Below are positions 1 to 62,380 of a stretch of 62,380 nt of DNA, piece after piece. Made by a program: the position numbers and the translations under genes. The DNA is from a virus, in IMG/VR virus record IMGVR_UViG_3300048589_000279, positions 1 through 62,380 of that record, one strand, 5' to 3'. The first letter of the stretch is position 1. The number at the start of each line of letters is the position of its first letter. A model generated the notes under the pieces. It was not told the DNA's origin, did no database searches, and was given only the letters and a program-made list of their open reading frames with translations.

Positions 1-127
1 CCTGCTGGTAATAGGCTTCCCATTGCGCTTGGGTGAGGCCGGCGAGGTCGATGCCCATGGGGTCATGGGAAATGGCGGCCAACTTCTCCGCCCGCGCAAC
101 GCGGATGGCTTCGAGGGCTGCCGCGGC
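1..127. repeat. Terminal direct repeat, left copy (circular assembly overlap)
   Basis: Bases 1-127 are identical to 62254-62380. Exactly 127 bases is a common de Bruijn k-mer length, so this is most simply the overlap of a circular contig and not a packaged terminal repeat. The reading frame of one gene continues through the join without interruption, which supports a circular or circularly permuted molecule of 62,253 bp. Confidence 0.95.
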
Positions 128-460
128 TTCGCGCTCCGCCGCCTTCTCGATGTCTTCCAGTGACTTCTCAATGGGGGAGGCGATGGCCAAGAAGATGTTC
201 TTCGCTCCATCCACGGCGCGGCCGAAAAGCAGGGCGTCCGCTTTGATTTCCTTGTGCTTCTTCTCCACCGCAACCCGGAGGTTCTTCATCTCCAGGCGGG
301 CAATGCGTGCTTCCTTCGGATCGGTGATCGCGGCGGCCTTGGCTTTCCATTCCTCGGCCTGGTTGAAGAATCCGCGGAACGCGAGTTCGACGGTGTTCTT
401 GGCGGTGAGTTCCAAGCCGAGTTCGGCGGGAACGATTTCAACGGTGATTACTTCGGTCAT
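1..460 (-). CDS. DUF1351-like recombination-associated coiled-coil protein, N-terminal part (continues at 62253)
   Basis: ATG at 460-458 opens a frame that runs off base 1 and continues at 62253 down to 61658, giving 351 residues in the circle. The N-terminal 110 residues (MTEVITVEIV..., then a basic helical stretch with KKHKEIKADALLFGRAVDG) resemble DUF1351, a phage family usually encoded beside single-strand annealing proteins. The rest is a long charged Ala/Glu/Lys coiled coil. It lies directly downstream of the ERF annealing protein (60744-61577) and the RecE-like exonuclease on the same strand, so a role as recombination partner is likely; this is inferred from context. The leader ends in AACCAAACACC before ATG, with no Shine-Dalgarno sequence. 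Confidence 0.8.
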   Translation of the reverse strand, partial: MTEVITVEIVPAELGLELTAKNTVELAFRGFFNQAEEWKAKAAAITDPKEARIARLEMKNLRVAVEKKHKEIKADALLFGRAVDGAKNIFLAIASPIEKSLEDIEKAAEREAAAALEAIRVARAEKLAAISHDPMGIDLAGLTQAQWEAYYQQ

Positions 461-492
461 GGTGTTTGGTTCTATCGGTTGGGGTTGTCAGG

Positions 493-666
493 TCAAATCA
501 GGATGATCGGGATGACTTTGAACTTGTGCCACCGGGCACGGTGACGATCGCGGCGGAGGGCTTTCGCCTGCCGGTGTCCTTCAATCATGTTCTGGTGGCG
601 GGCGTGGCGGGATTCCAACGATTTTAGTTGGCGTTCGATGTCGGCGGGTAGTTCGGTGTCGCTCAT
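493..666 (-). CDS. Small basic hypothetical protein (57 aa)
   Basis: ATG 666-664 overlaps the stop of the preceding gene (663-665) in an ATGA junction, which fixes the start. The product is rich in Arg and His (a RQAKALRRDRHRARWHKF stretch) and ends with a short hydrophobic tail. It may bind nucleic acid, but no family is recognised. It is part of the translationally coupled left minus-strand operon. Confidence 0.6.
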   Translation of the reverse strand: MSDTELPADIERQLKSLESRHARHQNMIEGHRQAKALRRDRHRARWHKFKVIPIILI

Positions 667-947
667 GGTTTCGGTTGTTTTCTGGTTCGGGATTTGAGGG
701 AGAGGAATTCTTTCACCGGCCAGCGGTCAGCTTCGGGTTGGCGTTCCCAGATCGTGAAGCGTCCGTTGGTTCCGCGCACCAGTTTGACCGGGCGCGGCCC
801 CTGGCTGAGTTGCTGGAATTCTCGGTGGATCTGTTCGGCTTCATGGGAGGGGAAATCACAGGTGACGGGTTCCCATCCCAACAACTCCGCCGAATCGTCT
901 TCGGTGATCGTTGATGCCGTGGCCAGGAACTGGTCAAGGTCGGTCAT
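663..947 (-). CDS. Hypothetical protein (94 aa)
   Basis: Starts with MTDLDQFLATAST and ends in a basic tail (KSRTRKQPKP). Start and stop are both in four-base overlaps with neighbouring genes (944-947 and 663-666), strong evidence that it is a real coupled gene. It is mixed acidic/basic with one region resembling a small alpha/beta fold (PVKLVRGTNGRFTIWERQ). No family is recognised and no function can be assigned. Confidence 0.7.
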   Translation of the reverse strand: MTDLDQFLATASTITEDDSAELLGWEPVTCDFPSHEAEQIHREFQQLSQGPRPVKLVRGTNGRFTIWERQPEADRWPVKEFLSLKSRTRKQPKP

Positions 948-1072
948 TCAGGATCGGATTGATGCAGGTAGGCTTCGATTTCTTCCTCCGTCCATGTCGG
1001 GTGATCTCGGCGGAAACGCTCAATGTAGAGTTCCATGGAGTAATCGTCGTCTCGCTCGTCGGGTTCGCTCAT
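944..1072 (-). CDS. Small acidic hypothetical protein (42 aa)
   Basis: Begins MSEPDERDDDYSMELYIERF and is Asp/Glu-rich with a helical C-terminus (EEEIEAYL). ATG 1072-1070 overlaps the TGA of the upstream frame (1069-1071), and its stop overlaps the next start at 944-947. The ORF is also in frame with the upstream out-of-frame reading of 1579-1073, but the ATGA junction shows that 1072 is the genuine start. Confidence 0.65.
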   Translation of the reverse strand: MSEPDERDDDYSMELYIERFRRDHPTWTEEEIEAYLHQSDPE

Positions 1073-1579
1073 GGCTCGGGAAGTTCGGCTGGTTGTTCCT
1101 TGCGGGCGTTGCTGGCGAATACGTCGTATCGGGCGATGATGTCGGGAAAGGCCGCGATGATCTTCGCTAAGTTCTCGCCATCGGCGGCGAGCATTGCGTA
1201 ATGACAACCGGCGCACGAATTCCCCTCCCATCAAATCCATCTGCTCAACAATCTTATGCAACGGGTTCTCCATCGCGTAGGCGGGCGCTGGCGGGGCTTG
1301 CGCGGGTTCTGGCGACACTTGGCAGCCAAGCATGCTTTGAAGCCGCGGAAACGCATCCTTGAGCCTGTTCCATTGAGCGTCGTTTGGACTGGTCCATCCA
1401 ATGTCGTAAAGAAACTCCGCAATGTCTGAATGGTCCGCCGTTGGTCCCTGCGGGGCTTGCGCCTCCGGGGTGGCGCTCGGATCTTCGATGACGATCCCGA
1501 CTCCGAAAACCCTCTGTCCAAGCGCGGAAACCGCGGCTTCGATGCTTGGAAACGTGATGGCAAATCCGGAATCGCTCAC
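1069..1579 (-). CDS. Hypothetical protein requiring a +1 frameshift (about 169 aa)
   Basis: The protein opens at ATG 1579 (ATGA overlap with the upstream gene) and reads sensibly as MSDSGFAITFPSIEAAVSAL... to EQMDLMGG near 1224. Beyond that the same frame becomes strongly Arg-rich, as out-of-frame sequence does in GC-rich DNA. The frame one base further on reads NSCAGCHYAMLAADGENLAK... to a TGA at 1071-1069, which itself forms an ATGA overlap with the next gene. The span is 511 nt, exactly one base more than a multiple of three. The slip lies around the run GGGAGGGGAA (near 1218-1226). It is either programmed frameshifting or a single-base indel. The second part has a CxxCH motif. No family is recognised. 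Confidence 0.6.
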
Positions 1580-1758
1580 GCCTTCGCTCCTTCCTCCTTG
1601 GACTCGGCGGCGGCGGCTGCTTCGTCGGCTTCCACTTTAGCCAACCCGATCAGGGTCAGAACGTGGGTCTGTTGCTTCCGAACGCGCTTTTCGCGGGTGG
1701 CGATTGCGTCGATCCGGCAGGCTTCTTCTTCGGTGATGTCGATGGCTACGATTGGCAT
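1576..1758 (-). CDS. Small hypothetical protein (60 aa), first gene of left minus operon
   Basis: Start chosen at ATG 1758 (MPIVAIDITEEEACRIDAIA), preceded by AACCAACCGAAACC, the leader type seen across this genome. Its stop overlaps the next ATG at 1576-1579. It has a basic helical centre (ATREKRVRKQQ) and an Ala/Glu-rich tail. No family is recognised. It is the promoter-proximal gene of the left minus-strand operon, facing the plus-strand HNH gene across a short divergent region. Confidence 0.65.
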   Translation of the reverse strand: MPIVAIDITEEEACRIDAIATREKRVRKQQTHVLTLIGLAKVEADEAAAAAESKEEGAKA

Positions 1759-1867
1759 GGTTTCGGTTGGTTGATGCCGGAGAAAACCACGGCGGGCGAT
1801 ACCTGTCAATTATTTTTCTTTCTCTTTTTGCTTGCTCGCCAATATCGGCTATGAAATGGTCCCATCC
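1759..1867. promoter_or_regulatory. Divergent early promoter region
   Basis: This 109-bp AT-richer gap separates the leftward operon (start 1758) from the rightward replication operon (start 1868). On the minus strand a perfect TTGACA lies at 1809-1804, followed 17 nt later by a weak TTTTCT (1786-1781). On the plus strand TTGCTT and TATGAA are spaced about 16 nt apart near 1828-1855. A T-rich tract sits between them. The layout fits back-to-back early promoters; the boxes are weak matches to a sigma-70 consensus. Confidence 0.4.
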
Positions 1868-2464
1868 ATGGCTAAGACCTACTCGGAGAAATTGAAAGAC
1901 CCTCGGTGGCAGCGGAAACGGCTTGAAATCCTTGATCGTGACAACTTCACATGCCGCCATTGCCGATCAAAGTCAGAAACCCTGCATGTCCATCATTCCT
2001 TCTACAAAAAAAATGCCGATCCATGGGATTATGATTCCAAACATCTCGTTTCTTTGTGCGAGGAATGTCATGGGCTGGTTGAATCAAGGCGTGAATCAAT
2101 TCTCCGCAACACGGCCTCCCCCCATGCCCAATCCCTGATTTGGCAAGCAAGTGGAGTTCTTTCGATGGAATCGCCCGTCAGTGGTTTTAATGAATGGATC
2201 ATTTCTTCCGCTATTCGCCTGTCGGAAATCGAAGAATCCATTGTGCTAGCGGAAACCGTAACTGACATGGAGGAAGCGTTTAATTCTTTGAACGCAGAAT
2301 CCTTTGATTTAATCCAGTCTGTCCACCGCCTCCTTTTTTACCTTGAAGGCAAGAAAGACTCAATTTTCCAAGGAATCATTGATTCGGAATCGCCTGTGAG
2401 TGCGTTCGACCGATTGATTGAGGCGGACCCGGAAACATCTGATTTAGATGGGGGTGGGTTTTGA
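1868..2464 (+). CDS. HNH endonuclease-like protein
   Basis: A 198-aa protein with an N-terminal HNH/zinc module: C29-x2-C32, HVHH at 41-43, and C64-x2-C67-H68 in LVSLCEECHG. The remainder is helical and acidic with no second domain recognised. Start taken at ATG 1868 (MAKTYSEKLKDPRWQRKRLE), the usual opening of this family; the upstream in-frame codons lie in the promoter region. The stop overlaps the TTG start of the next gene. Base composition is clearly more AT-rich than its neighbours, suggesting recent acquisition. It could be a homing-type or packaging-associated nuclease; no intron is visible. Confidence 0.85.
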   Translation: MAKTYSEKLKDPRWQRKRLEILDRDNFTCRHCRSKSETLHVHHSFYKKNADPWDYDSKHLVSLCEECHGLVESRRESILRNTASPHAQSLIWQASGVLSMESPVSGFNEWIISSAIRLSEIEESIVLAETVTDMEEAFNSLNAESFDLIQSVHRLLFYLEGKKDSIFQGIIDSESPVSAFDRLIEADPETSDLDGGGF

Positions 2465-3225
2465 AACGCTTCACCGAGACAGGGAAGTGGGATGATCCTT
2501 GGTTCAGGTCGCTTCCTGGCGTCCACAAGCTCGTTTTCCTCTACATCATCGACCGGTGCAACAATGCTGGTTTCTGGGAGATCGACATGGCTTCCATGGC
2601 CTTCCATACCAAGCTCGAAGAAAAGCACCTTGAAGGGGCTTTGAAGGGGCTTGAAAGGGGCTTACAGACCCATGACGGATGGGTATGGGTGAAGAACTTC
2701 CTTCGGCATCAGAAAAATGAGGTTTTGAATCCCTCGAATCCCGCTCACAAGCAAATCATCAGTCTTTTGACCGTTCAGCCGAATCGGTTTCCTGAATCAG
2801 CAAAATACCTCCCCGAAGGGGCTTCAAAGGGGCATTTAAGCCCCATAGGTATAGGTATAGGACAAGGTAAAGGAGAAGGACAAGGTTCTACTTCTGAGAC
2901 AGCCAAGAAGAAAAGGAAACCCGCCGAAGCCAATGGGACGATTGAGGATATGACAGCTTTTGCAGTGGAAATCGGTCTTGAACCGTCCGATGGGGAAAAC
3001 GCTTTTCACAAGTGGAACTCGACCGGGTGGAAGGGCATCAAGGATTGGAAATCCAAAATGCGAACGTGGAAGATCGAAAAGTTTCATCCGAGTCAAAAGG
3101 AAGGCAGATCCTCCAGCCAGTTCACCAACGGCCACCAACCCCAGAAAACCACCGTCAACATCGGCAGACGCAAACCTCCAAGTGACCCATTCTCCAAATC
3201 CCAACCAACCCTGATCGAACCATGA
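2461..3225 (+). CDS. Phage replication initiator / replisome organiser-like protein
   Basis: A 254-aa protein opening with a probable winged-helix domain (residues 1-90: WDDPWFRSLPGVHKLVFLYI ... AFHTKLEEKHLEGALKGLERG ... VKNFLRHQKNE). A Gly/Lys linker (GIGIGQGKGEGQG, around 128-142) and a C-terminal domain (FHKWNSTGWKGIKDWKSKM) follow. This layout is typical of phage O-type initiators. It starts at TTG 2461, inside the stop of the HNH gene (TTGA overlap), and its stop overlaps the loader gene in an ATGA. Lying next to a DnaC-type loader strongly supports origin recognition. GAAGGGGCT repeats inside the gene may be its binding sites. Confidence 0.75.
   Translation: MKRFTETGKWDDPWFRSLPGVHKLVFLYIIDRCNNAGFWEIDMASMAFHTKLEEKHLEGALKGLERGLQTHDGWVWVKNFLRHQKNEVLNPSNPAHKQIISLLTVQPNRFPESAKYLPEGASKGHLSPIGIGIGQGKGEGQGSTSETAKKKRKPAEANGTIEDMTAFAVEIGLEPSDGENAFHKWNSTGWKGIKDWKSKMRTWKIEKFHPSQKEGRSSSQFTNGHQPQKTTVNIGRRKPPSDPFSKSQPTLIEP
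2630..2662 (+). repeat. Iteron-like tandem repeats inside the initiator gene
   Basis: TTGAAGGGGCT occurs at 2630-2640 and 2641-2651, and TTGAAAGGGGCT at 2651-2662, head to tail with a period of about 10-11 bp (one helical turn). Two relatives lie downstream in the same gene at 2815-2824 (GAAGGGGCTT) and 2825-2835 (CAAAGGGGCAT), followed by AGGTAT repeats to about 2862. Lambda O carries its origin iterons inside its own gene, so this is a candidate origin. Confidence 0.45.
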
Positions 3226-3959
3226 ACCAAATCGAAAGCATCGCCTGTCCCTGCGGAGTATCCTTCCCATGGGAACCCACCGAAACCGATCCCATGCTAC
3301 GGGACTTCCTGCGGCCTTGCAAATGCCCCGACTGTGAGGCGAAGGATGCCGCGGAGTGGCAAGCCAAGCAGGACCGTGAGACGGCCGCCAAGGACGCACA
3401 TGAGCGCAAATCCGCCATTGCCAGCGTCACCGCCGCCATTCCATCCAGGTTTCGCGGGACCGACATCAACCATGAGGATTTCAACCTCTCGTTGTGGAAC
3501 GAAGTCAAGGAGTGGAAACCATCCCTCGAAATCCCATTTCTTGGCATGGTGGGGGAAAGTGGTGCTTCAAAGACGCGGGTCGCTTACCTGCTTTTCGCTC
3601 AACTCGCGTCTGCTGGCTCGATGACATTTGCAGCAAAGAGCATGACCGATCTTGGCATCCTGATCGCCAAGCAATTCCAGTCCTACGACTCCAAGGCGGA
3701 AGCTCGGGATGAACTCGACAGCCTGCGCCTGTGCGGTCTGCTGCTGCTGGATGATCTCGGGAAAGCCCGCAACACCCCTTCCGTCGCCGTGGAACTCTTT
3801 TCGATCATCGACCATCGCCATGCCCACAACCTGCCGACGATCTGGACTGCCAACGGGGAACCGGAGGAAATCGTTCACGGCATGAGCGACGACATCGCGG
3901 GACCGCTGGCCGGCCGCCTGATTGAATGTTCCAAGATTGTCCGCTCCACCCCACGCTGA
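3222..3959 (+). CDS. DnaC-like helicase loader ATPase
   Basis: A 245-aa AAA+ protein. The N-terminus has a Cys cluster (C9, C11, C33, C35, C38) that may bind zinc. Walker A is GESGASKT at 111-118, Walker B is LLLLDDLG at 173-180, and a sensor-like segment (TIWTANGEP) follows. Length and layout match DnaC/DnaI loaders, which deliver the replicative helicase to the origin. The genome encodes its own DnaB (56109-57563), so it probably loads that protein. The ATG lies in an ATGA overlap with the initiator gene. Confidence 0.88.
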   Translation: MNQIESIACPCGVSFPWEPTETDPMLRDFLRPCKCPDCEAKDAAEWQAKQDRETAAKDAHERKSAIASVTAAIPSRFRGTDINHEDFNLSLWNEVKEWKPSLEIPFLGMVGESGASKTRVAYLLFAQLASAGSMTFAAKSMTDLGILIAKQFQSYDSKAEARDELDSLRLCGLLLLDDLGKARNTPSVAVELFSIIDHRHAHNLPTIWTANGEPEEIVHGMSDDIAGPLAGRLIECSKIVRSTPR

Positions 3960-3963
3960 AACC

Positions 3964-4293
3964 ATGAAAACCGAACCCGAATACCCCACCGCTCCGGAAG
4001 ACGAAGCGGAAATGAACCGCCGCCAAGCGGAAACCCGCGAAGCCGGCCTTACCCACTTGGAGGAATCATCCGACGATGACGACCTGGAACCGGAGGAAAC
4101 CGCCGAGGACGCACTGGAACGCCAGATTGCCCTTGCCGACTACCTGCGCGACGACATGCGCGATCGTGAGTTTGACGGCAGGAACTCCCCAGGCTTCTAC
4201 CCTGAATCCGAGGATGCCGACGCCAAGGCCGATGCTGCCGATCGCCTGATCGACCGCGCCGACATGCTCCGGGACGAAAGGAGGGACGGATGA
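3964..4293 (+). CDS. Acidic hypothetical protein (109 aa)
   Basis: Start at ATG 3964 (MKTEPEYPTAPEDEAEMNRR), preceded by CTGAAACC. The product is strongly acidic (EESSDDDDLEPEETAEDALE) and helical throughout, with no recognised domain. Its stop overlaps the next start (4290-4293). A highly acidic small protein between a helicase loader and coupled early genes could act as a DNA mimic or adaptor, but nothing in the sequence proves either. Confidence 0.65.
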   Translation: MKTEPEYPTAPEDEAEMNRRQAETREAGLTHLEESSDDDDLEPEETAEDALERQIALADYLRDDMRDREFDGRNSPGFYPESEDADAKADAADRLIDRADMLRDERRDG

Positions 4294-4466
4294 AACTCAC
4301 CGAACAGGAACAAGCCGCCGCCAAACGGGCAGCCAAACGTCTTTGGTGCCACGGCGATCCAGATGGAAAGCACTTGCTCAAACCCTACGTGTTTCCGGAC
4401 ATGAGCATGGGCTACAAGTGCGCCAAGTGTGATTTCCAGTCCAAGGCAAAGGAGGTGAAGCCGTGA
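4290..4466 (+). CDS. Small zinc-finger-like protein (58 aa)
   Basis: ATG 4290 lies in the ATGA overlap with the upstream stop. The protein starts MKLTEQEQAAAKRAAKRLWC and carries a WCHG...KCAKCDF pattern, a probable single zinc knuckle. The end of the gene encodes AAAGGAGGTGAAGCC, which also serves as a Shine-Dalgarno sequence for the following GTG start, one of the few clear SD sequences in this genome. Confidence 0.6.
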   Translation: MKLTEQEQAAAKRAAKRLWCHGDPDGKHLLKPYVFPDMSMGYKCAKCDFQSKAKEVKP

Positions 4467-5392
4467 ATCCGAAAAAACTCCTGCGGGACTTCCTCAACGT
4501 CTTCGCCACCACCCGGCGCAATGGTCACACAACGTCCCTGATTCGGGGCGAAGCCGCGGCACCGGCCATCGTGATCGTTGCCGATTTTAATCAGAAGGAG
4601 CAGTTCAAGCGGGATCATCCGCACGTCCTTACTTGCTCTCTTTCCCAAATGGACAGTCTCGTTGCTTCGAAGTGTCCCATCATCATTGATCTCTATGCCG
4701 TCGCCTCCCTGGTCAGCGGGGCAATCCGGATGATCGAGCACACGGAAACCGAACTGGCGAAGACCCAGGGGGACCGGGACGTTTTCGAACGGAAGTTTGA
4801 CGAGATGAAGTTGAAATTTTTGCAATCTGAGTTCATTCGGATCGAGATTTCTAAACAAGAACAGTCTTCAACCCGCTGCGCGTTGTTCTTGCGTGAGCAG
4901 CTTGCCGAGGCGCGGGCAGAACTCCAAGACTGGAAGGATGCCGCCGAATCCGCCGAGAATCCCCACCCGGACGAGGTGCATTGCACCTGCGTTCCGTTGC
5001 TCCAGGCGGCTCTTGCCGAGGCGAGGAAAGAACTTGGAGAAAAACGGCGTGAAGCCTCTGATGCCAAGCAGAAATACAACGGACTCGCCGCACTGGTTGG
5101 AACCATTCGCCAAATGTTCCCGATCCCACTCCGAAACGTCAGCGACATCGAACCGTGGCAGCACTCTCAAGAAATTGGCGCCGCGATCGATTCTGAGAAG
5201 GATCAGCTTGCCGAGGCAAGGAAGGATACCGAACTGACATCCCGAATTGCCGAGGAAATGACAAAGCAGCGCGACAGGCTGGAGAAGGCTTTGATTGGCT
5301 TGATGTCCGACCCTCACCGGGAACAGGCATACCGCAACGCGCGCGAAGCCCTCGCCGCCGTGAAACCCGAACCAGAGGGAACCGAACAATGA
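4463..5392 (+). CDS. Coiled-coil early protein of unknown function (309 aa)
   Basis: GTG start at 4463 overlaps the upstream stop (GTGA) and is served by AGGAGG about 7 nt upstream. The N-terminal 80 residues alternate beta-like hydrophobic strands (APAIVIVADF, CPIIIDLYAV) with a short RNGHTT segment resembling a degenerate P-loop. Residues 90-305 are mainly coiled coil, with repeated LAEAR heptads (about 135, 175 and 240). No family is recognised. Both ends are translationally coupled to neighbours, so it belongs to the early operon. Confidence 0.6.
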   Translation: MNPKKLLRDFLNVFATTRRNGHTTSLIRGEAAAPAIVIVADFNQKEQFKRDHPHVLTCSLSQMDSLVASKCPIIIDLYAVASLVSGAIRMIEHTETELAKTQGDRDVFERKFDEMKLKFLQSEFIRIEISKQEQSSTRCALFLREQLAEARAELQDWKDAAESAENPHPDEVHCTCVPLLQAALAEARKELGEKRREASDAKQKYNGLAALVGTIRQMFPIPLRNVSDIEPWQHSQEIGAAIDSEKDQLAEARKDTELTSRIAEEMTKQRDRLEKALIGLMSDPHREQAYRNAREALAAVKPEPEGTEQ

Positions 5393-5823
5393 ACGCACTC
5401 ACGATCCTCCACAAGATCGACCGAAAGGCATTCATCGAGCTTCGCCGGGCCTACCAGAAGCGTGTTCGCACGTTCCCCGCCAAGCTGGAACCGGTCGATG
5501 AATCTGAAATCGAGCAAGCCCAACAGGACAACGGCCATATGACCCGCCCGCTCAAGTCCTGGCGCTCCCGCGATTTCCTCGCACAGCTTTTCCAAGACGG
5601 CGATTGCCTCCGGCTTTCGGTCAACCGAACGGACATTGACAATTCCGGAAACTGGAAGGACGGAATCACCTGGGATGAACTCATGGCGTGCAAACGCGCC
5701 TGCGGTTTCGGGAATCAATGGGCCGTGGAAGTGTTCCCCCCGGATTCCCAAGTGGTCAACGTCGCACCGATCCGCCACCTGTTCCTTATCGATCAACCAC
5801 CCTACGCTTGGACAAAACCATGA
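5389..5823 (+). CDS. Conserved phage protein, DUF7694-like (144 aa)
   Basis: The C-terminal half (residues 85-140: GITWDELMACKRACGFGNQWAVEVFPPDSQVVNVAPIRHLFLI, given here only to locate it) matches the pattern of a conserved phage family annotated as DUF7694. That family has a WDEL motif, a Cys/Gly turn and a PPD-x2-VVNV-x3-RHL core. The function of the family is unknown. ATG 5389 overlaps the stop of the coiled-coil gene, and the stop overlaps the next ATG at 5820-5823. The family assignment is from memory of the pattern. Confidence 0.6.
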   Translation: MNALTILHKIDRKAFIELRRAYQKRVRTFPAKLEPVDESEIEQAQQDNGHMTRPLKSWRSRDFLAQLFQDGDCLRLSVNRTDIDNSGNWKDGITWDELMACKRACGFGNQWAVEVFPPDSQVVNVAPIRHLFLIDQPPYAWTKP

Positions 5824-6188
5824 AACGCTTCGTCAACACCAAACGCCCGATCATCAACAAGCCTGCCGAATGGCGGGCCATGACGGGATTCCGCCGACTG
5901 CGCTACCTGCTTTCGGAATACCGTGCTTTGTTCCACCTCCTCATGGGTCGGATTCGCCTGCTTGAAGAATCGGTAGAACGCGCACGGCAGGAAAACCGCG
6001 ACATGGAAATCCGGTTGCGGAGGATCGCCAGGGTGGATGTCAGCAACTCTCTGACAAACCGCGATGTTGTCCGCCTCGACATGCAGATTGATCGTCGGCA
6101 CCTCACCGAAATGAACGCCGAGTTATTCCTTTCGGAACTCACCCGCCAGATGCGGGCCGGCCTTACTCAAACCCTCTCACGCCGCTGA
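5820..6188 (+). CDS. Hypothetical helical protein (122 aa)
   Basis: Starts MKRFVNTKRPIINKPAEWRA at ATG 5820, in an ATGA overlap. It is basic, with a long amphipathic coiled-coil segment (RIRLLEESVERARQENRDME) and an Arg-rich C-terminus. There is no signal peptide and no recognised family. The next gene begins three bases after its stop. Confidence 0.6.
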   Translation: MKRFVNTKRPIINKPAEWRAMTGFRRLRYLLSEYRALFHLLMGRIRLLEESVERARQENRDMEIRLRRIARVDVSNSLTNRDVVRLDMQIDRRHLTEMNAELFLSELTRQMRAGLTQTLSRR

Positions 6189-6191
6189 ACC

Positions 6192-6689
6192 ATGAAACGC
6201 TCATTCATCCAAAAAAAACCCGCCAAGGTCAAAGTCCCATCCGTGAACCATCCAGATCGAGCCGCCTTGCCACCCAGCAAGCCCGTGGCGGCGTCCGGGG
6301 CGAAGAAGCGGGCGAGGATCAAGCCGCGTTCCTCCAAGGGCAAGGAGGACGACGCTGCGCTGGCAAGGCACGTCGCCAGGTTTCCAGACATCATCCGGGA
6401 TCCGTTCACCGGGGATTTGCTGGCAAAAAACCTGGCGGAGTTTCATCACCCCGCCGGCCGCCGCAAAGCCTCGTTCCTGTTCGTCATTCCGGTGTCTCCC
6501 GAAACCCACCGGCGTATCCATGACAACCCGAAATGGGCAACGCTGGTCGGCATGCTCTGGTCGGGCCGGAACAGCAAGGTCTTCACCGAGTCCGATGCTT
6601 GGAAACTTCTCGAACTTTGTCCCTTCCCCCAGCCGATGCGCTTGGCCATTGAGCTTTGGGTTGCCTCGAACGATAAAATCCTGCCGTGA
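6192..6689 (+). CDS. HNH-like nuclease / recombination protein (165 aa)
   Basis: The N-terminal 50 residues are basic and low complexity. Residues 83-118 contain FHHPAGRRKASFLFVIPVSP followed by THRRIHDNPKWA. This HH-PxGR ... H-x3-H-x-N arrangement occurs in a phage HNH family near replication genes (NinG/DUF968-like). The cysteine zinc ligands of classical HNH proteins are missing. ATG 6192 is preceded by GCTGAACC. A structure-selective nuclease role is an inference from the motif and the operon. Confidence 0.55.
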   Translation: MKRSFIQKKPAKVKVPSVNHPDRAALPPSKPVAASGAKKRARIKPRSSKGKEDDAALARHVARFPDIIRDPFTGDLLAKNLAEFHHPAGRRKASFLFVIPVSPETHRRIHDNPKWATLVGMLWSGRNSKVFTESDAWKLLELCPFPQPMRLAIELWVASNDKILP

Positions 6690-7459
6690 CTGCCGCGCCC
6701 TCCATCTCCGATTCAGAACCGACCTCGCCGCGGCAGTCGTCGGCAGCGATGCCTTGTTCGTCCTTGGTGCAGTTCTCTAGCGGCATCTCTTCGTGGGCAG
6801 CGGGTAAACGCTACGCGGAGGAACACGGCACCGACGGCATGGTATTGCTCTTTGCGGATACCGGCATCGAAGATCCTGACAACTACCGATTCTTGCTTGA
6901 GGCGGTCGAAAACATCGGGGCAAGACTCGAAATCACAAGCGACGGACGCACGCCATGGGAGGTGTTTGAGGATGAGAGAATGATCGGAAACGCCCGCTTC
7001 GACCCATGCTCGAAACACCTCAAGCGCAAGCTACTGGATCGCTGGAGGAACGAGCACTGCGACGAATCCACGGACATCATCGTCGGGATAGCATTCGATG
7101 AGGTCGAACGGATCGAGCGGCTGAAAAAACGGTGCGCGCCATGGAACTACATCGCGCCGCTCTGTGAGAAGCCATGGATCACGAAGCGCGACTGCCTAGC
7201 GTGGGCAAAGCGTGAAGGCATCGAACCGCCGAGAATGTATGAAATGGGGTTCCCGCACGCGAACTGTGGAGGCTTCTGCGTGAAGGCTGGCCAAGCAACC
7301 TTCCGACTACTCCTCAAGCACTTCCCTGAGCGATACCGGGAGCATGAGGAGAAAGAGGCCGCGCTCATGGAGAAGCTGGGAAGCAAATGGGGGGTGATGC
7401 GCGACAGACGCGGAGGCGAGGCCAAGCCAATGACGATGCGCAATTTAGAGAAAGGATAG
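6686..7459 (+). CDS. N-type ATP pyrophosphatase / PAPS reductase-like protein
   Basis: A 257-aa protein with a PP-loop-like segment FSSGISSW (about 30-37), a variant of the SGGxDS motif, followed by LLFADTGIEDPDNYRFL. This is typical of the adenine nucleotide alpha-hydrolase/PAPS reductase superfamily. A second conserved block, MGFPHANCGGFCVKAGQ (near 200-218), contains CGGFC and is characteristic of the phage subgroup. Members adenylate a substrate and may transfer sulfur, as in tRNA thiolation or DndC DNA phosphorothioation. The substrate here is unknown. GTG start at 6686 overlaps the previous stop. It is the last clear gene of the rightward operon. Confidence 0.75.
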   Translation: MTAAPSISDSEPTSPRQSSAAMPCSSLVQFSSGISSWAAGKRYAEEHGTDGMVLLFADTGIEDPDNYRFLLEAVENIGARLEITSDGRTPWEVFEDERMIGNARFDPCSKHLKRKLLDRWRNEHCDESTDIIVGIAFDEVERIERLKKRCAPWNYIAPLCEKPWITKRDCLAWAKREGIEPPRMYEMGFPHANCGGFCVKAGQATFRLLLKHFPERYREHEEKEAALMEKLGSKWGVMRDRRGGEAKPMTMRNLEKG

Positions 7460-7465
7460 AAAACG

Positions 7466-7582
7466 ATGAAAACGACTGCGACCAATTTGACTTTGGAGGG
7501 TGCGGGTGCGCTCTCAATTTGTAGGACGAACACCAAGGATCAGGCGCGCGAAGCGTCTCCTGTATCCGACTGTTCGGAATAA
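7466..7582 (+). CDS. Possible tiny ORF (38 aa) after the rightward operon
   Basis: ATG 7466 follows AGAAAGGATAGAAAACG and opens a 38-codon frame (MKTTATNLTLEGAGALSICR...) ending in TAA at 7580-7582. There is no similarity to anything recognised. It fills the gap between the plus-strand operon and the convergent late minus-strand operon ending at 7590. No strong terminator hairpin is visible in this gap. Confidence 0.25.
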   Translation: MKTTATNLTLEGAGALSICRTNTKDQAREASPVSDCSE

Positions 7583-7589
7583 TCCAGGA

Positions 7590-8198
7590 TCAGAGAAGAG
7601 TCTCAGTCACTCGAACTTTTTTGCGCGTCATTTGAGCGTTCATGCCTGGCTTTGGGGGCGGGGTTAAATCCGCAACCTGCGTTCTGGTCGGCGTCTTCCA
7701 AGATGGACCACTCCCGTAACCATAGGCAAGGCTGCCGGCAGGGGCCGAGGGTTTGACTTTCGCCACCGCATTGATGCTTGGCGGAGTGGAAAGAGACGAG
7801 CGGCGGGCGCGAGCTTGAGCCGTTTTTCCAAACCCTCCGTTCATCTCCACTTCCTTGCGTTTCCGCTTTTCGTTGGAAACCCCAAAGTCCGTAGCTGGTC
7901 CGGTCGATTGCATGGCGGCCAGTCGGTCAAGTCCGGGAGTCGCGGGGCGGCCCAAGTATCCGCCGCCGGCCACCGGGGGACGATTCCCGCCTGGGCCCAT
8001 AGGTGATGTTGCCCATGATGTCAATTTGGCCGTGCCTATGCGCTCGCCTTCCGCGGTGATTCCACCAACCGCCCTGCCGGACGTGTCCCGGCGTATGTTG
8101 CGCATGCCGGCGGCAACCGCGGGGTCACTCTGCGGCCTGGTGTCGATCCTGAGCTTGTTCCGGTTGTGCGAGTTTTCGTAGGTTCCGATTCTTGCCAT
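7590..8198 (-). CDS. Gly/Pro-rich late protein of unknown function (202 aa)
   Basis: Last gene of the late minus-strand block. Low-complexity sequence rich in Gly, Pro, Ser and Arg (for example GPGGNRPPVAGGGYLGRP), mostly disordered and basic; the C-terminus is also basic. It has its own copy of the repeated CCCGCCCGTTCA motif 30 nt upstream (8229-8240), suggesting separate late transcription. It could be an internal virion or DNA-associated protein, but nothing proves this. Confidence 0.6.
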   Translation of the reverse strand: MARIGTYENSHNRNKLRIDTRPQSDPAVAAGMRNIRRDTSGRAVGGITAEGERIGTAKLTSWATSPMGPGGNRPPVAGGGYLGRPATPGLDRLAAMQSTGPATDFGVSNEKRKRKEVEMNGGFGKTAQARARRSSLSTPPSINAVAKVKPSAPAGSLAYGYGSGPSWKTPTRTQVADLTPPPKPGMNAQMTRKKVRVTETLL

Positions 8199-8207
8199 GC
8201 GCGAAGA

Positions 8208-8384
8208 CTACGATACGCGGGGCGTTGATGAACGGGCGGGTTTCCCGCAACCCTTGCATGGAACGACAAGTTTCTGACCTTGGTAAATCGGCCCGTCTGA
8301 CTCTCCCTTGATTCGTAATCTCACCTTGGCCACCCGATCCTTTGGGGGATACTTCTTGGCGGAGATTCGCGGGATGGGTTTCAT
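8208..8384 (-). CDS. Small basic zinc-knuckle-like protein (58 aa)
   Basis: Starts MKPIPRISAKKYPPKDRVAK at ATG 8384, in an ATGA overlap with the upstream stop at 8381. It is basic, with a single CKGCGK knuckle near the C-terminus. The last codons overlap the regulatory motif at 8229-8240, so this DNA is both coding and probably regulatory. No family is recognised. Confidence 0.6.
   Translation of the reverse strand: MKPIPRISAKKYPPKDRVAKVRLRIKGESDGPIYQGQKLVVPCKGCGKPARSSTPRVS
8229..8240 (-). promoter_or_regulatory. Late motif copy A (CCCGCCCGTTCA)
   Basis: Coding-strand CCCGCCCGTTCA, 30 nt upstream of the ATG at 8198. It is one of five near-identical copies upstream of minus-strand gene starts at 30-33 nt spacing. 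It lies inside the end of the preceding gene and is preceded by a GCGGG-AAA-CCCGC inverted repeat. Confidence 0.6.
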
Positions 8385-8806
8385 GGATCTGGGAGTTCGA
8401 CGGCCTCGCCAGTCACTTGCGGCTTGTTGCCGTATTTGGGTGAGCGGTAGCACTCGAAGCGGATGTTGACCACGCGGCGGGTGCCGGGGACTTCGGGCGG
8501 GTCGATCTCAAACCACGGGCTTTTCCATGAGTCGTCATCCTCGGGATCGCCTGGTCCGGTCCATTCCCAGGTCTGATCGCTAAGGTGGAAAGACCGGAAG
8601 ACGGTGGGCGATGGATCGTCCCAGCCGTCCGGTTCTTCGAGGATGTCCCAGGTGATCTTGAAGTAAGATCCGGTGAACGGCACGTCCAGTCCTGTGTTCT
8701 GATCGGTCCATGTGTCCGGGATTACCCAGCGGAATCGGAGTTTCTTGATGCTTGCCGCAGTGATCCGCTCGGGGTTCTCCGCAAGTGTCAGGTCCGACTC
8801 CGCCAT
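8381..8806 (-). CDS. Late structural hypothetical protein (141 aa)
   Basis: Starts MAESDLTLAENPERITAASI at ATG 8806. It is beta-rich and acidic (WVIPDTWTDQNTGLDVPFTG ... FEIDPPEVPGTRRVVNIRF), consistent with a small virion component, but no family is recognised. Its 5' end overlaps the antisense integrase remnant at 8788-8955, so the insertion or decay of that element may have defined the present start. The stop overlaps the next start (ATGA). Confidence 0.6.
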   Translation of the reverse strand: MAESDLTLAENPERITAASIKKLRFRWVIPDTWTDQNTGLDVPFTGSYFKITWDILEEPDGWDDPSPTVFRSFHLSDQTWEWTGPGDPEDDDSWKSPWFEIDPPEVPGTRRVVNIRFECYRSPKYGNKPQVTGEAVELPDP

Positions 8807-8955
8807 TTCTTCGCCTCATACGCCATCGAGTCCGGGATTGACGTGCCCACCGTCGCCCGGTGGCTCGGGCACAAGGATGGGGGAGTCCTGGCCATGCGCA
8901 CCTACGGGCCCTCCGGGACGATCACTCGCTGGCGAGCGCCGCCAAGTTCGGGTAA
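8788..8955 (+). pseudogene. Tyrosine recombinase (integrase) C-terminal remnant
   Basis: The plus strand reads LRHFFASYAIESGIDVPTVA-RWLGHKDGGVLAMRTYG, the box II pattern of tyrosine recombinases: Arg in LRH, His in LGH, the nucleophile in RTYG. After TYG the match continues one base out of frame as LRDDHSLASAAKFG and ends exactly at a TAA (8953-8955). So the natural C-terminus is present but carries a one-base deletion near 8911, and the upstream part, with the rest of the catalytic domain, is missing. It lies antisense between two late genes. Not functional; probably a relic of a temperate ancestor or of a foreign element. Confidence 0.8.
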
Positions 8956-8959
8956 TGCG

Positions 8960-9703
8960 TCAGGAAAGTTCCCATTCAAAAGTGACCGACACGTTGGTGG
9001 TGGAACCGGTGTCAAACCAATCGGTTTCGTCGTATGTGATCGAGTTGGTGCCCATTTTGGCCCGCCACTGTGCGTTGTCCCATCCGCCGATGTTCTGGCC
9101 AACCACCGCGCCGCCGCCGCTGTCGAAATGACTCGGTGCGCTGATTTCCGTGCCCCAGCGGTCGGCGGGTGCGCGGAGGTATTCAGGATAACCCAATGAG
9201 GCGTTCCAAAAAGCCAAGCCGGTGGGAAACGATGAGATCATGATGTCGCCTGAATCATCATTTGCAGGGTCCGCATGACCGGTTTCGCTCCAGGTGCCAC
9301 AGATTTCCGCGGTGAAGCTTGCGTCATAAAAGAAGTCAATGATCTGCCAGCCAATCTTGGTTGGCACCTCGCTCAGTGTCCCCACACTGAAATAACCACT
9401 GGCGGGCGAAGTAAGCGTGTAATCTCCAACGTCAAAACCGTCATTTGCGGGACCGTTCCCAGCAGGAGCAGGGATGATCGATGTGCCAGATAGCTCCATC
9501 GGCACGCGATCCAGCGTCACTTCTTTCATGAAACTCATCGTTTCCGACCGAGTTATCCCGCTGCCATCGGTATGCGATCTCGACCCGGAAATGGTCAACT
9601 TGAGGCGGAGATGGCTGTAAAACGGCGGTCCCTCAAAGTATGGCCAAACATCTAGCAGTTTGGTTGGATTCAAAATCCCGGAATGGACGGTGCGAATGCT
9701 CAT
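8960..9703 (-). CDS. Late structural hypothetical protein (247 aa)
   Basis: Start at ATG 9703 (MSIRTVHSGILNPTKLLDVW), inside the ATGA overlap with the upstream stop. Beta-rich with many Gly, Ser, Trp and Asp residues (SETGHADPANDDSGDI, GQNIGGWDNAQW), no hydrophobic segment, ending VTFEWELS. Composition and position downstream of the neck genes suggest a tail or fibre-associated protein. No family is recognised. Confidence 0.6.
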   Translation of the reverse strand: MSIRTVHSGILNPTKLLDVWPYFEGPPFYSHLRLKLTISGSRSHTDGSGITRSETMSFMKEVTLDRVPMELSGTSIIPAPAGNGPANDGFDVGDYTLTSPASGYFSVGTLSEVPTKIGWQIIDFFYDASFTAEICGTWSETGHADPANDDSGDIMISSFPTGLAFWNASLGYPEYLRAPADRWGTEISAPSHFDSGGGAVVGQNIGGWDNAQWRAKMGTNSITYDETDWFDTGSTTNVSVTFEWELS

Positions 9704-10308
9704 GATAACCACCACAGGTTCACGTTACCAAACGATTCGACACCGAGGTTGCCACCGTTGTGAAAGTTGGAAATAACATACGTGGCCGGATCTCCGCCGG
9801 CCGCCGCCGTGTAATCCACCTTGCCGACACAGCGGAACGAGGTGAATCCAGTCGAGGAAATCGCCGTGCCACTTGGCACAACGCTTGATGCGCTGGTTTC
9901 GATAGTAATGGTGTATTCGTCTTCCCCGAAACTGCCGGTCCCGAACGTCCCCACGCATTTGATCCAAACCCACACGTCTGCCGTTACGGTGATTTCCGGC
10001 GGGGTTTCGGCGTCCAATGCGGTGCTGGACAGTGTTGGCATCAGGCTGTTGACGTAGCCTGGAATGACCTGAAACTTGTCCACGGCGGTGCCGTTTTTTA
10101 GAGTGAGCGGTTTCAGTTCCGCCGCAGATACACCGCCGCGGCCCCGGCCGGCGGGCGTGACCGGAAACACGATTTCCGACTGGTTTGATCCCACATTGAG
10201 ATGCGGATTCGTGATGAGCGCCGTGAGGAGTTTGCAGAGTTGCTTCCACTGGCGGGCGTCCGGCGCCTGCCCTTCATCGATGCCGAATCGGTGGAGTTCG
10301 CTGCCCAT
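9700..10308 (-). CDS. Late structural hypothetical protein (202 aa)
   Basis: Start at ATG 10308 (MGSELHRFGIDEGQAPDARQ), sharing a base with the preceding TAA (TAATG). A helical N-terminus (KQLCKLLTALITNPHLNVG) is followed by a beta-rich Gly/Thr region (TVTADVWVWIKCVGTFGTG). It sits in the coupled neck/tail block. A tail component is likely from context, but no family is recognised. Confidence 0.6.
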   Translation of the reverse strand: MGSELHRFGIDEGQAPDARQWKQLCKLLTALITNPHLNVGSNQSEIVFPVTPAGRGRGGVSAAELKPLTLKNGTAVDKFQVIPGYVNSLMPTLSSTALDAETPPEITVTADVWVWIKCVGTFGTGSFGEDEYTITIETSASSVVPSGTAISSTGFTSFRCVGKVDYTAAAGGDPATYVISNFHNGGNLGVESFGNVNLWWLS

Positions 10309-11045
10309 TATTGTGCTTTCACCCAGGTTGTCTTGAGCATGTAGAAGCAATACCAACGGTGCATGATGCGGCTGGCCATCAGTTCCGTCTTGGCTGAAAC
10401 CAATCCAGCGTAAGTTGTGGCACTTGGTGAGGAAGCCCCCAAGTTGTAATACAGATCACCTGGCGCATAGATGACGAGCGCATCGTTGATGGTGCTGACT
10501 CCAATGAAGGAAGGATTCAGGAAGTCGCCCACAAGGCCGTTCTCTTGGTCGCCGTTGGTGTATTGTTGGCCGGCTGATTCCAGAATGTAACTCAAGACTT
10601 CGAATGGTCCGGTGCTGAGTGACGAGTAGTCCCAGATTGCGGCAAGCGCCGTCCAGTCGGTGGGGGCACTTGTCGGATCCAACTTGTATTCATACGTCAC
10701 TCGCCCTGTGACAACCCGTGACCGCTCGCGGCTGCCGCCGGGGAAGAAGGCCGTGCTGTTCGGGTAGATCGGCGGGAACGTGTAGGCAACGCTTTCGTAT
10801 TCCGTGAATACCCCGGATGGAACCTCTCCATGGGTCACGGTGACGATCTTGCGCGATCCCCGCGGCCGGTCGCTAACGTCCATGATGTAATGGCCGGTGA
10901 AGCCGGCAATGAACGTGGACATCGCCGCGCCGATTGTCGGCAGCGGGTATTCCGCCGCCACTTCCCGTTGGGTTGTGTAGATCCGATAGCCCTGCGGGGT
11001 TTGCAGGGTGCGGGACGTGGTGATCGGTGAAAAGGCGTCTGACAT
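10308..11045 (-). CDS. Late structural hypothetical protein (245 aa)
   Basis: Starts MSDAFSPITTSRTLQTPQGY. It is rich in aromatic residues and beta segments (GHYIMDVSDRPRGSRKIVTV, PGDLYYNLGASSPSATTYAG), has no transmembrane segment, and ends YCFYMLKTTWVKAQ. It lies between the 518-aa neck-like protein and further late genes. Probably a head-tail connector or tail component; the assignment rests on order alone. Confidence 0.6.
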   Translation of the reverse strand: MSDAFSPITTSRTLQTPQGYRIYTTQREVAAEYPLPTIGAAMSTFIAGFTGHYIMDVSDRPRGSRKIVTVTHGEVPSGVFTEYESVAYTFPPIYPNSTAFFPGGSRERSRVVTGRVTYEYKLDPTSAPTDWTALAAIWDYSSLSTGPFEVLSYILESAGQQYTNGDQENGLVGDFLNPSFIGVSTINDALVIYAPGDLYYNLGASSPSATTYAGLVSAKTELMASRIMHRWYCFYMLKTTWVKAQ

Positions 11046-11051
11046 GGCGGT

Positions 11052-12608
11052 TTATCCGTAGATCGGGCGCATCCGGCGTTCGTTGTCTTCCTGCGGGGTG
11101 AGGGCATCCAGGTCGGCCAATGCCTGACGGTAGCCATCCGCAAGCCCGGGAATTGCTTCCTGATTGCGGAAGAACGGCGCCCGGGATAATCGGAAAAGAG
11201 CCATCGGCAAAAGGATCGATTCCACGAACTCATGCGGAATTGGAAACACGGAGGTCGCGGAAAGACTGGTCACAAACGGCGGCCGCATCGTCGCCTGGTA
11301 GGTCAGGAAACCGGCCTCCGCCGGCGCCGGCACGATCCGCATGCGCTGGGTTGGAGTCGCGGTGTTGGAAACGTGGTGAGATTCGGTCTTGTAGCCTGTC
11401 ACCTTGCCCTTGGTTTCCCCCACCCGGATATTGCGCGGGACGAGGTTCTGACGAGGATTGGAAGCGAAATCCCCAAAAGTCGCGGACTGGTGGGAATGTG
11501 GATTGGCAACCGGGATCAATTCCACAAGGTTTGCAATCACCGGTTTCAAGATCCGCATCACGGCGGCCGGGATCGAGATGGACGTGTGATACACCGTCGC
11601 GTCCACTGTTCCTGTGTCTCCGGCGTAGGGGAAAAGCAGGGAAACCCCACCGTCGCCACCGGCAAGGCTGACAGGGCCAACGGAAGCCACTTCTCCGGTC
11701 ACGGTGCCACTGGCAGAAGCCGAAACCAACACGGCTGCCGCGAAATCAGAGTTGATCGCGTCGATGACTTGTTGGGCGGATGACGTTCCGGCCGTGACCA
11801 CTGGAGTTCCTGTTCCGCCTACCGGGTTCCAGGTTGTGACTTGTGATGGATCGGCTACCGGATCCGTCGATGACCATTCGGCTACTTGGCTGGAACCGAT
11901 CCAAACGTCCAATGTCCAGAAACCAGTTACTCCATAAGCCCGATAATAATTACCAACTCCGGGGTAGGTTTGTTCTCCATTGCTGGACCAGAAATCGTAA
12001 GTCCCGTCGTTGCCGGCATAGGACAAATCAGTGAAAACCACTGGATCGGTGTTGGTGTCTTCAAGTCCTCCGCCGGTGTCGGTCACTATCATCCGCGCCT
12101 TGGTTCCAGGCGTGATGGTGATCGAGAGGTCAGAGACGTTGACGGTGGTGGTGAACTGCGCCGCCGCCGCATCGTAGGTGATGGTGATGGAGTTTCCCGA
12201 TTGTCCGCTGGAGATTGCCGTGTAAAGCACCGAGTTGTCACCGCCTGATGGATTCACCGTCGCTGACGCAAAGAACGAGCCTCCGGTTGCCTCCATGATC
12301 CGGTTGTCGATGTCATGGCCGGCAATCACGATCGCGCATCCTTCCATCCATGCCTCAAACTGGTTGATTGTCGCGGCAGTGGAATTCTCCACGCAAGAAA
12401 TCGTCACCGCTGTTGGCGCATGCAGCACAACCCCAAACTCCGCATGGTGAACCCACACCGGGGACCGGGTGTAGGCTTCCTGGATTGCTCCGTTGATCGC
12501 CGCCATCACCGCGGCATTGCGGCCCGGGTATGTCACCGAATCAGGAACCGTCCGTTCTTCGGGCGAGAAGTTTCCAAAAAGAATGGTGGCAAGTTCGGCG
12601 TGGGTCAT
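11052..12608 (-). CDS. Neck/adaptor-like structural protein with beta-rich insertion (518 aa)
   Basis: The ends look like a phage head-tail adaptor: a helical N-terminus (ATILFGNFSPEERTVPDSVT ... NAAVMAAINGAIQEAYTRSP) and a C-terminus with FVESILLPMALFRLSRAPFF and an acidic helical tail. The middle (about residues 60-330) is Thr/Ser/Gly/Val-rich, beta-type, low in Lys, and resembles Ig-like or decoration domains inserted into the adaptor. Start ATG 12608 overlaps the upstream small gene stop (ATGA). Position after the coat gene supports a neck role; the family is inferred. Confidence 0.55.
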   Translation of the reverse strand: MTHAELATILFGNFSPEERTVPDSVTYPGRNAAVMAAINGAIQEAYTRSPVWVHHAEFGVVLHAPTAVTISCVENSTAATINQFEAWMEGCAIVIAGHDIDNRIMEATGGSFFASATVNPSGGDNSVLYTAISSGQSGNSITITYDAAAAQFTTTVNVSDLSITITPGTKARMIVTDTGGGLEDTNTDPVVFTDLSYAGNDGTYDFWSSNGEQTYPGVGNYYRAYGVTGFWTLDVWIGSSQVAEWSSTDPVADPSQVTTWNPVGGTGTPVVTAGTSSAQQVIDAINSDFAAAVLVSASASGTVTGEVASVGPVSLAGGDGGVSLLFPYAGDTGTVDATVYHTSISIPAAVMRILKPVIANLVELIPVANPHSHQSATFGDFASNPRQNLVPRNIRVGETKGKVTGYKTESHHVSNTATPTQRMRIVPAPAEAGFLTYQATMRPPFVTSLSATSVFPIPHEFVESILLPMALFRLSRAPFFRNQEAIPGLADGYRQALADLDALTPQEDNERRMRPIYG

Positions 12609-12751
12609 GGCTTTTTTGAAAAAAGGTTGAGAATTTTTTTCCAGAAAGACGACCGAGAACGTCCCTCGATCGCCTCAACGATCCGTTGCGTCTGCCACTC
12701 AACCAGGCATTGCGGGCAAAGTGGTGAGGGATGCTTGTGGCAGGGTTTCAT
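12605..12751 (-). CDS. Small zinc-finger-like protein (48 aa)
   Basis: ATG 12751 opens MKPCHKHPSPLCPQCLVEWQ, with a C-x2-H ... C-x2-C pattern suited to one zinc ion, followed by a basic tail (SSFWKKILNLFSKKP). Its TGA overlaps the next ATG (ATGA at 12605-12608) and the previous gene ends three bases upstream, so it is a coupled gene despite its size. Confidence 0.65.
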   Translation of the reverse strand: MKPCHKHPSPLCPQCLVEWQTQRIVEAIEGRSRSSFWKKILNLFSKKP

Positions 12752-12754
12752 GGA

Positions 12755-13252
12755 TCAAGAGGGTTGGAGAAGGGCGGCAGCTTCGGCCTGCTGTTTTTTG
12801 CGCTCGCGCATCTTGCGCATCCGTTCGGCGGCCGGCGTGACTCCATTGCCACGGTTGTCGTGTGAGAAGGCGTCCGGTGGCACTACTCCAGCCTCGAAGG
12901 CTTTGAACGCCTCCAGCCGCTTCTCAGCGCCCGGGAACGGCACAACCAGCGTCACCAGCGGAAACAGTTTCACGTTGCGGCTGCCCATCACGTCATGGCA
13001 CACGGAATCGTTGTCACGATACGGGCCTTTGGCGATTCCGGCCATCCAGACGGAAAGCGGAACATCGATGACGTGGCAGCGGAGGGCTTCGTCATACTTC
13101 GCAAGGTATTTGCGGGCGATCCGGTTCTTCCCCCGGATGACGTAATCCGCGTGGTTGGTCTGGTTGCGGACCAGGATGCGGACTTGGAACAGTTCGTCCG
13201 GAGCGGCAAGGCTTCGAAGGCCGGCGTTGGTAACGGTTTTGGGCAGGTTCAT
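12755..13252 (-). CDS. Late hypothetical protein following the coat gene (165 aa)
   Basis: Start at ATG 13252 (MNLPKTVTNAGLRSLAAPDE), preceded by AAGAACCACC. It has a mixed alpha/beta N-terminal part (LFQVRILVRNQTNHADYVIR) and a basic helical C-terminus (ERMRKMRERKKQQAEAAALL). It lies downstream of the coat terminator, so it may be expressed at a lower level. It could be a head-completion protein, but no family is recognised. Confidence 0.6.
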   Translation of the reverse strand: MNLPKTVTNAGLRSLAAPDELFQVRILVRNQTNHADYVIRGKNRIARKYLAKYDEALRCHVIDVPLSVWMAGIAKGPYRDNDSVCHDVMGSRNVKLFPLVTLVVPFPGAEKRLEAFKAFEAGVVPPDAFSHDNRGNGVTPAAERMRKMRERKKQQAEAAALLQPS

Positions 13253-13292
13253 GGTGGTTCTTGGGGAGGTGTTGACTCCTTTCGCCCAAAAT

Positions 13293-13321
13293 GCCCCGGC
13301 ACTCACAAGGAATGCCGGGGC
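13293..13321 (-). terminator. Terminator after the coat gene
   Basis: GCCCCGGCA (13293-13301) pairs with TGCCGGGGC (13313-13321), nine GC-rich base pairs around an 11-nt loop. On the minus strand the stem is followed by ATTTTGG. It sits 21 bases after the coat protein stop, where it would limit read-through from the most highly expressed gene. Confidence 0.75.
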
Positions 13322-13341
13322 GGGTGTAGCAGTCAGGTGGA

Positions 13342-14883
13342 TCAGAGGTCCACCAGCGGGGTCGGCAGTCCTTCATGCTCAACCGCGCACTCAACGAGGA
13401 GATACCCGGCGTTGCGGCCGAGCGGATCCAGGGTGGTGCAGGTTCCCATGATGGTTTCATAACCCTTGGCGGTCACGAAGCCGAAGTCTTCCTTCTGCTC
13501 GATCATCGCCTTTTCGATGCGGCCGTTGGCGAAACATCCCGACATGGCGCCGAGGATGTAAGCAAAGCCGGTGGTGGTGCCCTTCGCGTTGGCGGGAAGC
13601 ACAACTGCGCCAACTGCGAACTGGTCCGTGTAGGTCCAGCCGGTCGGCAGGTTGGTTTCGCCCGTGGTCGGGGTGTAGGTGCCGTCGCCGCCGGTGGTGC
13701 CGGAGGTGCGGGCGACCACTTCGCCAACCGTCTGCTCGTTGATTCCTGTCGTGTTGGTGGACAGGATCTTCGTCAGGGTCACGCCGTTCGCGCCGTTGGT
13801 CCAGTCGTCCTGGTAGGCCGCGAAGCCAACCGATCCGTCCGGATTGATGATCCAGACATAGAATTCGTCGTCAATCGCCGTGGTGGCGGTGCCGTCGAAG
13901 TTGTATGGAGCGCCAGGGAAGAACTGGAGATACTGAGACGAGGTGTTGTCCGGATTGGGGAGGACGTTGGCCGCAGCACGGGAAACCGCTTGGCCGAGAA
14001 CGGCTTTCGGGGTCAACGCGTTGCCTTGGTAGTCATCCCAGGCCATGTCCAGGCTGGGCAGTTCGTAGAACGGCATTCCCTGCCAGTCGAGCAAGGTGCC
14101 GCTGAACAAAGCGTTCCCATCGCCGCGGGTGTCCGCATTGCTTTGAACGGTCTGGAACGAGTCGTCGTTGCGCAGCGGCCGGAACTGGTTGTCCGTGGCG
14201 AACGTCAGGAACGACTTGATGGGGTAGCCGGTGCCGCCGATCTTCTGATTGATCGGCTTGCCGCCGATGGTGCTCAGGCGGGTTTTGGCATCGACCACGA
14301 AATCCAGCGACAGCGTGTCTTCGGGAAGAAGCGCATCGTAGGAATTGCGGTTGCCGGGACGGATCGTGTTGAACGTGGTCGCGTCCTTGCGCAAGCGCAT
14401 CATCATGTGGTTCTGCTCCTCCAGGCCCATCTTCTCAGCAAGCATGCCGAGGGCCGTGGACTCCAGCGTTCCGCCGGCGCTCAGGAACTCGAACATGTCC
14501 TTCGAGAAACTGATCGCGTCACGGTGCCAGGCGACGGTGGCGTTGAAGGTCTTCATCGAAACCGGAGAAGTCCGGCCGACAAGCGTTTGCGTGCCTTTCG
14601 CGCCGGGACCGGCGGGCGGGCCAACCACGTTGAAATACACCTGCTGGCCGCCGCCTTTGGAGAGGTCGGTTTTGCGGGCGAAGATCGAGCGCACGCCGCG
14701 GCCGACCATGCTGTTCGCATCGACGGTGGAGGTGAACGCCGAAAAGGCATTGTGTTGAAGCGCCGACTTGGCGAGGAGCTTGGAATACAGAATCCCCTTG
14801 AGATTCGAATCCATTGAGGTCGCGTCAGCGATTTGTTGGAAGGCGAGAGTAGCGGTGATGCTACCAGTTTGATTGTCAGACAT
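13342..14883 (-). CDS. Major capsid protein
   Basis: A 513-aa protein directly after the scaffold gene. Features fitting the HK97-fold coat families related to N4 gp56/DUF4043 are an N-terminal helical arm (LKGILYSKLLAKSALQHNAF), a GGGQQVYFNVVGPPAGPG segment, a TFNATVAWHRDAISFSKDMF helix, and a Gly/Thr-rich insertion at about 330-430. Position, length and the strong terminator just after it all agree. The leader AGACCATTTACC-ATG has no Shine-Dalgarno sequence. The exact family is from pattern memory. Confidence 0.85.
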   Translation of the reverse strand: MSDNQTGSITATLAFQQIADATSMDSNLKGILYSKLLAKSALQHNAFSAFTSTVDANSMVGRGVRSIFARKTDLSKGGGQQVYFNVVGPPAGPGAKGTQTLVGRTSPVSMKTFNATVAWHRDAISFSKDMFEFLSAGGTLESTALGMLAEKMGLEEQNHMMMRLRKDATTFNTIRPGNRNSYDALLPEDTLSLDFVVDAKTRLSTIGGKPINQKIGGTGYPIKSFLTFATDNQFRPLRNDDSFQTVQSNADTRGDGNALFSGTLLDWQGMPFYELPSLDMAWDDYQGNALTPKAVLGQAVSRAAANVLPNPDNTSSQYLQFFPGAPYNFDGTATTAIDDEFYVWIINPDGSVGFAAYQDDWTNGANGVTLTKILSTNTTGINEQTVGEVVARTSGTTGGDGTYTPTTGETNLPTGWTYTDQFAVGAVVLPANAKGTTTGFAYILGAMSGCFANGRIEKAMIEQKEDFGFVTAKGYETIMGTCTTLDPLGRNAGYLLVECAVEHEGLPTPLVDL

Positions 14884-14941
14884 GGTAAATGGTCTTTCTG
14901 ATTATTGAGATTTGGAGATCAACCGCGGTTCCCGCCGATGC

Positions 14942-15928
14942 TCACTTGCGGTCCACAAGTGCGGCGAGTTGTTCGATTGAGAGTTGGTCGATTGAGGCCA
15001 GGATTTGATCCGTGGTTGGCACTGCCCGGTGCGTGTGGCCTGGGGCCGTGGTGCTTCCCACCGGCTTTGCAGCGCGGGCGGGTGGCGTCGGGGCCAGGGT
15101 GGTTGCAGGGGTTTTGCTCAGTCCGAGAACGCGGGCCGCTTTTTCCGCGAGTCCGATGACGTAACGGGGGTCTTGGATGATCGGGTCATTGCTGCTTTCA
15201 GCCTTGGCCTTGTAGGCATCCAGAAGTTCCTCGAAGTCGGGATTCGTGTCGAAGACGTGCGCGTATTGCTGTTCCACTTCCGCCACTGCTTCCGCGAATT
15301 GGTCGTTGTAGCTCCGCATCTCCCCCTGTTGGTCCCGCTCTGAGAGCTTGGCCGTTTGGATGGAAAGAAGAACGTCTTCGATTTCGTCGGTGAGTTCGGC
15401 ATCCCTTTCGTTGTCGTAGTCGGCTTTCGCTGCTCTCCGTTCTTGCCGGAGGATGGCCAGGCGTTCTTCGAGTTCCGTCAGGTTTGGCGGCTCAGGTGTT
15501 GGTTCCGGTTCCGGTTCGGCCTGTGGTTCAACGGGGGCGGCTTCTTCGCCTGCCACCATTTTCATCGCGGTTGCGATGTCACTGGCTTTTCCTTCACGGA
15601 CGAGGTTCAGCGCATCCGTCACCTTCTGCTGGTCCGCTTCCTGCAATCCGGTCAACCGGATGCGTTGGGCGTGCTTCGCTTTGGGTTCGGGCTCGGGTTC
15701 CGGGACCGGCGTTTCTTGAGGCTGCACGCCTTCAATCACCTGGGGTTCCGGGGTGGATTCCGCTGCGGGGGTCGGGGCGGGTGTCCGGCCATCGATCAAT
15801 GCGAGGGCTTGTTCATCCGTCAGACCGTCGAATGCGGTTTCCGTAATTGCTCCTGTCTGCGGCGTTGCGCCTGCTTCCGGGACTGTCGTTGCTGCCGGCT
15901 GTTCGCCAGGCGTTGCGGTGGTGCTCAT
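14942..15928 (-). CDS. Scaffolding protein
   Basis: A 328-aa protein, Pro/Glu/Ala-rich and highly charged (repeated PEPEPEP and TPEP blocks at about 60-90 and 130-150), with a helical acidic C-terminal half (RDAELTDEIEDVLLSIQTAK). This composition is typical of phage scaffolds, and the gene immediately precedes the coat gene. A GTG at 15985 overlapping the endolysin stop would extend it by 19 residues. ATG 15928 is preferred because the repeated late motif (15962-15973) would then lie 33 nt upstream, as in four other genes. It probably directs procapsid assembly and is then lost. Confidence 0.8.
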   Translation of the reverse strand: MSTTATPGEQPAATTVPEAGATPQTGAITETAFDGLTDEQALALIDGRTPAPTPAAESTPEPQVIEGVQPQETPVPEPEPEPKAKHAQRIRLTGLQEADQQKVTDALNLVREGKASDIATAMKMVAGEEAAPVEPQAEPEPEPTPEPPNLTELEERLAILRQERRAAKADYDNERDAELTDEIEDVLLSIQTAKLSERDQQGEMRSYNDQFAEAVAEVEQQYAHVFDTNPDFEELLDAYKAKAESSNDPIIQDPRYVIGLAEKAARVLGLSKTPATTLAPTPPARAAKPVGSTTAPGHTHRAVPTTDQILASIDQLSIEQLAALVDRK

Positions 15929-15961
15929 CGGGGCGGACCTTACGCCCGCGTAACGGCGCAA

Positions 15962-15973
15962 AGAACGGGCGGG
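15962..15973 (-). promoter_or_regulatory. Late motif copy B (CCCGCCCGTTCT)
   Basis: Coding-strand CCCGCCCGTTCT, 33 nt upstream of the scaffold ATG (15928). It is flanked by ACGGGC...GCCCGT, forming a 6-bp inverted repeat. It would provide a promoter for scaffold and coat separate from the lysis cassette upstream. Confidence 0.6.
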
Positions 15974-15981
15974 AAAGCCCG

Positions 15982-16533
15982 TCACGCCTCATTGGTCGAG
16001 ATGGCTCCGGCGGCTGTCACCCGGTAGGGCTTGACGGTCTTGGGAATCTGCAAATAGGGCGGGCGCCGGCAGGCAATCATCCGGTTTTTGGCGATCCGGG
16101 TGATGCAAACCTGATTGGACTGGTTCCCGCCGAGAACATGGAAAGAGGTGGCATCCTCCGCGACGTAGAATCCGACATGGCCGCCGCCGCCGGGACGCTC
16201 GAAAACAAGGATGTCGCCCAAGGACGGTTCCGGCGACTTGGTGCCATACTTCGACCAGTTCCGCGCCCAGAGCGGGTCTTTCACCACTTCGGCTGGGTTC
16301 TTGACGCGACGGTAACAGAGGATTGCGGCGAAGAGTCCGCACCACGGGATGTCGTCGTCGGAGTATCCGCTGATTTTTACGCCGGCCAGATTCAACTCGT
16401 CACGCCATTCCATGATTGTCCGGTTGCTGCCCTTTCCAACAACCTCCTTCACTCCATATTCAGAGAGGCCGAAACGGATGACATTCGGGAGGCCACGGAG
16501 TTTCGTCAGCCATTGGTATTGGGTAGGAATCAT
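15982..16533 (-). CDS. Endolysin, NlpC/P60-CHAP-like (TIGR02594 type)
   Basis: A 183-aa peptidoglycan hydrolase. DIPWCGLF places the nucleophile at C65; GDILVFERPGGGGHVGFYVA gives the catalytic His at 119; and the block GGNQSNQVCITRIAKNR is typical of the TIGR02594 endolysin group. There is no signal peptide, so release depends on a holin. Start ATG 16533 overlaps the lipoprotein stop. It is the last gene of a fully coupled lysis cassette. Confidence 0.88.
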   Translation of the reverse strand: MIPTQYQWLTKLRGLPNVIRFGLSEYGVKEVVGKGSNRTIMEWRDELNLAGVKISGYSDDDIPWCGLFAAILCYRRVKNPAEVVKDPLWARNWSKYGTKSPEPSLGDILVFERPGGGGHVGFYVAEDATSFHVLGGNQSNQVCITRIAKNRMIACRRPPYLQIPKTVKPYRVTAAGAISTNEA

Positions 16534-16784
16534 TTTAGTAGCAGGGTGAGACCGGAGGCGGCAACAGCCGATCCGGCGAGTTTAATGCGTTCAGCGGATG
16601 CGCTGGTGGCGGAACTGTGATCGACGGTGGCGGTCTTCCATGTGACTGAGCCATCGGCCTTCTGGTGGTATTCGAGGCCGGTCATGTCGCCTTGGAATCG
16701 CGCGATTGGCTTACCGTCGCGGTAGAAAACGGTTTGAGCGCATCCGGACAAGGCAACGGCGGCGGCAAGGATCGGGATTTTCAT
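16530..16784 (-). CDS. Small lipoprotein, possible o-spanin-like (84 aa)
   Basis: An N-terminal signal (MKIPILAAAVALSGC) ends in a lipobox, so Cys15 is probably lipidated and the protein exported to the envelope. A hydrophobic Ala/Gly/Leu segment closes the protein. Its place next to the endolysin suggests an outer-membrane spanin component, although it lacks the Pro-rich body of Rz1 proteins. Start and stop are both in four-base overlaps. Confidence 0.65.
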   Translation of the reverse strand: MKIPILAAAVALSGCAQTVFYRDGKPIARFQGDMTGLEYHQKADGSVTWKTATVDHSSATSASAERIKLAGSAVAASGLTLLLK

Positions 16785-17704
16785 GGGGCCGGGGTGGCTT
16801 CGATTTTCAGGCGGAAGAATTGGCGTGGCTTTTGCTCAATCTCAAAAACTCTCAGTTCGTTCCAATTTGAGAGATCGTCGCAATCCTGCACGGTCAGGCG
16901 CACCATCGGCGCGGGGGAAACAGGGACGTAGGTGCCTGCCAGCGAGACTTCCGCGGCAGCGGCGCGCGACTCCAAGCCCCAAAGCCGCACGAAGCGGGCT
17001 TCGACCAGAGGAAGATCGACATGCTTCTCCGCCGGGGTGGCCGCCCACTGTCCACGCAATGGCTCGCTCCATGAGATGCCGTCGAGGCTCGTTTCAATCT
17101 CGAAGGCTTCAATGATGCCGTTTGTTCCTTCGTCCTGGCGCGGCAGATACCAGAAACGGGACAACAACGCGGGCTGCGGCAGTTCGATGCGGAGGAAGTG
17201 CGGTGGAATCGCTCCGCCCCATGTCGTGTGCCAGAGCGTATTCGGGTTCCCGTCGATCGCGTTGGCGGCCTTGTTGTCCTCCCGAATGACTTCGGCGCTC
17301 GATGCCGTGGCGATCCATCCATCCTGCGACAACCGTGGAATGGCGGCCGCAGTCGTCGCCGTGATTGCCGGAGCTTCGGCAGATTCCGTGCCGGCCGTGT
17401 TCACGGCTTTGAGCGAAAAATGGTAGAGCGTTGCGCTGGCGAGGTTTTCAACCACGCAGGAGGTGACGTTGCCGACTGGAATGCTGCGGGTCCATTCGCC
17501 GGGAGCAGGACCTACGAGAACGACATAGCCGGCGATGTCTGGCTCCGGGTTGGGATTCCATGCCAATTTGACCTCCGCGCCGAAGCACGACTTGGCATTG
17601 ATCGCCGCGAAAATGATTACGACGACCACCCAAAACAACAGCCCCGGCCACCATTGTTCGCCAATGGCTTTGCGCCGGTCGTCGTTGTCGTCTGGTGAAG
17701 TCAT
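16781..17704 (-). CDS. Membrane-anchored FN3 + discoidin (F5/8 type C) domain protein
   Basis: A 307-aa protein. After a charged cytoplasmic start, residues about 15-40 form a transmembrane helix (WWPGLLFWVVVVIIFAAINA). Next comes an FN3-like domain (EVKLAWNPNPEPDIAGYVVL ... ATLYHFSLKAVNTAG, about 43-115), then a discoidin-like domain at 130-260 (NAIDGNPNTLWHTTW, SLDGISWSEPLRGQW, ARFVRLWGLES), and a short beta tail. Discoidin domains bind carbohydrates. Start at ATG 17704 (ATGA). Its position inside the lysis cassette suggests an envelope role, for example spanin-like bridging or superinfection exclusion; this is inference. Confidence 0.75.
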   Translation of the reverse strand: MTSPDDNDDRRKAIGEQWWPGLLFWVVVVIIFAAINAKSCFGAEVKLAWNPNPEPDIAGYVVLVGPAPGEWTRSIPVGNVTSCVVENLASATLYHFSLKAVNTAGTESAEAPAITATTAAAIPRLSQDGWIATASSAEVIREDNKAANAIDGNPNTLWHTTWGGAIPPHFLRIELPQPALLSRFWYLPRQDEGTNGIIEAFEIETSLDGISWSEPLRGQWAATPAEKHVDLPLVEARFVRLWGLESRAAAAEVSLAGTYVPVSPAPMVRLTVQDCDDLSNWNELRVFEIEQKPRQFFRLKIEATPAP

Positions 17705-18273
17705 TTCAATTCCAGTTCCAGTTCGTTGCGGACCATCGTGAACCACTCCGGCGCTTCATCAATGTTGCAATGGTTGTAAGGCAGCACACGAGGTTCATGG
17801 ATGACCTGATGCGGCAGAGTGGGGACGATTTGATGTCCACACGGGATGCTGATGGTTTGCCTCACGGATGCGACCCGCCGGATGGCGGGCGGGAGGTGGA
17901 TTTTTGTCCTGCGGTCGATGGAGTAGATATTGAGCGGGTTGGCTGGCAACCAGCGCGGCATCCATGTCGGGCGATAGACCGGATCGCAAAGCAGCGCCAA
18001 CGGGATCTTGATCCCGCGATCCGGTGCGAGCTTGGCGAACTTCATGCAGGTGTATCCGGCCCCCCACGAATAGCCGATCAAAATCACGGTATGGATTTCC
18101 TGCCTGACGAGCATGTCCATGAACGCATCAAGATCGCAATTCCATCGTCGCGGGTGGACCACGGTGAGCGATTCGTGGGCGAACTTGCGCGTGACTTGAA
18201 AATGCAAATCTTCCATCCCGGACTGGTTCTCCCCGGTTTGCAAGTGCCCTTGGAATTGGACGATTGCTTTCAT
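17701..18273 (-). CDS. Alpha/beta-hydrolase-fold esterase in lysis cassette
   Basis: A 190-aa protein starting MKAIVQFQGHLQTGENQSGM. HTVILIGYSWGAGY contains the nucleophile elbow G-x-S-x-G with Ser69. Asp97 (LLCDPVYRP) and His168 (NHCNIDEAPE) complete a plausible triad in the correct order. No signal peptide. It is translationally coupled to the holin-like gene upstream and the membrane protein downstream. By analogy with LysB esterases it may attack an envelope lipid or ester, but the substrate is unknown and a regulatory or metabolic role is possible. Confidence 0.8.
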   Translation of the reverse strand: MKAIVQFQGHLQTGENQSGMEDLHFQVTRKFAHESLTVVHPRRWNCDLDAFMDMLVRQEIHTVILIGYSWGAGYTCMKFAKLAPDRGIKIPLALLCDPVYRPTWMPRWLPANPLNIYSIDRRTKIHLPPAIRRVASVRQTISIPCGHQIVPTLPHQVIHEPRVLPYNHCNIDEAPEWFTMVRNELELELK

Positions 18274-18719
18274 AACTTGTCGAGGTAGTGGGAAATGATA
18301 ACCGTGAGGACGGCCCCGATAACGCTGGCGAAAAACGCAATTGCGGACCACACCCCGAGCACCCAAGCGCGCTGCTTGTCGATCTTGTGAAACTCCTCTT
18401 TTACCCCCTGCATGGCGAGTATGTTGATTTTGTCGCTTTCCACGCGCGCACGGTCGAACTCCAGCATTTTCAGTTCCAGCCTTTCCACTCGCTCGGTCTG
18501 TGCGGTGAGGAGTTTGACCGTGTGTGTTAGGTCATTCGACAACTGGACGCACGCGCCGGGATTCGGGCATTCCGCTTTTGCGGCACGCAGGGCATTAACG
18601 TTGACGGAATTTGTGAGAGCGTCGAGTTTCTCGAAAATCTTGGTGATGTCGGTGGCGATCCGGTCTTCCAACCGATCCACACGGGTTTCCAGTTTGTCGA
18701 TTCGGTCGTCGGATGTCAT
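18270..18719 (-). CDS. XhlA-like holin/coiled-coil membrane protein
   Basis: A 149-aa protein with a long N-terminal coiled coil (DRIDKLETRVDRLEDRI) and a single C-terminal transmembrane segment (LGVWSAIAFFASVIGAVLTV), ending in a short charged tail. This is the layout of XhlA-type lysis proteins, which work with a holin and endolysin. It is first in a coupled cassette of XhlA-like, hydrolase, discoidin protein, lipoprotein and endolysin, so it is probably the holin or holin partner. Confidence 0.7.
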   Translation of the reverse strand: MTSDDRIDKLETRVDRLEDRIATDITKIFEKLDALTNSVNVNALRAAKAECPNPGACVQLSNDLTHTVKLLTAQTERVERLELKMLEFDRARVESDKINILAMQGVKEEFHKIDKQRAWVLGVWSAIAFFASVIGAVLTVIISHYLDKL

Positions 18720-18735
18720 GGGTGGTTTCTACGTT

Positions 18736-19983
18736 TCAGAGAGTGGGATCGGCGGCGACGGTGACAGTGTAGCCGGTGGCGGAACCTGCGCGTGTATCGG
18801 CCAGTGCGATCATGTTATTAATTACGGCGGGCAACAATCCCAGCTCTCCGCCCGCACTTTCCAATGCCCATCCATCATTTGCGACGGGAACCAAATGAGG
18901 AGAACCGGAGTCACCGGCATACAGGATGTGTGCGAATTTATAGCCGGGCTTGTTGCTCAAGTCTTCCCTTCCGTCTAAGTCCCAATAAGAAGTGCTTTGA
19001 TAAGTAAATCCGGAAGTTTGCGCGGTAATTCCCAACCCTAGCGGGTCGGGTGGATACGGTCTGGTATTTAAATCATAATCTTGATTCCATGCGGAAATCG
19101 GGGCAAGCAGACCTTCGTTGCCGTAAAAAATCATGGAGTAATACTGCGGGCAGTAGAAGCTTCCAGAAAGCGCGAAACTCTGGATGTTATGCAGCCACTC
19201 ACCAACGACGGGAAGCGGGGCGATGGTGCCGGGCATGGCGGCATTCAGCCGGAACAGTGCAACGTCGGGACCGCTGTATTCCTGTTGTAAATTCACCTCA
19301 GATACAACCGTTGCAGACGTGATGTTGTTATTCACGTCAGAAAAATAGATGGTGCTTCCAACGTAAGACCCGCCGTAATGACCGCAACCGATGAGATGCT
19401 GCGGCGTGACAAGTGCAAAGCGCTTGCCGCGAATTGCGCCGGTTGGAGGCACGTTGTATCCAGCAATGGGAATGCCGGTCAGCTTGACATGTGGGATGAT
19501 TCCCGTGTTGGCACGGACAATGTTATTGCCCGACATTTCGAGAAACTTGTTGTCCGGAAGCGCATCGCAAAGCGCAATCACCCGGTTTCTGGAATACTCG
19601 GCGTATGTGTCGGCAACTGGCGCAAACGATGTATTTGACACCTGTCCTCCGGTATTCCCGAAAAACACACTTTGGGTTCGTATCTCCGCTTTGCCATTGT
19701 CCACATACAGGCGCGTTGATCCGGTGAATCCACCGGATCGCCTTACAATCGGAAATGCGCTGTCATCCACGATGCCGGTGGACTCGCCTCGCACCGATCC
19801 ATTTCCAAAGTTGATTCCTTCCAGCAGATAATCATTGTGCGATGCTGCTGCGGTGGATGTCTGGAAAGTTAGGTTCCTGTGCGTTTTTTCTCCTGTTGTA
19901 TTCGGGGTGTCCACAACCGTCTGCGGCTTGATGCTGCTGACAATCGGCGCAAACTCAAACGGAGATTTTTGAACAATGGTCAC
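18736..19983 (-). CDS. Virion-associated protein with trypsin-like serine protease domain
   Basis: A 415-aa protein. The N-terminal 170 residues are beta-rich and fibre-like. Residues about 185-365 carry the chymotrypsin signature: VTPQHLIGCGHYG (catalytic His202), SGPDVALFRL (Asp240) and YAGDSGSPHL (Ser359 in GDSGSP). The triad order and spacing fit an S1-type fold. Its ATG 19983 overlaps the stop of the 331-aa gene. The domain may process virion proteins, digest a host surface protein during entry, or be a binding fold; the intact triad favours activity. No signal peptide. Confidence 0.75.
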   Translation of the reverse strand: MTIVQKSPFEFAPIVSSIKPQTVVDTPNTTGEKTHRNLTFQTSTAAASHNDYLLEGINFGNGSVRGESTGIVDDSAFPIVRRSGGFTGSTRLYVDNGKAEIRTQSVFFGNTGGQVSNTSFAPVADTYAEYSRNRVIALCDALPDNKFLEMSGNNIVRANTGIIPHVKLTGIPIAGYNVPPTGAIRGKRFALVTPQHLIGCGHYGGSYVGSTIYFSDVNNNITSATVVSEVNLQQEYSGPDVALFRLNAAMPGTIAPLPVVGEWLHNIQSFALSGSFYCPQYYSMIFYGNEGLLAPISAWNQDYDLNTRPYPPDPLGLGITAQTSGFTYQSTSYWDLDGREDLSNKPGYKFAHILYAGDSGSPHLVPVANDGWALESAGGELGLLPAVINNMIALADTRAGSATGYTVTVAADPTL

Positions 19984-20975
19984 GGCACGAAGTTTTGTGT
20001 GAGTTTTGCGATGCCGTGCGCGGTGATGGCGGTTATGTTCTCGGAATCGGGAGGGATGACGAGCTTGAGGACAAGCGTGTTTGCAACTGATGCGGCAATC
20101 AGTGGTGTCGCACCCTGCAAAAATCTGGTTTGCGCGCTAGTATTGTAAATGGTTTCTATGGCAGTGGTTGCCCCATCACTGGGAGCGGATTGTGCCATAA
20201 AATCAAGCCCTAACCCTTCTTGAGTTTTCAGTGATTCTATCCTAATAACGGCGGCACTTTGAAGCGTCCGCAGAGCGTTATTAAAACGCACTCTGCAAAT
20301 CGGATGGGTTCCAACATCCACCGCAAACCCGCTGTCCCAGTCGTTGATGCTTTCACCGAGTGGGCGCGAGCCATAATCTACTGACAAATAACCCTCATAC
20401 GGCCCCGGTGTTCCTGCAACTTTGATTGATACATCGAACTCCAGCCAATGATATACGTCATTCTCCATGAATGCGGCAGGTATATCCCACGATGCCAGCA
20501 GGATGCCGCCGACTCCGGTTTGCGTTTTGGCGAACCTCACCGGGTCAAATGAAACAAGCGGAACCTCCCCGTAATGCAACACTCCGCTTTTTTGGCCAAG
20601 TGAATTGGCGGGTATTGTGACACCATCGGAGTCGGGAAGAGTGAGCCAGTTAGGCGTTATAACCTCCGGCAGATACTCCGCGCCAATGCGTGTGGCGTCG
20701 TCGGCATTACCCTTGAGCTTGTCGAGGATGGTTTCGGTGGTGCCGCCTCCAACCTCTTCTGCTGATACCGCTTCGCCGGTTTCCTGGTTGATGAGCGCCA
20801 ATGCATATCGGGCAACCGTGGCTTTCGGGAGTTCGGTTCCGACGTTGGCGGGTTTGTAGAGCTTGGCGACATCCTCAAAGGAATCGCCGGCCGGTTCGCG
20901 GGTGTTGGCTCCGCGCACGTTGGACGCGGGCTTGGGAAGTCTCTGTGATTTTCCGACAGTTGGATCGATTGGCAT
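19980..20975 (-). CDS. Putative tail fibre/spike subunit (331 aa)
   Basis: Starts MPIDPTVGKSQRLPKPASNV. The basic, Pro-containing N-terminus and a helical DNA- or virion-attachment-like region (EDVAKLYKPANVGTELPKAT) are followed by a beta-sandwich-like C-terminus (VYHWLEFDVSIKVAGTPGPY). It is coupled to the protease-domain protein downstream. The order portal, small basic protein, this gene, protease suggests a tail fibre or spike pair. No family is recognised. Confidence 0.5.
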   Translation of the reverse strand: MPIDPTVGKSQRLPKPASNVRGANTREPAGDSFEDVAKLYKPANVGTELPKATVARYALALINQETGEAVSAEEVGGGTTETILDKLKGNADDATRIGAEYLPEVITPNWLTLPDSDGVTIPANSLGQKSGVLHYGEVPLVSFDPVRFAKTQTGVGGILLASWDIPAAFMENDVYHWLEFDVSIKVAGTPGPYEGYLSVDYGSRPLGESINDWDSGFAVDVGTHPICRVRFNNALRTLQSAAVIRIESLKTQEGLGLDFMAQSAPSDGATTAIETIYNTSAQTRFLQGATPLIAASVANTLVLKLVIPPDSENITAITAHGIAKLTQNFVP

Positions 20976-21002
20976 GGTCGTAGTTGGTTCGAGTTGTGCT
21001 GA

Positions 21003-21179
21003 TTATTTGGATGGTGGTTTGGAAGGAGTCTTCCAGTTGGAAGATTTTGCTCTGGACTTCGCTCCTCGGAGGCGGGCGGCGTGGGATGTATCTTTTGGAT
21101 ATTGTGTCCACGGAGCTAAAAACCCGGTCTCGGTTTTTGTCACATAGTCGGGCATTTTCCTGACGTTTGGGCGAGGCAT
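21003..21179 (-). CDS. Small basic protein after portal (58 aa)
   Basis: ATG 21179 is preceded by CAACCACTCAAAACC. It opens MPRPNVRKMPDYVTKTETGF and ends in a Lys/Ser/Pro tail (SSNWKTPSKPPSK). Very basic with no predicted membrane segment. It lies between the portal gene and the fibre-like gene with short gaps on both sides. Function unknown. Confidence 0.6.
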   Translation of the reverse strand: MPRPNVRKMPDYVTKTETGFLAPWTQYPKDTSHAARLRGAKSRAKSSNWKTPSKPPSK

Positions 21180-21206
21180 GGTTTTGAGTGGTTGACGGTG
21201 GTTGGT

Positions 21207-23285
21207 TTAAGCGGCGGGAATCGCCGGTGATACGGGCGGCATGGGTGAATCTCCAGGTTGCTCGGTTCCCGGTTGCGAGGGTGGGGCGATCATTCCGGCG
21301 GCCTGCATGGCGGCCTGCAACGGTCCCTGCATCTCGGGTGGCACCATGGCCAGCAGGCTTGCCGGATCGGTCACGGCTTCCCGCAGGATCTTTTCGGCGT
21401 CCGTGAAGCCGTAGCTACGCAAAATCTGGATGTAGAGCCGGCGGGCCGCGGTCTTTTCCGGCTCGGGGATCTGGATGTATTCCATCAGTGCCTTGCTGGC
21501 TCCTAGGGCGTCTTCCAGCGCATCCACGTTCTGACTCTGCGACATGGTGAGGGAAACATTCGCCCGGAGTCCCTGCACGTCGCCAGGCGTGATCTTGAGC
21601 AATTCTGCGTCCTGTCCCTCGCCCCACACAAACGCTTCCTCCCGGTCGAGGTTGGCGTAATTGAGGTGGACGGAGTATTCCGTGGGATGCCGGATGTCCT
21701 TGGTGATCTGGGCTATTGGAACCTTCACCAAGACGGCGCCGCGGGTCGTCAGGTCGCGCACTCCGGTTGCCGTATTGCTGCCTGGAACGCCTTTCAACTC
21801 TCCCTGGGCGGCGGAGGTAATCCCGTAACGCATCTGCATCAACTGGTGCATCTGGTTCAAGAGTTCCACGCTTTGAGCGTTGGTTTCCGGGATCGTCTTG
21901 AATTGAAGTCCCATTTCCAGCGTTTCCCCAGGCATCAACTCGAACACCTTGTCGGGGTCTTGGTTGAAGTCCTTGGCCGTCTTCTTGTCCTTGAACTTGG
22001 ACGGGTCGAATCCCTTGATCGGCACCCGGGCGCTGCGGTCGTTGTAGGTGGTCGAGTTGTATTGGATGTCCACCGCGTTGTTGGCGTCCTCGCACCGCTC
22101 CCAATAGCCGATTCCCATGATCCGGCGTGGCACCTTGAAGCAGCGCACCGGAAAGACAGGAAGGAGGCCCGACGGGGAAATCCCGCGGAGATAGTTGCAT
22201 GACAGCATGATCCGCAGTTCCGGGATGAACACCACTTGCAGCCGCTTCGGGTTGTTCTTTTGGAACGGATCGCAGCGCATGAAGCCTTCCACGATCTCAA
22301 CCTCCGGGTTGGCATCCAGTTCCCAATTCACCGGTTGCGCTTCTACTTCGCCGCGGTGTGACCGGGCGTTCCCGTTCCTGCCGGCCGCCACGGCGCCTTG
22401 CAAGGAAAGGGCTTGGTCCTCGTCCAGTTCGTAGAAGGAAATGGCGTCTAGGACACCCATGCGGAAACGGTGGAAGAACGGGGTGTAGCGCAAGTCGAGT
22501 TGCGGGGCCATCGCGTCGAATGCGACATCCTCGTAATCCAGACAGTCGCACGCCACGTTGTTGTAAACCTCGTCCGTCTGCTCGATGAGCATTTCCTGCC
22601 ATTGAATGTCGGTCCCATCGAACTCGCCGGCGGTGATCCGTTCATCCACGGCTTCCTTTTCGGTGAGGAACTCGCCGGCCTCGTCCAAGAGCGCGGAATC
22701 GGTGGAAATGCGCCAAGCGACAAATTTCGATTCCTCGAAGGTTTCGATTTCCTTGATCCACCGGGGTTTGACGAAGACGAGGCCAAGATTGATGGCTACC
22801 TTCACGGCATCAGTCAGAGCTTCTTCGAGATTGGTCTGGTTGAACTTCCACTGGCTGTGCGCGGAAATCAGGCTGGCAAGGTTCGGGTCATTGGCCCCTT
22901 CGGGCTTCGCCTGCATCCATGGCCGGGTTCCGAAAAGGTCGTCGCTGGCCTGGGCGAACACGAAGTCACAGAATCCAGAAACCACTCCAAGAGTGTTGTT
23001 CTGCTTCTCAAAAATCGACCTGGACGCATCGGTAATGTTTGGGTCGGGAGCCGTAGTCTTTCGGTCGGAATAGTCGTCTTCCGCCATCTTCTCGAACCGT
23101 TTGAGCTTCCCGCGCCAGTTGCTCAATGCCCCGTGAAGCGCCCCCCACCGGTCAACGGCATGGTTCAAAAGCCATTCCGCCTGCACTTCATTGAGCGACT
23201 TTGACAGGGGGGTTTTCCCTGCCGAAAGGATGCGTTTCGTTGGATTCTCCCCATCAGGGGCGGGCGTTGCGGTAGAAACGAGCAT
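21207..23285 (-). CDS. Portal protein
   Basis: A 692-aa protein of the large podovirus-type portal class. An N-terminal helical region (LNEVQAEWLLNHAVDRWGAL) precedes the core: SSIFEKQN-type helix, RTPWMQAKPEG, LRYTPFFHRFRMG, MGIGYWERCEDANNAVDIQY and a long helical stem MHQLMQMRYGITSAAQGEL. The C-terminal crown is Pro/Ala/Met-rich. It would form the dodecameric DNA channel at the capsid vertex. ATG 23285 has the repeated late motif 30 nt upstream. It lies downstream of the giant protein on the same strand but is separated from it by a divergent plus-strand gene. Confidence 0.85.
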   Translation of the reverse strand: MLVSTATPAPDGENPTKRILSAGKTPLSKSLNEVQAEWLLNHAVDRWGALHGALSNWRGKLKRFEKMAEDDYSDRKTTAPDPNITDASRSIFEKQNNTLGVVSGFCDFVFAQASDDLFGTRPWMQAKPEGANDPNLASLISAHSQWKFNQTNLEEALTDAVKVAINLGLVFVKPRWIKEIETFEESKFVAWRISTDSALLDEAGEFLTEKEAVDERITAGEFDGTDIQWQEMLIEQTDEVYNNVACDCLDYEDVAFDAMAPQLDLRYTPFFHRFRMGVLDAISFYELDEDQALSLQGAVAAGRNGNARSHRGEVEAQPVNWELDANPEVEIVEGFMRCDPFQKNNPKRLQVVFIPELRIMLSCNYLRGISPSGLLPVFPVRCFKVPRRIMGIGYWERCEDANNAVDIQYNSTTYNDRSARVPIKGFDPSKFKDKKTAKDFNQDPDKVFELMPGETLEMGLQFKTIPETNAQSVELLNQMHQLMQMRYGITSAAQGELKGVPGSNTATGVRDLTTRGAVLVKVPIAQITKDIRHPTEYSVHLNYANLDREEAFVWGEGQDAELLKITPGDVQGLRANVSLTMSQSQNVDALEDALGASKALMEYIQIPEPEKTAARRLYIQILRSYGFTDAEKILREAVTDPASLLAMVPPEMQGPLQAAMQAAGMIAPPSQPGTEQPGDSPMPPVSPAIPAA

Positions 23286-23315
23286 GCGCGAAACGTAGCC
23301 GCCTTGAATCGTCTA

Positions 23316-23327
23316 TGAACGGGCGGG
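23316..23327 (-). promoter_or_regulatory. Late motif copy C (CCCGCCCGTTCA)
   Basis: Coding-strand CCCGCCCGTTCA, exactly 30 nt upstream of the portal ATG (23285). It lies in the 124-bp divergent gap facing the plus-strand gene at 23410. GGTTCCATGC just upstream is shared in part with copy A (GTTCCATGC). Confidence 0.65.
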
Positions 23328-23409
23328 GAAATGGCACCGGTTACGCATGGAACCGACGGCAGGAACTTCCGGATTGCGAAATTGTAACGGTTTGTGATGT
23401 ATTCAGCCC

Positions 23410-23901
23410 ATGGCGAACCGGAAAGTAGCTTCTCCCCCTGATCTCAAAACCCGTATTGCTTGCGTCAGATTGGTGCTGGATGCCGCCAAGCGCCACCAGG
23501 TGCCAGCGGCCTTGATCGTCTCCCACTCCAATCATCGGACGGCCTCCCAAGCACGCAAGGAGGCTCAGGCGGCCATGATTGAGGAACTCGGGATGAAACG
23601 CCGGTGGGTGGCGTTCATGTTCAATCGGGACTTGCGGCGCGTCCGTGCCTCGGAGCTTGGCCAGAAGGTCGATCGGAAATACTGCAAAAAAACGAGCAAG
23701 TTCCGGCACTTCCGGGAAATCCTTGTGCCGGTTGGCCTGCAACTCGTCTGGGTTGAATACTTGAACCTGCCGACGATCGGGCGCGCGCGGAGGATCGCTT
23801 GCCGGCCGATGTCACGGGAAGAATCCGCGGAAATCCAGTTGGTTCTCGGTTTCCTCAGTTGGCGGAATGTGAATCCCTACGGGAAACCGTCTCAGTCCTG
23901 A
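23410..23901 (+). CDS. Plus-strand HTH protein resembling the DnaA C-terminal domain
   Basis: A 163-aa basic protein, the only plus-strand gene inside the late region. Residues 45-85 (TASQARKEAQAAMIEELGMK ... FMFNRDLRRVRASEL) resemble the helix pair of DnaA domain IV or a related HTH, suggesting DNA binding. The gene diverges from portal and its end overlaps the convergent gene at 23892 by 10 bp. Its location and direction suggest a regulator, but the homology is only a pattern judgement. Confidence 0.5.
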   Translation: MANRKVASPPDLKTRIACVRLVLDAAKRHQVPAALIVSHSNHRTASQARKEAQAAMIEELGMKRRWVAFMFNRDLRRVRASELGQKVDRKYCKKTSKFRHFREILVPVGLQLVWVEYLNLPTIGRARRIACRPMSREESAEIQLVLGFLSWRNVNPYGKPSQS

Positions 23902-24251
23902 TTCTCGGGGGCCATCGAAACGACGTATCCGCCGGCCGGGTTGTCGCAAATCCCCACCGGCCGGATGCTCTTGAGCCTGCCGTTCTCGTATTTCAGGAAT
24001 CCGGCCAGCAGGTAGATCGCCTGTTGCTGCTCATGGGTGAGTTCCGCCGCCGGAACCGGATTGGCCTGCAACTCGTCGCAAATCTTGCGGGCCGGAGCGA
24101 AAAGGATGCGGTCCATCTGGTCTTCCGCGCTTTCAATCAAGACAAGCTCCTTGGAGTTCATCGAGAAACTGCTGCCGACTTTTGCCTGCATCGCCTCGAT
24201 CTTTTTCTTGGCCGCGAGTTGCTCCGGAGTCATCGAGGATCGGAAGTTCAT
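23892..24251 (-). CDS. Hypothetical protein after the giant gene (119 aa)
   Basis: Start at ATG 24251 (MNFRSSMTPEQLAAKKKIEA). Helical N-terminal half and a C-terminal segment ending in MAPENQD; no membrane segment. It follows the giant polyvalent gene by 46 bp and converges with the plus-strand HTH gene (10-bp overlap). No family is recognised. Confidence 0.6.
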   Translation of the reverse strand: MNFRSSMTPEQLAAKKKIEAMQAKVGSSFSMNSKELVLIESAEDQMDRILFAPARKICDELQANPVPAAELTHEQQQAIYLLAGFLKYENGRLKSIRPVGICDNPAGGYVVSMAPENQD

Positions 24252-24297
24252 GGCCGGAGGGATAGAACCTACGGCGCACGGTGTCAATCACGCTCTG

Positions 24298-27200
24298 TTA
24301 CGGCTTGGGGGCTTTCTCGCGGGCTTCCAATTCCCTTTCCGCGTTCTTGCGGATGGTTTCGAATCTGCCTCGCTCGATGCGTTCGGCGCGGAAGGCTGCC
24401 ACCGCTTCGCGGGCGATGGAGGTTTTCAGTTCCTCCAGTTCCCGGCGGTTGTTGGTCGTGAACTCCATCTTCGTGATCTTGCTGATGGCGACGATCGCCT
24501 TTTGGGCGTCTTCCAGCATCAAGCGGGCCTGCCGTTGGCTCGGGTTTTCCTGCCGGCGTCTGGACTTTTGGAGTTTGGTCGATTCATCCAGGGCATCATA
24601 CAGGTTGTCCACGCTCACGGAATTCATGGTGGATTGGCCGCCGCGGACAAACAGGGTGCCAAGAACCGGGAGGTCAACCAGTTCCCGCTCGCGGTTGATC
24701 TCCTCGGGTTTTCCGAACAGTTGCACGAAGTCGGTGCCGGCGCCGCCGAACGTGCCGTTGATGGCGTGATCGATGCGCAGCGGGCTCATGCCAGTCATCT
24801 GGCCAAGTTTCGCGGCGACTTGACTGGTGTAGGGCCCGATTTGCTCCTCGCGTGCCATTTCCTCCATGCCCCGCGGAACGATGGGCATGTCGAAGAAGAA
24901 CTTCCGGTTGGCGAGTTGCTCCGTCACGGTGTCGGCAACTGCCGGCATGGCGGATGGAATCATGCGCTTGAACCATTCCTGCATCCACTCGGTCGCCTGC
25001 TTGGGATCTTCCTGATACCAGGCGTCCGCCAGTGCCACGGTGCCGGACATGAACAGACCGTCCGCTTCGAATGCGCGCGGGATCCGGATGAGTTCCTTTT
25101 TCCCGTTGTGCTCGAAGGGAATGAACGTGAAGCCGAACTTCATCTTGGTGGACATTTCCTTCCACCAGTCGGAATCCTTGGCAAACCACCAGGCAATCAG
25201 GGCGACGATGGCATGGCCAAGCCCGCGGGAGATGAATCTGACATAGCTGTTCTTGAACGCACGAACGTGTGCGCGTGGTCCTTGGATTCCAGCGTTGAAG
25301 AACGGAACCAGTTGGTTCGCCACTCGGCCATAGCGGCCGGCGGCCGTGAAGTCCGTCGTCACTTGCTTGAGGGCCTGAAGCAGCAACAGGGATGTTTCCT
25401 CGTCCATGGCATCGCCTGGCTTCCAGCCAAGATCCTTGCCGACGAGCTTCATTTCCGTTGCCCGTGACGCGAGTTCCGGGAACTGGAGCAAGTCGCGCAG
25501 GTAGTCCGCCCAATTCCGGACATCCACGATTTTCCATCCGGTCTTCTCGAACAGCCGGCGGGAAGCCCGCTCAGTCGGGCGCATGTCCTGGCCAAGCGGG
25601 GTCGCCATCTTGCCGCCAAGGCGTTCGAGCACCTCGATGGTCTTCGGGCGAACCGCTCCGCCGGTGACGGAATAGATGAACGCTTTCGAAAGCTCTCCCA
25701 TCCAGGTCAGAAACAATTCCGCGGTGTTGGCACTGGCGCGGGAGTTGAAATGCAGGGTGGAGAAGTCGCGCAGCGGGTTGGTCACAAGCGAGAACGAAGC
25801 ACGCAGGCCGGTCGTTCCGATGCGGAATGTCCGGTTGGTCAAGCCAATCGTCATGTCGATGAGCGGGGCGAGTCGGTAGGCATTCATTCCTGAAAGCGTC
25901 TCATACAAGCCTGGGTCCACGTCATAGAGGCGCATCCGGCCGCCGCGGAACACGGCGAGGATCGGGCGTTCGCCGTTCTTCACGTCGTAGGACGGCGCGA
26001 AGAAGGTGGCGATTTCCTGCATCATTGCTTCCTGCTCCGGGGTCAGTTCGATTTCATCGATGCCGGCCTTGAACAGCTTCCGGTTGATTTCCTCGATCAG
26101 TTCGCCAAGGGCCCGCTGCGCGGCGGGGACCATCTTCGGGGAGATTTCCGCAACCAGGTTCCCCATGTCGGGAACGTTCTCGGCAATTTTGAAGATTTGA
26201 TCCAGCACCCGCTTTTGATGGGCGCGGGCCACGATGTCGGCGGCTTGGGAAATCATGCCGGAGAACGGATCCTTGATGCGGCGGCCGGAACCGCGGAGGC
26301 GATCCAGCAATTTTCCACTCGCCACGCTGGAGGATCCGCCCTTGGCGGCGGCATCGAATGCTTCGAACTCGCGGAACAAAGGGATGTAGAATCCGGGATC
26401 CACGGCGCGGATGCGTTGCACGGTTGCCCGGTAGTCCTCGGAGGCGGCCGCGGCGTAATCAAGCACCAGGTCATTCCAGCGGGATACCGCGGCGGCCGTC
26501 TGCTCGAAGATGGGAGTCTCGATCTTGGCGATGATTCCGATCGCGTCGTTTTCCGACAGTCCGGGGTTTCTGGCACCGTTAGGGTCGTTCCACATGGCCA
26601 CCGCCCGCTTCGCCCACATGTAGATGAGGAAGTCTGTCTTCTTGCCGCGCACCCGGGCGAGGATTTCCGTCAAGGATCGGCCGTCGTCGCCGGGAAGCGG
26701 ATTGCCGGCGAAGTCGATCATCGCGGATTTCACCATGAATTCCGCCCTGGCCGTCGAGGTCATCCGGAGCGCGGTTGCCGCCAAGGCTGGATTCTCCCTG
26801 GCCGGGATGGCGCGGCGGCCTTTCTCGATGGCCTCCGCCACGAACCGGTCAATCGGGGCGTTGGTGTCCACCCAATCGTTCATGTAGTCCAGCGAGGCGA
26901 GTTTCTGTCCCAACTCCACGATGCGGCCGGGGCGGCGATACACGCTTTGGCGGGCGCGTTCCAAGTCTCCTTGGTTCCGCCATGTCAGACTGGCGGCCTG
27001 GGCCTTGGCAATCGACTTGGCGAGCTTCGGGTTCACGGCTTCGACTTGCGCCTTGAACCAGTCATGGAACCTCGGCGCGGCGGCCCGTGATTCAGTGTTG
27101 CCGCCATAGACCAGCACGGAGAACCATTCCCCGAATCCTTCCGAAACATATCCGCCGGTCGGCACCGTGGCACCATAGAGGGCGCGGCCCACCGCTTCCA

Positions 27201-30200
27201 TTTCCGCAATCGCATTGGCCGGAACTCCGGCGGTTCTAAATGCAGTGGCGGCGTTCCCGAACAGTCCCTTTTGCAAGGCATGTCCGAGTTCATGTGCGGC
27301 GGTCGGGATGTCGTTGGCGATCTTGATTCGGGCCAGATGCTCCCGGGTGTAATACTCGCCAAGCGAATTCCTGCCCTTGAGGTTGCCAACCCGGATCGGC
27401 ACGCCATGGCCGATGGATTCCAGCACGCCTTGCATCGTCTTGATGACCTTCGGGGCGGAAATGCCCTTCTTGATGTTGCCGATGGGGTCCGGGGAAACCG
27501 GCATCCTTGTCGCGGCTCCTCCTCTGGCTGCACCGGCATCCTTCGTCTCTGGTGCCTTGCTGGCGGGCTTTGGCGCGGCTCCCGCTGGCCTTGTGCCAGA
27601 AACCGGGGGAGTGGGGTCAGGAACGCCGTTTTTGGCGAATCTTGCCTTCATCTGGGTGACGATGTTGAAAACTGCCCGGTCGGAGAGTTTCCGCGCCTTG
27701 GCGATCTCCGGCATCGATTTGCCGGCCGCGTAGTCGCGGAACACTCCGCGCATCTCGGGTGGCAGGCTCGCCCATACCGGGTGATCGTCGCCGGGGAGGT
27801 CGCTGGCTCGGGAGGCGGAGGAAAAGAGGATGCTGTCGCTCTCCGGGTCTTTGGCGAGTTCCAGATATTTAGCATCCTGACTCGGCATGGAAGCCGAAGA
27901 ATACAGGCGATCATTCTTACTTGCCTCGGATTTTCCGATCTCTTCGATCCGGTTGAACATGGCGATCTTCCGCTTGTTCATCTTCTTCCTCTCTTCGGAA
28001 GAGTATTTCCCGGTGCCCATGGAAGATTGCAATTCCGCCGCAAGGTCCATGGCCTTTTTGTAAATGGCCGCGCCTTCCTGGGTTGCCTGTCCAATTTGGG
28101 AGTAGTTGGTTTTTTTCGATTCCTCTGCCCGATTCTGGTCATTGACCTGGCGTTTGAGTTCCGCAATTTTTCCCCTGCGATCTATGATTTTCTGAATCCG
28201 TTCCGGCGCGGTGAAGTTGTCAGCACGGCCTTGAAGCCAGTCGATTGCATCAATCCAGTCGCCGTTGGATTCGCTCACGTCAGAACGTCCGTCGCTGATG
28301 GTGAAATCCGGGCGCTTGTGATTGGTGATGCTGGAAAGCTGCCGGTCATGGTCCGTGATGCGGAATTTGTATGTCTGCTCGTCTTCGTAAGTATTATCCT
28401 TCCACTCGGAATAGGTTGATCCCTTGCCTTCTGTGTAATCCCCGATGCGTAGTTTTGGTTCCCTGCCTTGCCGCACGGAATCCAGCACCTCATCAAACAG
28501 CCCGGCTTGAATCATGTGGTTGCGTCGAGGTGTTTCGAGCGGATCACGACGCGATTCTTCCTCTAGTTTGGCGAGTTCGAGGTAGCGGGCGTCTTCTGCG
28601 GGGCTTGCTGACGAGAACAGACCTCCCGACTTAGGACGGCGAATCATCGTTTCCGAAATCCGGTAATCCTTGTTCCGTCCCTTGTTCTCCACAAATCCGA
28701 ACCGCTTGTAGAAGTCTTTCAGTCTGTTGACGCTGGATGCTCCAAAGTCGATGGAAGGGGAAAGCACGATGGCTGCATTTTTGGAATCCGCGTAGTCGGT
28801 CAACTCCTGCATGAATTCCGAACCGAGTCCTTGTCCACGATCTGACTTTGGAACCTTGATCTGATGAAGCGTGATATTCCCCGTTCTCGCGTTCTCTGAA
28901 ACGTAGTTCTCAACACCACGGGCCTCCCACTTGTCGCGGAATGGCTTCATCGTGTCCTCATAGTTGCTCGATGACGAGAACAACGCGGGTTTCGCCAGAT
29001 CGTCCAACCGCTCCATTTCCTCCTTCGCTTCCGCGTAGGTGTCAAAGGTCCGGTCTTCCTTCATTCCGGTGCGCTCGTTGTAGGCGCGGACGATGTGCTG
29101 AACGTCGCCTTTGTTGGCTTCCGTGCGGTAGGTGTAGTCGTAGAGGTTGCGCGGCCATGAGGCGGAGGCTTGAAGCGTTGTCGCCGGTTTCTCTATCACC
29201 ACCATGCGGGTGTTCACTCCGGTGGAACGGAATGCGCTCTTGAATGATCCTTCCGGCAGTTTCTCGCTGGTGCCGCCTTGGGCTTCGAGCCAGTCGCGGA
29301 ATGCCTGGGCCTTCTTCGTGGACGAGAAGAACGGGCTTTCCGACATGATGGCGACGAGCTTGCCGCCGGGCTTGAGGAAGTCATAGGCGTGCTGGACGTG
29401 CTCCATGTCCTGCCCGTCTTCGAACGGTGGATTCATCAAAACCACGTCGTATCCGCTGGCGGCACCGCGCTTCTCGAAGCCTTGGAGTTCCGAAAGGTTG
29501 AAGTAGCCGATGACTTCGCCATCCTCTTTCTCCAACCGGACTCGCTCGCTGCCCATCTCACCCAGGCCGCGAAGGATGCCTTTCTTCCCGGTGGCGCGTT
29601 CCATGTAAATGTCGCCGTAGGTGAAACCGCGGGTTTTGGGGTCCATGTCCATGAAGTCCCGGCCAATCAGCAAGTGACCTTTGGCGGAAATGATGTCCCG
29701 GAGCGTGGATTGCGTTTCCGCCACGTCAACGATCGCGCCGGCCGCCTTGGCTGCATCCGCAATATCGGCTTTGCCGCCGGACGGCTCCAGAACGTGCTTG
29801 CCGCTCAAGTCGCCGGCGATGTCCAGCATGTCCTCGATGACGGTTTGCGGGGTGGGGAAGAATCCGGGGATGTTCTTGCCGATCAAGTCGCGCTCCATGG
29901 CTTTGATCGGGTCTGCCTTGGTTTTGTTGCCACGGAATTGCAGGAACTCACGGAGGGATGCGCGGAGTTGGGCGATGTCCCAGATTCCCATCGCGTGAAG
30001 GCGCTCGTGTGACTCGAACTTCCACTTGATGCCGTCCCACACGGGTTTTCCTTTCCAATCGCGGGTTTTCTTCGCCAGTTCCCGGACGTTTTCGATGTCG
30101 GATTCATGCGTGAGATACCCGCCGTTGCCGTTCTTCTTCGGATCGTAGAGGCGGATCTTGGCGACTCGCTCGGCAAGGAGTTTCGCTCCTGGAGTGGTGC

Positions 30201-33200
30201 GTCCGCGTTCCACCATTTCGAGCATGGAAGAATGGTCCATAAATGGGTAAGGCCATTCCGCTTTGTCCATCTGCTCAAGCGTAGGTGCCAATTCTGCGCG
30301 GGTTTGTTCTTCTCCGTAGGAGAGTCCTTCCGCCCTCATGGCGTCACGCTTTGCCGATTCGCTCAGGCTTTGCAAAGTCTCGACATGGGTCTTGGTGGAA
30401 ACTCCGTCCAGATGTGTCGCTTCGCCGCTCTCGATGGCATTGGCGAGGTTGCGCATGGTTTCCGCCATGGCTTTCACTCCGCGGGCTGCTGCCTCGGCGT
30501 GAACGGCTTCTTTGGCGCGTTTCGGGGTGTTCTCCCTGCGGTCGCGGTTGAGCGATGTGTCGGCCGCCTGGTCCATCCGGTCTGCGGCAGCGGAAAGCCG
30601 TTCGGCGGCGGCGTTCTTCTTCTCCGCGCGGCGCTCCTGCACGGCTTCGGTTCGGTCCACTGTCTCGCCCTTGGTGATCGCTTGGAACTGCTCGGCGGTG
30701 GCGCGGTCCTTGAATTGGAATCCGGGAACGGCTCCGCCCACCCGATAGGACGAGTAGTAACCACCCAGCTTTTTCGCCGCGGCATTGAGGCTGTTATACA
30801 CCTCGCGCTCCACCCGGTCGGCCAGCTTCACCACGAACAACGGCACGCCGGTCTTCGTGTGTTTGGTTTCGATGATCTCGGTGTCGGTGTCGGCCTTGAC
30901 GCCGCGCACGGTCGCTTTCCGCTCCGCCTGTGCCTGCTCCTGCGCCTTGCGGTCGATCCCGCGAACGTTGTCATAGGCGGCGAGTTGTTCCGGGGTCAGG
31001 CGGGATTCACCGCGGGCCATGATCGCGTCATGGCGGGCGTAATCGCTCTTGATGGCCTTGAATGCGGCCACTTCCTCGCCGGTCAGTCCGGTGACTCCCT
31101 TGCGGTTCACGAACTGCTTCCACTCGTCCAGCGTCTCGGGGTTCTCCAGGGCCTTACTGCGGGCTGCCTTGGCGTCCCGGCGCTCTTGTGCCTGCTTCTG
31201 GATGATCTCGTCCGTCCACGTCGCCACGGCCTTGTCCATTGCCGCACGGCGGGAGTTCTCCATCGCTCCGGGTTTGCTCGCGCTCAGGACGCTTCCACCG
31301 TAGGAAAGCATCGATCCGGGGTTGAACTGCCCTTCCAAGGCGTGCATCGCGCTCCGAACCGCATCCGCCTTGTTGTCGGGCTTCCGCATCCCCTGGAACC
31401 TCTCCAGTTCCTTCATGGTCATCTTGGCGATTTCCTTGTGAATCGCTGGCTCGATCGCCTTGAAGGTTTCCCAGCCGGCCTTGATCTGGTCGGCGGTCAC
31501 GTCGCCGTCCTGGATGTTGGTGAAGAACTTCCGCAGGCTCAGGAGGTCGGTGATCGGCTCAACGGTCGATTTCTTTGGAGCTAGGTCCGAAGGTTTGGAT
31601 TCGAGGTCCGAAGGTTGCTCCGAAGGTTTGGCGGATTCCCTGTCTTTCCTCACCTGATCGGCCATCGCCAACAGGGATTCAGCTTCACGGATCGCGGCGG
31701 CTTTGTCCTCACTCGGGTTCTTTGCCTGCTCGGCGCGGGCTTGGCGAAGTCCTTCTTCGAGGGCTTTACGGGTCGGCGCTGGCTTGGCGGCTTCGGGTTT
31801 CTCCACTGGTGGCGTCTCTGCCGGGGTTTCTCCCTTGATGGCGGCAATCTCGGACTTCGCCTCGTCAATGAGACGCTGCCATTGATCCAAGCGGTATTGC
31901 GGTTCTTTCGCCGCACTCGGGCGGGTCAAGTCCAGTTCCAGTTTGCGAATCAGAGCTTCGCGCCGTGTGATCTTGCGCTTGGCCGTTTCCGGCTTGCTCA
32001 TCAGGTCGGAGTAATCCGCCAAGGCCTTCTGTGCTGCTTCGAGGTTGCCTCCCAGCCAGCGACTCAGGGCCGCCCGTCCGCTTTCCCCGGTGGTCTTGCC
32101 GGCGGCTTCCTTGAGGGCCTTGTAAATGTCCTCGGATTCATAGGACGACCACTTCTGTTCGGTGCGACCGTAACCAACATCGACGGTGTTGCGAAACTCT
32201 TTCGCAAGATCGCGGCGGGCGTCCTCGATGGATTGCAAGGTCGCCTTGGCGGAGTTCTCGCGGGCTTCCGCGCCCATCTGTTCGCCGGTGATGTCGGCAA
32301 AGTGACTGATGCACTCGGATCCAACCAGCATCGTCCAGTTCTTCCCGCCGTGCTTGATGTGGTAGAAGTTCTTCACCGGCTGCTTGCCGCACCATTCGCA
32401 GTTGCCGATGACGGATCCGGTTGGGAACAGTGTCGGGGCGTGCTTCATGTCACGAAGTCCGCTGATGTCTTGAAGCGGTTTGCCGGATTCCGGGTCCGTC
32501 TGCCCGTTGAATGGCAGTGCTTCCCACTCGGGAATCCTGGTTCCCATGTGGATCTGGTTCGCGGCGACTGCCTGCTCGTAGGTCCGAATCGGACGATCCT
32601 TGAGGGATTCACTTTCCGCGATGATGGCTTTCGCCTGTTCCTTGGTGATCTTCGCCGCTGCTTCGGCCTGGGTGATCGCGGCGGGCGTCTCCTGCTCCAC
32701 CGGGGCGGCGGGTTGAACTGTCAACGATTGGTTGTCAGTTGCCGGTGCATACAGCTTCGCCCAATCCACCTTCTCGGCGGCGCGGCCCTGCATCGCCTCC
32801 AGGATGCCCCACACCGCTTGGCTGATGGGTTGCAGTCCGATGGGTTCAAGGAACTTCGCCATGTCCTCCGGGGTCTTCACCTCGCCCTTCTCGATCACGC
32901 TTTGCAGGATCGGCATGAGCTTCGGCAGTCCGGTCGGCTTGATCGGCAGCGAGTATTGCGCGTTCGGGTCGGGACTCGCGGAACTGAAAAGCGCCTGTCC
33001 GGCTTCGACTCCCGCTTTCATGGAGGGGGTGATCTGAATGACCCATGCCGGGAAAATTCCGCCTGCGTCGTTTTCTCGCTTTGCCCGGAGAACGTCCACA
33101 ATTTGCGTCACGAACTGGCTCAACCGTCCGGGGTCGTTGCCGGGAATGTCGTCGTAGGTGAGCGAGGTTTGCCCCCATTCGTCGTGAAACTCTTCCAAGT

Positions 33201-36200
33201 CCATGTCGCCGCGGATCAATCGCTTGGCGTCCTGACGGGCTTGTGAGAGTTCTTCACGGGTGAGCTTTCCGGTTCCCTCCTTGGGTTTGCCGATCTTGGA
33301 AAGTTGGACGACTCCGCCCCACTGCTTGACATACTTCCCGATCTCCTTGGGCAGCATGGTGTCGTAGAAGCCCTTCATGCCGGAGCCGCCGACTTTGAGG
33401 TCAACCCCTTCAAGTGATCCCATGCCGTTCCCGATGCTTCCGACGCCTTGCCGGATGCGTGCTGCAACGTCTTTCCCGACGGTGTCTTCGAGCTTCGCGT
33501 CGGTGGAATCTGTCTCCGTGATGATTTCGCCATCCTTGATGCCTTGGATTGTCCAGCCATCTTCAACAGATCCGCCGTAATTGAGAGAGTCAACTTGCCT
33601 CCCAAGATCAAACCTGTCGTTCTGCGTCTCTCCGACCGTCCAACCGATCCAGTCCTTGCCGGATGCCACGGCATCCCGAAGGGCGCGTTTGAATAGGGCG
33701 AGGGGCCATGTGGTGCGGAAGGGAGCGTCGGCTACTTTGCTGCTGTTCACGTCGCTGAATGCCTTCTGCACCGCCTGATTGCGGTCGCGGAACGATCCGA
33801 CAAAGCTCTCGAAGCCATGCGACTGGTGGTAAAGCGCGTGCAGTCCTGATTCGGCCTCGCGGATCGCGTAGCCGGGGGGAAGTTCGCCTTCGGTCTGGGT
33901 GGCAGATTCGACATATCCGCTCTTGCGCCCCGCTTGGTGGCGGTCGCTCTGGATCTCCTCGATGAACAGCCCGCCGTCGCGCTCGTTCAAGCGCATGTGA
34001 GCGACGTAGTTCGGAACGTCGGGGAAGTGGCTGGAGGTGTAGGAATCGTTTCTTTCCGGCGACTCATACAGGGCGTCCATTTCGATGGCGACATCTCCAA
34101 ACGCATCTTTCCAAAGTTGAAATTGCTTTTCTTTTGGGAGTGATAGGAAGTCCGCCTCCGCAATATCGTGATAATTTGCAACCTCATCAGCTTCCAAGGT
34201 TTCTTTAAACTTCCGACGTAATAGATCATTTTTGAATCTCTCCGTCTGAACTGGCATCGCCAGCACCACCTCGCGGTAGTTCTCACCGCCAGGGAGCGTG
34301 TATTGGGAGAACTTGGAATCTGGATGTCCTCCTTGGTCGGACAGTCGTTTCAACTCTTCCGCTTCCAATTTTGTCAGCTTGCCAGCATCCCGCTTGTCGA
34401 GAAGGTCGGACCATCTTTGGTTGTTGACTGGTGGATCAAGCGTCACCTCCTCGAACCTCACCGCGCCCTCATTGGCCAGCCACTCCAGCAACTCCGCCTT
34501 GTCCACTTTGCCGTCCTTGGCGAGTGACTGCGCGGCCTGCTCGATCCCGCTCCACTTGAACTCCTCCGCCTTGCTCCCGCCCTTGGCGATTGCGAGCACC
34601 TGACCCACCGGGGCCGACTTCGGCATCTTGGCTTCCAGCGTGCGGCTGAGTTGCGAGTAGAACGGGGGATTCTCACGGGAGGCGGAGGAGAACAGCGAAC
34701 CTTGCCCGCCGCGGTTCTCTGGTTCTCCCATGAAGAGGCTTTGCTGCGTGATCTTGGGATTCAGGACCGGTGCCGGCTTCACGGCCTCTTTCAATGCCTG
34801 CTCGACTAGTGGCTTGTCCTTAGCTGCCAGGTTCTCGGCCGCCATGTCGAACGCCATCTTCTGTCCAAGCGCGGTTTCCGCTTCGAGTAACGTCTGCTCC
34901 TCCTCGGCGGTCAGCGTCTTGCCGGCGTTACGCTTTGCCGTCAGCGTCTTGTATGCGCCGAACGCGGACTTCGTGCCTTGGATCTTGAGAGCTTTGATTT
35001 CCTCGGTGGGCTTCTGGTTATCGCCAAACAGGTCGTCCATGCCGGAATCGCGGGACCGGCTGGCGGATGAAAACAACCCTTCGAGTTCCTTCAAGTCCTG
35101 CTCCTCTTGCGTCAGGACCGTTTCTGCGGGCTTTGAATCCCTCGCCGCGAACATATCGCCTTGCGCGGCATCCATCGCCGCCTGTGCCTCTTCCTTGGCC
35201 TTGCGTGCGGCTGCCACCTTGTCGCCATCCGTGGTCTTGTCGCCTGTCAGGTTGAATCCTCCATCATCGGCAAACAGTTCCTTCGCATTGGTGTTGCGAA
35301 CGTCCATCTTGGAGACGGGGCGATTAACTCGCTGCCCTTGCTGCATCGCCATGATTTCGTCAGGAGAATAACCAAGGATGTTTTCCTTCTGCCGTTGCTC
35401 CAGATAGGCTTTGGATTCCTCCACGCTCATTCCCTTCGATGGGGCGGGGGCCGCATTGGGTTCTTTCCCCGGTGCGGCGGCGGCTTTCCCTTCCGGCGTG
35501 ATGACTGGCGCTCCGGGATCACTGAATCGGTTCTCCTTGCGGATTTGCTCAACCCACTTGTCCCATTCCGCCACCGTCGCATCACCTTTCTCCACCATGT
35601 AGGCGAAGCGGCCGGATCCCTCTTGATCGCCGGGGCGGAGTCCGGGGGTGTGATACTGGCCTTTCTTGACGAAAAGAATGTCCTGCTCGCGGCGGTTGAT
35701 GGCCGAATCAATGTCTTGGACGCTTACCGGCTGTCCTGCGGGCGCGGCTTTCTTTGCCTCGCGTGTCCTGCGGGCTTTGGCGGTGGTTTCCCGTTGCTTC
35801 TGTTCCGCTGCCTCACGGTCGGAGCGTTCCTGATTGAACTGGTCGGTCAACGGGTGCTTGCCGTTGGCGTTCCATGCTTCCAAGGCCGAATCTCTCGCTT
35901 GGCGAAGCTCGGCAAGCCTTGGGTCGGCTTTGAGGTTGTTGTATGCCCGGTAGCGGCTCGCCACGTTCATTCCGCCGCTCTGCTCGTCATAGAGCTTCCA
36001 TGCCTCATCGGACGCTTCGGACGGGGTAAGAGGAAAGCGGATGTCGTTCCCCATGTCGTCTTGCAAGGCAACCCAATCGTTTCCGCCTTCGTTGTAGGGA
36101 ATCGTTTTGAATCCGGGTGGAAGCGAAACGTCGGCTGCGGCTGCGGCTTCTTGCAATGCCTTCTCAAGCGGTGCCAGTTCTTGCACGGCGGCCTTGTAGT

Positions 36201-39200
36201 CGTCCGCGAGATTGGAATTGCGGGTTTGCCAGCCGCCTACTTCGTTCCCTCTCGGGGCGGCATCCTGCCCGCGTCCCGCTCCACCTTCCGGCGCTTCTCT
36301 TCCGCTCGGCACCTCTCCAGCAGGGCCATCTCCCAAATCCCCCTCCGGCTCAGGCCCGTATTGTTCGAGCAACTGCGCGTAGGTTTCGGGATCCGCTTCC
36401 TTGAGTTCATCCACCGAATCGTAACCTCGGGCAATCGCCGCGTCAACGATGGTCGAAATGATCGGTTCAAACTCGTCGGGCTGCTCCACATAGACGACAT
36501 CGCCGCTGTCGAGAACCTGCCGTCCGAATCTCGCGCCGTCTTGGAGAACCACTTGCCCGCCCTTCTCAACGGACTGAACTTGGAATTCCTCGCCATCGAT
36601 CGTGATCGTGGATCCTTCCACCAAATCACCGGCCTTGATTTCCTCGGTGCCAAAATCGAAGTCATTCGCCCGCTTGAATTCTTCGGCTTGGATCTCCGCA
36701 TCGGTGCGTTCCCGGTTCGGGTTGCGCGGATCGTTCTCCTTGGAAATCTTGCCCTTCGCCACTTGGTCGAGTTCCGCCATGACGGCAATCATCGCCTCGT
36801 CATTGGTCACTTTGTCGCCAAGCAGTCCCGCCCAATCGTCCAAGTCGGTGTTCTCATTGTATTGGCTGAAAAGCATCCCGTGGAGTTCCTGCGCGACTTT
36901 GCCGTTGAAATCGGTGCCGAATGCGGTCTTGGGCAGGTAGGCATTGAATCCCGCCTTCTCCCACTTGTCCCACAACTCGCGTTGCGCCTGGGTCGCTCTG
37001 CCTTCTTCCATCCGGCCTTTGATGATCTTGAGCATCCCCGTTGGCGGGGCTTGGATCCTGCCGCCCATGATCTTGTCGATGGTCGCCAAGTCGCCGGAGC
37101 GCAACAAGCGGAATGCTTCCCGGCGGGCCGGGGTGTCTGTCACCCGGCTTTTCTTCGGAGAAGGTTTCTCCCCGGCGGGTTGGGAAGGTTTGGAGGAAAA
37201 GTCAATTCGAGCCATTTCGGCGCGTTTCAACGTCTCAGCCATGCCTCCACGAAGGAGCAACGTGCGGATGTCTTTCGTCGGGGAGTAAGGCGTGATCCAT
37301 TGGGAACCGAGCTTTTGCTTGATATTGAATTCCCCGTTTCCAAGGTCCACAAGTCGGTAATCTTCCTCGTAAGGAAGTTCCTTGGCATACATGGCAATCC
37401 ATTCGTCTCGATGCGTTTTCAGCCACTCGGGATTGAGTGAAGCGGCGTTGAGCGTCTTTGGAGTGTTCTCCCCGGCATCCGGTGCGCTGGCCTCCTCGGG
37501 CTTTGATTGTGCGGCGGCCTTGGATGCGGGGGAAAGTTCGTCGGGGGACTTGCGCAGCAACGTCCCCAAGCTGTCGGATCTCACCATCAATCGCCCTTTG
37601 GCATCCGGGGCGGCATCCGTGACCGTGCCGGTGTCTTTGGTGCCAAGGTGGGTGAAGCTGACCTTCTCACCGGTGCGATCCTTCGTTTCCGGTTTCGTTT
37701 CCGCAATATCTCCCAGAGTTTCTGGCTTTGCGGCTGGTTCTTTCGGTTTCGTTTCTGGCTTCGTGTCCCCCTTGCCGGTGATCTCCTTGTAGAACGCTTC
37801 GAGTTCGTCCAGGTGCTTCTTGGCGGATGGCGGAAGGTCTTTCAGGATCGACTTCAAGTAGTTGATCGCGGCCTGGATCATGTTCTTGAATGCGTCGGTC
37901 CAGCCTTTGCGGGCCATCTCGCGGACAAGCTCGTTGGTTTCGCCGTTGAGCTTCGCGTTGAGCGCCATCCGGAAAATCTCCGCGCCCTTCTGGCCGGGGC
38001 TGAGTGCCTGCCATTGCGGGCTTCCAGGTGTCGGATCGTAGATCGCTGCCGCGGCCTGATCCACTCCGGAACCCTCGCCGCCCATCTCGGCGTATTGGCC
38101 GGCGTTGAACTGGTTGAACCACACGGCGAACGGCGGCTTCTTGCCCTCGATGGCTTCCCACTCCTGCCGCTTCAATTCGACCTGCGCGAAATGCCCGACT
38201 TCGTGACTGATGGCGAGGTCGGTCAAAACCTCGATGGCCTTGGCTTCATCCCAGCCGTTCACCTTGATCTCGCGGGCGATGTCCTTCGGGGAAATGGTCA
38301 GGGTGCCGTCCAGGGACATCCAGGCGCCTCCGCTGGCCTGCTTGCCATCGGCAACCTTCACCTTGCCCTTGAGGCGGGCGACGGTGCTTTCCACCGCGGC
38401 TTGAACGGCCTTGGCTACTTTCACCGGGTTGGGTGCTTTGTCGGCGGTGGGTGGCTTGGCCGGTTTCTCTACTTCGGGGGCGGATTGACCAGTTGGCGCG
38501 GTGGGTTTTTCCCGAATGACTCGGATTGATTGATCCCCGCGAAGTCTTGCTGCTGATACACGATGGCCGCCATCAAGAACGCTGAATGTTCCTTGGTCGT
38601 TTGGCTTCGACGTTACGAGAATCGGAGGAAATTCCCCGCCACGTTCCGCATACTGCCTGAAAAGAGGATCGCGGACGGTGGAATCGTAGCGTTCACCTTC
38701 CATGTTTGCTGTGATCGCGCTGAGTGGAAGCGTTTCGGCAACGTATTCTTTCCCGTCCTTGATTCTGGTGCGTGGATCAACTCCACCCTCCTTTTCTGAC
38801 GGTTTCAACATCAAGCGGGCTTGTTTTGCCGTGATCTGTTGTGGCTTGGCTACCTCCTCCGGCGCGGGCGCTCCTCCTCCTGGAGCCACGGTTCCGCCTT
38901 GTCCGGTTCCATCTCGAACAGGTTGACCCGGTGCTCCCGTTTCGGCGGGTGGGGATTGTGGATCTTGGGCAGGTGGTCGCGTTTCTTCTCGTCCTTGCGG
39001 GTATGGCTCATTGGATTGTGGTGCGGTTTCTTGGGATGATGGTGCGGCCGGCGCGGCAGTCAGTCCGAAGCGGGCGCGGATCTTCGTCAGCGACTTGTTG
39101 AATCGCCGTGCGTCAGGATTGGACGGATCAATCGGTTTCTCGGATTGTGCCAGGCGGGCTTCGAGGATGGCCGCGGTTGCGGTGTCGCCTCGATCGCGGG

Positions 39201-42200
39201 CCGCACTCAATGCGGTGGCGATGACCGGGAGATGGTCGATGGCTTCCACCGGGGCGGTGCCATCCATGATGATGTTCTCCCGCATCCAGAGGTCGTAATC
39301 CGCCGGCGGCATCGCGGCCACCTTCGCAGGATCGGTGGTGTCAACCACTTCGACCTGTTCGGGCGTGAGTGCTCCAGGAATGTCCTCGGGTGTTACTCGT
39401 CCATCTCGTCCCGGAGGCTTTCCAGCGTCGTCCCTTCCGGCAGGTGCTCCCGGATCATTTCCAGAAACTCCGGATCGTCCTGGTTGGCCTTGATCTCGTC
39501 CCGGCACATTTTGCGATGGATCTTTACCCAATCCTTCGGCATCTCGGCGGGCTTGCTGCTCTGCGGTGTAAGCGTCGTGTTGTTCATTGTTGCGTGCGTG
39601 GAAGGTCGATTGTGCGAAATCGACGGTTTTCTGATCGGTGGACTTGAGAGCCTTCTTGAGCCATGCGGAATACCATTTCTGATTCTTGGCTCCGTTTACC
39701 ATGGCGCGAGCATCACGGGCGCTTTCAGCATCACCTCTTGCGGCAGCCTGGTCCATGAAGTTTTGAAACTGCTGCTCACTGGTGAACCGTGCCGGGGGTT
39801 TTGGTCCGCGTTGCTTGCCTGCTCCGCTCGGACCGGGTGGCGGCGGGGGCGCGGTTGCGCGTCCGGCGGCGGGCCCCGGGCGTGGTCCTGTCGATGATCC
39901 CGCGGTAGGTCCGGGGCGCGGGCCACGTCCTGCGGTCGGGCCTGGGGTTGGTCCTGCTCCCGGCGCGGGTCCAGTGCTCGGTCCAGGTGTCGGGCCTGGT
40001 GCTGGTCCCGCGGTCGGGCCTCCACCAGTCGGCGGCGGTGCACCTGGTCCAGGTGGCGGACTTCCCGGCGGCGGTGGCGGCGGGCCTCCCGGTGCGGTGG
40101 TTCCGGCCATGCTTGGCGCGGCCGGCGTCCCCTTGAGAGCTTCCTTCGCCTTGTTGATGCCTTTTCCGGCGAGTTTCACACCTCCCACGCTTCCACCCAT
40201 CAGCGCCACGATCGCCAGCGTTTGCGGGCCGACTTCTTTCACTGACTTCTTGATGCCTCCAAGGCTCCAATCGGATTCGATCTGGTCGGGGTCCGCGCCT
40301 TGAAGAATCGCCTCGGCTTTCGCCTGTCCGGCTTTCTGCTGGATGTTGGTCGCCGTCTCGCCCGCGACTTCCACACCGGCGGCGCCGATCGCCGCACCCA
40401 TCTTGAGTGCGAGCTTCTTCATGGCGTCCTTGCTGAACTTCTTCACCGTCGAAGATCCGAAGACGAACTTGCCGGCACCCATCATCACGGCGTTGCCGAC
40501 TGCTTCCGGTCCAGCTTCCCAGAGACCGGTGTCCTGGGCAATCGGCAGAAGGATCGCGTAGGCTTCCGCCTTCTCGGCTTCATTCATCGGGCGGCCCTTG
40601 GTCCGCATCGCTTCTGCCTCGAAGTCCTTCCAAGTGTCTCGCATGAAGGATTGGCCTGCCATCCGGTATGCGGCATAGCCTGACGCCGCGGCTCCTGCCA
40701 ATTCTTCCCCTGCGGTGCGACCAACGGCTGAACCGGCAGCAGTTCCTTTCGGTCCAAACACGGAACCCACTACGGATCCCGTCGCTGCACCAGCAGGACC
40801 GGTGACGTATTTGCCCACTGTGTATTTCCCCGTCACATAGGCCGCCAACGTCACCAAAGAGAAAGGCAGTGAGGGTCCGGCTTCCCGAAATGACTCACCC
40901 ACCGACGAACTTTCGCCGGCGGCCTGGTTGATGGCGGTTTTACGCTCCATCTCCTGTTGGTATGCGTCCGCCTGTGCATAGCTCCGTTCCTCGGCGGGCG
41001 TGTATTGGTCCGGGCGTTTCGGTCCCGCCCATGCCGAACGGAATCGGGTCGGTGTGGTTTTCAGACCGGTCACTGCATCCACGATGGCGGAAACCGTGTC
41101 CGCCACGTCGAAGAATTCCTTCTCGGGGATCGGAATGACCTTGGCCTGCATCTTTTCCACCAAGGTTTCATCCATCCCAGGCTTCCATTCGTTCTCGTCC
41201 GCCCACTCGCGGAAGAACTGCGCCTTCACCTCGTTCTTCTCGAACTGGTTCTTCGCGGTGTTCCATTGGTGCTTGGTGTCCGCGTCCGATTTCGAAAGCC
41301 ATTGGCCGAATGCCTGCGGCGTGCTCGGATCGGGAACCGCCATCGAAACTTTGTAGATGCCTTTCAGGAGGGACTCACCGGCCTGGACGGAAAGCGTTCC
41401 GTCACGAACCTTCTTGGCGATGTCGTCCGGTGTCGCCTGTAACATCCGCATGCGGTTGCGGAACATGTCGTCGTCCGGTGACGCTTGGCCGGCCTGGAAG
41501 ACGCTGGCGACGTATTGGGCTTCCGCCACCGTGTCACGCTGGCCATCCGCGTCCCTGAGATAGATCGGTGCGCCGGTGGTGGCCGTGAAGTCCACCGCGC
41601 GGCGGAGTTCCCCACCCTTGTCGTATCCAACCGTGATGAACGGCAGTCCGTTCTTGTCTGTGGCGATCAGCCCGACGTTGCCGTTCTTGCCCTTGATGAA
41701 CGTAAATCCATCGCCGGAGATGCCCACCGTGAGGCTGTCCGCATCCTTGATGCCAACGAAGGCGTTGCGGAATGCTTCCACCTTGGCCGGATCGTCCTGC
41801 GGGATCAGCGGGCGCGCGGCACTGCTGGGCGGACCCATCTCACCGTCTCTGGCTTGGGCGGCATCGAGCACCTCGGGCGCATAGACCAGGGGATAGGATG
41901 CCGCGGCTTCCTGCTCGGGGTTGAGAGTTCCGGTTTCCGCGGCAGCCATGGTGTCGGCGGCGCCGCCATCTTCTTCCGGCAGTCCTTGTTCGTGCCGGGT
42001 GCGATCGACTGTCAGCTTGTAGCCGTCCATCGTCGCCTGGGTGTCCGCCGCGTTGAGTGCTTCCTGCTGCGGCCGCAACTCGTCATACTTTTTCCGGGCC
42101 GTGACGTAGCGGGACTTCGCAGCTTCCAGGGCTTTTCCGTGGGTGGCTACTTCCAATTCCGTCGCCTCGGATTCCGTGCCCGTCTCCTTGTTGCGTTTGA

Positions 42201-43092
42201 CCCATTGGACGATCGGCGTTCCTCCCTTGGTCAGCGGGGCGAACGTCTTGCGTTCGAACGTGAATCCCTTGTATTTCTCGCCGGTGTTGAACGCCTTGTA
42301 TTCCCGGGAGGCTTCCTTGAACTCCTGATCCACGGCATGCCACCTAGGCGCGAACGTGAGCTTTTGCTGATCGATCTGCGCCTTGCGCATCATCACCTCC
42401 TGGCCGCGCATCTTGAACTCCTCCGTCTTTTTCAGGTCGGTGACTACCTTCTTGTCCTCGCCAAGCGGCACCCGGTCATAAAGGCCGGTGACTTCGTTCT
42501 TCACCCGGGAGTAAATCTCGCCGGTTTGCGGATCGGTCTTGGTCGGCAACGGTTGCACCGACTCCTGGCCGCGGTCGTTGCGATACTTCTGCATCATCGC
42601 GTCTGGCTCTTTGGGTGCCAGTTCTCCCTCCTTCAACATCGTCGGGAAATCATGCAGCTTGCCCACCTGGCCTTGCACCAGTTGCGGGGATCCGATCGGA
42701 CCGGCATCGTATTTCAGGCTGCCGTCCGGGTGGCGAACCACGTCCGTCTTCCCGCTTTCCACGTCCACCGCGGTCTTCACGCCGGCGGCCGCGGCTTCCC
42801 GCACTGCGCGGCGCCGATCGGCTTCCGCAATGGCGGCCTGGCGCTTCTGCTCGCGTTCCTGCTCCTTGGCCATCGCCTCGGCTTCGCGTTCCTGATCCTC
42901 CGCGTTGCGCTGGTTCTGCTCCAACTGGTCGTCAATCATCCGCTGCCCGACTCGCTGCGCCCGCCAGTTGCTCGATGAACGGGCCAGAGTTTGCGCCCTC
43001 GGGTTCACCCCGGCGGTTCCCTGCCTCACTTTGTCGAGGTAGGATTGAACCTCGTCTTCCTGCGGACTCTTCCAGTTCTTGCGCGGTGCCAT
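24298..43092 (-). CDS. Giant polyvalent virion protein (6,264 aa)
   Basis: One uninterrupted frame taking up 30% of the genome. Recognisable parts in order: coiled coil (1-120); Gly-rich hydrophobic segments (about 744-800 and 947-970); Pro/Gly-rich linker (about 995-1100); ParB-like domain with GGHR (about 1435-1530); zincin HEVGH (near 1627); a PPFYSQL...IEEIQSD module (2806-3270); zinc knuckle CEWCG (near 3560); N6-adenine methyltransferase with NPPF (4390-4640, NPPF near 4551); GNAT acetyltransferase (about 4726-4816); LuxR-like HTH (about 5120-5150); second zincin HELGH (near 5263); and a C-terminal LPD38-like region (about 5730-6150). This matches the phage polyvalent proteins described by Iyer and colleagues, thought to be packaged and injected for early counter-defence. 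The late motif lies 32 nt upstream. Confidence 0.88.
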   Translation of the reverse strand: MAPRKNWKSPQEDEVQSYLDKVRQGTAGVNPRAQTLARSSSNWRAQRVGQRMIDDQLEQNQRNAEDQEREAEAMAKEQEREQKRQAAIAEADRRRAVREAAAAGVKTAVDVESGKTDVVRHPDGSLKYDAGPIGSPQLVQGQVGKLHDFPTMLKEGELAPKEPDAMMQKYRNDRGQESVQPLPTKTDPQTGEIYSRVKNEVTGLYDRVPLGEDKKVVTDLKKTEEFKMRGQEVMMRKAQIDQQKLTFAPRWHAVDQEFKEASREYKAFNTGEKYKGFTFERKTFAPLTKGGTPIVQWVKRNKETGTESEATELEVATHGKALEAAKSRYVTARKKYDELRPQQEALNAADTQATMDGYKLTVDRTRHEQGLPEEDGGAADTMAAAETGTLNPEQEAAASYPLVYAPEVLDAAQARDGEMGPPSSAARPLIPQDDPAKVEAFRNAFVGIKDADSLTVGISGDGFTFIKGKNGNVGLIATDKNGLPFITVGYDKGGELRRAVDFTATTGAPIYLRDADGQRDTVAEAQYVASVFQAGQASPDDDMFRNRMRMLQATPDDIAKKVRDGTLSVQAGESLLKGIYKVSMAVPDPSTPQAFGQWLSKSDADTKHQWNTAKNQFEKNEVKAQFFREWADENEWKPGMDETLVEKMQAKVIPIPEKEFFDVADTVSAIVDAVTGLKTTPTRFRSAWAGPKRPDQYTPAEERSYAQADAYQQEMERKTAINQAAGESSSVGESFREAGPSLPFSLVTLAAYVTGKYTVGKYVTGPAGAATGSVVGSVFGPKGTAAGSAVGRTAGEELAGAAASGYAAYRMAGQSFMRDTWKDFEAEAMRTKGRPMNEAEKAEAYAILLPIAQDTGLWEAGPEAVGNAVMMGAGKFVFGSSTVKKFSKDAMKKLALKMGAAIGAAGVEVAGETATNIQQKAGQAKAEAILQGADPDQIESDWSLGGIKKSVKEVGPQTLAIVALMGGSVGGVKLAGKGINKAKEALKGTPAAPSMAGTTAPGGPPPPPPGSPPPGPGAPPPTGGGPTAGPAPGPTPGPSTGPAPGAGPTPGPTAGRGPRPGPTAGSSTGPRPGPAAGRATAPPPPPGPSGAGKQRGPKPPARFTSEQQFQNFMDQAAARGDAESARDARAMVNGAKNQKWYSAWLKKALKSTDQKTVDFAQSTFHARNNEQHDAYTAEQQARRDAEGLGKDPSQNVPGRDQGQPGRSGVSGNDPGAPAGRDDAGKPPGRDGRVTPEDIPGALTPEQVEVVDTTDPAKVAAMPPADYDLWMRENIIMDGTAPVEAIDHLPVIATALSAARDRGDTATAAILEARLAQSEKPIDPSNPDARRFNKSLTKIRARFGLTAAPAAPSSQETAPQSNEPYPQGREETRPPAQDPQSPPAETGAPGQPVRDGTGQGGTVAPGGGAPAPEEVAKPQQITAKQARLMLKPSEKEGGVDPRTRIKDGKEYVAETLPLSAITANMEGERYDSTVRDPLFRQYAERGGEFPPILVTSKPNDQGTFSVLDGGHRVSAARLRGDQSIRVIREKPTAPTGQSAPEVEKPAKPPTADKAPNPVKVAKAVQAAVESTVARLKGKVKVADGKQASGGAWMSLDGTLTISPKDIAREIKVNGWDEAKAIEVLTDLAISHEVGHFAQVELKRQEWEAIEGKKPPFAVWFNQFNAGQYAEMGGEGSGVDQAAAAIYDPTPGSPQWQALSPGQKGAEIFRMALNAKLNGETNELVREMARKGWTDAFKNMIQAAINYLKSILKDLPPSAKKHLDELEAFYKEITGKGDTKPETKPKEPAAKPETLGDIAETKPETKDRTGEKVSFTHLGTKDTGTVTDAAPDAKGRLMVRSDSLGTLLRKSPDELSPASKAAAQSKPEEASAPDAGENTPKTLNAASLNPEWLKTHRDEWIAMYAKELPYEEDYRLVDLGNGEFNIKQKLGSQWITPYSPTKDIRTLLLRGGMAETLKRAEMARIDFSSKPSQPAGEKPSPKKSRVTDTPARREAFRLLRSGDLATIDKIMGGRIQAPPTGMLKIIKGRMEEGRATQAQRELWDKWEKAGFNAYLPKTAFGTDFNGKVAQELHGMLFSQYNENTDLDDWAGLLGDKVTNDEAMIAVMAELDQVAKGKISKENDPRNPNRERTDAEIQAEEFKRANDFDFGTEEIKAGDLVEGSTITIDGEEFQVQSVEKGGQVVLQDGARFGRQVLDSGDVVYVEQPDEFEPIISTIVDAAIARGYDSVDELKEADPETYAQLLEQYGPEPEGDLGDGPAGEVPSGREAPEGGAGRGQDAAPRGNEVGGWQTRNSNLADDYKAAVQELAPLEKALQEAAAAADVSLPPGFKTIPYNEGGNDWVALQDDMGNDIRFPLTPSEASDEAWKLYDEQSGGMNVASRYRAYNNLKADPRLAELRQARDSALEAWNANGKHPLTDQFNQERSDREAAEQKQRETTAKARRTREAKKAAPAGQPVSVQDIDSAINRREQDILFVKKGQYHTPGLRPGDQEGSGRFAYMVEKGDATVAEWDKWVEQIRKENRFSDPGAPVITPEGKAAAAPGKEPNAAPAPSKGMSVEESKAYLEQRQKENILGYSPDEIMAMQQGQRVNRPVSKMDVRNTNAKELFADDGGFNLTGDKTTDGDKVAAARKAKEEAQAAMDAAQGDMFAARDSKPAETVLTQEEQDLKELEGLFSSASRSRDSGMDDLFGDNQKPTEEIKALKIQGTKSAFGAYKTLTAKRNAGKTLTAEEEQTLLEAETALGQKMAFDMAAENLAAKDKPLVEQALKEAVKPAPVLNPKITQQSLFMGEPENRGGQGSLFSSASRENPPFYSQLSRTLEAKMPKSAPVGQVLAIAKGGSKAEEFKWSGIEQAAQSLAKDGKVDKAELLEWLANEGAVRFEEVTLDPPVNNQRWSDLLDKRDAGKLTKLEAEELKRLSDQGGHPDSKFSQYTLPGGENYREVVLAMPVQTERFKNDLLRRKFKETLEADEVANYHDIAEADFLSLPKEKQFQLWKDAFGDVAIEMDALYESPERNDSYTSSHFPDVPNYVAHMRLNERDGGLFIEEIQSDRHQAGRKSGYVESATQTEGELPPGYAIREAESGLHALYHQSHGFESFVGSFRDRNQAVQKAFSDVNSSKVADAPFRTTWPLALFKRALRDAVASGKDWIGWTVGETQNDRFDLGRQVDSLNYGGSVEDGWTIQGIKDGEIITETDSTDAKLEDTVGKDVAARIRQGVGSIGNGMGSLEGVDLKVGGSGMKGFYDTMLPKEIGKYVKQWGGVVQLSKIGKPKEGTGKLTREELSQARQDAKRLIRGDMDLEEFHDEWGQTSLTYDDIPGNDPGRLSQFVTQIVDVLRAKRENDAGGIFPAWVIQITPSMKAGVEAGQALFSSASPDPNAQYSLPIKPTGLPKLMPILQSVIEKGEVKTPEDMAKFLEPIGLQPISQAVWGILEAMQGRAAEKVDWAKLYAPATDNQSLTVQPAAPVEQETPAAITQAEAAAKITKEQAKAIIAESESLKDRPIRTYEQAVAANQIHMGTRIPEWEALPFNGQTDPESGKPLQDISGLRDMKHAPTLFPTGSVIGNCEWCGKQPVKNFYHIKHGGKNWTMLVGSECISHFADITGEQMGAEARENSAKATLQSIEDARRDLAKEFRNTVDVGYGRTEQKWSSYESEDIYKALKEAAGKTTGESGRAALSRWLGGNLEAAQKALADYSDLMSKPETAKRKITRREALIRKLELDLTRPSAAKEPQYRLDQWQRLIDEAKSEIAAIKGETPAETPPVEKPEAAKPAPTRKALEEGLRQARAEQAKNPSEDKAAAIREAESLLAMADQVRKDRESAKPSEQPSDLESKPSDLAPKKSTVEPITDLLSLRKFFTNIQDGDVTADQIKAGWETFKAIEPAIHKEIAKMTMKELERFQGMRKPDNKADAVRSAMHALEGQFNPGSMLSYGGSVLSASKPGAMENSRRAAMDKAVATWTDEIIQKQAQERRDAKAARSKALENPETLDEWKQFVNRKGVTGLTGEEVAAFKAIKSDYARHDAIMARGESRLTPEQLAAYDNVRGIDRKAQEQAQAERKATVRGVKADTDTEIIETKHTKTGVPLFVVKLADRVEREVYNSLNAAAKKLGGYYSSYRVGGAVPGFQFKDRATAEQFQAITKGETVDRTEAVQERRAEKKNAAAERLSAAADRMDQAADTSLNRDRRENTPKRAKEAVHAEAAARGVKAMAETMRNLANAIESGEATHLDGVSTKTHVETLQSLSESAKRDAMRAEGLSYGEEQTRAELAPTLEQMDKAEWPYPFMDHSSMLEMVERGRTTPGAKLLAERVAKIRLYDPKKNGNGGYLTHESDIENVRELAKKTRDWKGKPVWDGIKWKFESHERLHAMGIWDIAQLRASLREFLQFRGNKTKADPIKAMERDLIGKNIPGFFPTPQTVIEDMLDIAGDLSGKHVLEPSGGKADIADAAKAAGAIVDVAETQSTLRDIISAKGHLLIGRDFMDMDPKTRGFTYGDIYMERATGKKGILRGLGEMGSERVRLEKEDGEVIGYFNLSELQGFEKRGAASGYDVVLMNPPFEDGQDMEHVQHAYDFLKPGGKLVAIMSESPFFSSTKKAQAFRDWLEAQGGTSEKLPEGSFKSAFRSTGVNTRMVVIEKPATTLQASASWPRNLYDYTYRTEANKGDVQHIVRAYNERTGMKEDRTFDTYAEAKEEMERLDDLAKPALFSSSSNYEDTMKPFRDKWEARGVENYVSENARTGNITLHQIKVPKSDRGQGLGSEFMQELTDYADSKNAAIVLSPSIDFGASSVNRLKDFYKRFGFVENKGRNKDYRISETMIRRPKSGGLFSSASPAEDARYLELAKLEEESRRDPLETPRRNHMIQAGLFDEVLDSVRQGREPKLRIGDYTEGKGSTYSEWKDNTYEDEQTYKFRITDHDRQLSSITNHKRPDFTISDGRSDVSESNGDWIDAIDWLQGRADNFTAPERIQKIIDRRGKIAELKRQVNDQNRAEESKKTNYSQIGQATQEGAAIYKKAMDLAAELQSSMGTGKYSSEERKKMNKRKIAMFNRIEEIGKSEASKNDRLYSSASMPSQDAKYLELAKDPESDSILFSSASRASDLPGDDHPVWASLPPEMRGVFRDYAAGKSMPEIAKARKLSDRAVFNIVTQMKARFAKNGVPDPTPPVSGTRPAGAAPKPASKAPETKDAGAARGGAATRMPVSPDPIGNIKKGISAPKVIKTMQGVLESIGHGVPIRVGNLKGRNSLGEYYTREHLARIKIANDIPTAAHELGHALQKGLFGNAATAFRTAGVPANAIAEMEAVGRALYGATVPTGGYVSEGFGEWFSVLVYGGNTESRAAAPRFHDWFKAQVEAVNPKLAKSIAKAQAASLTWRNQGDLERARQSVYRRPGRIVELGQKLASLDYMNDWVDTNAPIDRFVAEAIEKGRRAIPARENPALAATALRMTSTARAEFMVKSAMIDFAGNPLPGDDGRSLTEILARVRGKKTDFLIYMWAKRAVAMWNDPNGARNPGLSENDAIGIIAKIETPIFEQTAAAVSRWNDLVLDYAAAASEDYRATVQRIRAVDPGFYIPLFREFEAFDAAAKGGSSSVASGKLLDRLRGSGRRIKDPFSGMISQAADIVARAHQKRVLDQIFKIAENVPDMGNLVAEISPKMVPAAQRALGELIEEINRKLFKAGIDEIELTPEQEAMMQEIATFFAPSYDVKNGERPILAVFRGGRMRLYDVDPGLYETLSGMNAYRLAPLIDMTIGLTNRTFRIGTTGLRASFSLVTNPLRDFSTLHFNSRASANTAELFLTWMGELSKAFIYSVTGGAVRPKTIEVLERLGGKMATPLGQDMRPTERASRRLFEKTGWKIVDVRNWADYLRDLLQFPELASRATEMKLVGKDLGWKPGDAMDEETSLLLLQALKQVTTDFTAAGRYGRVANQLVPFFNAGIQGPRAHVRAFKNSYVRFISRGLGHAIVALIAWWFAKDSDWWKEMSTKMKFGFTFIPFEHNGKKELIRIPRAFEADGLFMSGTVALADAWYQEDPKQATEWMQEWFKRMIPSAMPAVADTVTEQLANRKFFFDMPIVPRGMEEMAREEQIGPYTSQVAAKLGQMTGMSPLRIDHAINGTFGGAGTDFVQLFGKPEEINRERELVDLPVLGTLFVRGGQSTMNSVSVDNLYDALDESTKLQKSRRRQENPSQRQARLMLEDAQKAIVAISKITKMEFTTNNRRELEELKTSIAREAVAAFRAERIERGRFETIRKNAERELEAREKAPKP
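27811..35076 (-). repeat. Seven LFSSAS-type junction motifs in the giant protein
   Basis: The hexapeptide LFSSAS (variants LFSSSS, LYSSAS) occurs at residues 2673, 2800, 3368, 4704, 4825, 5063 and 5089 (DNA 35059-35076, 34678-34695, 32974-32991, 28966-28983, 28603-28620, 27889-27906, 27811-27828). Codons differ between copies, so the repeat is kept at protein level. Copies fall between modules, for example just before PPFYSQL and on both sides of the GNAT domain. Two are followed by a DA[RK]YLELAK segment. Confidence 0.85.
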
Positions 43093-43124
43093 GGTGCGGA
43101 CACTGCATGCCGATGCCCTTGGAT

Positions 43125-43136
43125 TGAACGGGCGGG
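43125..43136 (-). promoter_or_regulatory. Late motif copy D (CCCGCCCGTTCA)
   Basis: Coding-strand CCCGCCCGTTCA, 32 nt upstream of the giant gene ATG (43092) and after the stop of the preceding small gene. AACGGG...CCCGTT forms a 6-bp inverted repeat around it. Confidence 0.65.
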
Positions 43137-43150
43137 ATGCCCCGTTACGG

Positions 43151-43345
43151 TTACAGCGGAATCACCGTCGCTCCCTTTTGTTGAAGGAAAACCGCATGGT
43201 CCCGACACAGCGGGATTCCCGATCCTCTCTGCCGGTGGGTCGCCGGCGACTCGCACGCTATCCATTTCGCCTGGATCATGTGATGGCACTTGCCGCGGGC
43301 GGCATGGTTGGCTTGGCCGGCGGGTGTCGGTGTCGTGGCTCTCAT
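43151..43345 (-). CDS. Small zinc-finger-like protein (64 aa)
   Basis: Start at ATG 43345 (MRATTPTPAGQANHAARGKC), chosen because the leader CCCCAACCCGAAT-ATG matches the leader type of other genes here; an ATG at 43381 would add 12 residues. A C-H-H ... C ... C-x2-H pattern (KCHHM, IACESPA, LCRDHA) suggests a single zinc site. It lies just upstream of the giant gene. Function unknown. Confidence 0.55.
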   Translation of the reverse strand: MRATTPTPAGQANHAARGKCHHMIQAKWIACESPATHRQRGSGIPLCRDHAVFLQQKGATVIPL

Positions 43346-43533
43346 ATTCGGGTTGGGGCGGAAAGTGGGGCCCTTTGGCATGTGCCGGACTCCGCCTAGG
43401 GCGGGTCGCCGGAACAATCGCGGGGCATTGGAGCCATGCCGGGACTTTCACCCGCCGGAGGTCGATTCCGTCGCTTTGAGCGTCATGGCATTGAGGAGTG
43501 CAGGCGTAATGGCCTTTATACGACAGCCGCGTT

Positions 43534-43612
43534 CTCGCAACTGACGGGAATCGAACCCGCGTTTCCTGCTCGACGGATTCCCTACCGTCTCCATCGCAGT
43601 TCTGCAAGATCA
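43534..43612 (-). other. tRNA-like 3' fragment (T-arm plus acceptor-like strand)
   Basis: On the minus strand GCGGG-TTCGATT-CCCGT is a good T-arm, followed by CAGTTGC that can pair with upstream GCAGAACTG only with a two-base bulge. Between them GACGG-TAGGGAAT-CCGTC forms a 5-bp stem with an 8-nt loop. There is no D-arm and no U33, so it is not a normal tRNA. It could be a decayed tRNA, a tRNA mimic, or the 3' end of a host tRNA carried as an attachment site. It overlaps the end of the 43610 gene. Confidence 0.4.
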
Positions 43613-43873
43613 TTCCTTCCATTCTTCCCCGTCGTCTGTCGGGCGCTGGATCACCTTGCCGAGTTCGTGTGCCGTGGTTACAGCCGCATCCATTTCCAGA
43701 AACTCGCGGGCGACTCCCTGCCTTGCATACCAGTTTCCAATCCCCATCGAAACCCTTGCCGTGCATCCGTCGTCTTGCACGTAGGTTCCGAGAATCTGCA
43801 CCGAGTCGAAGTGTTCGCCAAGCTCACGGAGTATCCCGTTGACCTTTTCGGCAAGCATCTCTTCGTGAGTCAT
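43610..43873 (-). CDS. Hypothetical protein (87 aa)
   Basis: Starts MTHEEMLAEKVNGILRELGE. A small acidic alpha/beta protein (FDSVQILGTYVQDDGCTARV) ending TDDGEEWKE. There is no membrane segment and no recognised family. It lies between the double terminator after the large terminase gene and the tRNA-like element, so it needs its own promoter, which is not obvious in the short gap upstream. Confidence 0.55.
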   Translation of the reverse strand: MTHEEMLAEKVNGILRELGEHFDSVQILGTYVQDDGCTARVSMGIGNWYARQGVAREFLEMDAAVTTAHELGKVIQRPTDDGEEWKE

Positions 43874-43916
43874 GGAGGCAGAGTAGGAGAATCCCGTCGA
43901 GACTCAATCAAAATGG

Positions 43917-43956
43917 AACGCCCCAAGCCGGGTAGCTTTCCCGCACTTGGGGCGTT
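43917..43956. terminator. Bidirectional hairpin terminator
   Basis: AACGCCCCAAG (43917-43927) pairs perfectly with CTTGGGGCGTT (43946-43956), with an inner CGGG/CCCG stem. On the minus strand it is followed by CCATTTTGATT, similar to the CATTTTGG after the coat terminator. It lies downstream of the large terminase gene. Confidence 0.7.
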
Positions 43957-44020
43957 TGCGAGCCGTCGCACGCGCTTTAGTGGTCCAGTCCTACGGGTTT
44001 CCGAAGCATCCGACAAGCAA

Positions 44021-44064
44021 AAAGCCCGCCACGCGGAACCTCAGTGTCCCAGGCGGCAGGCTTT
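44021..44064 (-). terminator. Rho-independent terminator after large terminase
   Basis: AAAGCC-CGCC (44021-44030) pairs with GGCG...GGCTTT (44052-44064, three-base bulge). Read on the minus strand the hairpin ends in GGCGGGCTTTTTGC, a proper U-tract. With the hairpin at 43917 it forms a double stop between the terminase operon and the genes leading to the giant protein. Confidence 0.7.
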
Positions 44065-44226
44065 GTGACGAGTGCCATGGATTCCAACTCTCGCCGTGTT
44101 GGGGTCGAATAGGCTGTGAAGCCCCGCTGTGGCCGGTCCTATGGCTGCCGGTGGTTCCGCCGCGGTGTCTATGAACCGAAGTCCGAAGTCGCCGGCAGTG
44201 TGCGGCATCCCGCGGGCCAGGTCAAG
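44065..44226. other. Gene-free stretch downstream of large terminase
   Basis: About 160 bp with no convincing ORF on either strand. It contains a repeated CCGAAGTC and several short GC inverted repeats. With the terminators it makes the 353-bp region 43874-44226, one of the longest non-coding gaps in the genome. A packaging (pac/cos) site next to the terminase genes is possible but not shown by the sequence. Confidence 0.4.
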
Positions 44227-46014
44227 TTAGAGAATCCGTCGTCTCCAACCGTTGATGTCGTCCGGATCCTGCGCTGATTCCAGCCTGTCGGCCCGATACT
44301 CCGTCGCGCAATCCAGCGTCTCCCAGGCCATCGCGGTTCCCATAACGTCGTCATCGTGGCATCCGCCGGCCGCCTCCGCCCGCCCGCTTGGAGTGGTGAT
44401 GAAAGACTTCAACTCCTCGATGACGTGCATGCACGGGATTTCCAGGTCGTAATTGCGGATGGCCGCGGCCAGGCCCTCGATGACGGAATTCCGATCCTGC
44501 TTGTCCATCAGGCGGAATCCGAACTGCTCCACCGTCTCCTTGGTCCTGTGACTCACCGGCCGGCGTTTGTAGAGCGGCACCCCGGAGGTCCGGAGTAAGC
44601 GGAGGATGTCGGTGGCCATGTTCATTTCGAGCACCGTGATGCACTTGCCGTAGTAGAATGAGAGCCTGGTTGCATCACCGGCTACCTCGTCACCGTCCGC
44701 ATAGAACGGGGCTTTGCGCCTTGCCACCAGTTTCGCCGGCCGCCAGGCATTCAGGTGTTGATCGTGGTAGCCTCGCCTCCACACGGTTACGCTGTGCCGG
44801 TCGGGATCCGCGCCGATCGTCTGGGACTCGTCCGTTGCCGGGTCGATGCTCACCAGGTAGCGCAATCCTTCCTGCGGGTGCTCGTAAATCTCGATGTTGC
44901 CGGCGCCGTCCCGACTCAGGCGGAAATGGATGTGGTCGCCATGCTGGGCGTGCAGGGTGCCAAGTTCGCAGTGCTGGTTCTTCGCCCTGGCCGCCATCTC
45001 GTTGAGGATCGCCATGTCGAACCGCGGGGCCCCGGATGCTGACCAGCAGGAAACCTCGTCCTCGGGGTAGTAGTAGTCGAAGATGCGCGGATCCCCGTTG
45101 CACACGTTCTTGATCGTCTCCCGGCGCCAGGCGATTTGCTCCATGTCCCAGCCGTATTTCTGGATACCGTCGCGCTCCCGTTGGTCGAGCGTGGACTGGA
45201 TGATTCCCCGCTCGTAATCGCTCACCGGTTTCTCCCGCCGGTGCTCCAGGAATTCCCACCAGGCCGCGAAGACCTTCACCCATTGCTCCTCGGGGCAAAT
45301 CCCCTGATCGTGCATGGCGATGAACTCCTCCAGGGACACGGCTTCGCACCAGGTCTTGTAATGCCAGCCCATCGCGCCCTCGGGCGTGGATTCCGCGATC
45401 ACAACCGTCCCGTCGCCCGAAAGGGAGGGAAGAACCGCGGTCATTGTCTTCTTGTCGTTCTTCGTCTGGGACTTCGGCCACTTGGAAACCTCCGAGAAAT
45501 GGCCGGCCTGCCGGGTGCCTCCAACCCCTGCATCCGGGTTTTCCGCGGTGTCGATCGTCCAGGACGTGCCGTTGGTCCACTCCAGGACGTTGTTGGCCGT
45601 CGGAATCAACTTCACCTTCCAGGGGAACGAGTCGGACGTGGAATACTCCTTGAGCTTGTCCATCAGTTCCGACGAGTGCTGCTTTTTGTCGGAAATCGTG
45701 ATCCCCTCGATGGGTTGGTTCATCCCGTGGTGGTAAACGACATGGCTGGCGAAGCTGGAGCATCCCGTCTGCCGGGGCTTCACCGCAATTAGGCGGATCT
45801 TCACGCCCATCGCCCTGAGCGTCTCATACGCCTCCGACATCCGCAGTTGCAGGATATTTGGAATCGGCTGCTCCTTGACGTTCTCCTTGTTGCGGATCGT
45901 GCAGTAGCAGGCGAAATGCACCGCGGGGCTCCGGATGGCCAGCAATTCGATTTCCTGTGGCGTCTTCCCTGCCAGCGTGTCCCGGAAGGCTTCAATCAGC
46001 GGATCAACCGTCAT
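44227..46014 (-). CDS. terL: Terminase large subunit
   Basis: A 595-aa packaging motor. The N-terminal ATPase has an adapted Walker A at 79-86 (KPRQTGCS) and a Walker B/catalytic segment HFSEVSKW (172-179). The C-terminal RNase H-like nuclease shows the expected acidic residues in LVSIDPATDESQ, LEMNMATDI and GGCHDDDVMGTAMAW. Start ATG 46014 has the late motif 30 nt upstream and TerS lies 46 bp further up. The sequence alone does not show whether packaging is headful or site-specific. Confidence 0.93.
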   Translation of the reverse strand: MTVDPLIEAFRDTLAGKTPQEIELLAIRSPAVHFACYCTIRNKENVKEQPIPNILQLRMSEAYETLRAMGVKIRLIAVKPRQTGCSSFASHVVYHHGMNQPIEGITISDKKQHSSELMDKLKEYSTSDSFPWKVKLIPTANNVLEWTNGTSWTIDTAENPDAGVGGTRQAGHFSEVSKWPKSQTKNDKKTMTAVLPSLSGDGTVVIAESTPEGAMGWHYKTWCEAVSLEEFIAMHDQGICPEEQWVKVFAAWWEFLEHRREKPVSDYERGIIQSTLDQRERDGIQKYGWDMEQIAWRRETIKNVCNGDPRIFDYYYPEDEVSCWSASGAPRFDMAILNEMAARAKNQHCELGTLHAQHGDHIHFRLSRDGAGNIEIYEHPQEGLRYLVSIDPATDESQTIGADPDRHSVTVWRRGYHDQHLNAWRPAKLVARRKAPFYADGDEVAGDATRLSFYYGKCITVLEMNMATDILRLLRTSGVPLYKRRPVSHRTKETVEQFGFRLMDKQDRNSVIEGLAAAIRNYDLEIPCMHVIEELKSFITTPSGRAEAAGGCHDDDVMGTAMAWETLDCATEYRADRLESAQDPDDINGWRRRIL

Positions 46015-46044
46015 GCCGCGACTCTAGGCCGCCGGCTGGGCCTT

Positions 46045-46056
46045 TATACGGGCGGG
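46045..46056 (-). promoter_or_regulatory. Late motif copy E (CCCGCCCGTATA)
   Basis: Coding-strand CCCGCCCGTATA, exactly 30 nt upstream of the TerL ATG. It differs from the other copies at two positions near the end, where it reads GTATAA. It lies in the gap between TerS and TerL. Confidence 0.6.
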
Positions 46057-46060
46057 ATGG

Positions 46061-46492
46061 TCACTTCCTGCCGGAGAACCGGTTGAGCCCGCTCACGACC
46101 GTCTCCGCGCGTTTCTGGAGGGCTTCCAGCGTGTTGTCGCCAGTCTCGATGGTGACTTTCTCCGGTTCGTAATGGCCGGCGAGCTTGGCATCCTCGCTGG
46201 CCGCCCTGATTCGATCGACCTTTGATGCCTTCTTGTCCCGGGCGATTTCCGCCATGATCCGGCGCTTCTCGTCCCGGCTCATCAGCTTCTCTTTCGTCAC
46301 CGGCGCCATCAGCTTTTCGATCCTTTGGATGATGTCCACCTTAGCGGCAAGCCTGGATCCGAGCTTGCGGGCTTCTCTGCGCGCGACATTGAACCCGGCA
46401 TCGAGGTAAGCATCAGTGCTGCTTCTGCCGGCAGCCTTAGCCACGCAAAAGCGTTCGTGCCTTACGTTCAAGGGTTTAGGTTTTGCGGGCAT
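46061..46492 (-). CDS. terS: Terminase small subunit
   Basis: A 143-aa protein with an N-terminal HTH of the Terminase_2 type (VRHERFCVAKAAGRSSTDAY-LDAGF, about 10-34), followed by a helical oligomerisation region (EKRRIMAEIARDKKASKVDR). Size and position directly before TerL agree. It recognises phage DNA for packaging and regulates the large subunit. Start ATG 46492, preceded by ACCCAACACCC, overlaps the upstream gene by 17 bp. Confidence 0.85.
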   Translation of the reverse strand: MPAKPKPLNVRHERFCVAKAAGRSSTDAYLDAGFNVARREARKLGSRLAAKVDIIQRIEKLMAPVTKEKLMSRDEKRRIMAEIARDKKASKVDRIRAASEDAKLAGHYEPEKVTIETGDNTLEALQKRAETVVSGLNRFSGRK

Positions 46493-46745
46493 GGGTGTTG
46501 GGTATCATGGGATGGGGTTGGGAGTCAATGGGGTTTTGGGGAGCGGATTGTGTAACGGAGCGGCGTTTGGCCTTTCGTTCTCGTTTCCGTTGGGCCGCGG
46601 CGATTCGGGCGAGGTCTTCGGGGGTTTTCTCACGGTTTGGGTCGTTGCGCTCGGCCGCGGCGGATCTTCCTCCGCCCATGCCATACATTGCGTATCCGGT
46701 AAGCATGGTTGCGATGGTGAGGAGTTGTAGAGGGCTCGGTTTCAT
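46476..46745 (-). CDS. Small membrane-anchored basic protein (89 aa)
   Basis: Start at ATG 46745 (MKPSPLQLLTIATMLTGYAM), in an ATGA overlap. A short hydrophobic N-terminal segment (LQLLTIATMLTGYAMYGMGG) could be a membrane anchor; the rest is basic and helical (LARIAAAQRKRERKAKRRSV). It overlaps the start of TerS by 17 bp. No family is recognised. Confidence 0.55.
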   Translation of the reverse strand: MKPSPLQLLTIATMLTGYAMYGMGGGRSAAAERNDPNREKTPEDLARIAAAQRKRERKAKRRSVTQSAPQNPIDSQPHPMIPNTHARKT

Positions 46746-46960
46746 GGCTGGAATTTCCCGGAGTATCGGTGGGGCCCCTGGTGGCCGGCGTGGAGCTTGC
46801 AGCCTCGGCCTGGCGGGCAGGCCATGCCGCGGTGATCGCACTGGACCGGTTGGGGCGGGATGACGACGATTCGCGCACTGGTTGGAATCCGGTAGCCAAG
46901 AGAGGCTTCCACGGATTTCAAGACTGCCGGCGTGATTTGGATGTTGGTGGGGTGATTCAT
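46742..46960 (-). CDS. Small Cys/His-rich protein (72 aa)
   Basis: Start at ATG 46960 (MNHPTNIQITPAVLKSVEAS), in an ATGA overlap. The C-terminal half CDHRGMACPPGRGCKLHAGH has ligands for one zinc ion. No family is recognised. Coupled at both ends. Confidence 0.6.
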   Translation of the reverse strand: MNHPTNIQITPAVLKSVEASLGYRIPTSARIVVIPPQPVQCDHRGMACPPGRGCKLHAGHQGPHRYSGKFQP

Positions 46961-47322
46961 GCTGTTTTGGTTCCAGCCAGGTAGCCTCTCAAATGAACCA
47001 TAATCCATGTGAGTCCGACGGATTTTGAGGATTTGCCGCTTGTGGAGTGCATCGTGACCTGATTCAGCCGCTTGCCGATCCGCAGCGTCCATGCCCAAAC
47101 TTTCCCCGTGGAGAAATTAGTGATGCGGATTCCCCACACGGGATCACCCTGTTTGCGGGGAAGATTCTGGATCTCGATTTCCGCAAGCTCGCGGATGCGG
47201 GCGGGCATCTCCGCATCGCGGCGGGCACGGTCGGCGGACCATCTGGCTTTATTGGCCCGCTTGGAACTCTCAGAAGTCCAAGAGGTTCCGCGAGCTTTGC
47301 GGATGCGTCGATACCTTGGCAT
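46957..47322 (-). CDS. Basic hypothetical protein (121 aa)
   Basis: Start at ATG 47322 (MPRYRRIRKARGTSWTSESS). The N-terminus is strongly basic and helical (KRANKARWSADRARRDAEMP); the C-terminus is beta-rich. A nucleic-acid-binding role is possible. No family is recognised. Its stop overlaps the next gene. Confidence 0.55.
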   Translation of the reverse strand: MPRYRRIRKARGTSWTSESSKRANKARWSADRARRDAEMPARIRELAEIEIQNLPRKQGDPVWGIRITNFSTGKVWAWTLRIGKRLNQVTMHSTSGKSSKSVGLTWIMVHLRGYLAGTKTA

Positions 47323-47382
47323 GGTGGTTATAACTCCTTGTTCCACCAAAGAGGGATCGGACCTCTCCGGTGGTGTTTCGCG

Positions 47383-47781
47383 TCAGTCGAGGTTCAGCGA
47401 TTGTTTCGCCACGGATCGCCACGCATCGGCCTGCTTTTGCTTGTTCGGATCGGCGGCGAAGTCTGCCCACGCGGGGAGCGGATCGCCGTTGAACGCGACG
47501 CCACCAACGGCTTCGCAATAGACCGAGTAGAGCAGATCGGCGTGTTCATCGAGGTTGGGCTGTTCTTTCGAGGTTTGGATGAGCGCCAGCAGCGCGTCGC
47601 CAATCGGTTCGCCGTAGCCCCATGAGCCAGGCGATCCCATCGCTCTCTCGACAGGGATTCCCTCAATCACCGATCCCAAGACGCTGATGAGCGCGGTGGT
47701 GTGATGATCCAGTTCAGGGTTGTTTTCGGCGGCGTGGTTGACGATGGCGTTGCGGAGGTCTCGTTGTTGTTGTGTTATCAT
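47383..47781 (-). CDS. Hypothetical protein (132 aa)
   Basis: Start at ATG 47781 (MITQQQRDLRNAIVNHAAEN). The leader CCCCAAACCAAACGAAAT-ATG is almost the same as that of the gene starting at 52082. Soluble helical protein, acidic, with no recognised domain. It lies immediately outside the left edge of the attC-like cassette array. Confidence 0.6.
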   Translation of the reverse strand: MITQQQRDLRNAIVNHAAENNPELDHHTTALISVLGSVIEGIPVERAMGSPGSWGYGEPIGDALLALIQTSKEQPNLDEHADLLYSVYCEAVGGVAFNGDPLPAWADFAADPNKQKQADAWRSVAKQSLNLD

Positions 47782-47814
47782 ATTTCGTTTGGTTTGGGGT
47801 GATTCGGAAGAGGT

Positions 47815-47907
47815 GGAACAAGACGCCGATCCCAACAGAGATGGCGTCCGAGTTCATTTAGGTAGCGGAGTCTTGCCCGCCATCTCTGTGGGATGGCTCA
47901 GCGTTCT
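47815..47907 (+). repeat. attC-like site 1
   Basis: Outer boxes GGAAC (47815-47819) and GTTC (47903-47906). The inner arm 47829-47846 pairs with 47878-47894 over 17 bp with one unpaired A at 47835. The stop codon of the methyltransferase gene (47858) lies in the loop. The preceding block ATTCGGAAGAGG is shared with site 3. Confidence 0.75.
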
Positions 47908-48607
47908 GTGTATGAAATGGGAGCACGTCCTGCGCGAGACGAGCGGCGGCGATTTCGCAATAGCGTTCCTCCCGCTCAATCAGCACGGCACGCTTCCCGA
48001 GATTCTTCGCGGCGTGTCCTGTGGTGCCAGATCCCGCCCATGGGTCGAGGATGGTTTCCACGTTCCCCGCTTGCTGAATGCACCATTGCATCAGCCCCAG
48101 CGGCTTTTGCGTCGGATGCTGTGGGTTGCTGTCTGAGCGGCAGCGATGGTGCTTCGCTGGTCCTGGGATATTCGTGAAGGCGATTTCCGCGCTGCTTCGC
48201 GTTTCCAAGTGCTCCACATGCGGCTTTTGCCACATCAGGAACTTTTTGTGAGGCGGCAGCAGATTGCACAGGTAGTTCATCCCCCAGATGATTTGCAGGT
48301 TGGCCTTTTCCATTGCGGCGGCAATGGCTTCCCCGTCGATTTTTTCATCATCCCAGTTCCCTTTTCTTGCCATGCCGTATCGGCGCGTCGTCCTTGATCC
48401 GTCGAGTGCATTCATGCCATACGGAGGGTCGGTGAGCAGCAGGTCGAAGCGTTCCAGCATCGGCATGATTTCCCGACAGTCGCCGTGATAGATCGTCACG
48501 TATTCGTCGCGGTAGAACGGCACCGGCAACACAGAACAAGGCATCGCACCCAATGACTGCCCGGCGGCAGTTTGGGGCGAGGATGGAGCGTCAGGGCGGG
48601 CAGTCAT
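47858..48607 (-). CDS. DNA methyltransferase (DPPY type, N6-adenine or N4-cytosine)
   Basis: A 249-aa amino-methyltransferase. Motif IV TDPPYG is at 59-64. The AdoMet-binding motif DPWAGSGTTGHAA lies near the C-terminus, giving the beta order (IV before I) common in phage and restriction enzymes. HPTQKPLGLMQW precedes it. The first 28 residues are Ala/Ser/Pro-rich, encoded by half of attC-like site 2, and do not belong to the fold. Start ATG 48607 overlaps the HNH stop. It would methylate phage DNA, probably against host restriction. Confidence 0.88.
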   Translation of the reverse strand: MTARPDAPSSPQTAAGQSLGAMPCSVLPVPFYRDEYVTIYHGDCREIMPMLERFDLLLTDPPYGMNALDGSRTTRRYGMARKGNWDDEKIDGEAIAAAMEKANLQIIWGMNYLCNLLPPHKKFLMWQKPHVEHLETRSSAEIAFTNIPGPAKHHRCRSDSNPQHPTQKPLGLMQWCIQQAGNVETILDPWAGSGTTGHAAKNLGKRAVLIEREERYCEIAAARLAQDVLPFHTQNAEPSHRDGGQDSAT

Positions 48608-48625
48608 GGGTGGATTTTGTCGTTC
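48534..48625 (+). repeat. attC-like site 2
   Basis: Outer boxes GAAC (48534-48537) and GTTC (48622-48625). The arm CACCCA(A)TGACTGCCCG at 48547-48563 pairs over 16 bp with 48597-48612; only A48553 is unpaired. The methyltransferase start (48607) and the HNH stop (48604) lie in the right arm. Confidence 0.8.
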
Positions 48626-48936
48626 ATCCAAAAATCCTGTTGCCCACTGGCCGCGTGGATTCGCTCCTTGCGGCGGCGTTGGCGATCTTTCGCGTCGTGC
48701 CGGTTGTGGCAGCGTTGGCATAGTGCGGCGAGGTTTAGGAGATTCGACGCTTCGGGGCGGTCATCGAAGACATGCGCCACCGTCAGCACCACTTTCGATC
48801 CTGTCACCGGATGCGGCTGGTAGTTCTCGCATCCGCACCACTCGCAATGATTCTTGGCGCGGTAGAAGCGCACGAAGCGACTCCGAAGTTTCCAGTCTTT
48901 CGGGTATCGGTGTTTATTTTCTGCGAGGATCGGCAT
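48604..48936 (-). CDS. HNH endonuclease (110 aa)
   Basis: Compact HNH protein: CEWCGCENY (first Cys pair), VLTVAHVFDDRPEASNLLNL (core His and Asn) and LCQRCHNRHD (second Cys pair and His). Length is typical of small phage HNH enzymes. It may be a nicking or mobility nuclease. It occupies one cassette of the attC-like array. Start ATG 48936 (MPILAENKHRYPKDWKLRSR). Confidence 0.88.
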   Translation of the reverse strand: MPILAENKHRYPKDWKLRSRFVRFYRAKNHCEWCGCENYQPHPVTGSKVVLTVAHVFDDRPEASNLLNLAALCQRCHNRHDAKDRQRRRKERIHAASGQQDFWMNDKIHP

Positions 48937-48958
48937 CGGAGGTAATTCGGAAGAGGAT

Positions 48959-49042
48959 GAACAAGGCGTGAGATGCGACGGCTATAAGCCGTCTTGTTGA
49001 GGCGGAGCGCAGCGATGCCGCGCATCCACATCGGCGTTCGGC
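48959..49042 (+). repeat. attC-like site 3
   Basis: Outer boxes GAAC (48959-48962) and GTTCGGC (49036-49042). The inner arm GTG(A)GATGCG (48968-48977) pairs with CGCATCCAC (49021-49029), nine pairs with A48971 unpaired. A GACGGC/GCCGTC hairpin sits in the apical region. The zinc-ribbon stop (48982) lies inside. Confidence 0.8.
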
Positions 49043-49308
49043 TGACGAATGCGGAGATACCATGTCTCAGGTGTCCAGACGTGTCCGCAGTCGGTGCAAC
49101 GGTCCATGTGCTGGAACTCGGCTCCTGCCCGTTCGCGCCCGTGTTTCCCGCATTCGGGGCAGTGTCTTCCGGCTGGCCACCAGTCAATGATCCAGCCCGA
49201 TTCGGCAGTGATCTTTTCCGTGATCGACGCAAGCCGAACAAGACGCAGCACAGAACCGCTGACCGCGGCGTTGTCCTGCGTGCTAGCAATGTCTGATTCC
49301 GCTGTCAT
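48982..49308 (-). CDS. Zinc-ribbon protein (108 aa)
   Basis: C-terminal half carries CPECGKHGRE ... CTDCGHVW, a classical zinc ribbon. Residues 1-28 (MTAESDIASTQDNAAVSGSV) are encoded by attC-like site 4. Zinc-ribbon proteins of this size in phages are sometimes Lar-like restriction alleviators, but no such motif can be claimed here. Start overlaps the upstream stop (ATGA). Confidence 0.65.
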   Translation of the reverse strand: MTAESDIASTQDNAAVSGSVLRLVRLASITEKITAESGWIIDWWPAGRHCPECGKHGRERAGAEFQHMDRCTDCGHVWTPETWYLRIRQPNADVDARHRCAPPQQDGL

Positions 49309-49332
49309 CGGTCCGTGTGCTCTGCGTTCGGC
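49233..49332 (+). repeat. attC-like site 4
   Basis: Outer boxes GCCGAAC (49233-49239) and GTTCGGC (49326-49332) are perfect 7-bp complements. Inner AGCACA (49247-49252) pairs with TGTGCT (49316-49321), and ACC/GGT continues after mismatches. It contains both the start of the zinc-ribbon gene (49308) and the stop of the next gene (49305). Confidence 0.75.
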
Positions 49333-49724
49333 TCAAAGAATCCGCAGTCCTTTCCGCTATCCAACCAGATTGGCTGGCGCTCTTCGCGGAGCATCACGCA
49401 GGCGGGGGCTTTCCATTCCGGCAGTGGGTGCAGGCAGCGGCCCGAGACAGACGGGCGTGGGAGTCCGTTGAAGTCGGCGTGCTTGCAGTCGCCACAGGTG
49501 CCGCAGACGCGGGGAGATTCATCGTTCCTCCAGATGAGCTTGGCGAGAGCGTCGCACAATTCCCCGGTGTCTTTTGTGTCGAGATAGGCGACTTGACCGT
49601 TTGAGTGATGGATCGCCAGCCCAGCCGCCTCGTTGATGAAGTTGGCGCTCAGTGGCGTAGTGGGCAAAGCCGAACAAGACGTGGCTGCGGCAACCGGCGT
49701 TTCGCTTTCCAATTTCTTACTCAT
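49305..49724 (-). CDS. Cys-rich hypothetical protein (139 aa)
   Basis: Start at ATG 49724 (MSKKLESETPVAAATSCSAL). The C-terminal half holds eight cysteines (VCGTCGDCKHADF, GRCLHP, DCGFFEP), probably zinc sites, with the CKH-x-Cys-x2-FF pattern seen in small phage proteins. The N-terminal 30 residues derive from attC-like site 5. The start overlaps the Dam-type gene stop by eight bases. Confidence 0.65.
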   Translation of the reverse strand: MSKKLESETPVAAATSCSALPTTPLSANFINEAAGLAIHHSNGQVAYLDTKDTGELCDALAKLIWRNDESPRVCGTCGDCKHADFNGLPRPSVSGRCLHPLPEWKAPACVMLREERQPIWLDSGKDCGFFEPNAEHTDR

Positions 49725-49768
49725 GATCGTTCCTTTCGCTGCCGGTGGCAGCACTTGTTTCGTTCGGG
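49669..49768 (+). repeat. attC-like site 5
   Basis: Outer boxes GCCGAAC (49669-49675) and GTTCGG (49762-49767). Inner GCTGC (49684-49688) pairs with GCAGC (49748-49752), and ACCGGC (49693-49698) with GCCGGT (49741-49746), with an asymmetric bulge between. Contains the Cys-rich gene start (49724) and the Dam-type stop (49717). Confidence 0.7.
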
Positions 49769-50328
49769 GGACAAAGTTTCACGCCCTCCAACGGGCATTT
49801 CAGAAGCGTTTCCTTGGCGCGGTCGCCATAGCCGATCAGCACGCTGGGAGAGGTTGCGCACGATCCGCCGCCCGTCCGCTGGAACTTTCCGCCCCGCGTG
49901 TCGTGGAAGCGGACGCGCCCCGATAGGAAGAGCATGGCGGCAGCGGTCTTGCTGACGGACTGAAACCACTTGGTATCCGAGCGAGCGAACACAAGCGCGA
50001 TGCCGTCGCCGTGGAGCGCAAGTCGCTCCATCCATTCCGCGATTTGCGAGCCGTAGGGCGGATTTAGCCACACATGCCCGGACCATTCGCGGGTGAGTCC
50101 ATCGTCCAGCACCGTGAAGCCCCTAGCGGCGGTTTCCCACGGCTGGTGCAGCGACATGCACGGGTCGAGATCGAACGGCCCGAGAGCGTCGAGGATGTGG
50201 CGCGGCGTGATCCAGTCGTGGGTCTGCGCCGTCGTCCGCTCATGCCCGTGGAAGCCGCCCGAACAAGGCAGCGCATGGAACGCCGGGGAAGTCGGTTCTT
50301 GAATCATAGTCTTGGGGTCGGCGTCCAT
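49717..50328 (-). CDS. Dam-type phage N6-adenine methyltransferase (DNA_N-6-adenine-methyltransferase family)
   Basis: A 203-aa protein. DWITPRHILDALGPFDLDPC, HVWLNPPYGSQIAEWMERLA (NPPY motif IV) and GIALVFARSDTKWFQ are the hallmarks of the short phage Dam family (TIGR01712 type). Residues 1-30, including MDADPKTMIQEPTSPAF, come from attC-like site 6. Start at ATG 50328. It would add N6-methyladenine to phage DNA, usually to evade restriction. Confidence 0.88.
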   Translation of the reverse strand: MDADPKTMIQEPTSPAFHALPCSGGFHGHERTTAQTHDWITPRHILDALGPFDLDPCMSLHQPWETAARGFTVLDDGLTREWSGHVWLNPPYGSQIAEWMERLALHGDGIALVFARSDTKWFQSVSKTAAAMLFLSGRVRFHDTRGGKFQRTGGGSCATSPSVLIGYGDRAKETLLKCPLEGVKLCPPNETSAATGSERNDHE

Positions 50329-50342
50329 GGCTTTAGGCGTTC
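50261..50342 (+). repeat. attC-like site 6
   Basis: Outer boxes GAAC (50261-50264) and GTTC (50339-50342). Inner CATGG(A)ACGCCG (50274-50285) pairs perfectly over 11 bp with CGGCGTCCATG (50319-50329); A50279 is the single unpaired base. Contains the Dam-type start (50328) and the neighbouring stop (50333). Confidence 0.8.
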
Positions 50343-50680
50343 TCCTCAATATCCTCCGTGGGCAGAAGTGCCCGCGCATCGCAGGTTATGTCGTGAGCTT
50401 CCACCTTCCAGTCCCGTGGATCGCGGACTTTCAGGTCGCGAATACTCACGACCTCATGGTCGCTGATATCGATCCGGTCGCTGTAATGGTCCCATGAGTC
50501 TTCCCAGTCTTCGACGTGCTTCAGCGCATCTGCTTCGGAGGCGGCGAAGATGACGGCGTTGCGGCGGATCAAGACGCTCACCTCGAAAAGCCGAGGAGAA
50601 CAAGCCGTGTCTGGCGACCCGGCCTCGTCTCTTGTTGGTTCGGAGATTTGGCCCTCCGCTGGCACTGATTGGTTTTGCAT
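50333..50680 (-). CDS. Hypothetical acidic protein (115 aa)
   Basis: The first 30 residues (MQNQSVPAEGQISEPTRDEA) are attC-encoded. The body (VSVLIRRNAVIFAASEADAL ... WDHYSDRIDISDHEVVSI) is a small alpha/beta protein with no recognised family. Start ATG 50680 lies two bases beyond the right box of site 7; the stop lies in site 6. One cassette of the array. Confidence 0.6.
   Translation of the reverse strand: MQNQSVPAEGQISEPTRDEAGSPDTACSPRLFEVSVLIRRNAVIFAASEADALKHVEDWEDSWDHYSDRIDISDHEVVSIRDLKVRDPRDWKVEAHDITCDARALLPTEDIEENA
50598..50678 (+). repeat. attC-like site 7
   Basis: Outer boxes GAAC (50598-50601) and GTTTTGC (50672-50678), the second fitting GTT-N3-C. Inner GTG(T)CTGGCG (50607-50616) pairs with CGCTGGCAC (50657-50665) over nine pairs including two G-T, with T50610 unpaired. 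Confidence 0.7.
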
Positions 50681-50716
50681 AGATTTTAGGTGTTACGCTG
50701 GCCGGATCGCCAGCAC

Positions 50717-51043
50717 TTAGACGTTGTGTGAAGAATATCCTCGAAGTAGTTTCCCCATGGCTTGGGCGATTGTGAGCGAGTCGAGCACGTAGATGGTCCA
50801 CTCTTCGCGCTCCGCCCTCATCCTTTCGCGTCGATATACAGCCTCTTCGCGAATGAATTCGGACGGCAGCGCGGTTGCATACTCGAACTCCATCACTGGG
50901 CGGTCCGCGCACACTTTCCAATATGGCTGACCGGGATCAGGGCGGCGTTGTCCATCGGCAAGCCCTCCGATGAAGAGCACACAACAAAACGTGAGACGCA
51001 ATCCGCTATCAGCGGCATTGTCAGCTTTTGGGGAATCAGACAT
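50717..51043 (-). CDS. Hypothetical protein (108 aa)
   Basis: Start at ATG 51043 (MSDSPKADNAADSGLRLTFC). The attC-derived N-terminus runs into a short hydrophobic stretch (LTFCCVLFIGGLADG), which could be a weak signal or membrane segment, then a charged helical region (REEAVYRRERMRAEREEWTI). No family is recognised. One cassette of the array. Confidence 0.55.
   Translation of the reverse strand: MSDSPKADNAADSGLRLTFCCVLFIGGLADGQRRPDPGQPYWKVCADRPVMEFEYATALPSEFIREEAVYRRERMRAEREEWTIYVLDSLTIAQAMGKLLRGYSSHNV
50982..51024 (+). repeat. attC-like site 8 (degenerate)
   Basis: CAAC (50982-50985) followed by GTGAGACGC as in site 3, then a compact imperfect hairpin GAC..AAT.CCGC/GCGG.ATTGTC (50995-51022). 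A clear right-hand GTTC partner at the expected distance is missing. It still lies at the gene junction, so it is scored as a decayed copy. Confidence 0.45.
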
Positions 51044-51350
51044 CTTCGGGCTTCGTTGGGGTTTTCTCGTCGGCGGATGCGTCCACATCGGCGTTCGGAA
51101 GATCAACCAGCTCCACCTCGACGGTGCGGCATTCCTCTTCGGATTCGGCCATAGAGCAGATTGCTTGCATCGCATGCCACTGATCCACGTCCGTCCATTG
51201 CGCGATTTTCCCGCAGCCGTGGCGTTCTAGGCTGACCCACACGATTTTGCTGCCGGGATAGCAGAATCGGGTTCCAAGCGGAAGATCGAAAAACTTCCGA
51301 ACAAGGCGTGGCTGGAGCAACGCGGCTCCGGTGTGAGTTTGATTTTGCAT
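51036..51350 (-). CDS. Hypothetical protein (104 aa)
   Basis: Starts MQNQTHTGAALLQPRLVRKF, the first half attC-encoded. The body FFDLPLGTRFCYPGSKIVWV ... is a small beta-rich protein, with an acidic tail (ADVDASADEKTPTKPEDV). No family is recognised. MQNQ is shared with the 50680 gene because both starts fall at comparable positions of an attC-like site. Confidence 0.6.
   Translation of the reverse strand: MQNQTHTGAALLQPRLVRKFFDLPLGTRFCYPGSKIVWVSLERHGCGKIAQWTDVDQWHAMQAICSMAESEEECRTVEVELVDLPNADVDASADEKTPTKPEDV
51298..51341 (+). repeat. attC-like site 9 (compact)
   Basis: CGAAC (51298-51302) and GTTTG (51337-51341) as outer boxes. Inner CTGGAGC (51312-51318) pairs with GCTCCGG (51325-51331). 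Only 44 nt long, much shorter than sites 1-7. It marks the right edge of the array. The CAAGGCGTGGCTG block after the box matches sites 3 and 5 in part. Confidence 0.55.
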
Positions 51351-51355
51351 GGTAG

Positions 51356-51592
51356 TTACTGAGTTTTGGGAGTTATCGGCGTAGCGCTCTCGCCGCGTGC
51401 CAGCACATCGACGTCCGCGGGAATCAGGCTGACCAGGAACTTCCCGCGGGTCATTTCTCCGCGGAGCGAGTCCACGGCCTCCAGCTTGTCAGGCAGCAGG
51501 GAACAGGTGACGACGGTTGCAGTGCGACCGGTGCTCGGTTTGACTCCGGCTCCGGGGCGTTTCCCCCCGCGGGTGGTCTTGGGCTTAGTCAT
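51356..51592 (-). CDS. Small basic protein, possible ribbon-helix-helix regulator (78 aa)
   Basis: Start at ATG 51592 (MTKPKTTRGGKRPGAGVKPS). The GGKRPGAG N-terminus and the following VVTCSLLPDKLEAVDSLRGE pattern resemble small phage DNA-binding proteins with an RHH-like fold. No operator is visible. It is the first gene to the right of the cassette array. The ATG overlaps the previous stop by eight bases. Confidence 0.55.
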   Translation of the reverse strand: MTKPKTTRGGKRPGAGVKPSTGRTATVVTCSLLPDKLEAVDSLRGEMTRGKFLVSLIPADVDVLARGESATPITPKTQ

Positions 51593-51791
51593 GGCGTTGG
51601 GTGATTCGGACTTTTTGGACCAGGTTCCAGTTGATCGGGGTGCCGGCCGGCGCCAGTTTGGTCCACACTTTTTCGAGTTCGGATTGAGTCGGCGCAATGA
51701 TGGCACAGCGATAGCCGTTGTGGTCGATGACGGTTGACCATTTGAATTCAGACGGATCGTGTTTCTTCGGTTGTTTTTTGGCGATTGGCAT
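51585..51791 (-). CDS. Small hypothetical protein (68 aa)
   Basis: Starts MPIAKKQPKKHDPSEFKWST. Basic N-terminus and an alpha/beta body (GYRCAIIAPTQSELEKVWTK). No recognised family. Coupled to the downstream gene by an eight-base overlap and lies four bases after the stop of the tiny membrane peptide. Confidence 0.55.
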   Translation of the reverse strand: MPIAKKQPKKHDPSEFKWSTVIDHNGYRCAIIAPTQSELEKVWTKLAPAGTPINWNLVQKVRITQRHD

Positions 51792-51795
51792 GGGT

Positions 51796-51885
51796 TCAGA
51801 GGGTTGAGAGTTGCTGGTTGAGGACGAAGGAGAGCAACGCCAGGACGGCGAGCACTCCGATCAGGATGGCGGCGACGTATTTCAT
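51796..51885 (-). CDS. Tiny membrane peptide (29 aa)
   Basis: ATG 51885 in an ATGA overlap opens MKYVAAILIGVLAVLALLSF, almost entirely one transmembrane helix, ending NQQLSTL before TGA (51796-51798). Coupling to the upstream gene, which also ends in a hydrophobic helix, suggests a two-component membrane function, for example superinfection exclusion. Speculative. Confidence 0.5.
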   Translation of the reverse strand: MKYVAAILIGVLAVLALLSFVLNQQLSTL

Positions 51886-52082
51886 CGGAGGAGTAGTTTG
51901 GCGAAGAGCCAGGCGAATGCCGGGGCCATGACGATTGCCGCGGCAACGATGCCCATCGGGGTAATGCGGGGGTTCCTTGCCGGTTGTGGGGCCGGGTAGG
52001 CCAGCGATGCTAGGCGGATGTCGTTGAGGATCTGCCGGCGTGATTTCCGGGCTTGCCGGATGTCGAATGGGTCTTGGTTCAT
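51882..52082 (-). CDS. Small tail-anchored membrane protein (66 aa)
   Basis: Starts MNQDPFDIRQARKSRRQILN, a basic helical cytoplasmic part followed by a C-terminal hydrophobic helix (MGIVAAAIVMAPAFAWLFAK). The leader CCCCAAACCAAACGAAT-ATG is nearly identical to that of the 47781 gene. It is coupled to the tiny membrane peptide downstream. Confidence 0.55.
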   Translation of the reverse strand: MNQDPFDIRQARKSRRQILNDIRLASLAYPAPQPARNPRITPMGIVAAAIVMAPAFAWLFAKLLLR

Positions 52083-52105
52083 ATTCGTTTGGTTTGGGGT
52101 GAGGG

Positions 52106-52315
52106 TTAGCGGGTTTGGTAGTCCATTTCCTCAGTGCGCGTTACGCTGATGTCGGACGGTTTTGCATCATATCCGCGCTGTTGCAGGTTAGCGGCGACGA
52201 TGCGGGCTGCACCACGGTTGGTCGGGGTCTTGGCCGAACGTGGGCGGATGACGGAAACCTGCCCTTCCTCGTTGCGTGTTCCGGCGGTGTAGTTGATTGT
52301 GAGGTATGTTTTCAT
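52106..52315 (-). CDS. Small hypothetical protein (69 aa)
   Basis: Start at ATG 52315 (MKTYLTINYTAGTRNEEGQV), preceded by CCCCAAACAAAAAAAAGACC. Mixed alpha/beta, basic in the middle (RPRSAKTPTNRGAARIVAAN). No recognised family. Confidence 0.5.
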   Translation of the reverse strand: MKTYLTINYTAGTRNEEGQVSVIRPRSAKTPTNRGAARIVAANLQQRGYDAKPSDISVTRTEEMDYQTR

Positions 52316-52409
52316 GGTCTTTTTTTTGTTTGGGGTGGGCCTCATTGCCTGCCGATGGAAAACGGATAGCGGTTCCGTTATTAACCGTCAAATGAATTCG
52401 TTATTATTT

Positions 52410-52682
52410 TTAGAGTGCCGGTTTCGAGGGTGTTTTTCCCGTCTCTTCCGGGTGCAGGATTTGCCGCTCGACGGCTTGCGCTTGGGCGAGCGTGCATGGA
52501 ACGACGAAGAGAACGAATCTGGCAATGTCGCCGGGATACGTGTCCCGCGCCACCACGACGAAGCAGGAGAGGCTTGGGCTTGCGTCCAGCACTTTGCCAA
52601 GCTCCGCGCTCTGTGACTCGTCCAGAACAATCCTCGTCGCCGTGGGGTGCCGTAGCGGGTCAATCAGTGGTCCCATTGCCAT
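52410..52682 (-). CDS. Hypothetical protein (90 aa)
   Basis: Start placed at ATG 52682 (MAMGPLIDPLRHPTATRIVL); the ORF extends upstream, but that stretch is the other frame of the gene at 52660-52830. Contains an alpha/beta segment (SLSCFVVVARDTYPGDIARF). The exact start is uncertain (52682 or 52676). No family is recognised. Confidence 0.45.
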   Translation of the reverse strand: MAMGPLIDPLRHPTATRIVLDESQSAELGKVLDASPSLSCFVVVARDTYPGDIARFVLFVVPCTLAQAQAVERQILHPEETGKTPSKPAL

Positions 52683-52830
52683 CTTCGGGCGGATCCTCGG
52701 GTTCGGGGTTCGGTTTGTCGTGCTTCTTGCCGAATATCCGGTCGTAGCCGGATCGGTAGGCTTCGCCATCCACTGCGCGGGGGCAATCCCCCTTGCCCGC
52801 TCCTTCTTGTGCCATGTGCATGTTTCTCAT
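52660..52830 (-). CDS. Small hypothetical protein (56 aa)
   Basis: ATG 52830 in an ATGA overlap opens MRNMHMAQEGAGKGDCPRAV and ends in an acidic Pro-rich tail (PNPEPEDPPEDGNGTTD). The central EAYRSGYDRIFGKKHD segment recalls small phage proteins with a conserved Arg-Phe-Gly core. Function unknown. Confidence 0.55.
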   Translation of the reverse strand: MRNMHMAQEGAGKGDCPRAVDGEAYRSGYDRIFGKKHDKPNPEPEDPPEDGNGTTD

Positions 52831-53180
52831 TGGTCTGTTTCTGGTTTGGGGATTCCGGCCCGCATCTTGGCGAGCATCGGGATTACAACCGTCTCGTAGA
52901 GGTATTCACGACAGGCGGCAACGTGGCGACATTCTACACGCCCGGTCAATGGGTAGGGAATGAACGTGCCGTGACGCTTCCAGTTCGGATTTGCTCGGCA
53001 TGAAAAGTCATGGCAGGAACAGCTTCCGAGTCCTCCCCGGTCGGTCATATCGACCAAATACCATCCAATGTCGGCGGATCTGGATTCCACACGGTAGCGG
53101 AAAGCCGCTCCGACATCCTCGCTGACGTTGGGCATCTCCATCATTGCCCGTTGCTCCTTGGCTTTGGCTTCTTGGGTCAT
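52827..53180 (-). CDS. SWIM zinc-finger-like protein (117 aa)
   Basis: Start at ATG 53180 (MTQEAKAKEQRAMMEMPNVS), overlapping the Mom-like gene stop. GSCSCHDFSCRANPNWKRHG followed by RVECRHVAACREYL gives the C-x-C-xn-C-x-H arrangement of SWIM domains, which bind DNA or protein. No catalytic domain is attached. In the coupled early operon next to the DNA-modification gene. Confidence 0.65.
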   Translation of the reverse strand: MTQEAKAKEQRAMMEMPNVSEDVGAAFRYRVESRSADIGWYLVDMTDRGGLGSCSCHDFSCRANPNWKRHGTFIPYPLTGRVECRHVAACREYLYETVVIPMLAKMRAGIPKPETDQ

Positions 53181-53788
53181 GGCTTCGTTTTTCGTTGTTT
53201 TAGCGGGTAGTGGAAGCGCCACTTGGAAACACGGGGGATTCGTGTAACGTCGGCATCGGGGGGCATGTTCCCTTTGCGCCCATACTTCTTGCCCGTGCGG
53301 GCGTCCACGTAGTCGCAGCGCGGGCTTTTCCGCTCGTCGTCGGTCATCCCGTCATGCCGCCAGTTCGCGGCCTTGTAGATCGTCCCGGCGTGTCCTGCGG
53401 ACGGGTCCGCGTAGCTCAAAAGGTGTTCAACGTCCCGGTGCGTCCGTTGGATGTAGCGGATGCTTTGGCCGATCAACCACGTTTCCGCGTTGCGGGGGAT
53501 TTCGTCCAGTAGGTAAAGGCGGGCGAGTTCCCATGTCTTGCCGCCATACCGCTTGTCAGCTTCCCGTGGCGGGGCTGAGTAGATGATGCACCCCACCGGT
53601 TCGCCATTGGTTAGCATCATCAGGCACAGGAGCACTATTGCGGGACGTTTCCCAAGGTAATGACGGCAAATGAAGTCGTCTACGTTGGCGACGGAGCACG
53701 GCTGAATTTTGGAAATAGACCGCCACGATGAATCAAACTTCTCGGAAGTTGGTAATTCGGCAGAGAGTCCGGGAAGGTTTCCGTTCAT
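53177..53788 (-). CDS. Mom-like DNA modification acyltransferase
   Basis: A 203-aa protein; start at ATG 53788 (MNGNLPGLSAELPTSEKFDS) in an ATGA overlap. VDDFICRHYLGKRPAIVLLC, MMLTNGEPVGCIIYSAPP, ELARLYLLDE and LLSYADPSAGHAGTIYKAAN follow the pattern of the GNAT-fold Mom family. In phage Mu, Mom modifies adenines in DNA and so blocks many restriction enzymes. Here it would join several methyltransferases in protecting phage DNA. Assignment is by pattern. Confidence 0.75.
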   Translation of the reverse strand: MNGNLPGLSAELPTSEKFDSSWRSISKIQPCSVANVDDFICRHYLGKRPAIVLLCLMMLTNGEPVGCIIYSAPPREADKRYGGKTWELARLYLLDEIPRNAETWLIGQSIRYIQRTHRDVEHLLSYADPSAGHAGTIYKAANWRHDGMTDDERKSPRCDYVDARTGKKYGRKGNMPPDADVTRIPRVSKWRFHYPLKQRKTKP

Positions 53789-54174
53789 GGCTTTGAAAAC
53801 ATGGTCGCCATCGCTTCGAGTTCGTCCGCGATCTCGGAAAGCAGTTTCATCTTTACACACGGCCAGCCTTCGGGAACGTGGTCGATCTCCAATATGCGGA
53901 TTTCCCCCACCAGTTCCTTCCAGCGGGGCTTTGGCGGTGGCTTTGGGACTCTCTCCCGCTTCTTGCGCTCCTCGCCTTCCACCGGTGCCTTGCGTGCGAT
54001 CGGCGGGCCCTTCTGGCTGCCGGCCTCGATCTCCTCGGGACTCACCCAGACAATACCCCAATCGTCTCGAAGGGGTTTGACCTTGGCCATCCCCTGCCAA
54101 CGTTCAATCAAAGTGCCGGAGGCGCGGAGCTTGCGTCCTTCACGTCGATAGGAAATGAGCGGGGCGGTTTTCAT
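53785..54174 (-). CDS. Hypothetical protein (129 aa)
   Basis: Start at ATG 54174 (MKTAPLISYRREGRKLRASG), overlapping the stop of the upstream small gene. The central part is Lys/Arg/Pro-rich (EERKKRERVPKPPPKPRWKE) with an alpha/beta segment following. No recognised family; it may bind nucleic acid. Confidence 0.55.
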   Translation of the reverse strand: MKTAPLISYRREGRKLRASGTLIERWQGMAKVKPLRDDWGIVWVSPEEIEAGSQKGPPIARKAPVEGEERKKRERVPKPPPKPRWKELVGEIRILEIDHVPEGWPCVKMKLLSEIADELEAMATMFSKP

Positions 54175-54347
54175 GGCTCGATCAGGTATTCGCACTCAAA
54201 GGCGATGATGGCAGGCGGCGAAATCATGGAAACCATTTCAGTCCGTGGCGCGGTTCTCCGCAGGCAGGTTTCGCATCCTTCACGCCAGCCTTCTTCTTCG
54301 CTGCCGGAGCCGTCGCAGCGGGCTACGTCGTTGGGGAGTGTGGTCAT
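54171..54347 (-). CDS. Conserved small phage Cys-motif protein (58 aa)
   Basis: ATG 54347 opens MTTLPNDVARCDGSGSEEEG and continues WREGCETCLRRTAPR ... PAIIAFECEYLIEP. The RC-x-GxGxxEEGWREGCxxCLRRT pattern belongs to a small protein seen in many phages (from memory), probably with one zinc site. Its stop overlaps the next ATG (ATGA). Confidence 0.65.
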   Translation of the reverse strand: MTTLPNDVARCDGSGSEEEGWREGCETCLRRTAPRTEMVSMISPPAIIAFECEYLIEP

Positions 54348-54356
54348 GGCGGTGGA

Positions 54357-54689
54357 TCAGAACGGAATAATCGAGTCCGGATCTTCGTCCAGTGCGTCGT
54401 TGGTAGCTGCAAGCGGTGGTGCCTGCTGGCGCTGGCGCTGCGGTGGCGCGGCTTTGGTGGTCTCGCCTTTCTGTGATCCCGGAACAATCGTTCCGTCGCC
54501 TATGAACGGGGTTTCCTCGCCGCGGCGGTCCTTGCCCAAGTCCTGCTTGATCCCACCGTTCTTGCCATACTGGTTGGGTTCGTCGTCATAGAAGTAAGTG
54601 AGGTCGGCATAGGTGCCTTGCTTGCCTTTGAAAAAGGCTGTCTTGTCGAGCTTGGTGACATCGATCTTGAGTCGAATGATCTGTTTCAT
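54357..54689 (-). CDS. Single-stranded DNA-binding protein-like (110 aa)
   Basis: Starts MKQIIRLKIDVTKLDKTAFF. A beta-rich N-terminal domain (KGKQGTYADLTYFYDDEPNQ) is followed by a Gln/Pro/Ala linker and an acidic tip DEDPDSIIPF that resembles the SSB C-terminal peptide (DDIPF). In the operon with Dcm, DnaB and recombination genes. The tail is the main evidence. Confidence 0.65.
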   Translation of the reverse strand: MKQIIRLKIDVTKLDKTAFFKGKQGTYADLTYFYDDEPNQYGKNGGIKQDLGKDRRGEETPFIGDGTIVPGSQKGETTKAAPPQRQRQQAPPLAATNDALDEDPDSIIPF

Positions 54690-54865
54690 GTTGTTTGTTG
54701 GTTCTGGAGAGTTTCAATCTTGGCACGGCATGCCTGGATGCAGGCCGTGTGCTCGGCTTCGAGGGCTTCATCCTCCGCCTCGTCCGGGGACTTCCAGTTC
54801 TTGCGGCGGGCCGCCTGGATCGTCTCGATGCAGGCAAGGAGTTGGTCGATTTGTTCGGCAATCAT
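54686..54865 (-). CDS. Small helical protein (59 aa)
   Basis: ATG 54865 (MIAEQIDQLLACIETIQAAR) overlaps the Dcm stop, and its TGA overlaps the SSB-like start, so both ends are coupled. The protein is one long amphipathic helix with three cysteines. Function unknown. Confidence 0.6.
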   Translation of the reverse strand: MIAEQIDQLLACIETIQAARRKNWKSPDEAEDEALEAEHTACIQACRAKIETLQNQQTT

Positions 54866-56112
54866 GGGTTTAGTACTTCTTCACAGGTTTGGATGAACTC
54901 GGCTGCAACTTGCGGGACGATGGCGTTTCCCGCGCCACGGAGCAAAGGAGGGCGGATACTCCTGCGTCGTGCCAAGCCTGACACCACGTATTGCCCATCA
55001 TTAGCCAAAGGGAAAAGGCCGGGTTCAACTGGAATTTGCCGGAGCTTTCCGTCTCGGCATTGGATGAGGGTTCCAGCCCACTCGTTTGAGCGGTCAAGGT
55101 GTCCGCTACTCCCCTGCTGTGTCTCATTCCGCAGCACTCCGCATCCTCCGCCCGTGCTGTCGCCCAGCCCGCCGGAGTCATTCCCGCTACAAGACCGCCC
55201 ATCAGCATCTCGCCCTTCCTCGCTCCGCCTCTGCTCGTCTGCCCGCCGGTCATCGTGTTCGGAGTTGGCCATAGCTCGCACAGGTGCGCAACCCTCGGCA
55301 GTTGATCCAGCCGCGTGCGTGTCGAGCCGTCCGGGTTGGTTCCCGTCTCCGACATCCCCGGCGTATCCTTCCAGTCCCGCGCCGAAGCCGTTGGCCAGCC
55401 GGCCATGATTCCCTCCACGCTCTGCGGAGTCAGGCGTTGCCGTTTCCCGCCGTGATCGTTCCCGCGGTTCTCGCTCATGTTTGGTGCCTGCGTCACTTGT
55501 GGAGTTGGCCATGGGGCCATCGAGGCTGCATCGTTCAAGGTCGTTCCGGTGTGTGCTCCGCGCGCCTTCCTTGCCTCGTCGCTCTCCGGTCCCCTGCATG
55601 AGTCCGTCTGCACTGGCGTGGGCCATCCAGTAAAGTCGCTGGCGCTGATGCGGCGCACCGACGCTGAATGCGCCCAATACAGCCGCCCCGACCGTGTAGC
55701 CTTCCGACTCCATTTCTGTTGATACAACATCGAGCCAGTCGAATCCAATCGCTGCCGCAACCTGTTCCCCAAAGACTCGCTCAGGGCGTTTGACTTGGAC
55801 AAGGCGACGGAACACAGGCCAGAGGTTGCGTTCATCTGCCGCGCCTTCCTGCTTTCCGCTGGCGGAATAGGGTTGGCAGGGCAAAGAGGCTGTCCAAACA
55901 GGTCGAGACTCAGGCCAGCCGGCGAGTTTGAGAGCAAGGGGCCAGAGTCCAATTCCGGCGAAGAAGTGGCATTGTGTGAATCCGTCGAGTTCATGGGGTT
56001 GTATTTCGGTGATGGAACGATCATCGACCACACCGGCCGGGATCAGGTTGCGGGCGATCAACTCACGCAGCCATGCGGCGGCATGCGGATCGTATTCGTT
56101 GTAGTAGTTCAC
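54862..56112 (-). CDS. dcm: DNA cytosine-5 methyltransferase (Dcm type)
   Basis: A 416-aa enzyme. Motif I HFFAGIG (49-55), motif IV SLPCQPYSASG with catalytic Cys79, motif VI-like FGEQVA, motif VIII GAPHQRQRLYWMA, and motif X LLRGAGNAIVPQVA at the C-terminus. The region between VIII and X, where target recognition lies, is unusual: it is Asp/Gly/Arg-rich with repeated MANS/LGDS-type units and overlaps a second ORF in another frame. It methylates cytosine in a specific site, probably for restriction evasion. Start and stop are both in ATGA overlaps. Confidence 0.9.
   Translation of the reverse strand: MNYYNEYDPHAAAWLRELIARNLIPAGVVDDRSITEIQPHELDGFTQCHFFAGIGLWPLALKLAGWPESRPVWTASLPCQPYSASGKQEGAADERNLWPVFRRLVQVKRPERVFGEQVAAAIGFDWLDVVSTEMESEGYTVGAAVLGAFSVGAPHQRQRLYWMAHASADGLMQGTGERRGKEGARSTHRNDLERCSLDGPMANSTSDAGTKHEREPRERSRRETATPDSAERGGNHGRLANGFGAGLEGYAGDVGDGNQPGRLDTHAAGSTAEGCAPVRAMANSEHDDRRADEQRRSEEGRDADGRSCSGNDSGGLGDSTGGGCGVLRNETQQGSSGHLDRSNEWAGTLIQCRDGKLRQIPVEPGLFPLANDGQYVVSGLARRRSIRPPLLRGAGNAIVPQVAAEFIQTCEEVLNP
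54870..56033 (-). CDS. Second-frame ORF overlapping Dcm (WPTP-repeat protein, 387 aa)
   Basis: A same-strand ORF covering almost all of dcm in another frame. It contains LFGQPLCPANPIPPAES, SLGNRLRQRLDSTGSMLYQQ, a series of WPTP/WPTA units (GWPTPVQTD, WPTPQVTQ, WPTASARDWKD, WPTPNTMT) and LNPAFSLWLMMGNTW. These are hallmarks, from memory, of a phage protein family often found with cytosine methyltransferases. ATGGCCAACTCC-type DNA encodes MANS in the dcm frame and WPTP here. The gene could be genuinely overprinted, but a start signal is not obvious, so expression is uncertain. Confidence 0.5.
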   Translation of the reverse strand: MWSMIVPSPKYNPMNSTDSHNATSSPELDSGPLLSNSPAGLSLDLFGQPLCPANPIPPAESRKARQMNATSGLCSVALSKSNALSESLGNRLRQRLDSTGSMLYQQKWSRKATRSGRLYWAHSASVRRISASDFTGWPTPVQTDSCRGPESDEARKARGAHTGTTLNDAASMAPWPTPQVTQAPNMSENRGNDHGGKRQRLTPQSVEGIMAGWPTASARDWKDTPGMSETGTNPDGSTRTRLDQLPRVAHLCELWPTPNTMTGGQTSRGGARKGEMLMGGLVAGMTPAGWATARAEDAECCGMRHSRGVADTLTAQTSGLEPSSNAETESSGKFQLNPAFSLWLMMGNTWCQAWHDAGVSALLCSVARETPSSRKLQPSSSKPVKKY

Positions 56113-57563
56113 AGAAATGCCTCCTCGTCTTCGAATCGGCCAGCGGGCCTGGCCGGTTCTTCTGGTTCCACTTCGCGGGCGGAGCTTTCAAAGCGGGTCC
56201 GGTGCGCGATGTAGGTCAGTGGCACGATCCCGGTTTCGCCGCCGCGGTTCTTGGCAATGTGCATCTCGGCTTGGCCAGCGACGAGCATCTTCTTTTCCTT
56301 GGTATCGGCATAGAGTTCTTCCCGGTAGAGCAAACCCACGATGTCGGCGTCTTGCTCCAGGCTGCCGGATTCCCGCAAGTCAGCGATCCTTGGTTTGCCG
56401 ATGGCTTTCCCCGTCCGGTTCTCGCCGGCACGGTTTAACTGTGCCAAGAGGATGATCGGGATGTTCAACTCCTTCGCCAGTACCTTGATGCCGGCGGAAA
56501 CCTCCGATACTTCGCGCTCCCGCGAGTTCATCGCCTGCTTCGAGGTTGATTTGATGAGTTGAACGTAATCGATCGCCAGCATTTGAATCCCATGGTTGCG
56601 GTGCCAGCGGCGGGCCTTGGCGCGAAGTTGACCAATCGGGATGGCTCCGGTGTCGTCAATCCACAACGGGGAATCTGCGATGGCGCGGGCTGCAGTTCCG
56701 AACGATGTCCGTTCTTCCGGTGTCATCTGGTAGCCTTTTTCCAGTGCCAGCCACGACAACCCTGCGCGTGCGGCGATCGTCCGTTGCAAAATCTGGGTTT
56801 TCGGCATCTCGATTGAGAACACTCCGCACGGGATTCCCTGATCCACGGCGAGGCTTTCCACCACGTTCATCATCCAAGATGTTTTCCCCACTCCCGGGCG
56901 GGCCGCCACCACGAACACCTCGCCGGGTTGGAGGTCGGCACCCATGCGATCGATGTCATGGAATCCCGTCGAGATTCCCGGCAGCTTCACCTTGCCCTTC
57001 TGCGCGTCGTTCACGGCCTTGACGATGGCTGCCACGGTATCCGGGGTGCTTTGCCCTTCCGTCATGCCACGGGACTGCCGGATGGCGAGAAACCGGCCTT
57101 CCAGCGTGTCTAGGAGTTCATCCACTTCCTCCGGTGCGTCGTAGGCCGATTGAATCGCTTCGTTTGAGAACTGGATGACGGATCGGAGGATGAACTTCGC
57201 TTCCACCAGTTTCGCGTGATGGGAGAAATGTCCGGTGGTCACGGCATATCCGTAAATATCGGTCACTGCGGCGGGTCCACCCACCCGGTCGAGATTGCCG
57301 CGGTCGAGGAGTTTTTGAACCAGGGAAATCAGTTCCACCTCTTTCCCGCTTTCGTGGGTGTCAAGGATCTCGGTGAAGAGTGTCGAGTGTGCCGGAAGGT
57401 AGAAATGCTCTGCCGTGATTCCGTGTTCGATCGCGGCCGGGATCATTTCCTCCGGGTATTGGAGCAGGCAGGAAAGCAGGCTTTTTTCCGGTCCCATCGC
57501 ATACGGGAGGGAACGGGTCACGTCGTCTTGGTCAAGGGCGTGAAGGGCGACAGCATTCGACAT
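56109..57563 (-). CDS. dnaB: Replicative DNA helicase, DnaB-like
   Basis: A 484-aa helicase. The N-terminal helical domain (PEKSLLSCLLQYPEEM, 25-40) is followed by a RecA-like domain with Walker A ARPGVGKTS (221-229), IEMPKTQILQR, Walker B-like LAIDYVQLIKS and the conserved LRESGSLEQDADIVGLLYRE. Length and motif order are standard. It unwinds the phage fork and pairs with the DnaC-type loader encoded at 3222-3959. Its stop overlaps the dcm start (ATGA). Confidence 0.93.
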   Translation of the reverse strand: MSNAVALHALDQDDVTRSLPYAMGPEKSLLSCLLQYPEEMIPAAIEHGITAEHFYLPAHSTLFTEILDTHESGKEVELISLVQKLLDRGNLDRVGGPAAVTDIYGYAVTTGHFSHHAKLVEAKFILRSVIQFSNEAIQSAYDAPEEVDELLDTLEGRFLAIRQSRGMTEGQSTPDTVAAIVKAVNDAQKGKVKLPGISTGFHDIDRMGADLQPGEVFVVAARPGVGKTSWMMNVVESLAVDQGIPCGVFSIEMPKTQILQRTIAARAGLSWLALEKGYQMTPEERTSFGTAARAIADSPLWIDDTGAIPIGQLRAKARRWHRNHGIQMLAIDYVQLIKSTSKQAMNSREREVSEVSAGIKVLAKELNIPIILLAQLNRAGENRTGKAIGKPRIADLRESGSLEQDADIVGLLYREELYADTKEKKMLVAGQAEMHIAKNRGGETGIVPLTYIAHRTRFESSAREVEPEEPARPAGRFEDEEAFL

Positions 57564-57687
57564 GGTGGGTGTTCATCAAAAGGTCAGGGTGTTTCCCTCC
57601 CGTCTCCGGCCTCACCCCGGTTAAAGGTCTGGACGGAAACGGAAGGGGATTTTCTCGGGTCTGCCACTCGGCAGGCCGTGAAGGTGG
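57564..57687. other. Intergenic leader of dnaB
   Basis: A 124-bp gap without a gene. On the minus strand CTGCC-GAGT-GGCAG forms a small hairpin just after the RecU-like stop, without a U-tract. The dnaB leader ends AACACCCACC-ATG. A promoter for dnaB may lie here, but no strong boxes are visible. Confidence 0.35.
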
Positions 57688-58371
57688 TTATGTCCATGGC
57701 AGTTCGGTTTCAACGACTGCCTGGACGGGTTGAGGTTTGGCTTTGGGAACCGATGCGCTGGCGGGTGTTCCCATTCTTACTATTTCCGCGCTGCGATCTG
57801 ACGGGGCGAGGAATGAGAGCAAATCCGGGGTCGGAGTGCGACAACCTTTTGGCGTGTGCCACGGAACCCATTGGCCTTTCTCAAGTGCGGTGTCGCGGGA
57901 GATGCTTTCGCGGGATGTCGGATCCTTGCTTTCGGCGTAAATGTCAACGAAGCGTTGCCAAACTTCCCATTCGTCGTTCACTGGCAAGGCTACTGTGAAA
58001 GCGGGCCAAGATGCCGTTGCCGTCTCGCGTTTCGTGAAGTGGATCAGGACGAAGCAGGGGACTCCGAACTTGGAACGGGAAAGCATGTGCGAAACCTGTC
58101 GCGGCTTGATAAACTTCTTGTCGAGCGGGAATGAAGGATCTCCGCAAACCTTGGCTTCGATGTTGAATTGCCGTCCACCCATAAGACAACCCTCAAAGTC
58201 CGGGAGAGAGGGAACGAGTAGCGTCCGGCTTCCGCCATTGCTCTTGTCCGCGACTACCATGCCTTGAACGCCGTAGCGTCCCATCGTGAGTAGTCCGTTG
58301 CTTTCCTCCCGCTTTGCAGCGGTCATCAGCAGCGTTTCAAAATCCTTTCCTTTGAGGGTTGAAGGGGTCAT
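57688..58371 (-). CDS. RecU-like Holliday junction resolvase
   Basis: A 227-aa protein; start at ATG 58371 (MTPSTLKGKDFETLLMTAAK). KGKDFE, PDFEGCLMGGRQFNIEAKVC (the D...E-x-K catalytic core) and QVSHMLSRSKFGVPCFVLIH match the RecU/PD-(D/E)xK resolvase pattern. It would resolve recombination junctions before packaging, in the operon with RecE-like and ERF genes. The C-terminal 60 residues are variable and Pro-rich. Confidence 0.7.
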   Translation of the reverse strand: MTPSTLKGKDFETLLMTAAKREESNGLLTMGRYGVQGMVVADKSNGGSRTLLVPSLPDFEGCLMGGRQFNIEAKVCGDPSFPLDKKFIKPRQVSHMLSRSKFGVPCFVLIHFTKRETATASWPAFTVALPVNDEWEVWQRFVDIYAESKDPTSRESISRDTALEKGQWVPWHTPKGCRTPTPDLLSFLAPSDRSAEIVRMGTPASASVPKAKPQPVQAVVETELPWT

Positions 58372-58382
58372 GGGAAATTGGT

Positions 58383-58426
58383 GGTCCGGGGACCGCACGG
58401 AACCGCTCCGCGCTGCCGCCCCCGGA
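58383..58426 (-). promoter_or_regulatory. Structured leader of the RecU-like gene
   Basis: GTCCGGGG (58383-58390) pairs perfectly with CCCCGGAC (58419-58426), enclosing a CGGA/TCCG hairpin. On the minus strand the structure ends about 11 nt before the ATG at 58371. It could act as a terminator for the gene upstream or control translation of the resolvase; there is no U-tract. Confidence 0.4.
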
Positions 58427-58445
58427 CACTGGTTGGGGAATGGGG

Positions 58446-58763
58446 TTAGAGCTTCAACCCGTCCGCGGTGGGTTCAATCACCGGTGAGGTTGGATCGTAG
58501 CTGTGAGGATATGGATTCGGGCATGCTCCGGGTTCCATCTCGTTGATCGCCTTGAGGTCCATGCCAAGCCACATGATCGCTTCTTGGATCTTGGTGACGG
58601 CAATGGAACGCTCGCGGCTGTATCTCGCTCCGGATTGCGGAACGATTCCTTTTGACGGTTGATCGGTGTGATCCATCGCCTTCTTGATTTTCTGCAACGT
58701 CCCATCGAGGTCTTTGCGGAATTCCTTAGTGTCGGCAATGGATGATTCAAGATATTGGTTCAT
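58446..58763 (-). CDS. Acb2/Tad1 hairpin-domain-like protein (cyclic nucleotide sponge candidate)
   Basis: A 105-aa helical protein. The segment ARYSRERSIAVTKIQEAIMW and the ending CPNPYPHSYDPTSPVIEPTA-DGLKL follow the pattern of phage proteins annotated as Acb2/Tad1 hairpin-domain proteins. Acb2 binds the cyclic oligonucleotides made by CBASS and related defences and so blocks signalling. The family call is from pattern memory; no ligand residue can be verified here. It sits among early recombination genes. Confidence 0.65.
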   Translation of the reverse strand: MNQYLESSIADTKEFRKDLDGTLQKIKKAMDHTDQPSKGIVPQSGARYSRERSIAVTKIQEAIMWLGMDLKAINEMEPGACPNPYPHSYDPTSPVIEPTADGLKL

Positions 58764-58774
58764 GGCTTGTCGGG

Positions 58775-59302
58775 TTAGTTGCCTCCGGTGCCGTCGAGGT
58801 CGAGCTTGCCAAGGTCCGCCACCGCTTGCAATCCGGCTTTGGCTTCATCGAAGTTGAGCAACTGTTGGCTGCGTTCGCCGGAAATGTAGCGACTGATTTC
58901 AAAGATTGCCTCCTCAATGGTAGCAACTTGTGATTCCGTAAGGTCAACCGATCCGCTTTCACCGTCCTGCGGCTTGTCGATGCGGACCCATGGAGTCGTA
59001 ATCTTCGGGGGTTTTCCTGCGGCCATTTCAACGGCTTTTGCCAGCTTGAATTGAACTGAACGGGTCCCATATTTGGTGTAGCGAAGGGCCAGCTTGAATA
59101 CGTCCATGCCGACAGCATATTTAGCGGGCCATTCCATGATCGCACATGCAATTTTAGGCAGGGCTGCGAACTTCTCCGAGAGTTCCGGCAAAGGAGCCTC
59201 TGGGCATTCTTCTGACTTCTTCGAGGCTCCATCGGAGTTCTCATTTACGGTGTAGGAGAAGACAACGAGGTCTTCTTTGATGGTGAGTGAGTTGATACGC
59301 AT
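58775..59302 (-). CDS. Conserved early phage protein (175 aa)
   Basis: Starts MRINSLTIKEDLVVFSYTVN. A mixed alpha/beta N-terminus, a central basic segment (KYTKYGTRSVQFKLAKAVEM) and an acidic helical C-terminus. Lies between the RecE-like exonuclease and the Acb2-like gene. A recombination-accessory role is suggested by the neighbourhood only. The leader AACCAAACCAATAGAAAAC is A/C-rich with no Shine-Dalgarno. Confidence 0.55.
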   Translation of the reverse strand: MRINSLTIKEDLVVFSYTVNENSDGASKKSEECPEAPLPELSEKFAALPKIACAIMEWPAKYAVGMDVFKLALRYTKYGTRSVQFKLAKAVEMAAGKPPKITTPWVRIDKPQDGESGSVDLTESQVATIEEAIFEISRYISGERSQQLLNFDEAKAGLQAVADLGKLDLDGTGGN

Positions 59303-59344
59303 GTGCTTTGTTTTCTATTGGTTTGGTTGTTGGTTTCGGGAGAG

Positions 59345-60109
59345 TCATGCCCAAGCGGGCTTTGGGAGTTTGTGGATTCCGGTGAGGGCGAACGGCCAGC
59401 GGTCTTCCTCCAAGCACCTCTTGTAGAGAGTCAGGACTTTTTCGAGTTTTTCCATGCCGGATTCAACGAACTCTTCCGGGGTATAAATCAGGTTGAAGAA
59501 CGGCGCTTTTTTCTCAACCACGATCCAGGTCCAGAGTGGAGGCTTTTCCAGATTGTTGACCACTGAGAACAGCGAGGAATACCAGGCGTGCTGGAGGTCG
59601 TAATGGCGGTTCGCTACCACCCGGCCGAACTCCCGCGGCGATGCGTCCGCGGCTGTCTTCAAGTCGCCTATGGATGGATCTCCCCACTCTTCGCCGTGAA
59701 GGTCGATCAGGCATTTACACTCCACTCCCATCAGGTTCCCAAACACCGGAGTTTCCCGGTGAGGAAGGCAGCGGAACAGATTGGCGGCATCCGGGTTGGC
59801 GGCGATCGCTTCGGCCATCCGGGGAATTGCGTTCGCGTCATCTTCCTTGAGGATCGGCAACGTCTGCTGCGCCTTCCATAGCTTGCCCTCGTTGCTGGCG
59901 AACGTCATGCCCTTCGGCTTGATCGCGTAAAGGTCGGAGAATGATTTCCCCTCCAAGATAAGGGCATGGGCGATAGAACCGACCCGCATAGCGTCAGTCT
60001 CTTCTTTTTCTTCGTCTTCGCCTGCCTTGAAATGTGCGGGAGAATCTAGAAGCAATTTCGCCATGCTGAAATTCAAAGCGGGCGCTTTTCGATATTCTTC
60101 GACTGTCAT
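59345..60109 (-). CDS. RecE-like PD-(D/E)xK exonuclease (DUF3799 type)
   Basis: A 254-aa protein; start at ATG 60109 (MTVEEYRKAPALNFSMAKLL) in an ATGA overlap with the HNH-like gene. MRVGSIAHALILEGKSF, GVECKCLIDLHGEEWGDPSI-GDLKTAADAS and ANRHYDLQHAWYSSL match the lambda-exonuclease/RecE-type nuclease core with Asp, Glu and Lys ligands. With the ERF protein it forms a phage recombination pair: the exonuclease resects DNA ends and ERF anneals the strands. Confidence 0.8.
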   Translation of the reverse strand: MTVEEYRKAPALNFSMAKLLLDSPAHFKAGEDEEKEETDAMRVGSIAHALILEGKSFSDLYAIKPKGMTFASNEGKLWKAQQTLPILKEDDANAIPRMAEAIAANPDAANLFRCLPHRETPVFGNLMGVECKCLIDLHGEEWGDPSIGDLKTAADASPREFGRVVANRHYDLQHAWYSSLFSVVNNLEKPPLWTWIVVEKKAPFFNLIYTPEEFVESGMEKLEKVLTLYKRCLEEDRWPFALTGIHKLPKPAWA

Positions 60110-60747
60110 TTGATTCGGTTTTTTGAGTATGGTGTGTAAATGGCTTGATGCGGAGTGAATCCACGTTTTAGGCGTTTCGCTAAAAGACGTTTGGGAAGAC
60201 CATATTCGATTTCCCAATCTCTTTGTCTTTTGGTAACTCCTTCAAACGTGAGGTAAAGCGTGTTCCTTTTGTTTCCTGCCTGATCCGGCAAGGGTATCCA
60301 TCTGCAATTCGATGGTTCATAATTTCCGTTCACATCGTCCCTCTCGATGGACATGCCGTTTGGACATTCGCCCATATCACGGAGAAAGTTTTCGAAGATG
60401 CTCCATTCAGGGCAAACCGATATTCCTCTCTTCCCATAATTCTTAAATGAAGGGAGCTTTGGATTCTCACAGCGTTTTCTCATTTCTATCCAAGCAACGT
60501 AAGTTTTCGTCTTGGAGCGGCCATGGGTTCGCCTCGCTTTACCGCAAAGCATTGGCTTATCACAGCCACAGCTTCCACCTTCTCCAATTTCAAAACTGTA
60601 TCGGTCAACCTCATTGATTGCACCGCATTGGCATTTACAAATCACCTTGGCTTTTCCGTTTTCGCCCCTCACATGAGAGATAACAGTCCTTTTACCAAAT
60701 TTGGTCCCAATTTCTGATGTGGTGATTTTAGCCTTGGCGGTCATCAC
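60106..60747 (-). CDS. HNH/AP2-type homing-endonuclease-like protein (213 aa)
   Basis: Cys motifs CKCQCGAINE and SCGCDKPMLCGK precede a domain with YVAWIEMRKRCENPKLPSFK, YGKRGISVCPEWSIFENFLR and MSIERDDVNGNYEPSNCRWI. The last block is a typical HNH variant (D-x-N-G-x-Y-x-N-C-R-W). A basic C-terminus follows. The gene is notably AT-richer than its neighbours, as expected for a mobile homing gene, and it is inserted between the RecE-like and ERF genes while keeping four-base overlaps at both ends. Confidence 0.8.
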   Translation of the reverse strand: MMTAKAKITTSEIGTKFGKRTVISHVRGENGKAKVICKCQCGAINEVDRYSFEIGEGGSCGCDKPMLCGKARRTHGRSKTKTYVAWIEMRKRCENPKLPSFKNYGKRGISVCPEWSIFENFLRDMGECPNGMSIERDDVNGNYEPSNCRWIPLPDQAGNKRNTLYLTFEGVTKRQRDWEIEYGLPKRLLAKRLKRGFTPHQAIYTPYSKNRIK

Positions 60748-61577
60748 TTGGCTTTCCCTTCTACTTTGAGTTTCGCGCGGAGCTTGTCCATCACCTCGTT
60801 GAACCTGGCGGACGGGATATCGGTTAGCGATTCCACGCGCAGCCAGTTGAGCATTCCGGAAAGCACGTTGTCGCGGGTTTCTCCGAACTTGTCGAGCAGG
60901 GTCGAGACTTCGGAAACCTCATGCTCGTTGAAGAGGGATGTTCCTCCGCCGGCTTCGCAATCGTCGTCTTCGCTGGTCACTACGATGTCCAGTGCATTGC
61001 ACAGACAGTAGCGTTTCGCGTAGGTGTTGGATGATGCCTGTGCTTGCGCGAGACTTGTCACGTTGCGGCCGTCGCTGGTTTTGATCGGTCCATCCTTCGG
61101 CATGGCGAACGGGCTTTCCAACGTGTGCCCTCCGACATGGGAGATACGGCAAACGATGGTCAGGGTGTCCGTGGTTTCCGACTGGCTGAATGAAACGGAA
61201 AGTCCGTTCTTCTGGAGGATCGGGCGGGCGAGTCGCATGATGTCGTCATAACTCGCATAGTTGTATTTCCCCTTGGATTCCGCCCGCCATTTGTAAACGG
61301 CCGGCATCTCGCCTTGGAAGGATGCCAGGGCCTTGTTGAATTGCTTTTCGGCTTCGATGGCTTCGATGCGGAGCTTCATGTCAAGAAGGTGCTGCATCTT
61401 GTCCACGTCGATGTCCTTGAGCATGTCGGCGGTGATGATGCCGAACAAGAGCGGGGCGGGTTCGGCCGGGGCTGCTAGCGGCATCGCCGGAGGTGTCGGC
61501 ATCAACTCACGTTTCTTCCCGCGGGCGGGTTTGACTTCGGTGGCGATCAATTCGGCTTGTGCTGCGGTTGGTTTCAT
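60744..61577 (-). CDS. erf: ERF-family single-strand annealing protein
   Basis: A 277-aa protein. Start chosen at ATG 61577 (MKPTAAQAELIATEVKPARG), preceded by CAACCAACACGAAT; upstream in-frame codons are unlikely. MKLRIEAIEAEKQFNKALAS, YNYASYDDIMRLARPILQKN-GLSVSF and the ALDIV segment are hallmarks of the ERF superfamily. It binds ssDNA and anneals complementary strands. Its partners here are the RecE-like exonuclease and the DUF1351-like protein. Confidence 0.88.
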   Translation of the reverse strand: MKPTAAQAELIATEVKPARGKKRELMPTPPAMPLAAPAEPAPLLFGIITADMLKDIDVDKMQHLLDMKLRIEAIEAEKQFNKALASFQGEMPAVYKWRAESKGKYNYASYDDIMRLARPILQKNGLSVSFSQSETTDTLTIVCRISHVGGHTLESPFAMPKDGPIKTSDGRNVTSLAQAQASSNTYAKRYCLCNALDIVVTSEDDDCEAGGGTSLFNEHEVSEVSTLLDKFGETRDNVLSGMLNWLRVESLTDIPSARFNEVMDKLRAKLKVEGKAK

Positions 61578-61657
61578 ATTCGTGTTGGTTGGATTCCCCG
61601 CCACCACCGCTCGATCTCCCCCCCGGGAAAGGAACGGATGGCGGCAAGGGAAAGGGG

Positions 61658-62380
61658 TTACAGGGTGCCGGCTTGGGTTTCGATCCACTTGGCGAAACTG
61701 GCAATCTTTCCAACGATTTCATCGCGGACATCGTTGGATTCATCGCTCTTCATGCTAGGAACTACGAGGGAGCGGACTTTGGCGGCGAACTCCATCAGCT
61801 TTGCCTTGTCCGGCGCCGCGGCGGCTTTCTTGGCTGCGAGAGCTTCGGCCTTGGCTTGCGCTGCGGCTTCCGCTTTCACCTTGGCTTCCGCTGCCTGCTG
61901 GTCGGCAATGCGCTTGGCTTCGGCATCCCGCAGGGCTTTTGCCTCGGCTTCGAGCTTCGCCTTTTCCTCGGCGGCGGCCATGATCTTCGCATTGGCTTCC
62001 TCGCGTTCCTTGTCAGCGATGGCTTGCAGGCGTTGGCGTTCCTTGAGTGCTGCGGCTTCGGCGGCTTCGCGTTCCAGTCGGCCTTTTTCGTGAAGTGCTA
62101 TCAATTCCTCATCCTTGCGCTTGGCTTCCTCCTTCAACCGGATGTTCTCCAGGCGGGCCGCTTCACGCTCGGCGGCTTCCGCGGCTGCCTTTTCCGCGGC
62201 TTCCTTGCGGGCTTGCTCCTCGCGCATCTTGCGGGCTTCTGCCGCATCGAGGGCCTGCTGGTAATAGGCTTCCCATTGCGCTTGGGTGAGGCCGGCGAGG
62301 TCGATGCCCATGGGGTCATGGGAAATGGCGGCCAACTTCTCCGCCCGCGCAACGCGGATGGCTTCGAGGGCTGCCGCGGC
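61658..62380 (-). CDS. DUF1351-like protein, C-terminal part (continues at 460)
   Basis: This is the C-terminal part of the gene starting at 460. In the circle it runs 460 to 1 and then 62253 to 61658, 1,056 nt or 351 residues; the last 127 bases shown here duplicate 1-127. This part is mainly a long coiled coil (EEQARKEAAEKAAAEAAERE ... AKLEAEAKALRDAEAKRIAD), ending in a short C-terminal domain before the stop. An ATG at 62335 exists but is internal to the full gene. Confidence 0.8.
   Translation of the reverse strand, partial: AAAALEAIRVARAEKLAAISHDPMGIDLAGLTQAQWEAYYQQALDAAEARKMREEQARKEAAEKAAAEAAEREAARLENIRLKEEAKRKDEELIALHEKGRLEREAAEAAALKERQRLQAIADKEREEANAKIMAAAEEKAKLEAEAKALRDAEAKRIADQQAAEAKVKAEAAAQAKAEALAAKKAAAAPDKAKLMEFAAKVRSLVVPSMKSDESNDVRDEIVGKIASFAKWIETQAGTL
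62254..62380. repeat. Terminal direct repeat, right copy
   Basis: Identical to 1-127. See the left copy. Treat one copy as redundant when circularising the sequence. Confidence 0.95.

Follow-up and report, generated by a model that had tools for sequence, protein, structure and literature searches.

An integron-type gene-cassette array in a tailed-phage genome, with genes antiparallel to attC and probable mobilisation in trans

Introduction

Phage-borne integrons and CALINs are already known from TJE1, P12002L, PH101 and Shewanella M16-3, and five of six tested phage attC sites were recombined by IntI1 (Qi et al. 2023, PMC9892861, here and below as far as the available part of that paper goes). 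Like the locus described here, those phages hold attC arrays in their genomes, some with methyltransferase cassettes and some with intI. Their arrays are mostly parallel (TJE1, PH101), in one case with divergent attCs (P12002L), or captured from host integrons; the part available describes no antiparallel arrays, no phage-specific IntI lineages and no natural shuffling of cassettes from one near-identical phage to another (PMC9892861).

Three other systems are close enough to compare. The sedentary chromosomal integrons of planctomycetes (Zavarzinella, Gemmataceae, Fimbriiglobus), in which IntI is present, have attCs of the same geometry as ours and of the same GCCGAACAAGRCG...GCGTTCGGC sequence family; unlike in our locus, their genes are parallel to attC, the stop codon precedes attC and the R boxes are nearly uniform. 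Class 1 integrons likewise differ from the phage arrays in having genes parallel to attC, and their integrase clade is distinct. Finally, the virus Rctr41k (KX853513) combines an IntI-like gene (annotated xerD) with five attC-like sites, but its genes are parallel to attC and its attCs belong to a different family, with an 8-nt spacer.

Results

The array and its attC sites

The window analysed here is a viral contig of 62,380 nucleotides (IMG/VR record IMGVR_UViG_3300048589_000279). Nine attC-type hairpin sites, all on the plus strand, span 47813-51419, within 3.6 kb; they include every one of the nine palindromic junctions listed by the first-pass annotation. The array comprises nine cassettes with nine attC sites, and a further small array lies at 6.7-7.5 kb:

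47340-47902, no strand: first cassette, with an unknown gene at 47383-47781 on the minus strand; runs from the junction TATAACTCCTTG^TTCCACC up to attC 1
47813-47909, plus: attC site 1, R'' GTGGAAC, R' GTTCTGT (geometry 12/12 pairs; boxes)
47858-48607, minus: cassette gene, N4/N6 DNA methyltransferase (PF01555, phrog_67), candidate start codons 48607 to 48523
48531-48628, plus: attC site 2 (geometry 12/12; covariance model E 7.5e-7)
48604-48936, minus: cassette gene, HNH endonuclease (phrog_1571)
48956-49042, plus: attC site 3 (geometry 10/12; E 2.1e-5)
48982-49308, minus: cassette gene, small Cys-rich protein, weak zinc-ribbon match
49233-49332, plus: attC site 4 (geometry 10/12; E 2.2e-8)
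49305-49724, minus: cassette gene, Cys-rich protein of unknown function
49669-49768, plus: attC site 5 (E 1.9e-5)
49717-50328, minus: cassette gene, Dam-type DNA N6-adenine methyltransferase (PF05869, phrog_111)
50258-50345, plus: attC site 6 (geometry 11/12; E 3.1e-5)
50333-50680, minus: cassette gene, unknown function
50595-50729, plus: attC site 7, R'' GGAGAAC, R' GTTGTGT (sequence and closure boxes; no covariance-model match)
50717-51040, minus: cassette gene, unknown function
50979-51099, plus: attC site 8 (geometry 11/12; boxes)
51036-51350, minus: cassette gene, unknown function
51296-51419, plus: attC site 9, the last of the array, degenerate R' (sequence; R'' fits R' of site 8)
6665-6762, minus: attC site 10, in the other operon (geometry 11/12; E 9.6e-6)
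6686-7459, plus: cassette gene, PAPS-reductase-like (phrog_424; weak in Pfam), antiparallel to attC 10
7525-7578, minus: short attC-like site (covariance model 16.4 bits, E 0.039; weak)

The array sites share a layout of AAC, 9 nt, a 6-bp arm, an unpaired A, an inner arm, loop, arms, 8-9 nt and GTT. Both strands of all 62 kb were scanned for geometry alone (AAC, 8-10 nt, 6+6 bp arms, 7-10 nt, GTT), with one extra base of any identity on the 5' arm. At a cut-off of at least 11/12 pairs this gave just five matches: sites 1, 2, 6 and 8, and the tenth site (6758-6669, minus strand). All five have the bulge A and spacers of 9 and 8-9 nt, neither being demanded by the scan. Relaxation to 10/12 pairs added sites 3 and 4; by inspection, sites 5 and 9 contain an extra 2-nt bulge, and the arms of site 7 pair with no net bulge. 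For sites 1, 2, 3 and 6 the arm pairing proposed earlier was essentially right, at 17, 16, about 10 and 11 bp with one unpaired A. The shared GAACAAGRCG block is exact at five sites (47816, 48959, 49236, 49672 and 51299) with 1-2 mismatches at the others. R' of site 9 (GTCCGCG) departs from the pattern, with GTCC instead of GTT.

A covariance model trained solely on planctomycete (Zavarzinella/Gemmata-type) attCs, which also recovered the class 1 attC (aadA-type), found sites 4, 2, 5, 3 and 6 and the tenth site (E 2.2e-8 to 3.1e-5), always on the predicted strand. It did not report sites 1, 7, 8 and 9, and an Rfam search of the sites returned no family match. An attC site is expected to fold with an unpaired base in one of its arms while the arm sequence varies, and the scan and the model together bear this out; the array also fits the CALIN definition of at least two close attC sites in the same orientation. 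The geometry scan found no sites of this strict geometry in TJE1 and P12002L; since their attCs misfit it, these phages neither help nor hurt as positive controls. A pattern search of bacterial genomes gave mainly chance matches in those of high GC content, and the geometry scan eliminated them.

Closure of the R boxes

Complementarity between R'' and the preceding R' is the mark of circular cassette insertion. Here, in all eight intervals, R'' of site n+1 and R' of site n are exact reverse complements over 7/7 nt, and R'' closes with that box rather than with the R' of its own site; closure this complete was reached in 9 of 200,000 permutations. A circular intermediate requires R'' to pair with the beginning of the cassette it belongs to, and the array complies (8/8 intervals, 7/7 nt). 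At the left end, GTTCCAC at 47340 is the reverse complement of attC 1 R'' (GTGGAAC), and in the second array R' of the short, weakly supported site (GTTCGTC at 7531) matches R'' of site 10.

Gene content and polarity

The two DNA methyltransferases and the HNH nuclease named by the first-pass annotation are present, but its zinc ribbons came down to a weak match. Its labels "early operon" and "counter-defence" derive from the neighbours and from gene content (here methyltransferases), and are inferred, not shown. That annotation overlooked the antiparallel genes, the stop and start codons inside the attCs and the IntI-family integrases beside related arrays.

In the window, 14 of 14 flanking genes are antiparallel to attC, so that the reading direction of the cassette genes is that of the phage operon. 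Across viral loci with 97 attCs, 151 flanking genes were antiparallel and 9 parallel, versus 4 antiparallel and 46 parallel in the bacterial arrays sampled. Orientation was taken from codon-usage-scored gene calling, a first pass with longest ORFs having given mixed orientation in high-GC contigs. The locus thus departs from the classical cassette arrangement (gene parallel to attC, stop before attC); within each attC the gene upstream has its stop codon, and in most cases the following gene also starts there.

Integrases and attI

No intI was found in the window, although the contig may be incomplete, and it does not qualify as a complete integron; a 27-aa IntI match at 8798-8878 was rejected as an integrase, as it looks like a non-IntI tyrosine recombinase relic opposite a gene. 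Related contigs do contain intI (G013, G016, L209-L212, L223-L230), with the IntI-family proteins adjoining antiparallel arrays. For two of these integrases TIGR02249 was by far the best family (194 and 251 bits, below the curated cut-off of 265); the best PDB chain was 2A3V (V. cholerae IntI), the alignment running through the insertion. They satisfy the definition of IntI by family match, including the IntI-specific insertion, and by catalytic residues. The phage IntIs align with IntI1 over the full length (31-37% relation within the alignment set) and group apart from the host IntIs compared. Among contigs found by their integrase, we excluded L217-L220 and L222 as copies of the class 1 IntI1, and L215, L216 and L221 had no attC of the array geometry.

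The related phages share a conserved attI, roughly TATAATTMACT^GTT, which the junction at the left end of the window array, TATAACTCCTTG^TT, matches poorly. A decayed attI or a secondary site may lie left of the first cassette; its identity as attI is not established.

These data bear on whether the whole array was captured from a bacterial chromosomal integron. Such capture is known for Vibrio phages (PMC9892861, in the part available), and the attC sequences of the window resemble planctomycete and verrucomicrobial ones. We nevertheless find this origin very unlikely: the sampled bacterial arrays are parallel and the phage arrays antiparallel, the cassettes carry phage-type genes and recur among phages, and the phage integrases stand apart from those of the hosts compared.

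Cassette exchange between related viruses

Exact cassette breakpoints are seen in related contigs. From the G^TT core onwards, the methyltransferase cassette of the window (from 47903) matches the first cassette at attI of the integrase-encoding phage L228: 40 nt are identical from G^TT and 92.2% over 651 bp, with unrelated sequence upstream of G^TT. L229, near-identical to L228 and the same phage, has a different cassette at that position, and between the two a cassette has moved with junctions at G^TT. L016/L020 differ by the exact presence or absence of a cassette, L014/L019 have an exact cassette in common, and L005 has an insertion with attCs where the window has none. Gain, loss or movement at G^TT is thus documented at both boundaries in L228/L229, L016/L020 and L014/L019, and at the left boundary in window/L228. 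Cassettes of related viruses include Mom-like and PAPS-reductase-like genes. Contigs L183-L195, related through the methyltransferase at 54.9-56.1 kb, had no attC arrays in the stretches examined, save one isolated weak match in L188.

Two checks proposed with the first-pass annotation were thus passed: in related phages such sites enclose other genes, and arm sequences vary with pairing kept, as in the one cassette common to the window and L228, whose attC arms differ. Together with the geometry scan and the covariance model, whose strong matches removed a further possible refutation, the exchange supports its interpretation as an attC array.

Variable gene content could also come from the usual mosaicism of phages, through homologous or illegitimate recombination where gene-boundary sequences are conserved: phage genomes are generally mosaic, and L138/L124, in which the left boundary falls within a gene and outside attC, was rejected as a clean cassette swap. 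As the account of this variation mosaicism is highly improbable, given that the G^TT junctions offer few bases of homology but are where several independent pairs have their breakpoints, that window and L228 share 40 identical nt to one side of the junction with unrelated sequence to the other, and that the boxes close. Could the sites instead be hairpins, in RNA or DNA, that serve translational coupling or termination and have no role in recombination? Their location at gene junctions and the start and stop codons inside them would fit, but we reject this scarcely tenable reading because exchange breaks at G^TT; closure with the previous site's R', the IntI beside such arrays and the lack of an Rfam match also oppose it.

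Discussion

We hold with high confidence that this tailed-phage genome carries an array of integron gene cassettes here, although recombination was not assayed. The lack of intI in the window makes it a CALIN-type array, whose recombination probably takes place in trans. By analogy with the enzymology of known integrons, an IntI-type tyrosine recombinase would excise and insert cassettes at the G^TT core of attC; for the window array it would probably be supplied by a co-infecting phage or the host. In related phages a phage-specific IntI is encoded beside the conserved attI; where intI is encoded, cassette genes are co-directional with it, and attI and attC are classical in layout relative to it. 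In the mRNA, each attC lies at a gene junction, and from the stop and usual next start codon inside it we infer that ribosomes probably terminate and reinitiate there. The cargo is rich in DNA methyltransferases, which suggests exchange of restriction-evasion genes.

Alternatively, the array might be a fossil: an ancestor had or met an IntI, and the cassettes are now fixed and inert in this phage. The missing intI, the degenerate R' of site 9 and the 8% divergence of the window cassette from the L228 copy agree with that; on the other hand, decay would erode the 8/8 perfect closure matches, the arms are intact, related phages shuffle cassettes and a probable host MAG encodes IntI. A fossil thus seems unlikely, though it keeps some plausibility.

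Beyond the array itself, we think it fairly likely that these loci represent a dedicated class of phage integron, in which phage-specific IntI and attI serve inverted cassettes forming one phage operon, with attC as translational junction, probably in Verrucomicrobiota-like hosts and with intI-less phages joining in trans. The combination of inverted organisation and phage-specific integrases appears to be new. If the class is real, co-infecting phages would trade DNA-modification and other accessory genes singly.

In classical arrays, attC hairpins hinder translation (review PMC8876359); the antiparallel organisation bears on how such hairpins can become gene junctions. Integrons are known mainly as bacterial devices; in this case phage genomes use that chemistry, with integrases encoded by phages and with natural cassette shuffling visible between near-identical viruses. 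Phages thereby gain a site-specific means, distinct from homologous mosaicism, of exchanging accessory genes (methyltransferases, for example) one at a time, and this may be a route linking viral and bacterial cassette pools.

Site architecture and cassette closure

The window, a tailed-phage contig from IMG/VR (62,380 bases), has matches to a DnaB-like helicase, an Erf annealing protein, an exonuclease and a major head protein. Almost a third of it is taken up by one open reading frame, 6,264 codons long, at 24298-43092 (-). Nine plus-strand sites at 47813-51419 were directly observed to share one layout: the outer box R'' (NNNNAAC), 9 nt, a 6-nt arm, one extra A, an inner arm, a loop, the complementary inner arm, a 6-nt arm, 8-9 nt and the outer box R' (GTTNNNN). 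A geometry-only scan that fixed neither the bulge base nor the exact spacers, run over the entire window on both strands (at least 11 of 12 pairs), gave five matches: four of the nine array sites and a tenth site at 6758-6669 (-), all with the 9-nt first spacer and the bulged A. Elsewhere, the scan recovered arrays in Zavarzinella, Gemmataceae and Fimbriiglobus, with almost no high-GC chance matches reported. The covariance-model check proposed in the first-pass annotation relied on 24 planctomycete attCs only, whose RNAalifold structure has the 9-6-bulge-6 layout of the window sites. This model detected sites 4, 2, 5, 3 and 6 and the tenth site (E 2.2e-8 to 3.1e-5), gave no match for sites 1, 7, 8 and 9, and picked up class 1 integron attCs at similar scores.

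In established integron biology, the R'' of a cassette's attC remains complementary, after integration of the circular form, to the bases with which that cassette begins; these occupy the R' position of the site before it. Such closure was seen directly: in 8/8 intervals of the window, R' of site n, reverse-complemented, equals R'' of site n+1 at 7/7 positions (for example ACAGAAC/GTTCTGT, GATGAAC/GTTCATC, GGAGAAC/GTTCTCC and ACACAAC/GTTGTGT); inside one and the same site, R'' and R' usually match at 4-6 positions only. Box permutations equalled the observed closure in 9 of 200,000 trials. Across 50 viral intervals, the four variable bases were perfectly matched in 34, and none of 10,000 permutations reached the observed match sum; undetected sites probably account for some of the imperfect intervals. 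R'' of site 1 has its partner, GTTCCAC, at 47340, and the gene at 47383-47781 is therefore a ninth cassette. The window hairpins are cassette boundaries and more than hairpins, and the attC design claimed for the nine palindromes from sequence alone is confirmed.

Gene polarity

All 14 flanking genes in the window were observed to be antiparallel to the attCs, that is, on the opposite strand. With a codon-usage gene caller, viral attCs (97 sites in 32 loci chosen as non-redundant, the related phage contigs L228 and L229 both included) had 151 antiparallel versus 9 parallel flanking genes, and contained 68 antiparallel stops and 34 starts, whereas bacterial arrays (42 sites in 8 loci, all planctomycete) had 46 parallel versus 4 antiparallel genes. 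Polarity was not a criterion for the viral loci, which were located through an attC pattern, an integrase or similarity of phage proteins.

In the window, every attC contains the stop codon of the upstream gene, and 7/9 contain an ATG of the next (by inspection); the N-terminal residues of cassette proteins can therefore, judging from sequence, be attC-encoded. The window Dam-type protein matches contigs L180-L182 only through residues 14-55, attC-encoded leader included. C-terminal residues come from the neighbouring cassette: a methyltransferase ending in FRGQNAKSAGTAAHEGKTI in L229 ends in FRGQNA in L228 after the cassette moved. In classical arrays, attC stem-loops hinder ribosomes, an effect that may be eased by a short ORF within the attC (review PMC8876359). 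By analogy, the stop and start codons inside phage attCs could relieve this hindrance, and termination-reinitiation within attC is inferred.

A leader repeated directly upstream of start codons (minus strand ...TCACCCCAAACCAAACGAATATG) was noted at window 47772-47822 and 52079-52102 (plus-strand coordinates) and at L228 3838-3889. Common to unrelated genes and to another phage, it is possibly a conserved translation or promoter element.

Cassette exchange among related phages

Comparison with related phages, also proposed earlier, revealed cassettes that differ or are shared at the recombination core G^TT, with exact breakpoints directly visible. Over 651 bp, the methyltransferase cassette of the window and L228 6895-6245 share 92.2% identity. 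From G^TT at 47903 onward, the first 40 bases agree without a mismatch; upstream of this point the two sequences differ, attC 1 lying there in the window and attI in L228. L228/L230 and L229 represent a single phage (99.4-99.9% over ~7.6-8 kb, a stretch that takes in the integrase gene; other flank 100% over 1,245 bp). The array position of a 753-bp methyltransferase cassette differs between them, its junctions falling at G^TT, and one attI is followed by different first cassettes. A methyltransferase cassette of viral contig L016, exactly G^TT to G^TT, is absent from L020, whose flanks are 99-100% identical. Contigs L014 and L019 have an exact common segment (GTTAGCC...GCGTTA, 763 bp, 94.5%) that carries a Mom-like gene together with its attC; the flanks are otherwise unlike. 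Contig L005, with a helicase 83% identical to that of the window, has a ~650-bp insertion between resolvase-like and helicase genes, with an attC at 2144-2221 whose R' is at the edge of homology and a second attC seen by inspection; the window has no attC at this insertion point. Exchange is inferred from metagenomic assemblies, although chimeric joins are not expected to fall at G^TT.

Viral contigs L138 (1369-2304) and L124/L148, nearly identical (99.9%), differ by a swapped ~0.9-kb segment with an attC and a gene. We rejected it as a clean cassette exchange: its right edge is at an AGAAC core, but its left edge is inside a gene.

Integrases and attI

No intI was found in the window. Among relatives, IntI and attI were observed directly: viral contigs with antiparallel arrays carry intI (G016, 15355-16320; G013, 3450-4463), and a viral-contig scan gave further integrases, with attCs nearby in L209-L212 and L223-L230, except L227. 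For the two integrases of G016 and G013, TIGR02249 gave scores of 194 and 251 bits, both under its curated cut-off of 265 but well in excess of XerD (111 and 106). V. cholerae IntI (2A3V) is the best solved structure for them, the alignment running through the IntI-specific region. In the integrase tree, from a small sample, phage integrases form two groups apart from the sampled bacterial IntIs, L221 excepted. In the attC frame, transcription of intI leads away from the array, which is the classical integron arrangement, and so has the same direction as that of the inverted cassette genes. The first cassette is separated from intI by a conserved attI of roughly TATAATTMACT|GTT.

A short window stretch at 8780-8930 (+), LRHFFASYAIESGIDVPTVARWLGHKDGG, is a C-terminal tyrosine recombinase motif, not IntI-like and partly opposite the gene at 8381-8806 (-); it looks like a decayed phage integrase.

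Qi et al. 2023 (PMC9892861) described phage CALINs (attC arrays without an integrase gene) as well as captured integrons, with methyltransferase cassettes in one case, and reported recombination assays; attC arrays in phages are therefore not new. Neither antiparallel arrays nor phage-dedicated integrases were described in the literature that we searched, which left out most preprints and subscription papers. Unlike the inverted window array, virus Rctr41k (KX853513), at 4680-10097, has an IntI-like gene named xerD and five attC-like sites, all in the classical orientation parallel to the genes; inversion is therefore a property of the window-type attC and phage group, not of every viral integron. 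The Rctr41k element is apparently a complete classical integron, unannotated in the public record.

Proposed mechanism and cargo

By inference from known integrons, the folded bottom strand of attC would be the IntI substrate. The window array is in turn inferred to be served in trans by the IntI of a co-infecting phage or of the host. Two findings bear on the host: the best helicase match among phage records is an Akkermansia phage, and L067, a related, prophage-like contig, belongs to a Verrucomicrobia MAG that also encodes IntI.

A Mom-like DNA modification gene lies outside the array (window 53177-53788 (-)), 70% identical to one on L067 and different from that on the L014/L019 cassette. 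PAPS-reductase-like genes (phrog_424) occur on cassettes in two phages, at window 6686-7459 and at 14437-15291 of G016 (L202), there adjoining intI.

With the function itself untested, the methyltransferase and Mom-like genes suggest restriction evasion as the cargo role. The array stands, more strongly than first annotated, as true integron cassettes of inverted design in a phage, within a phage set of which some members encode their own IntI.
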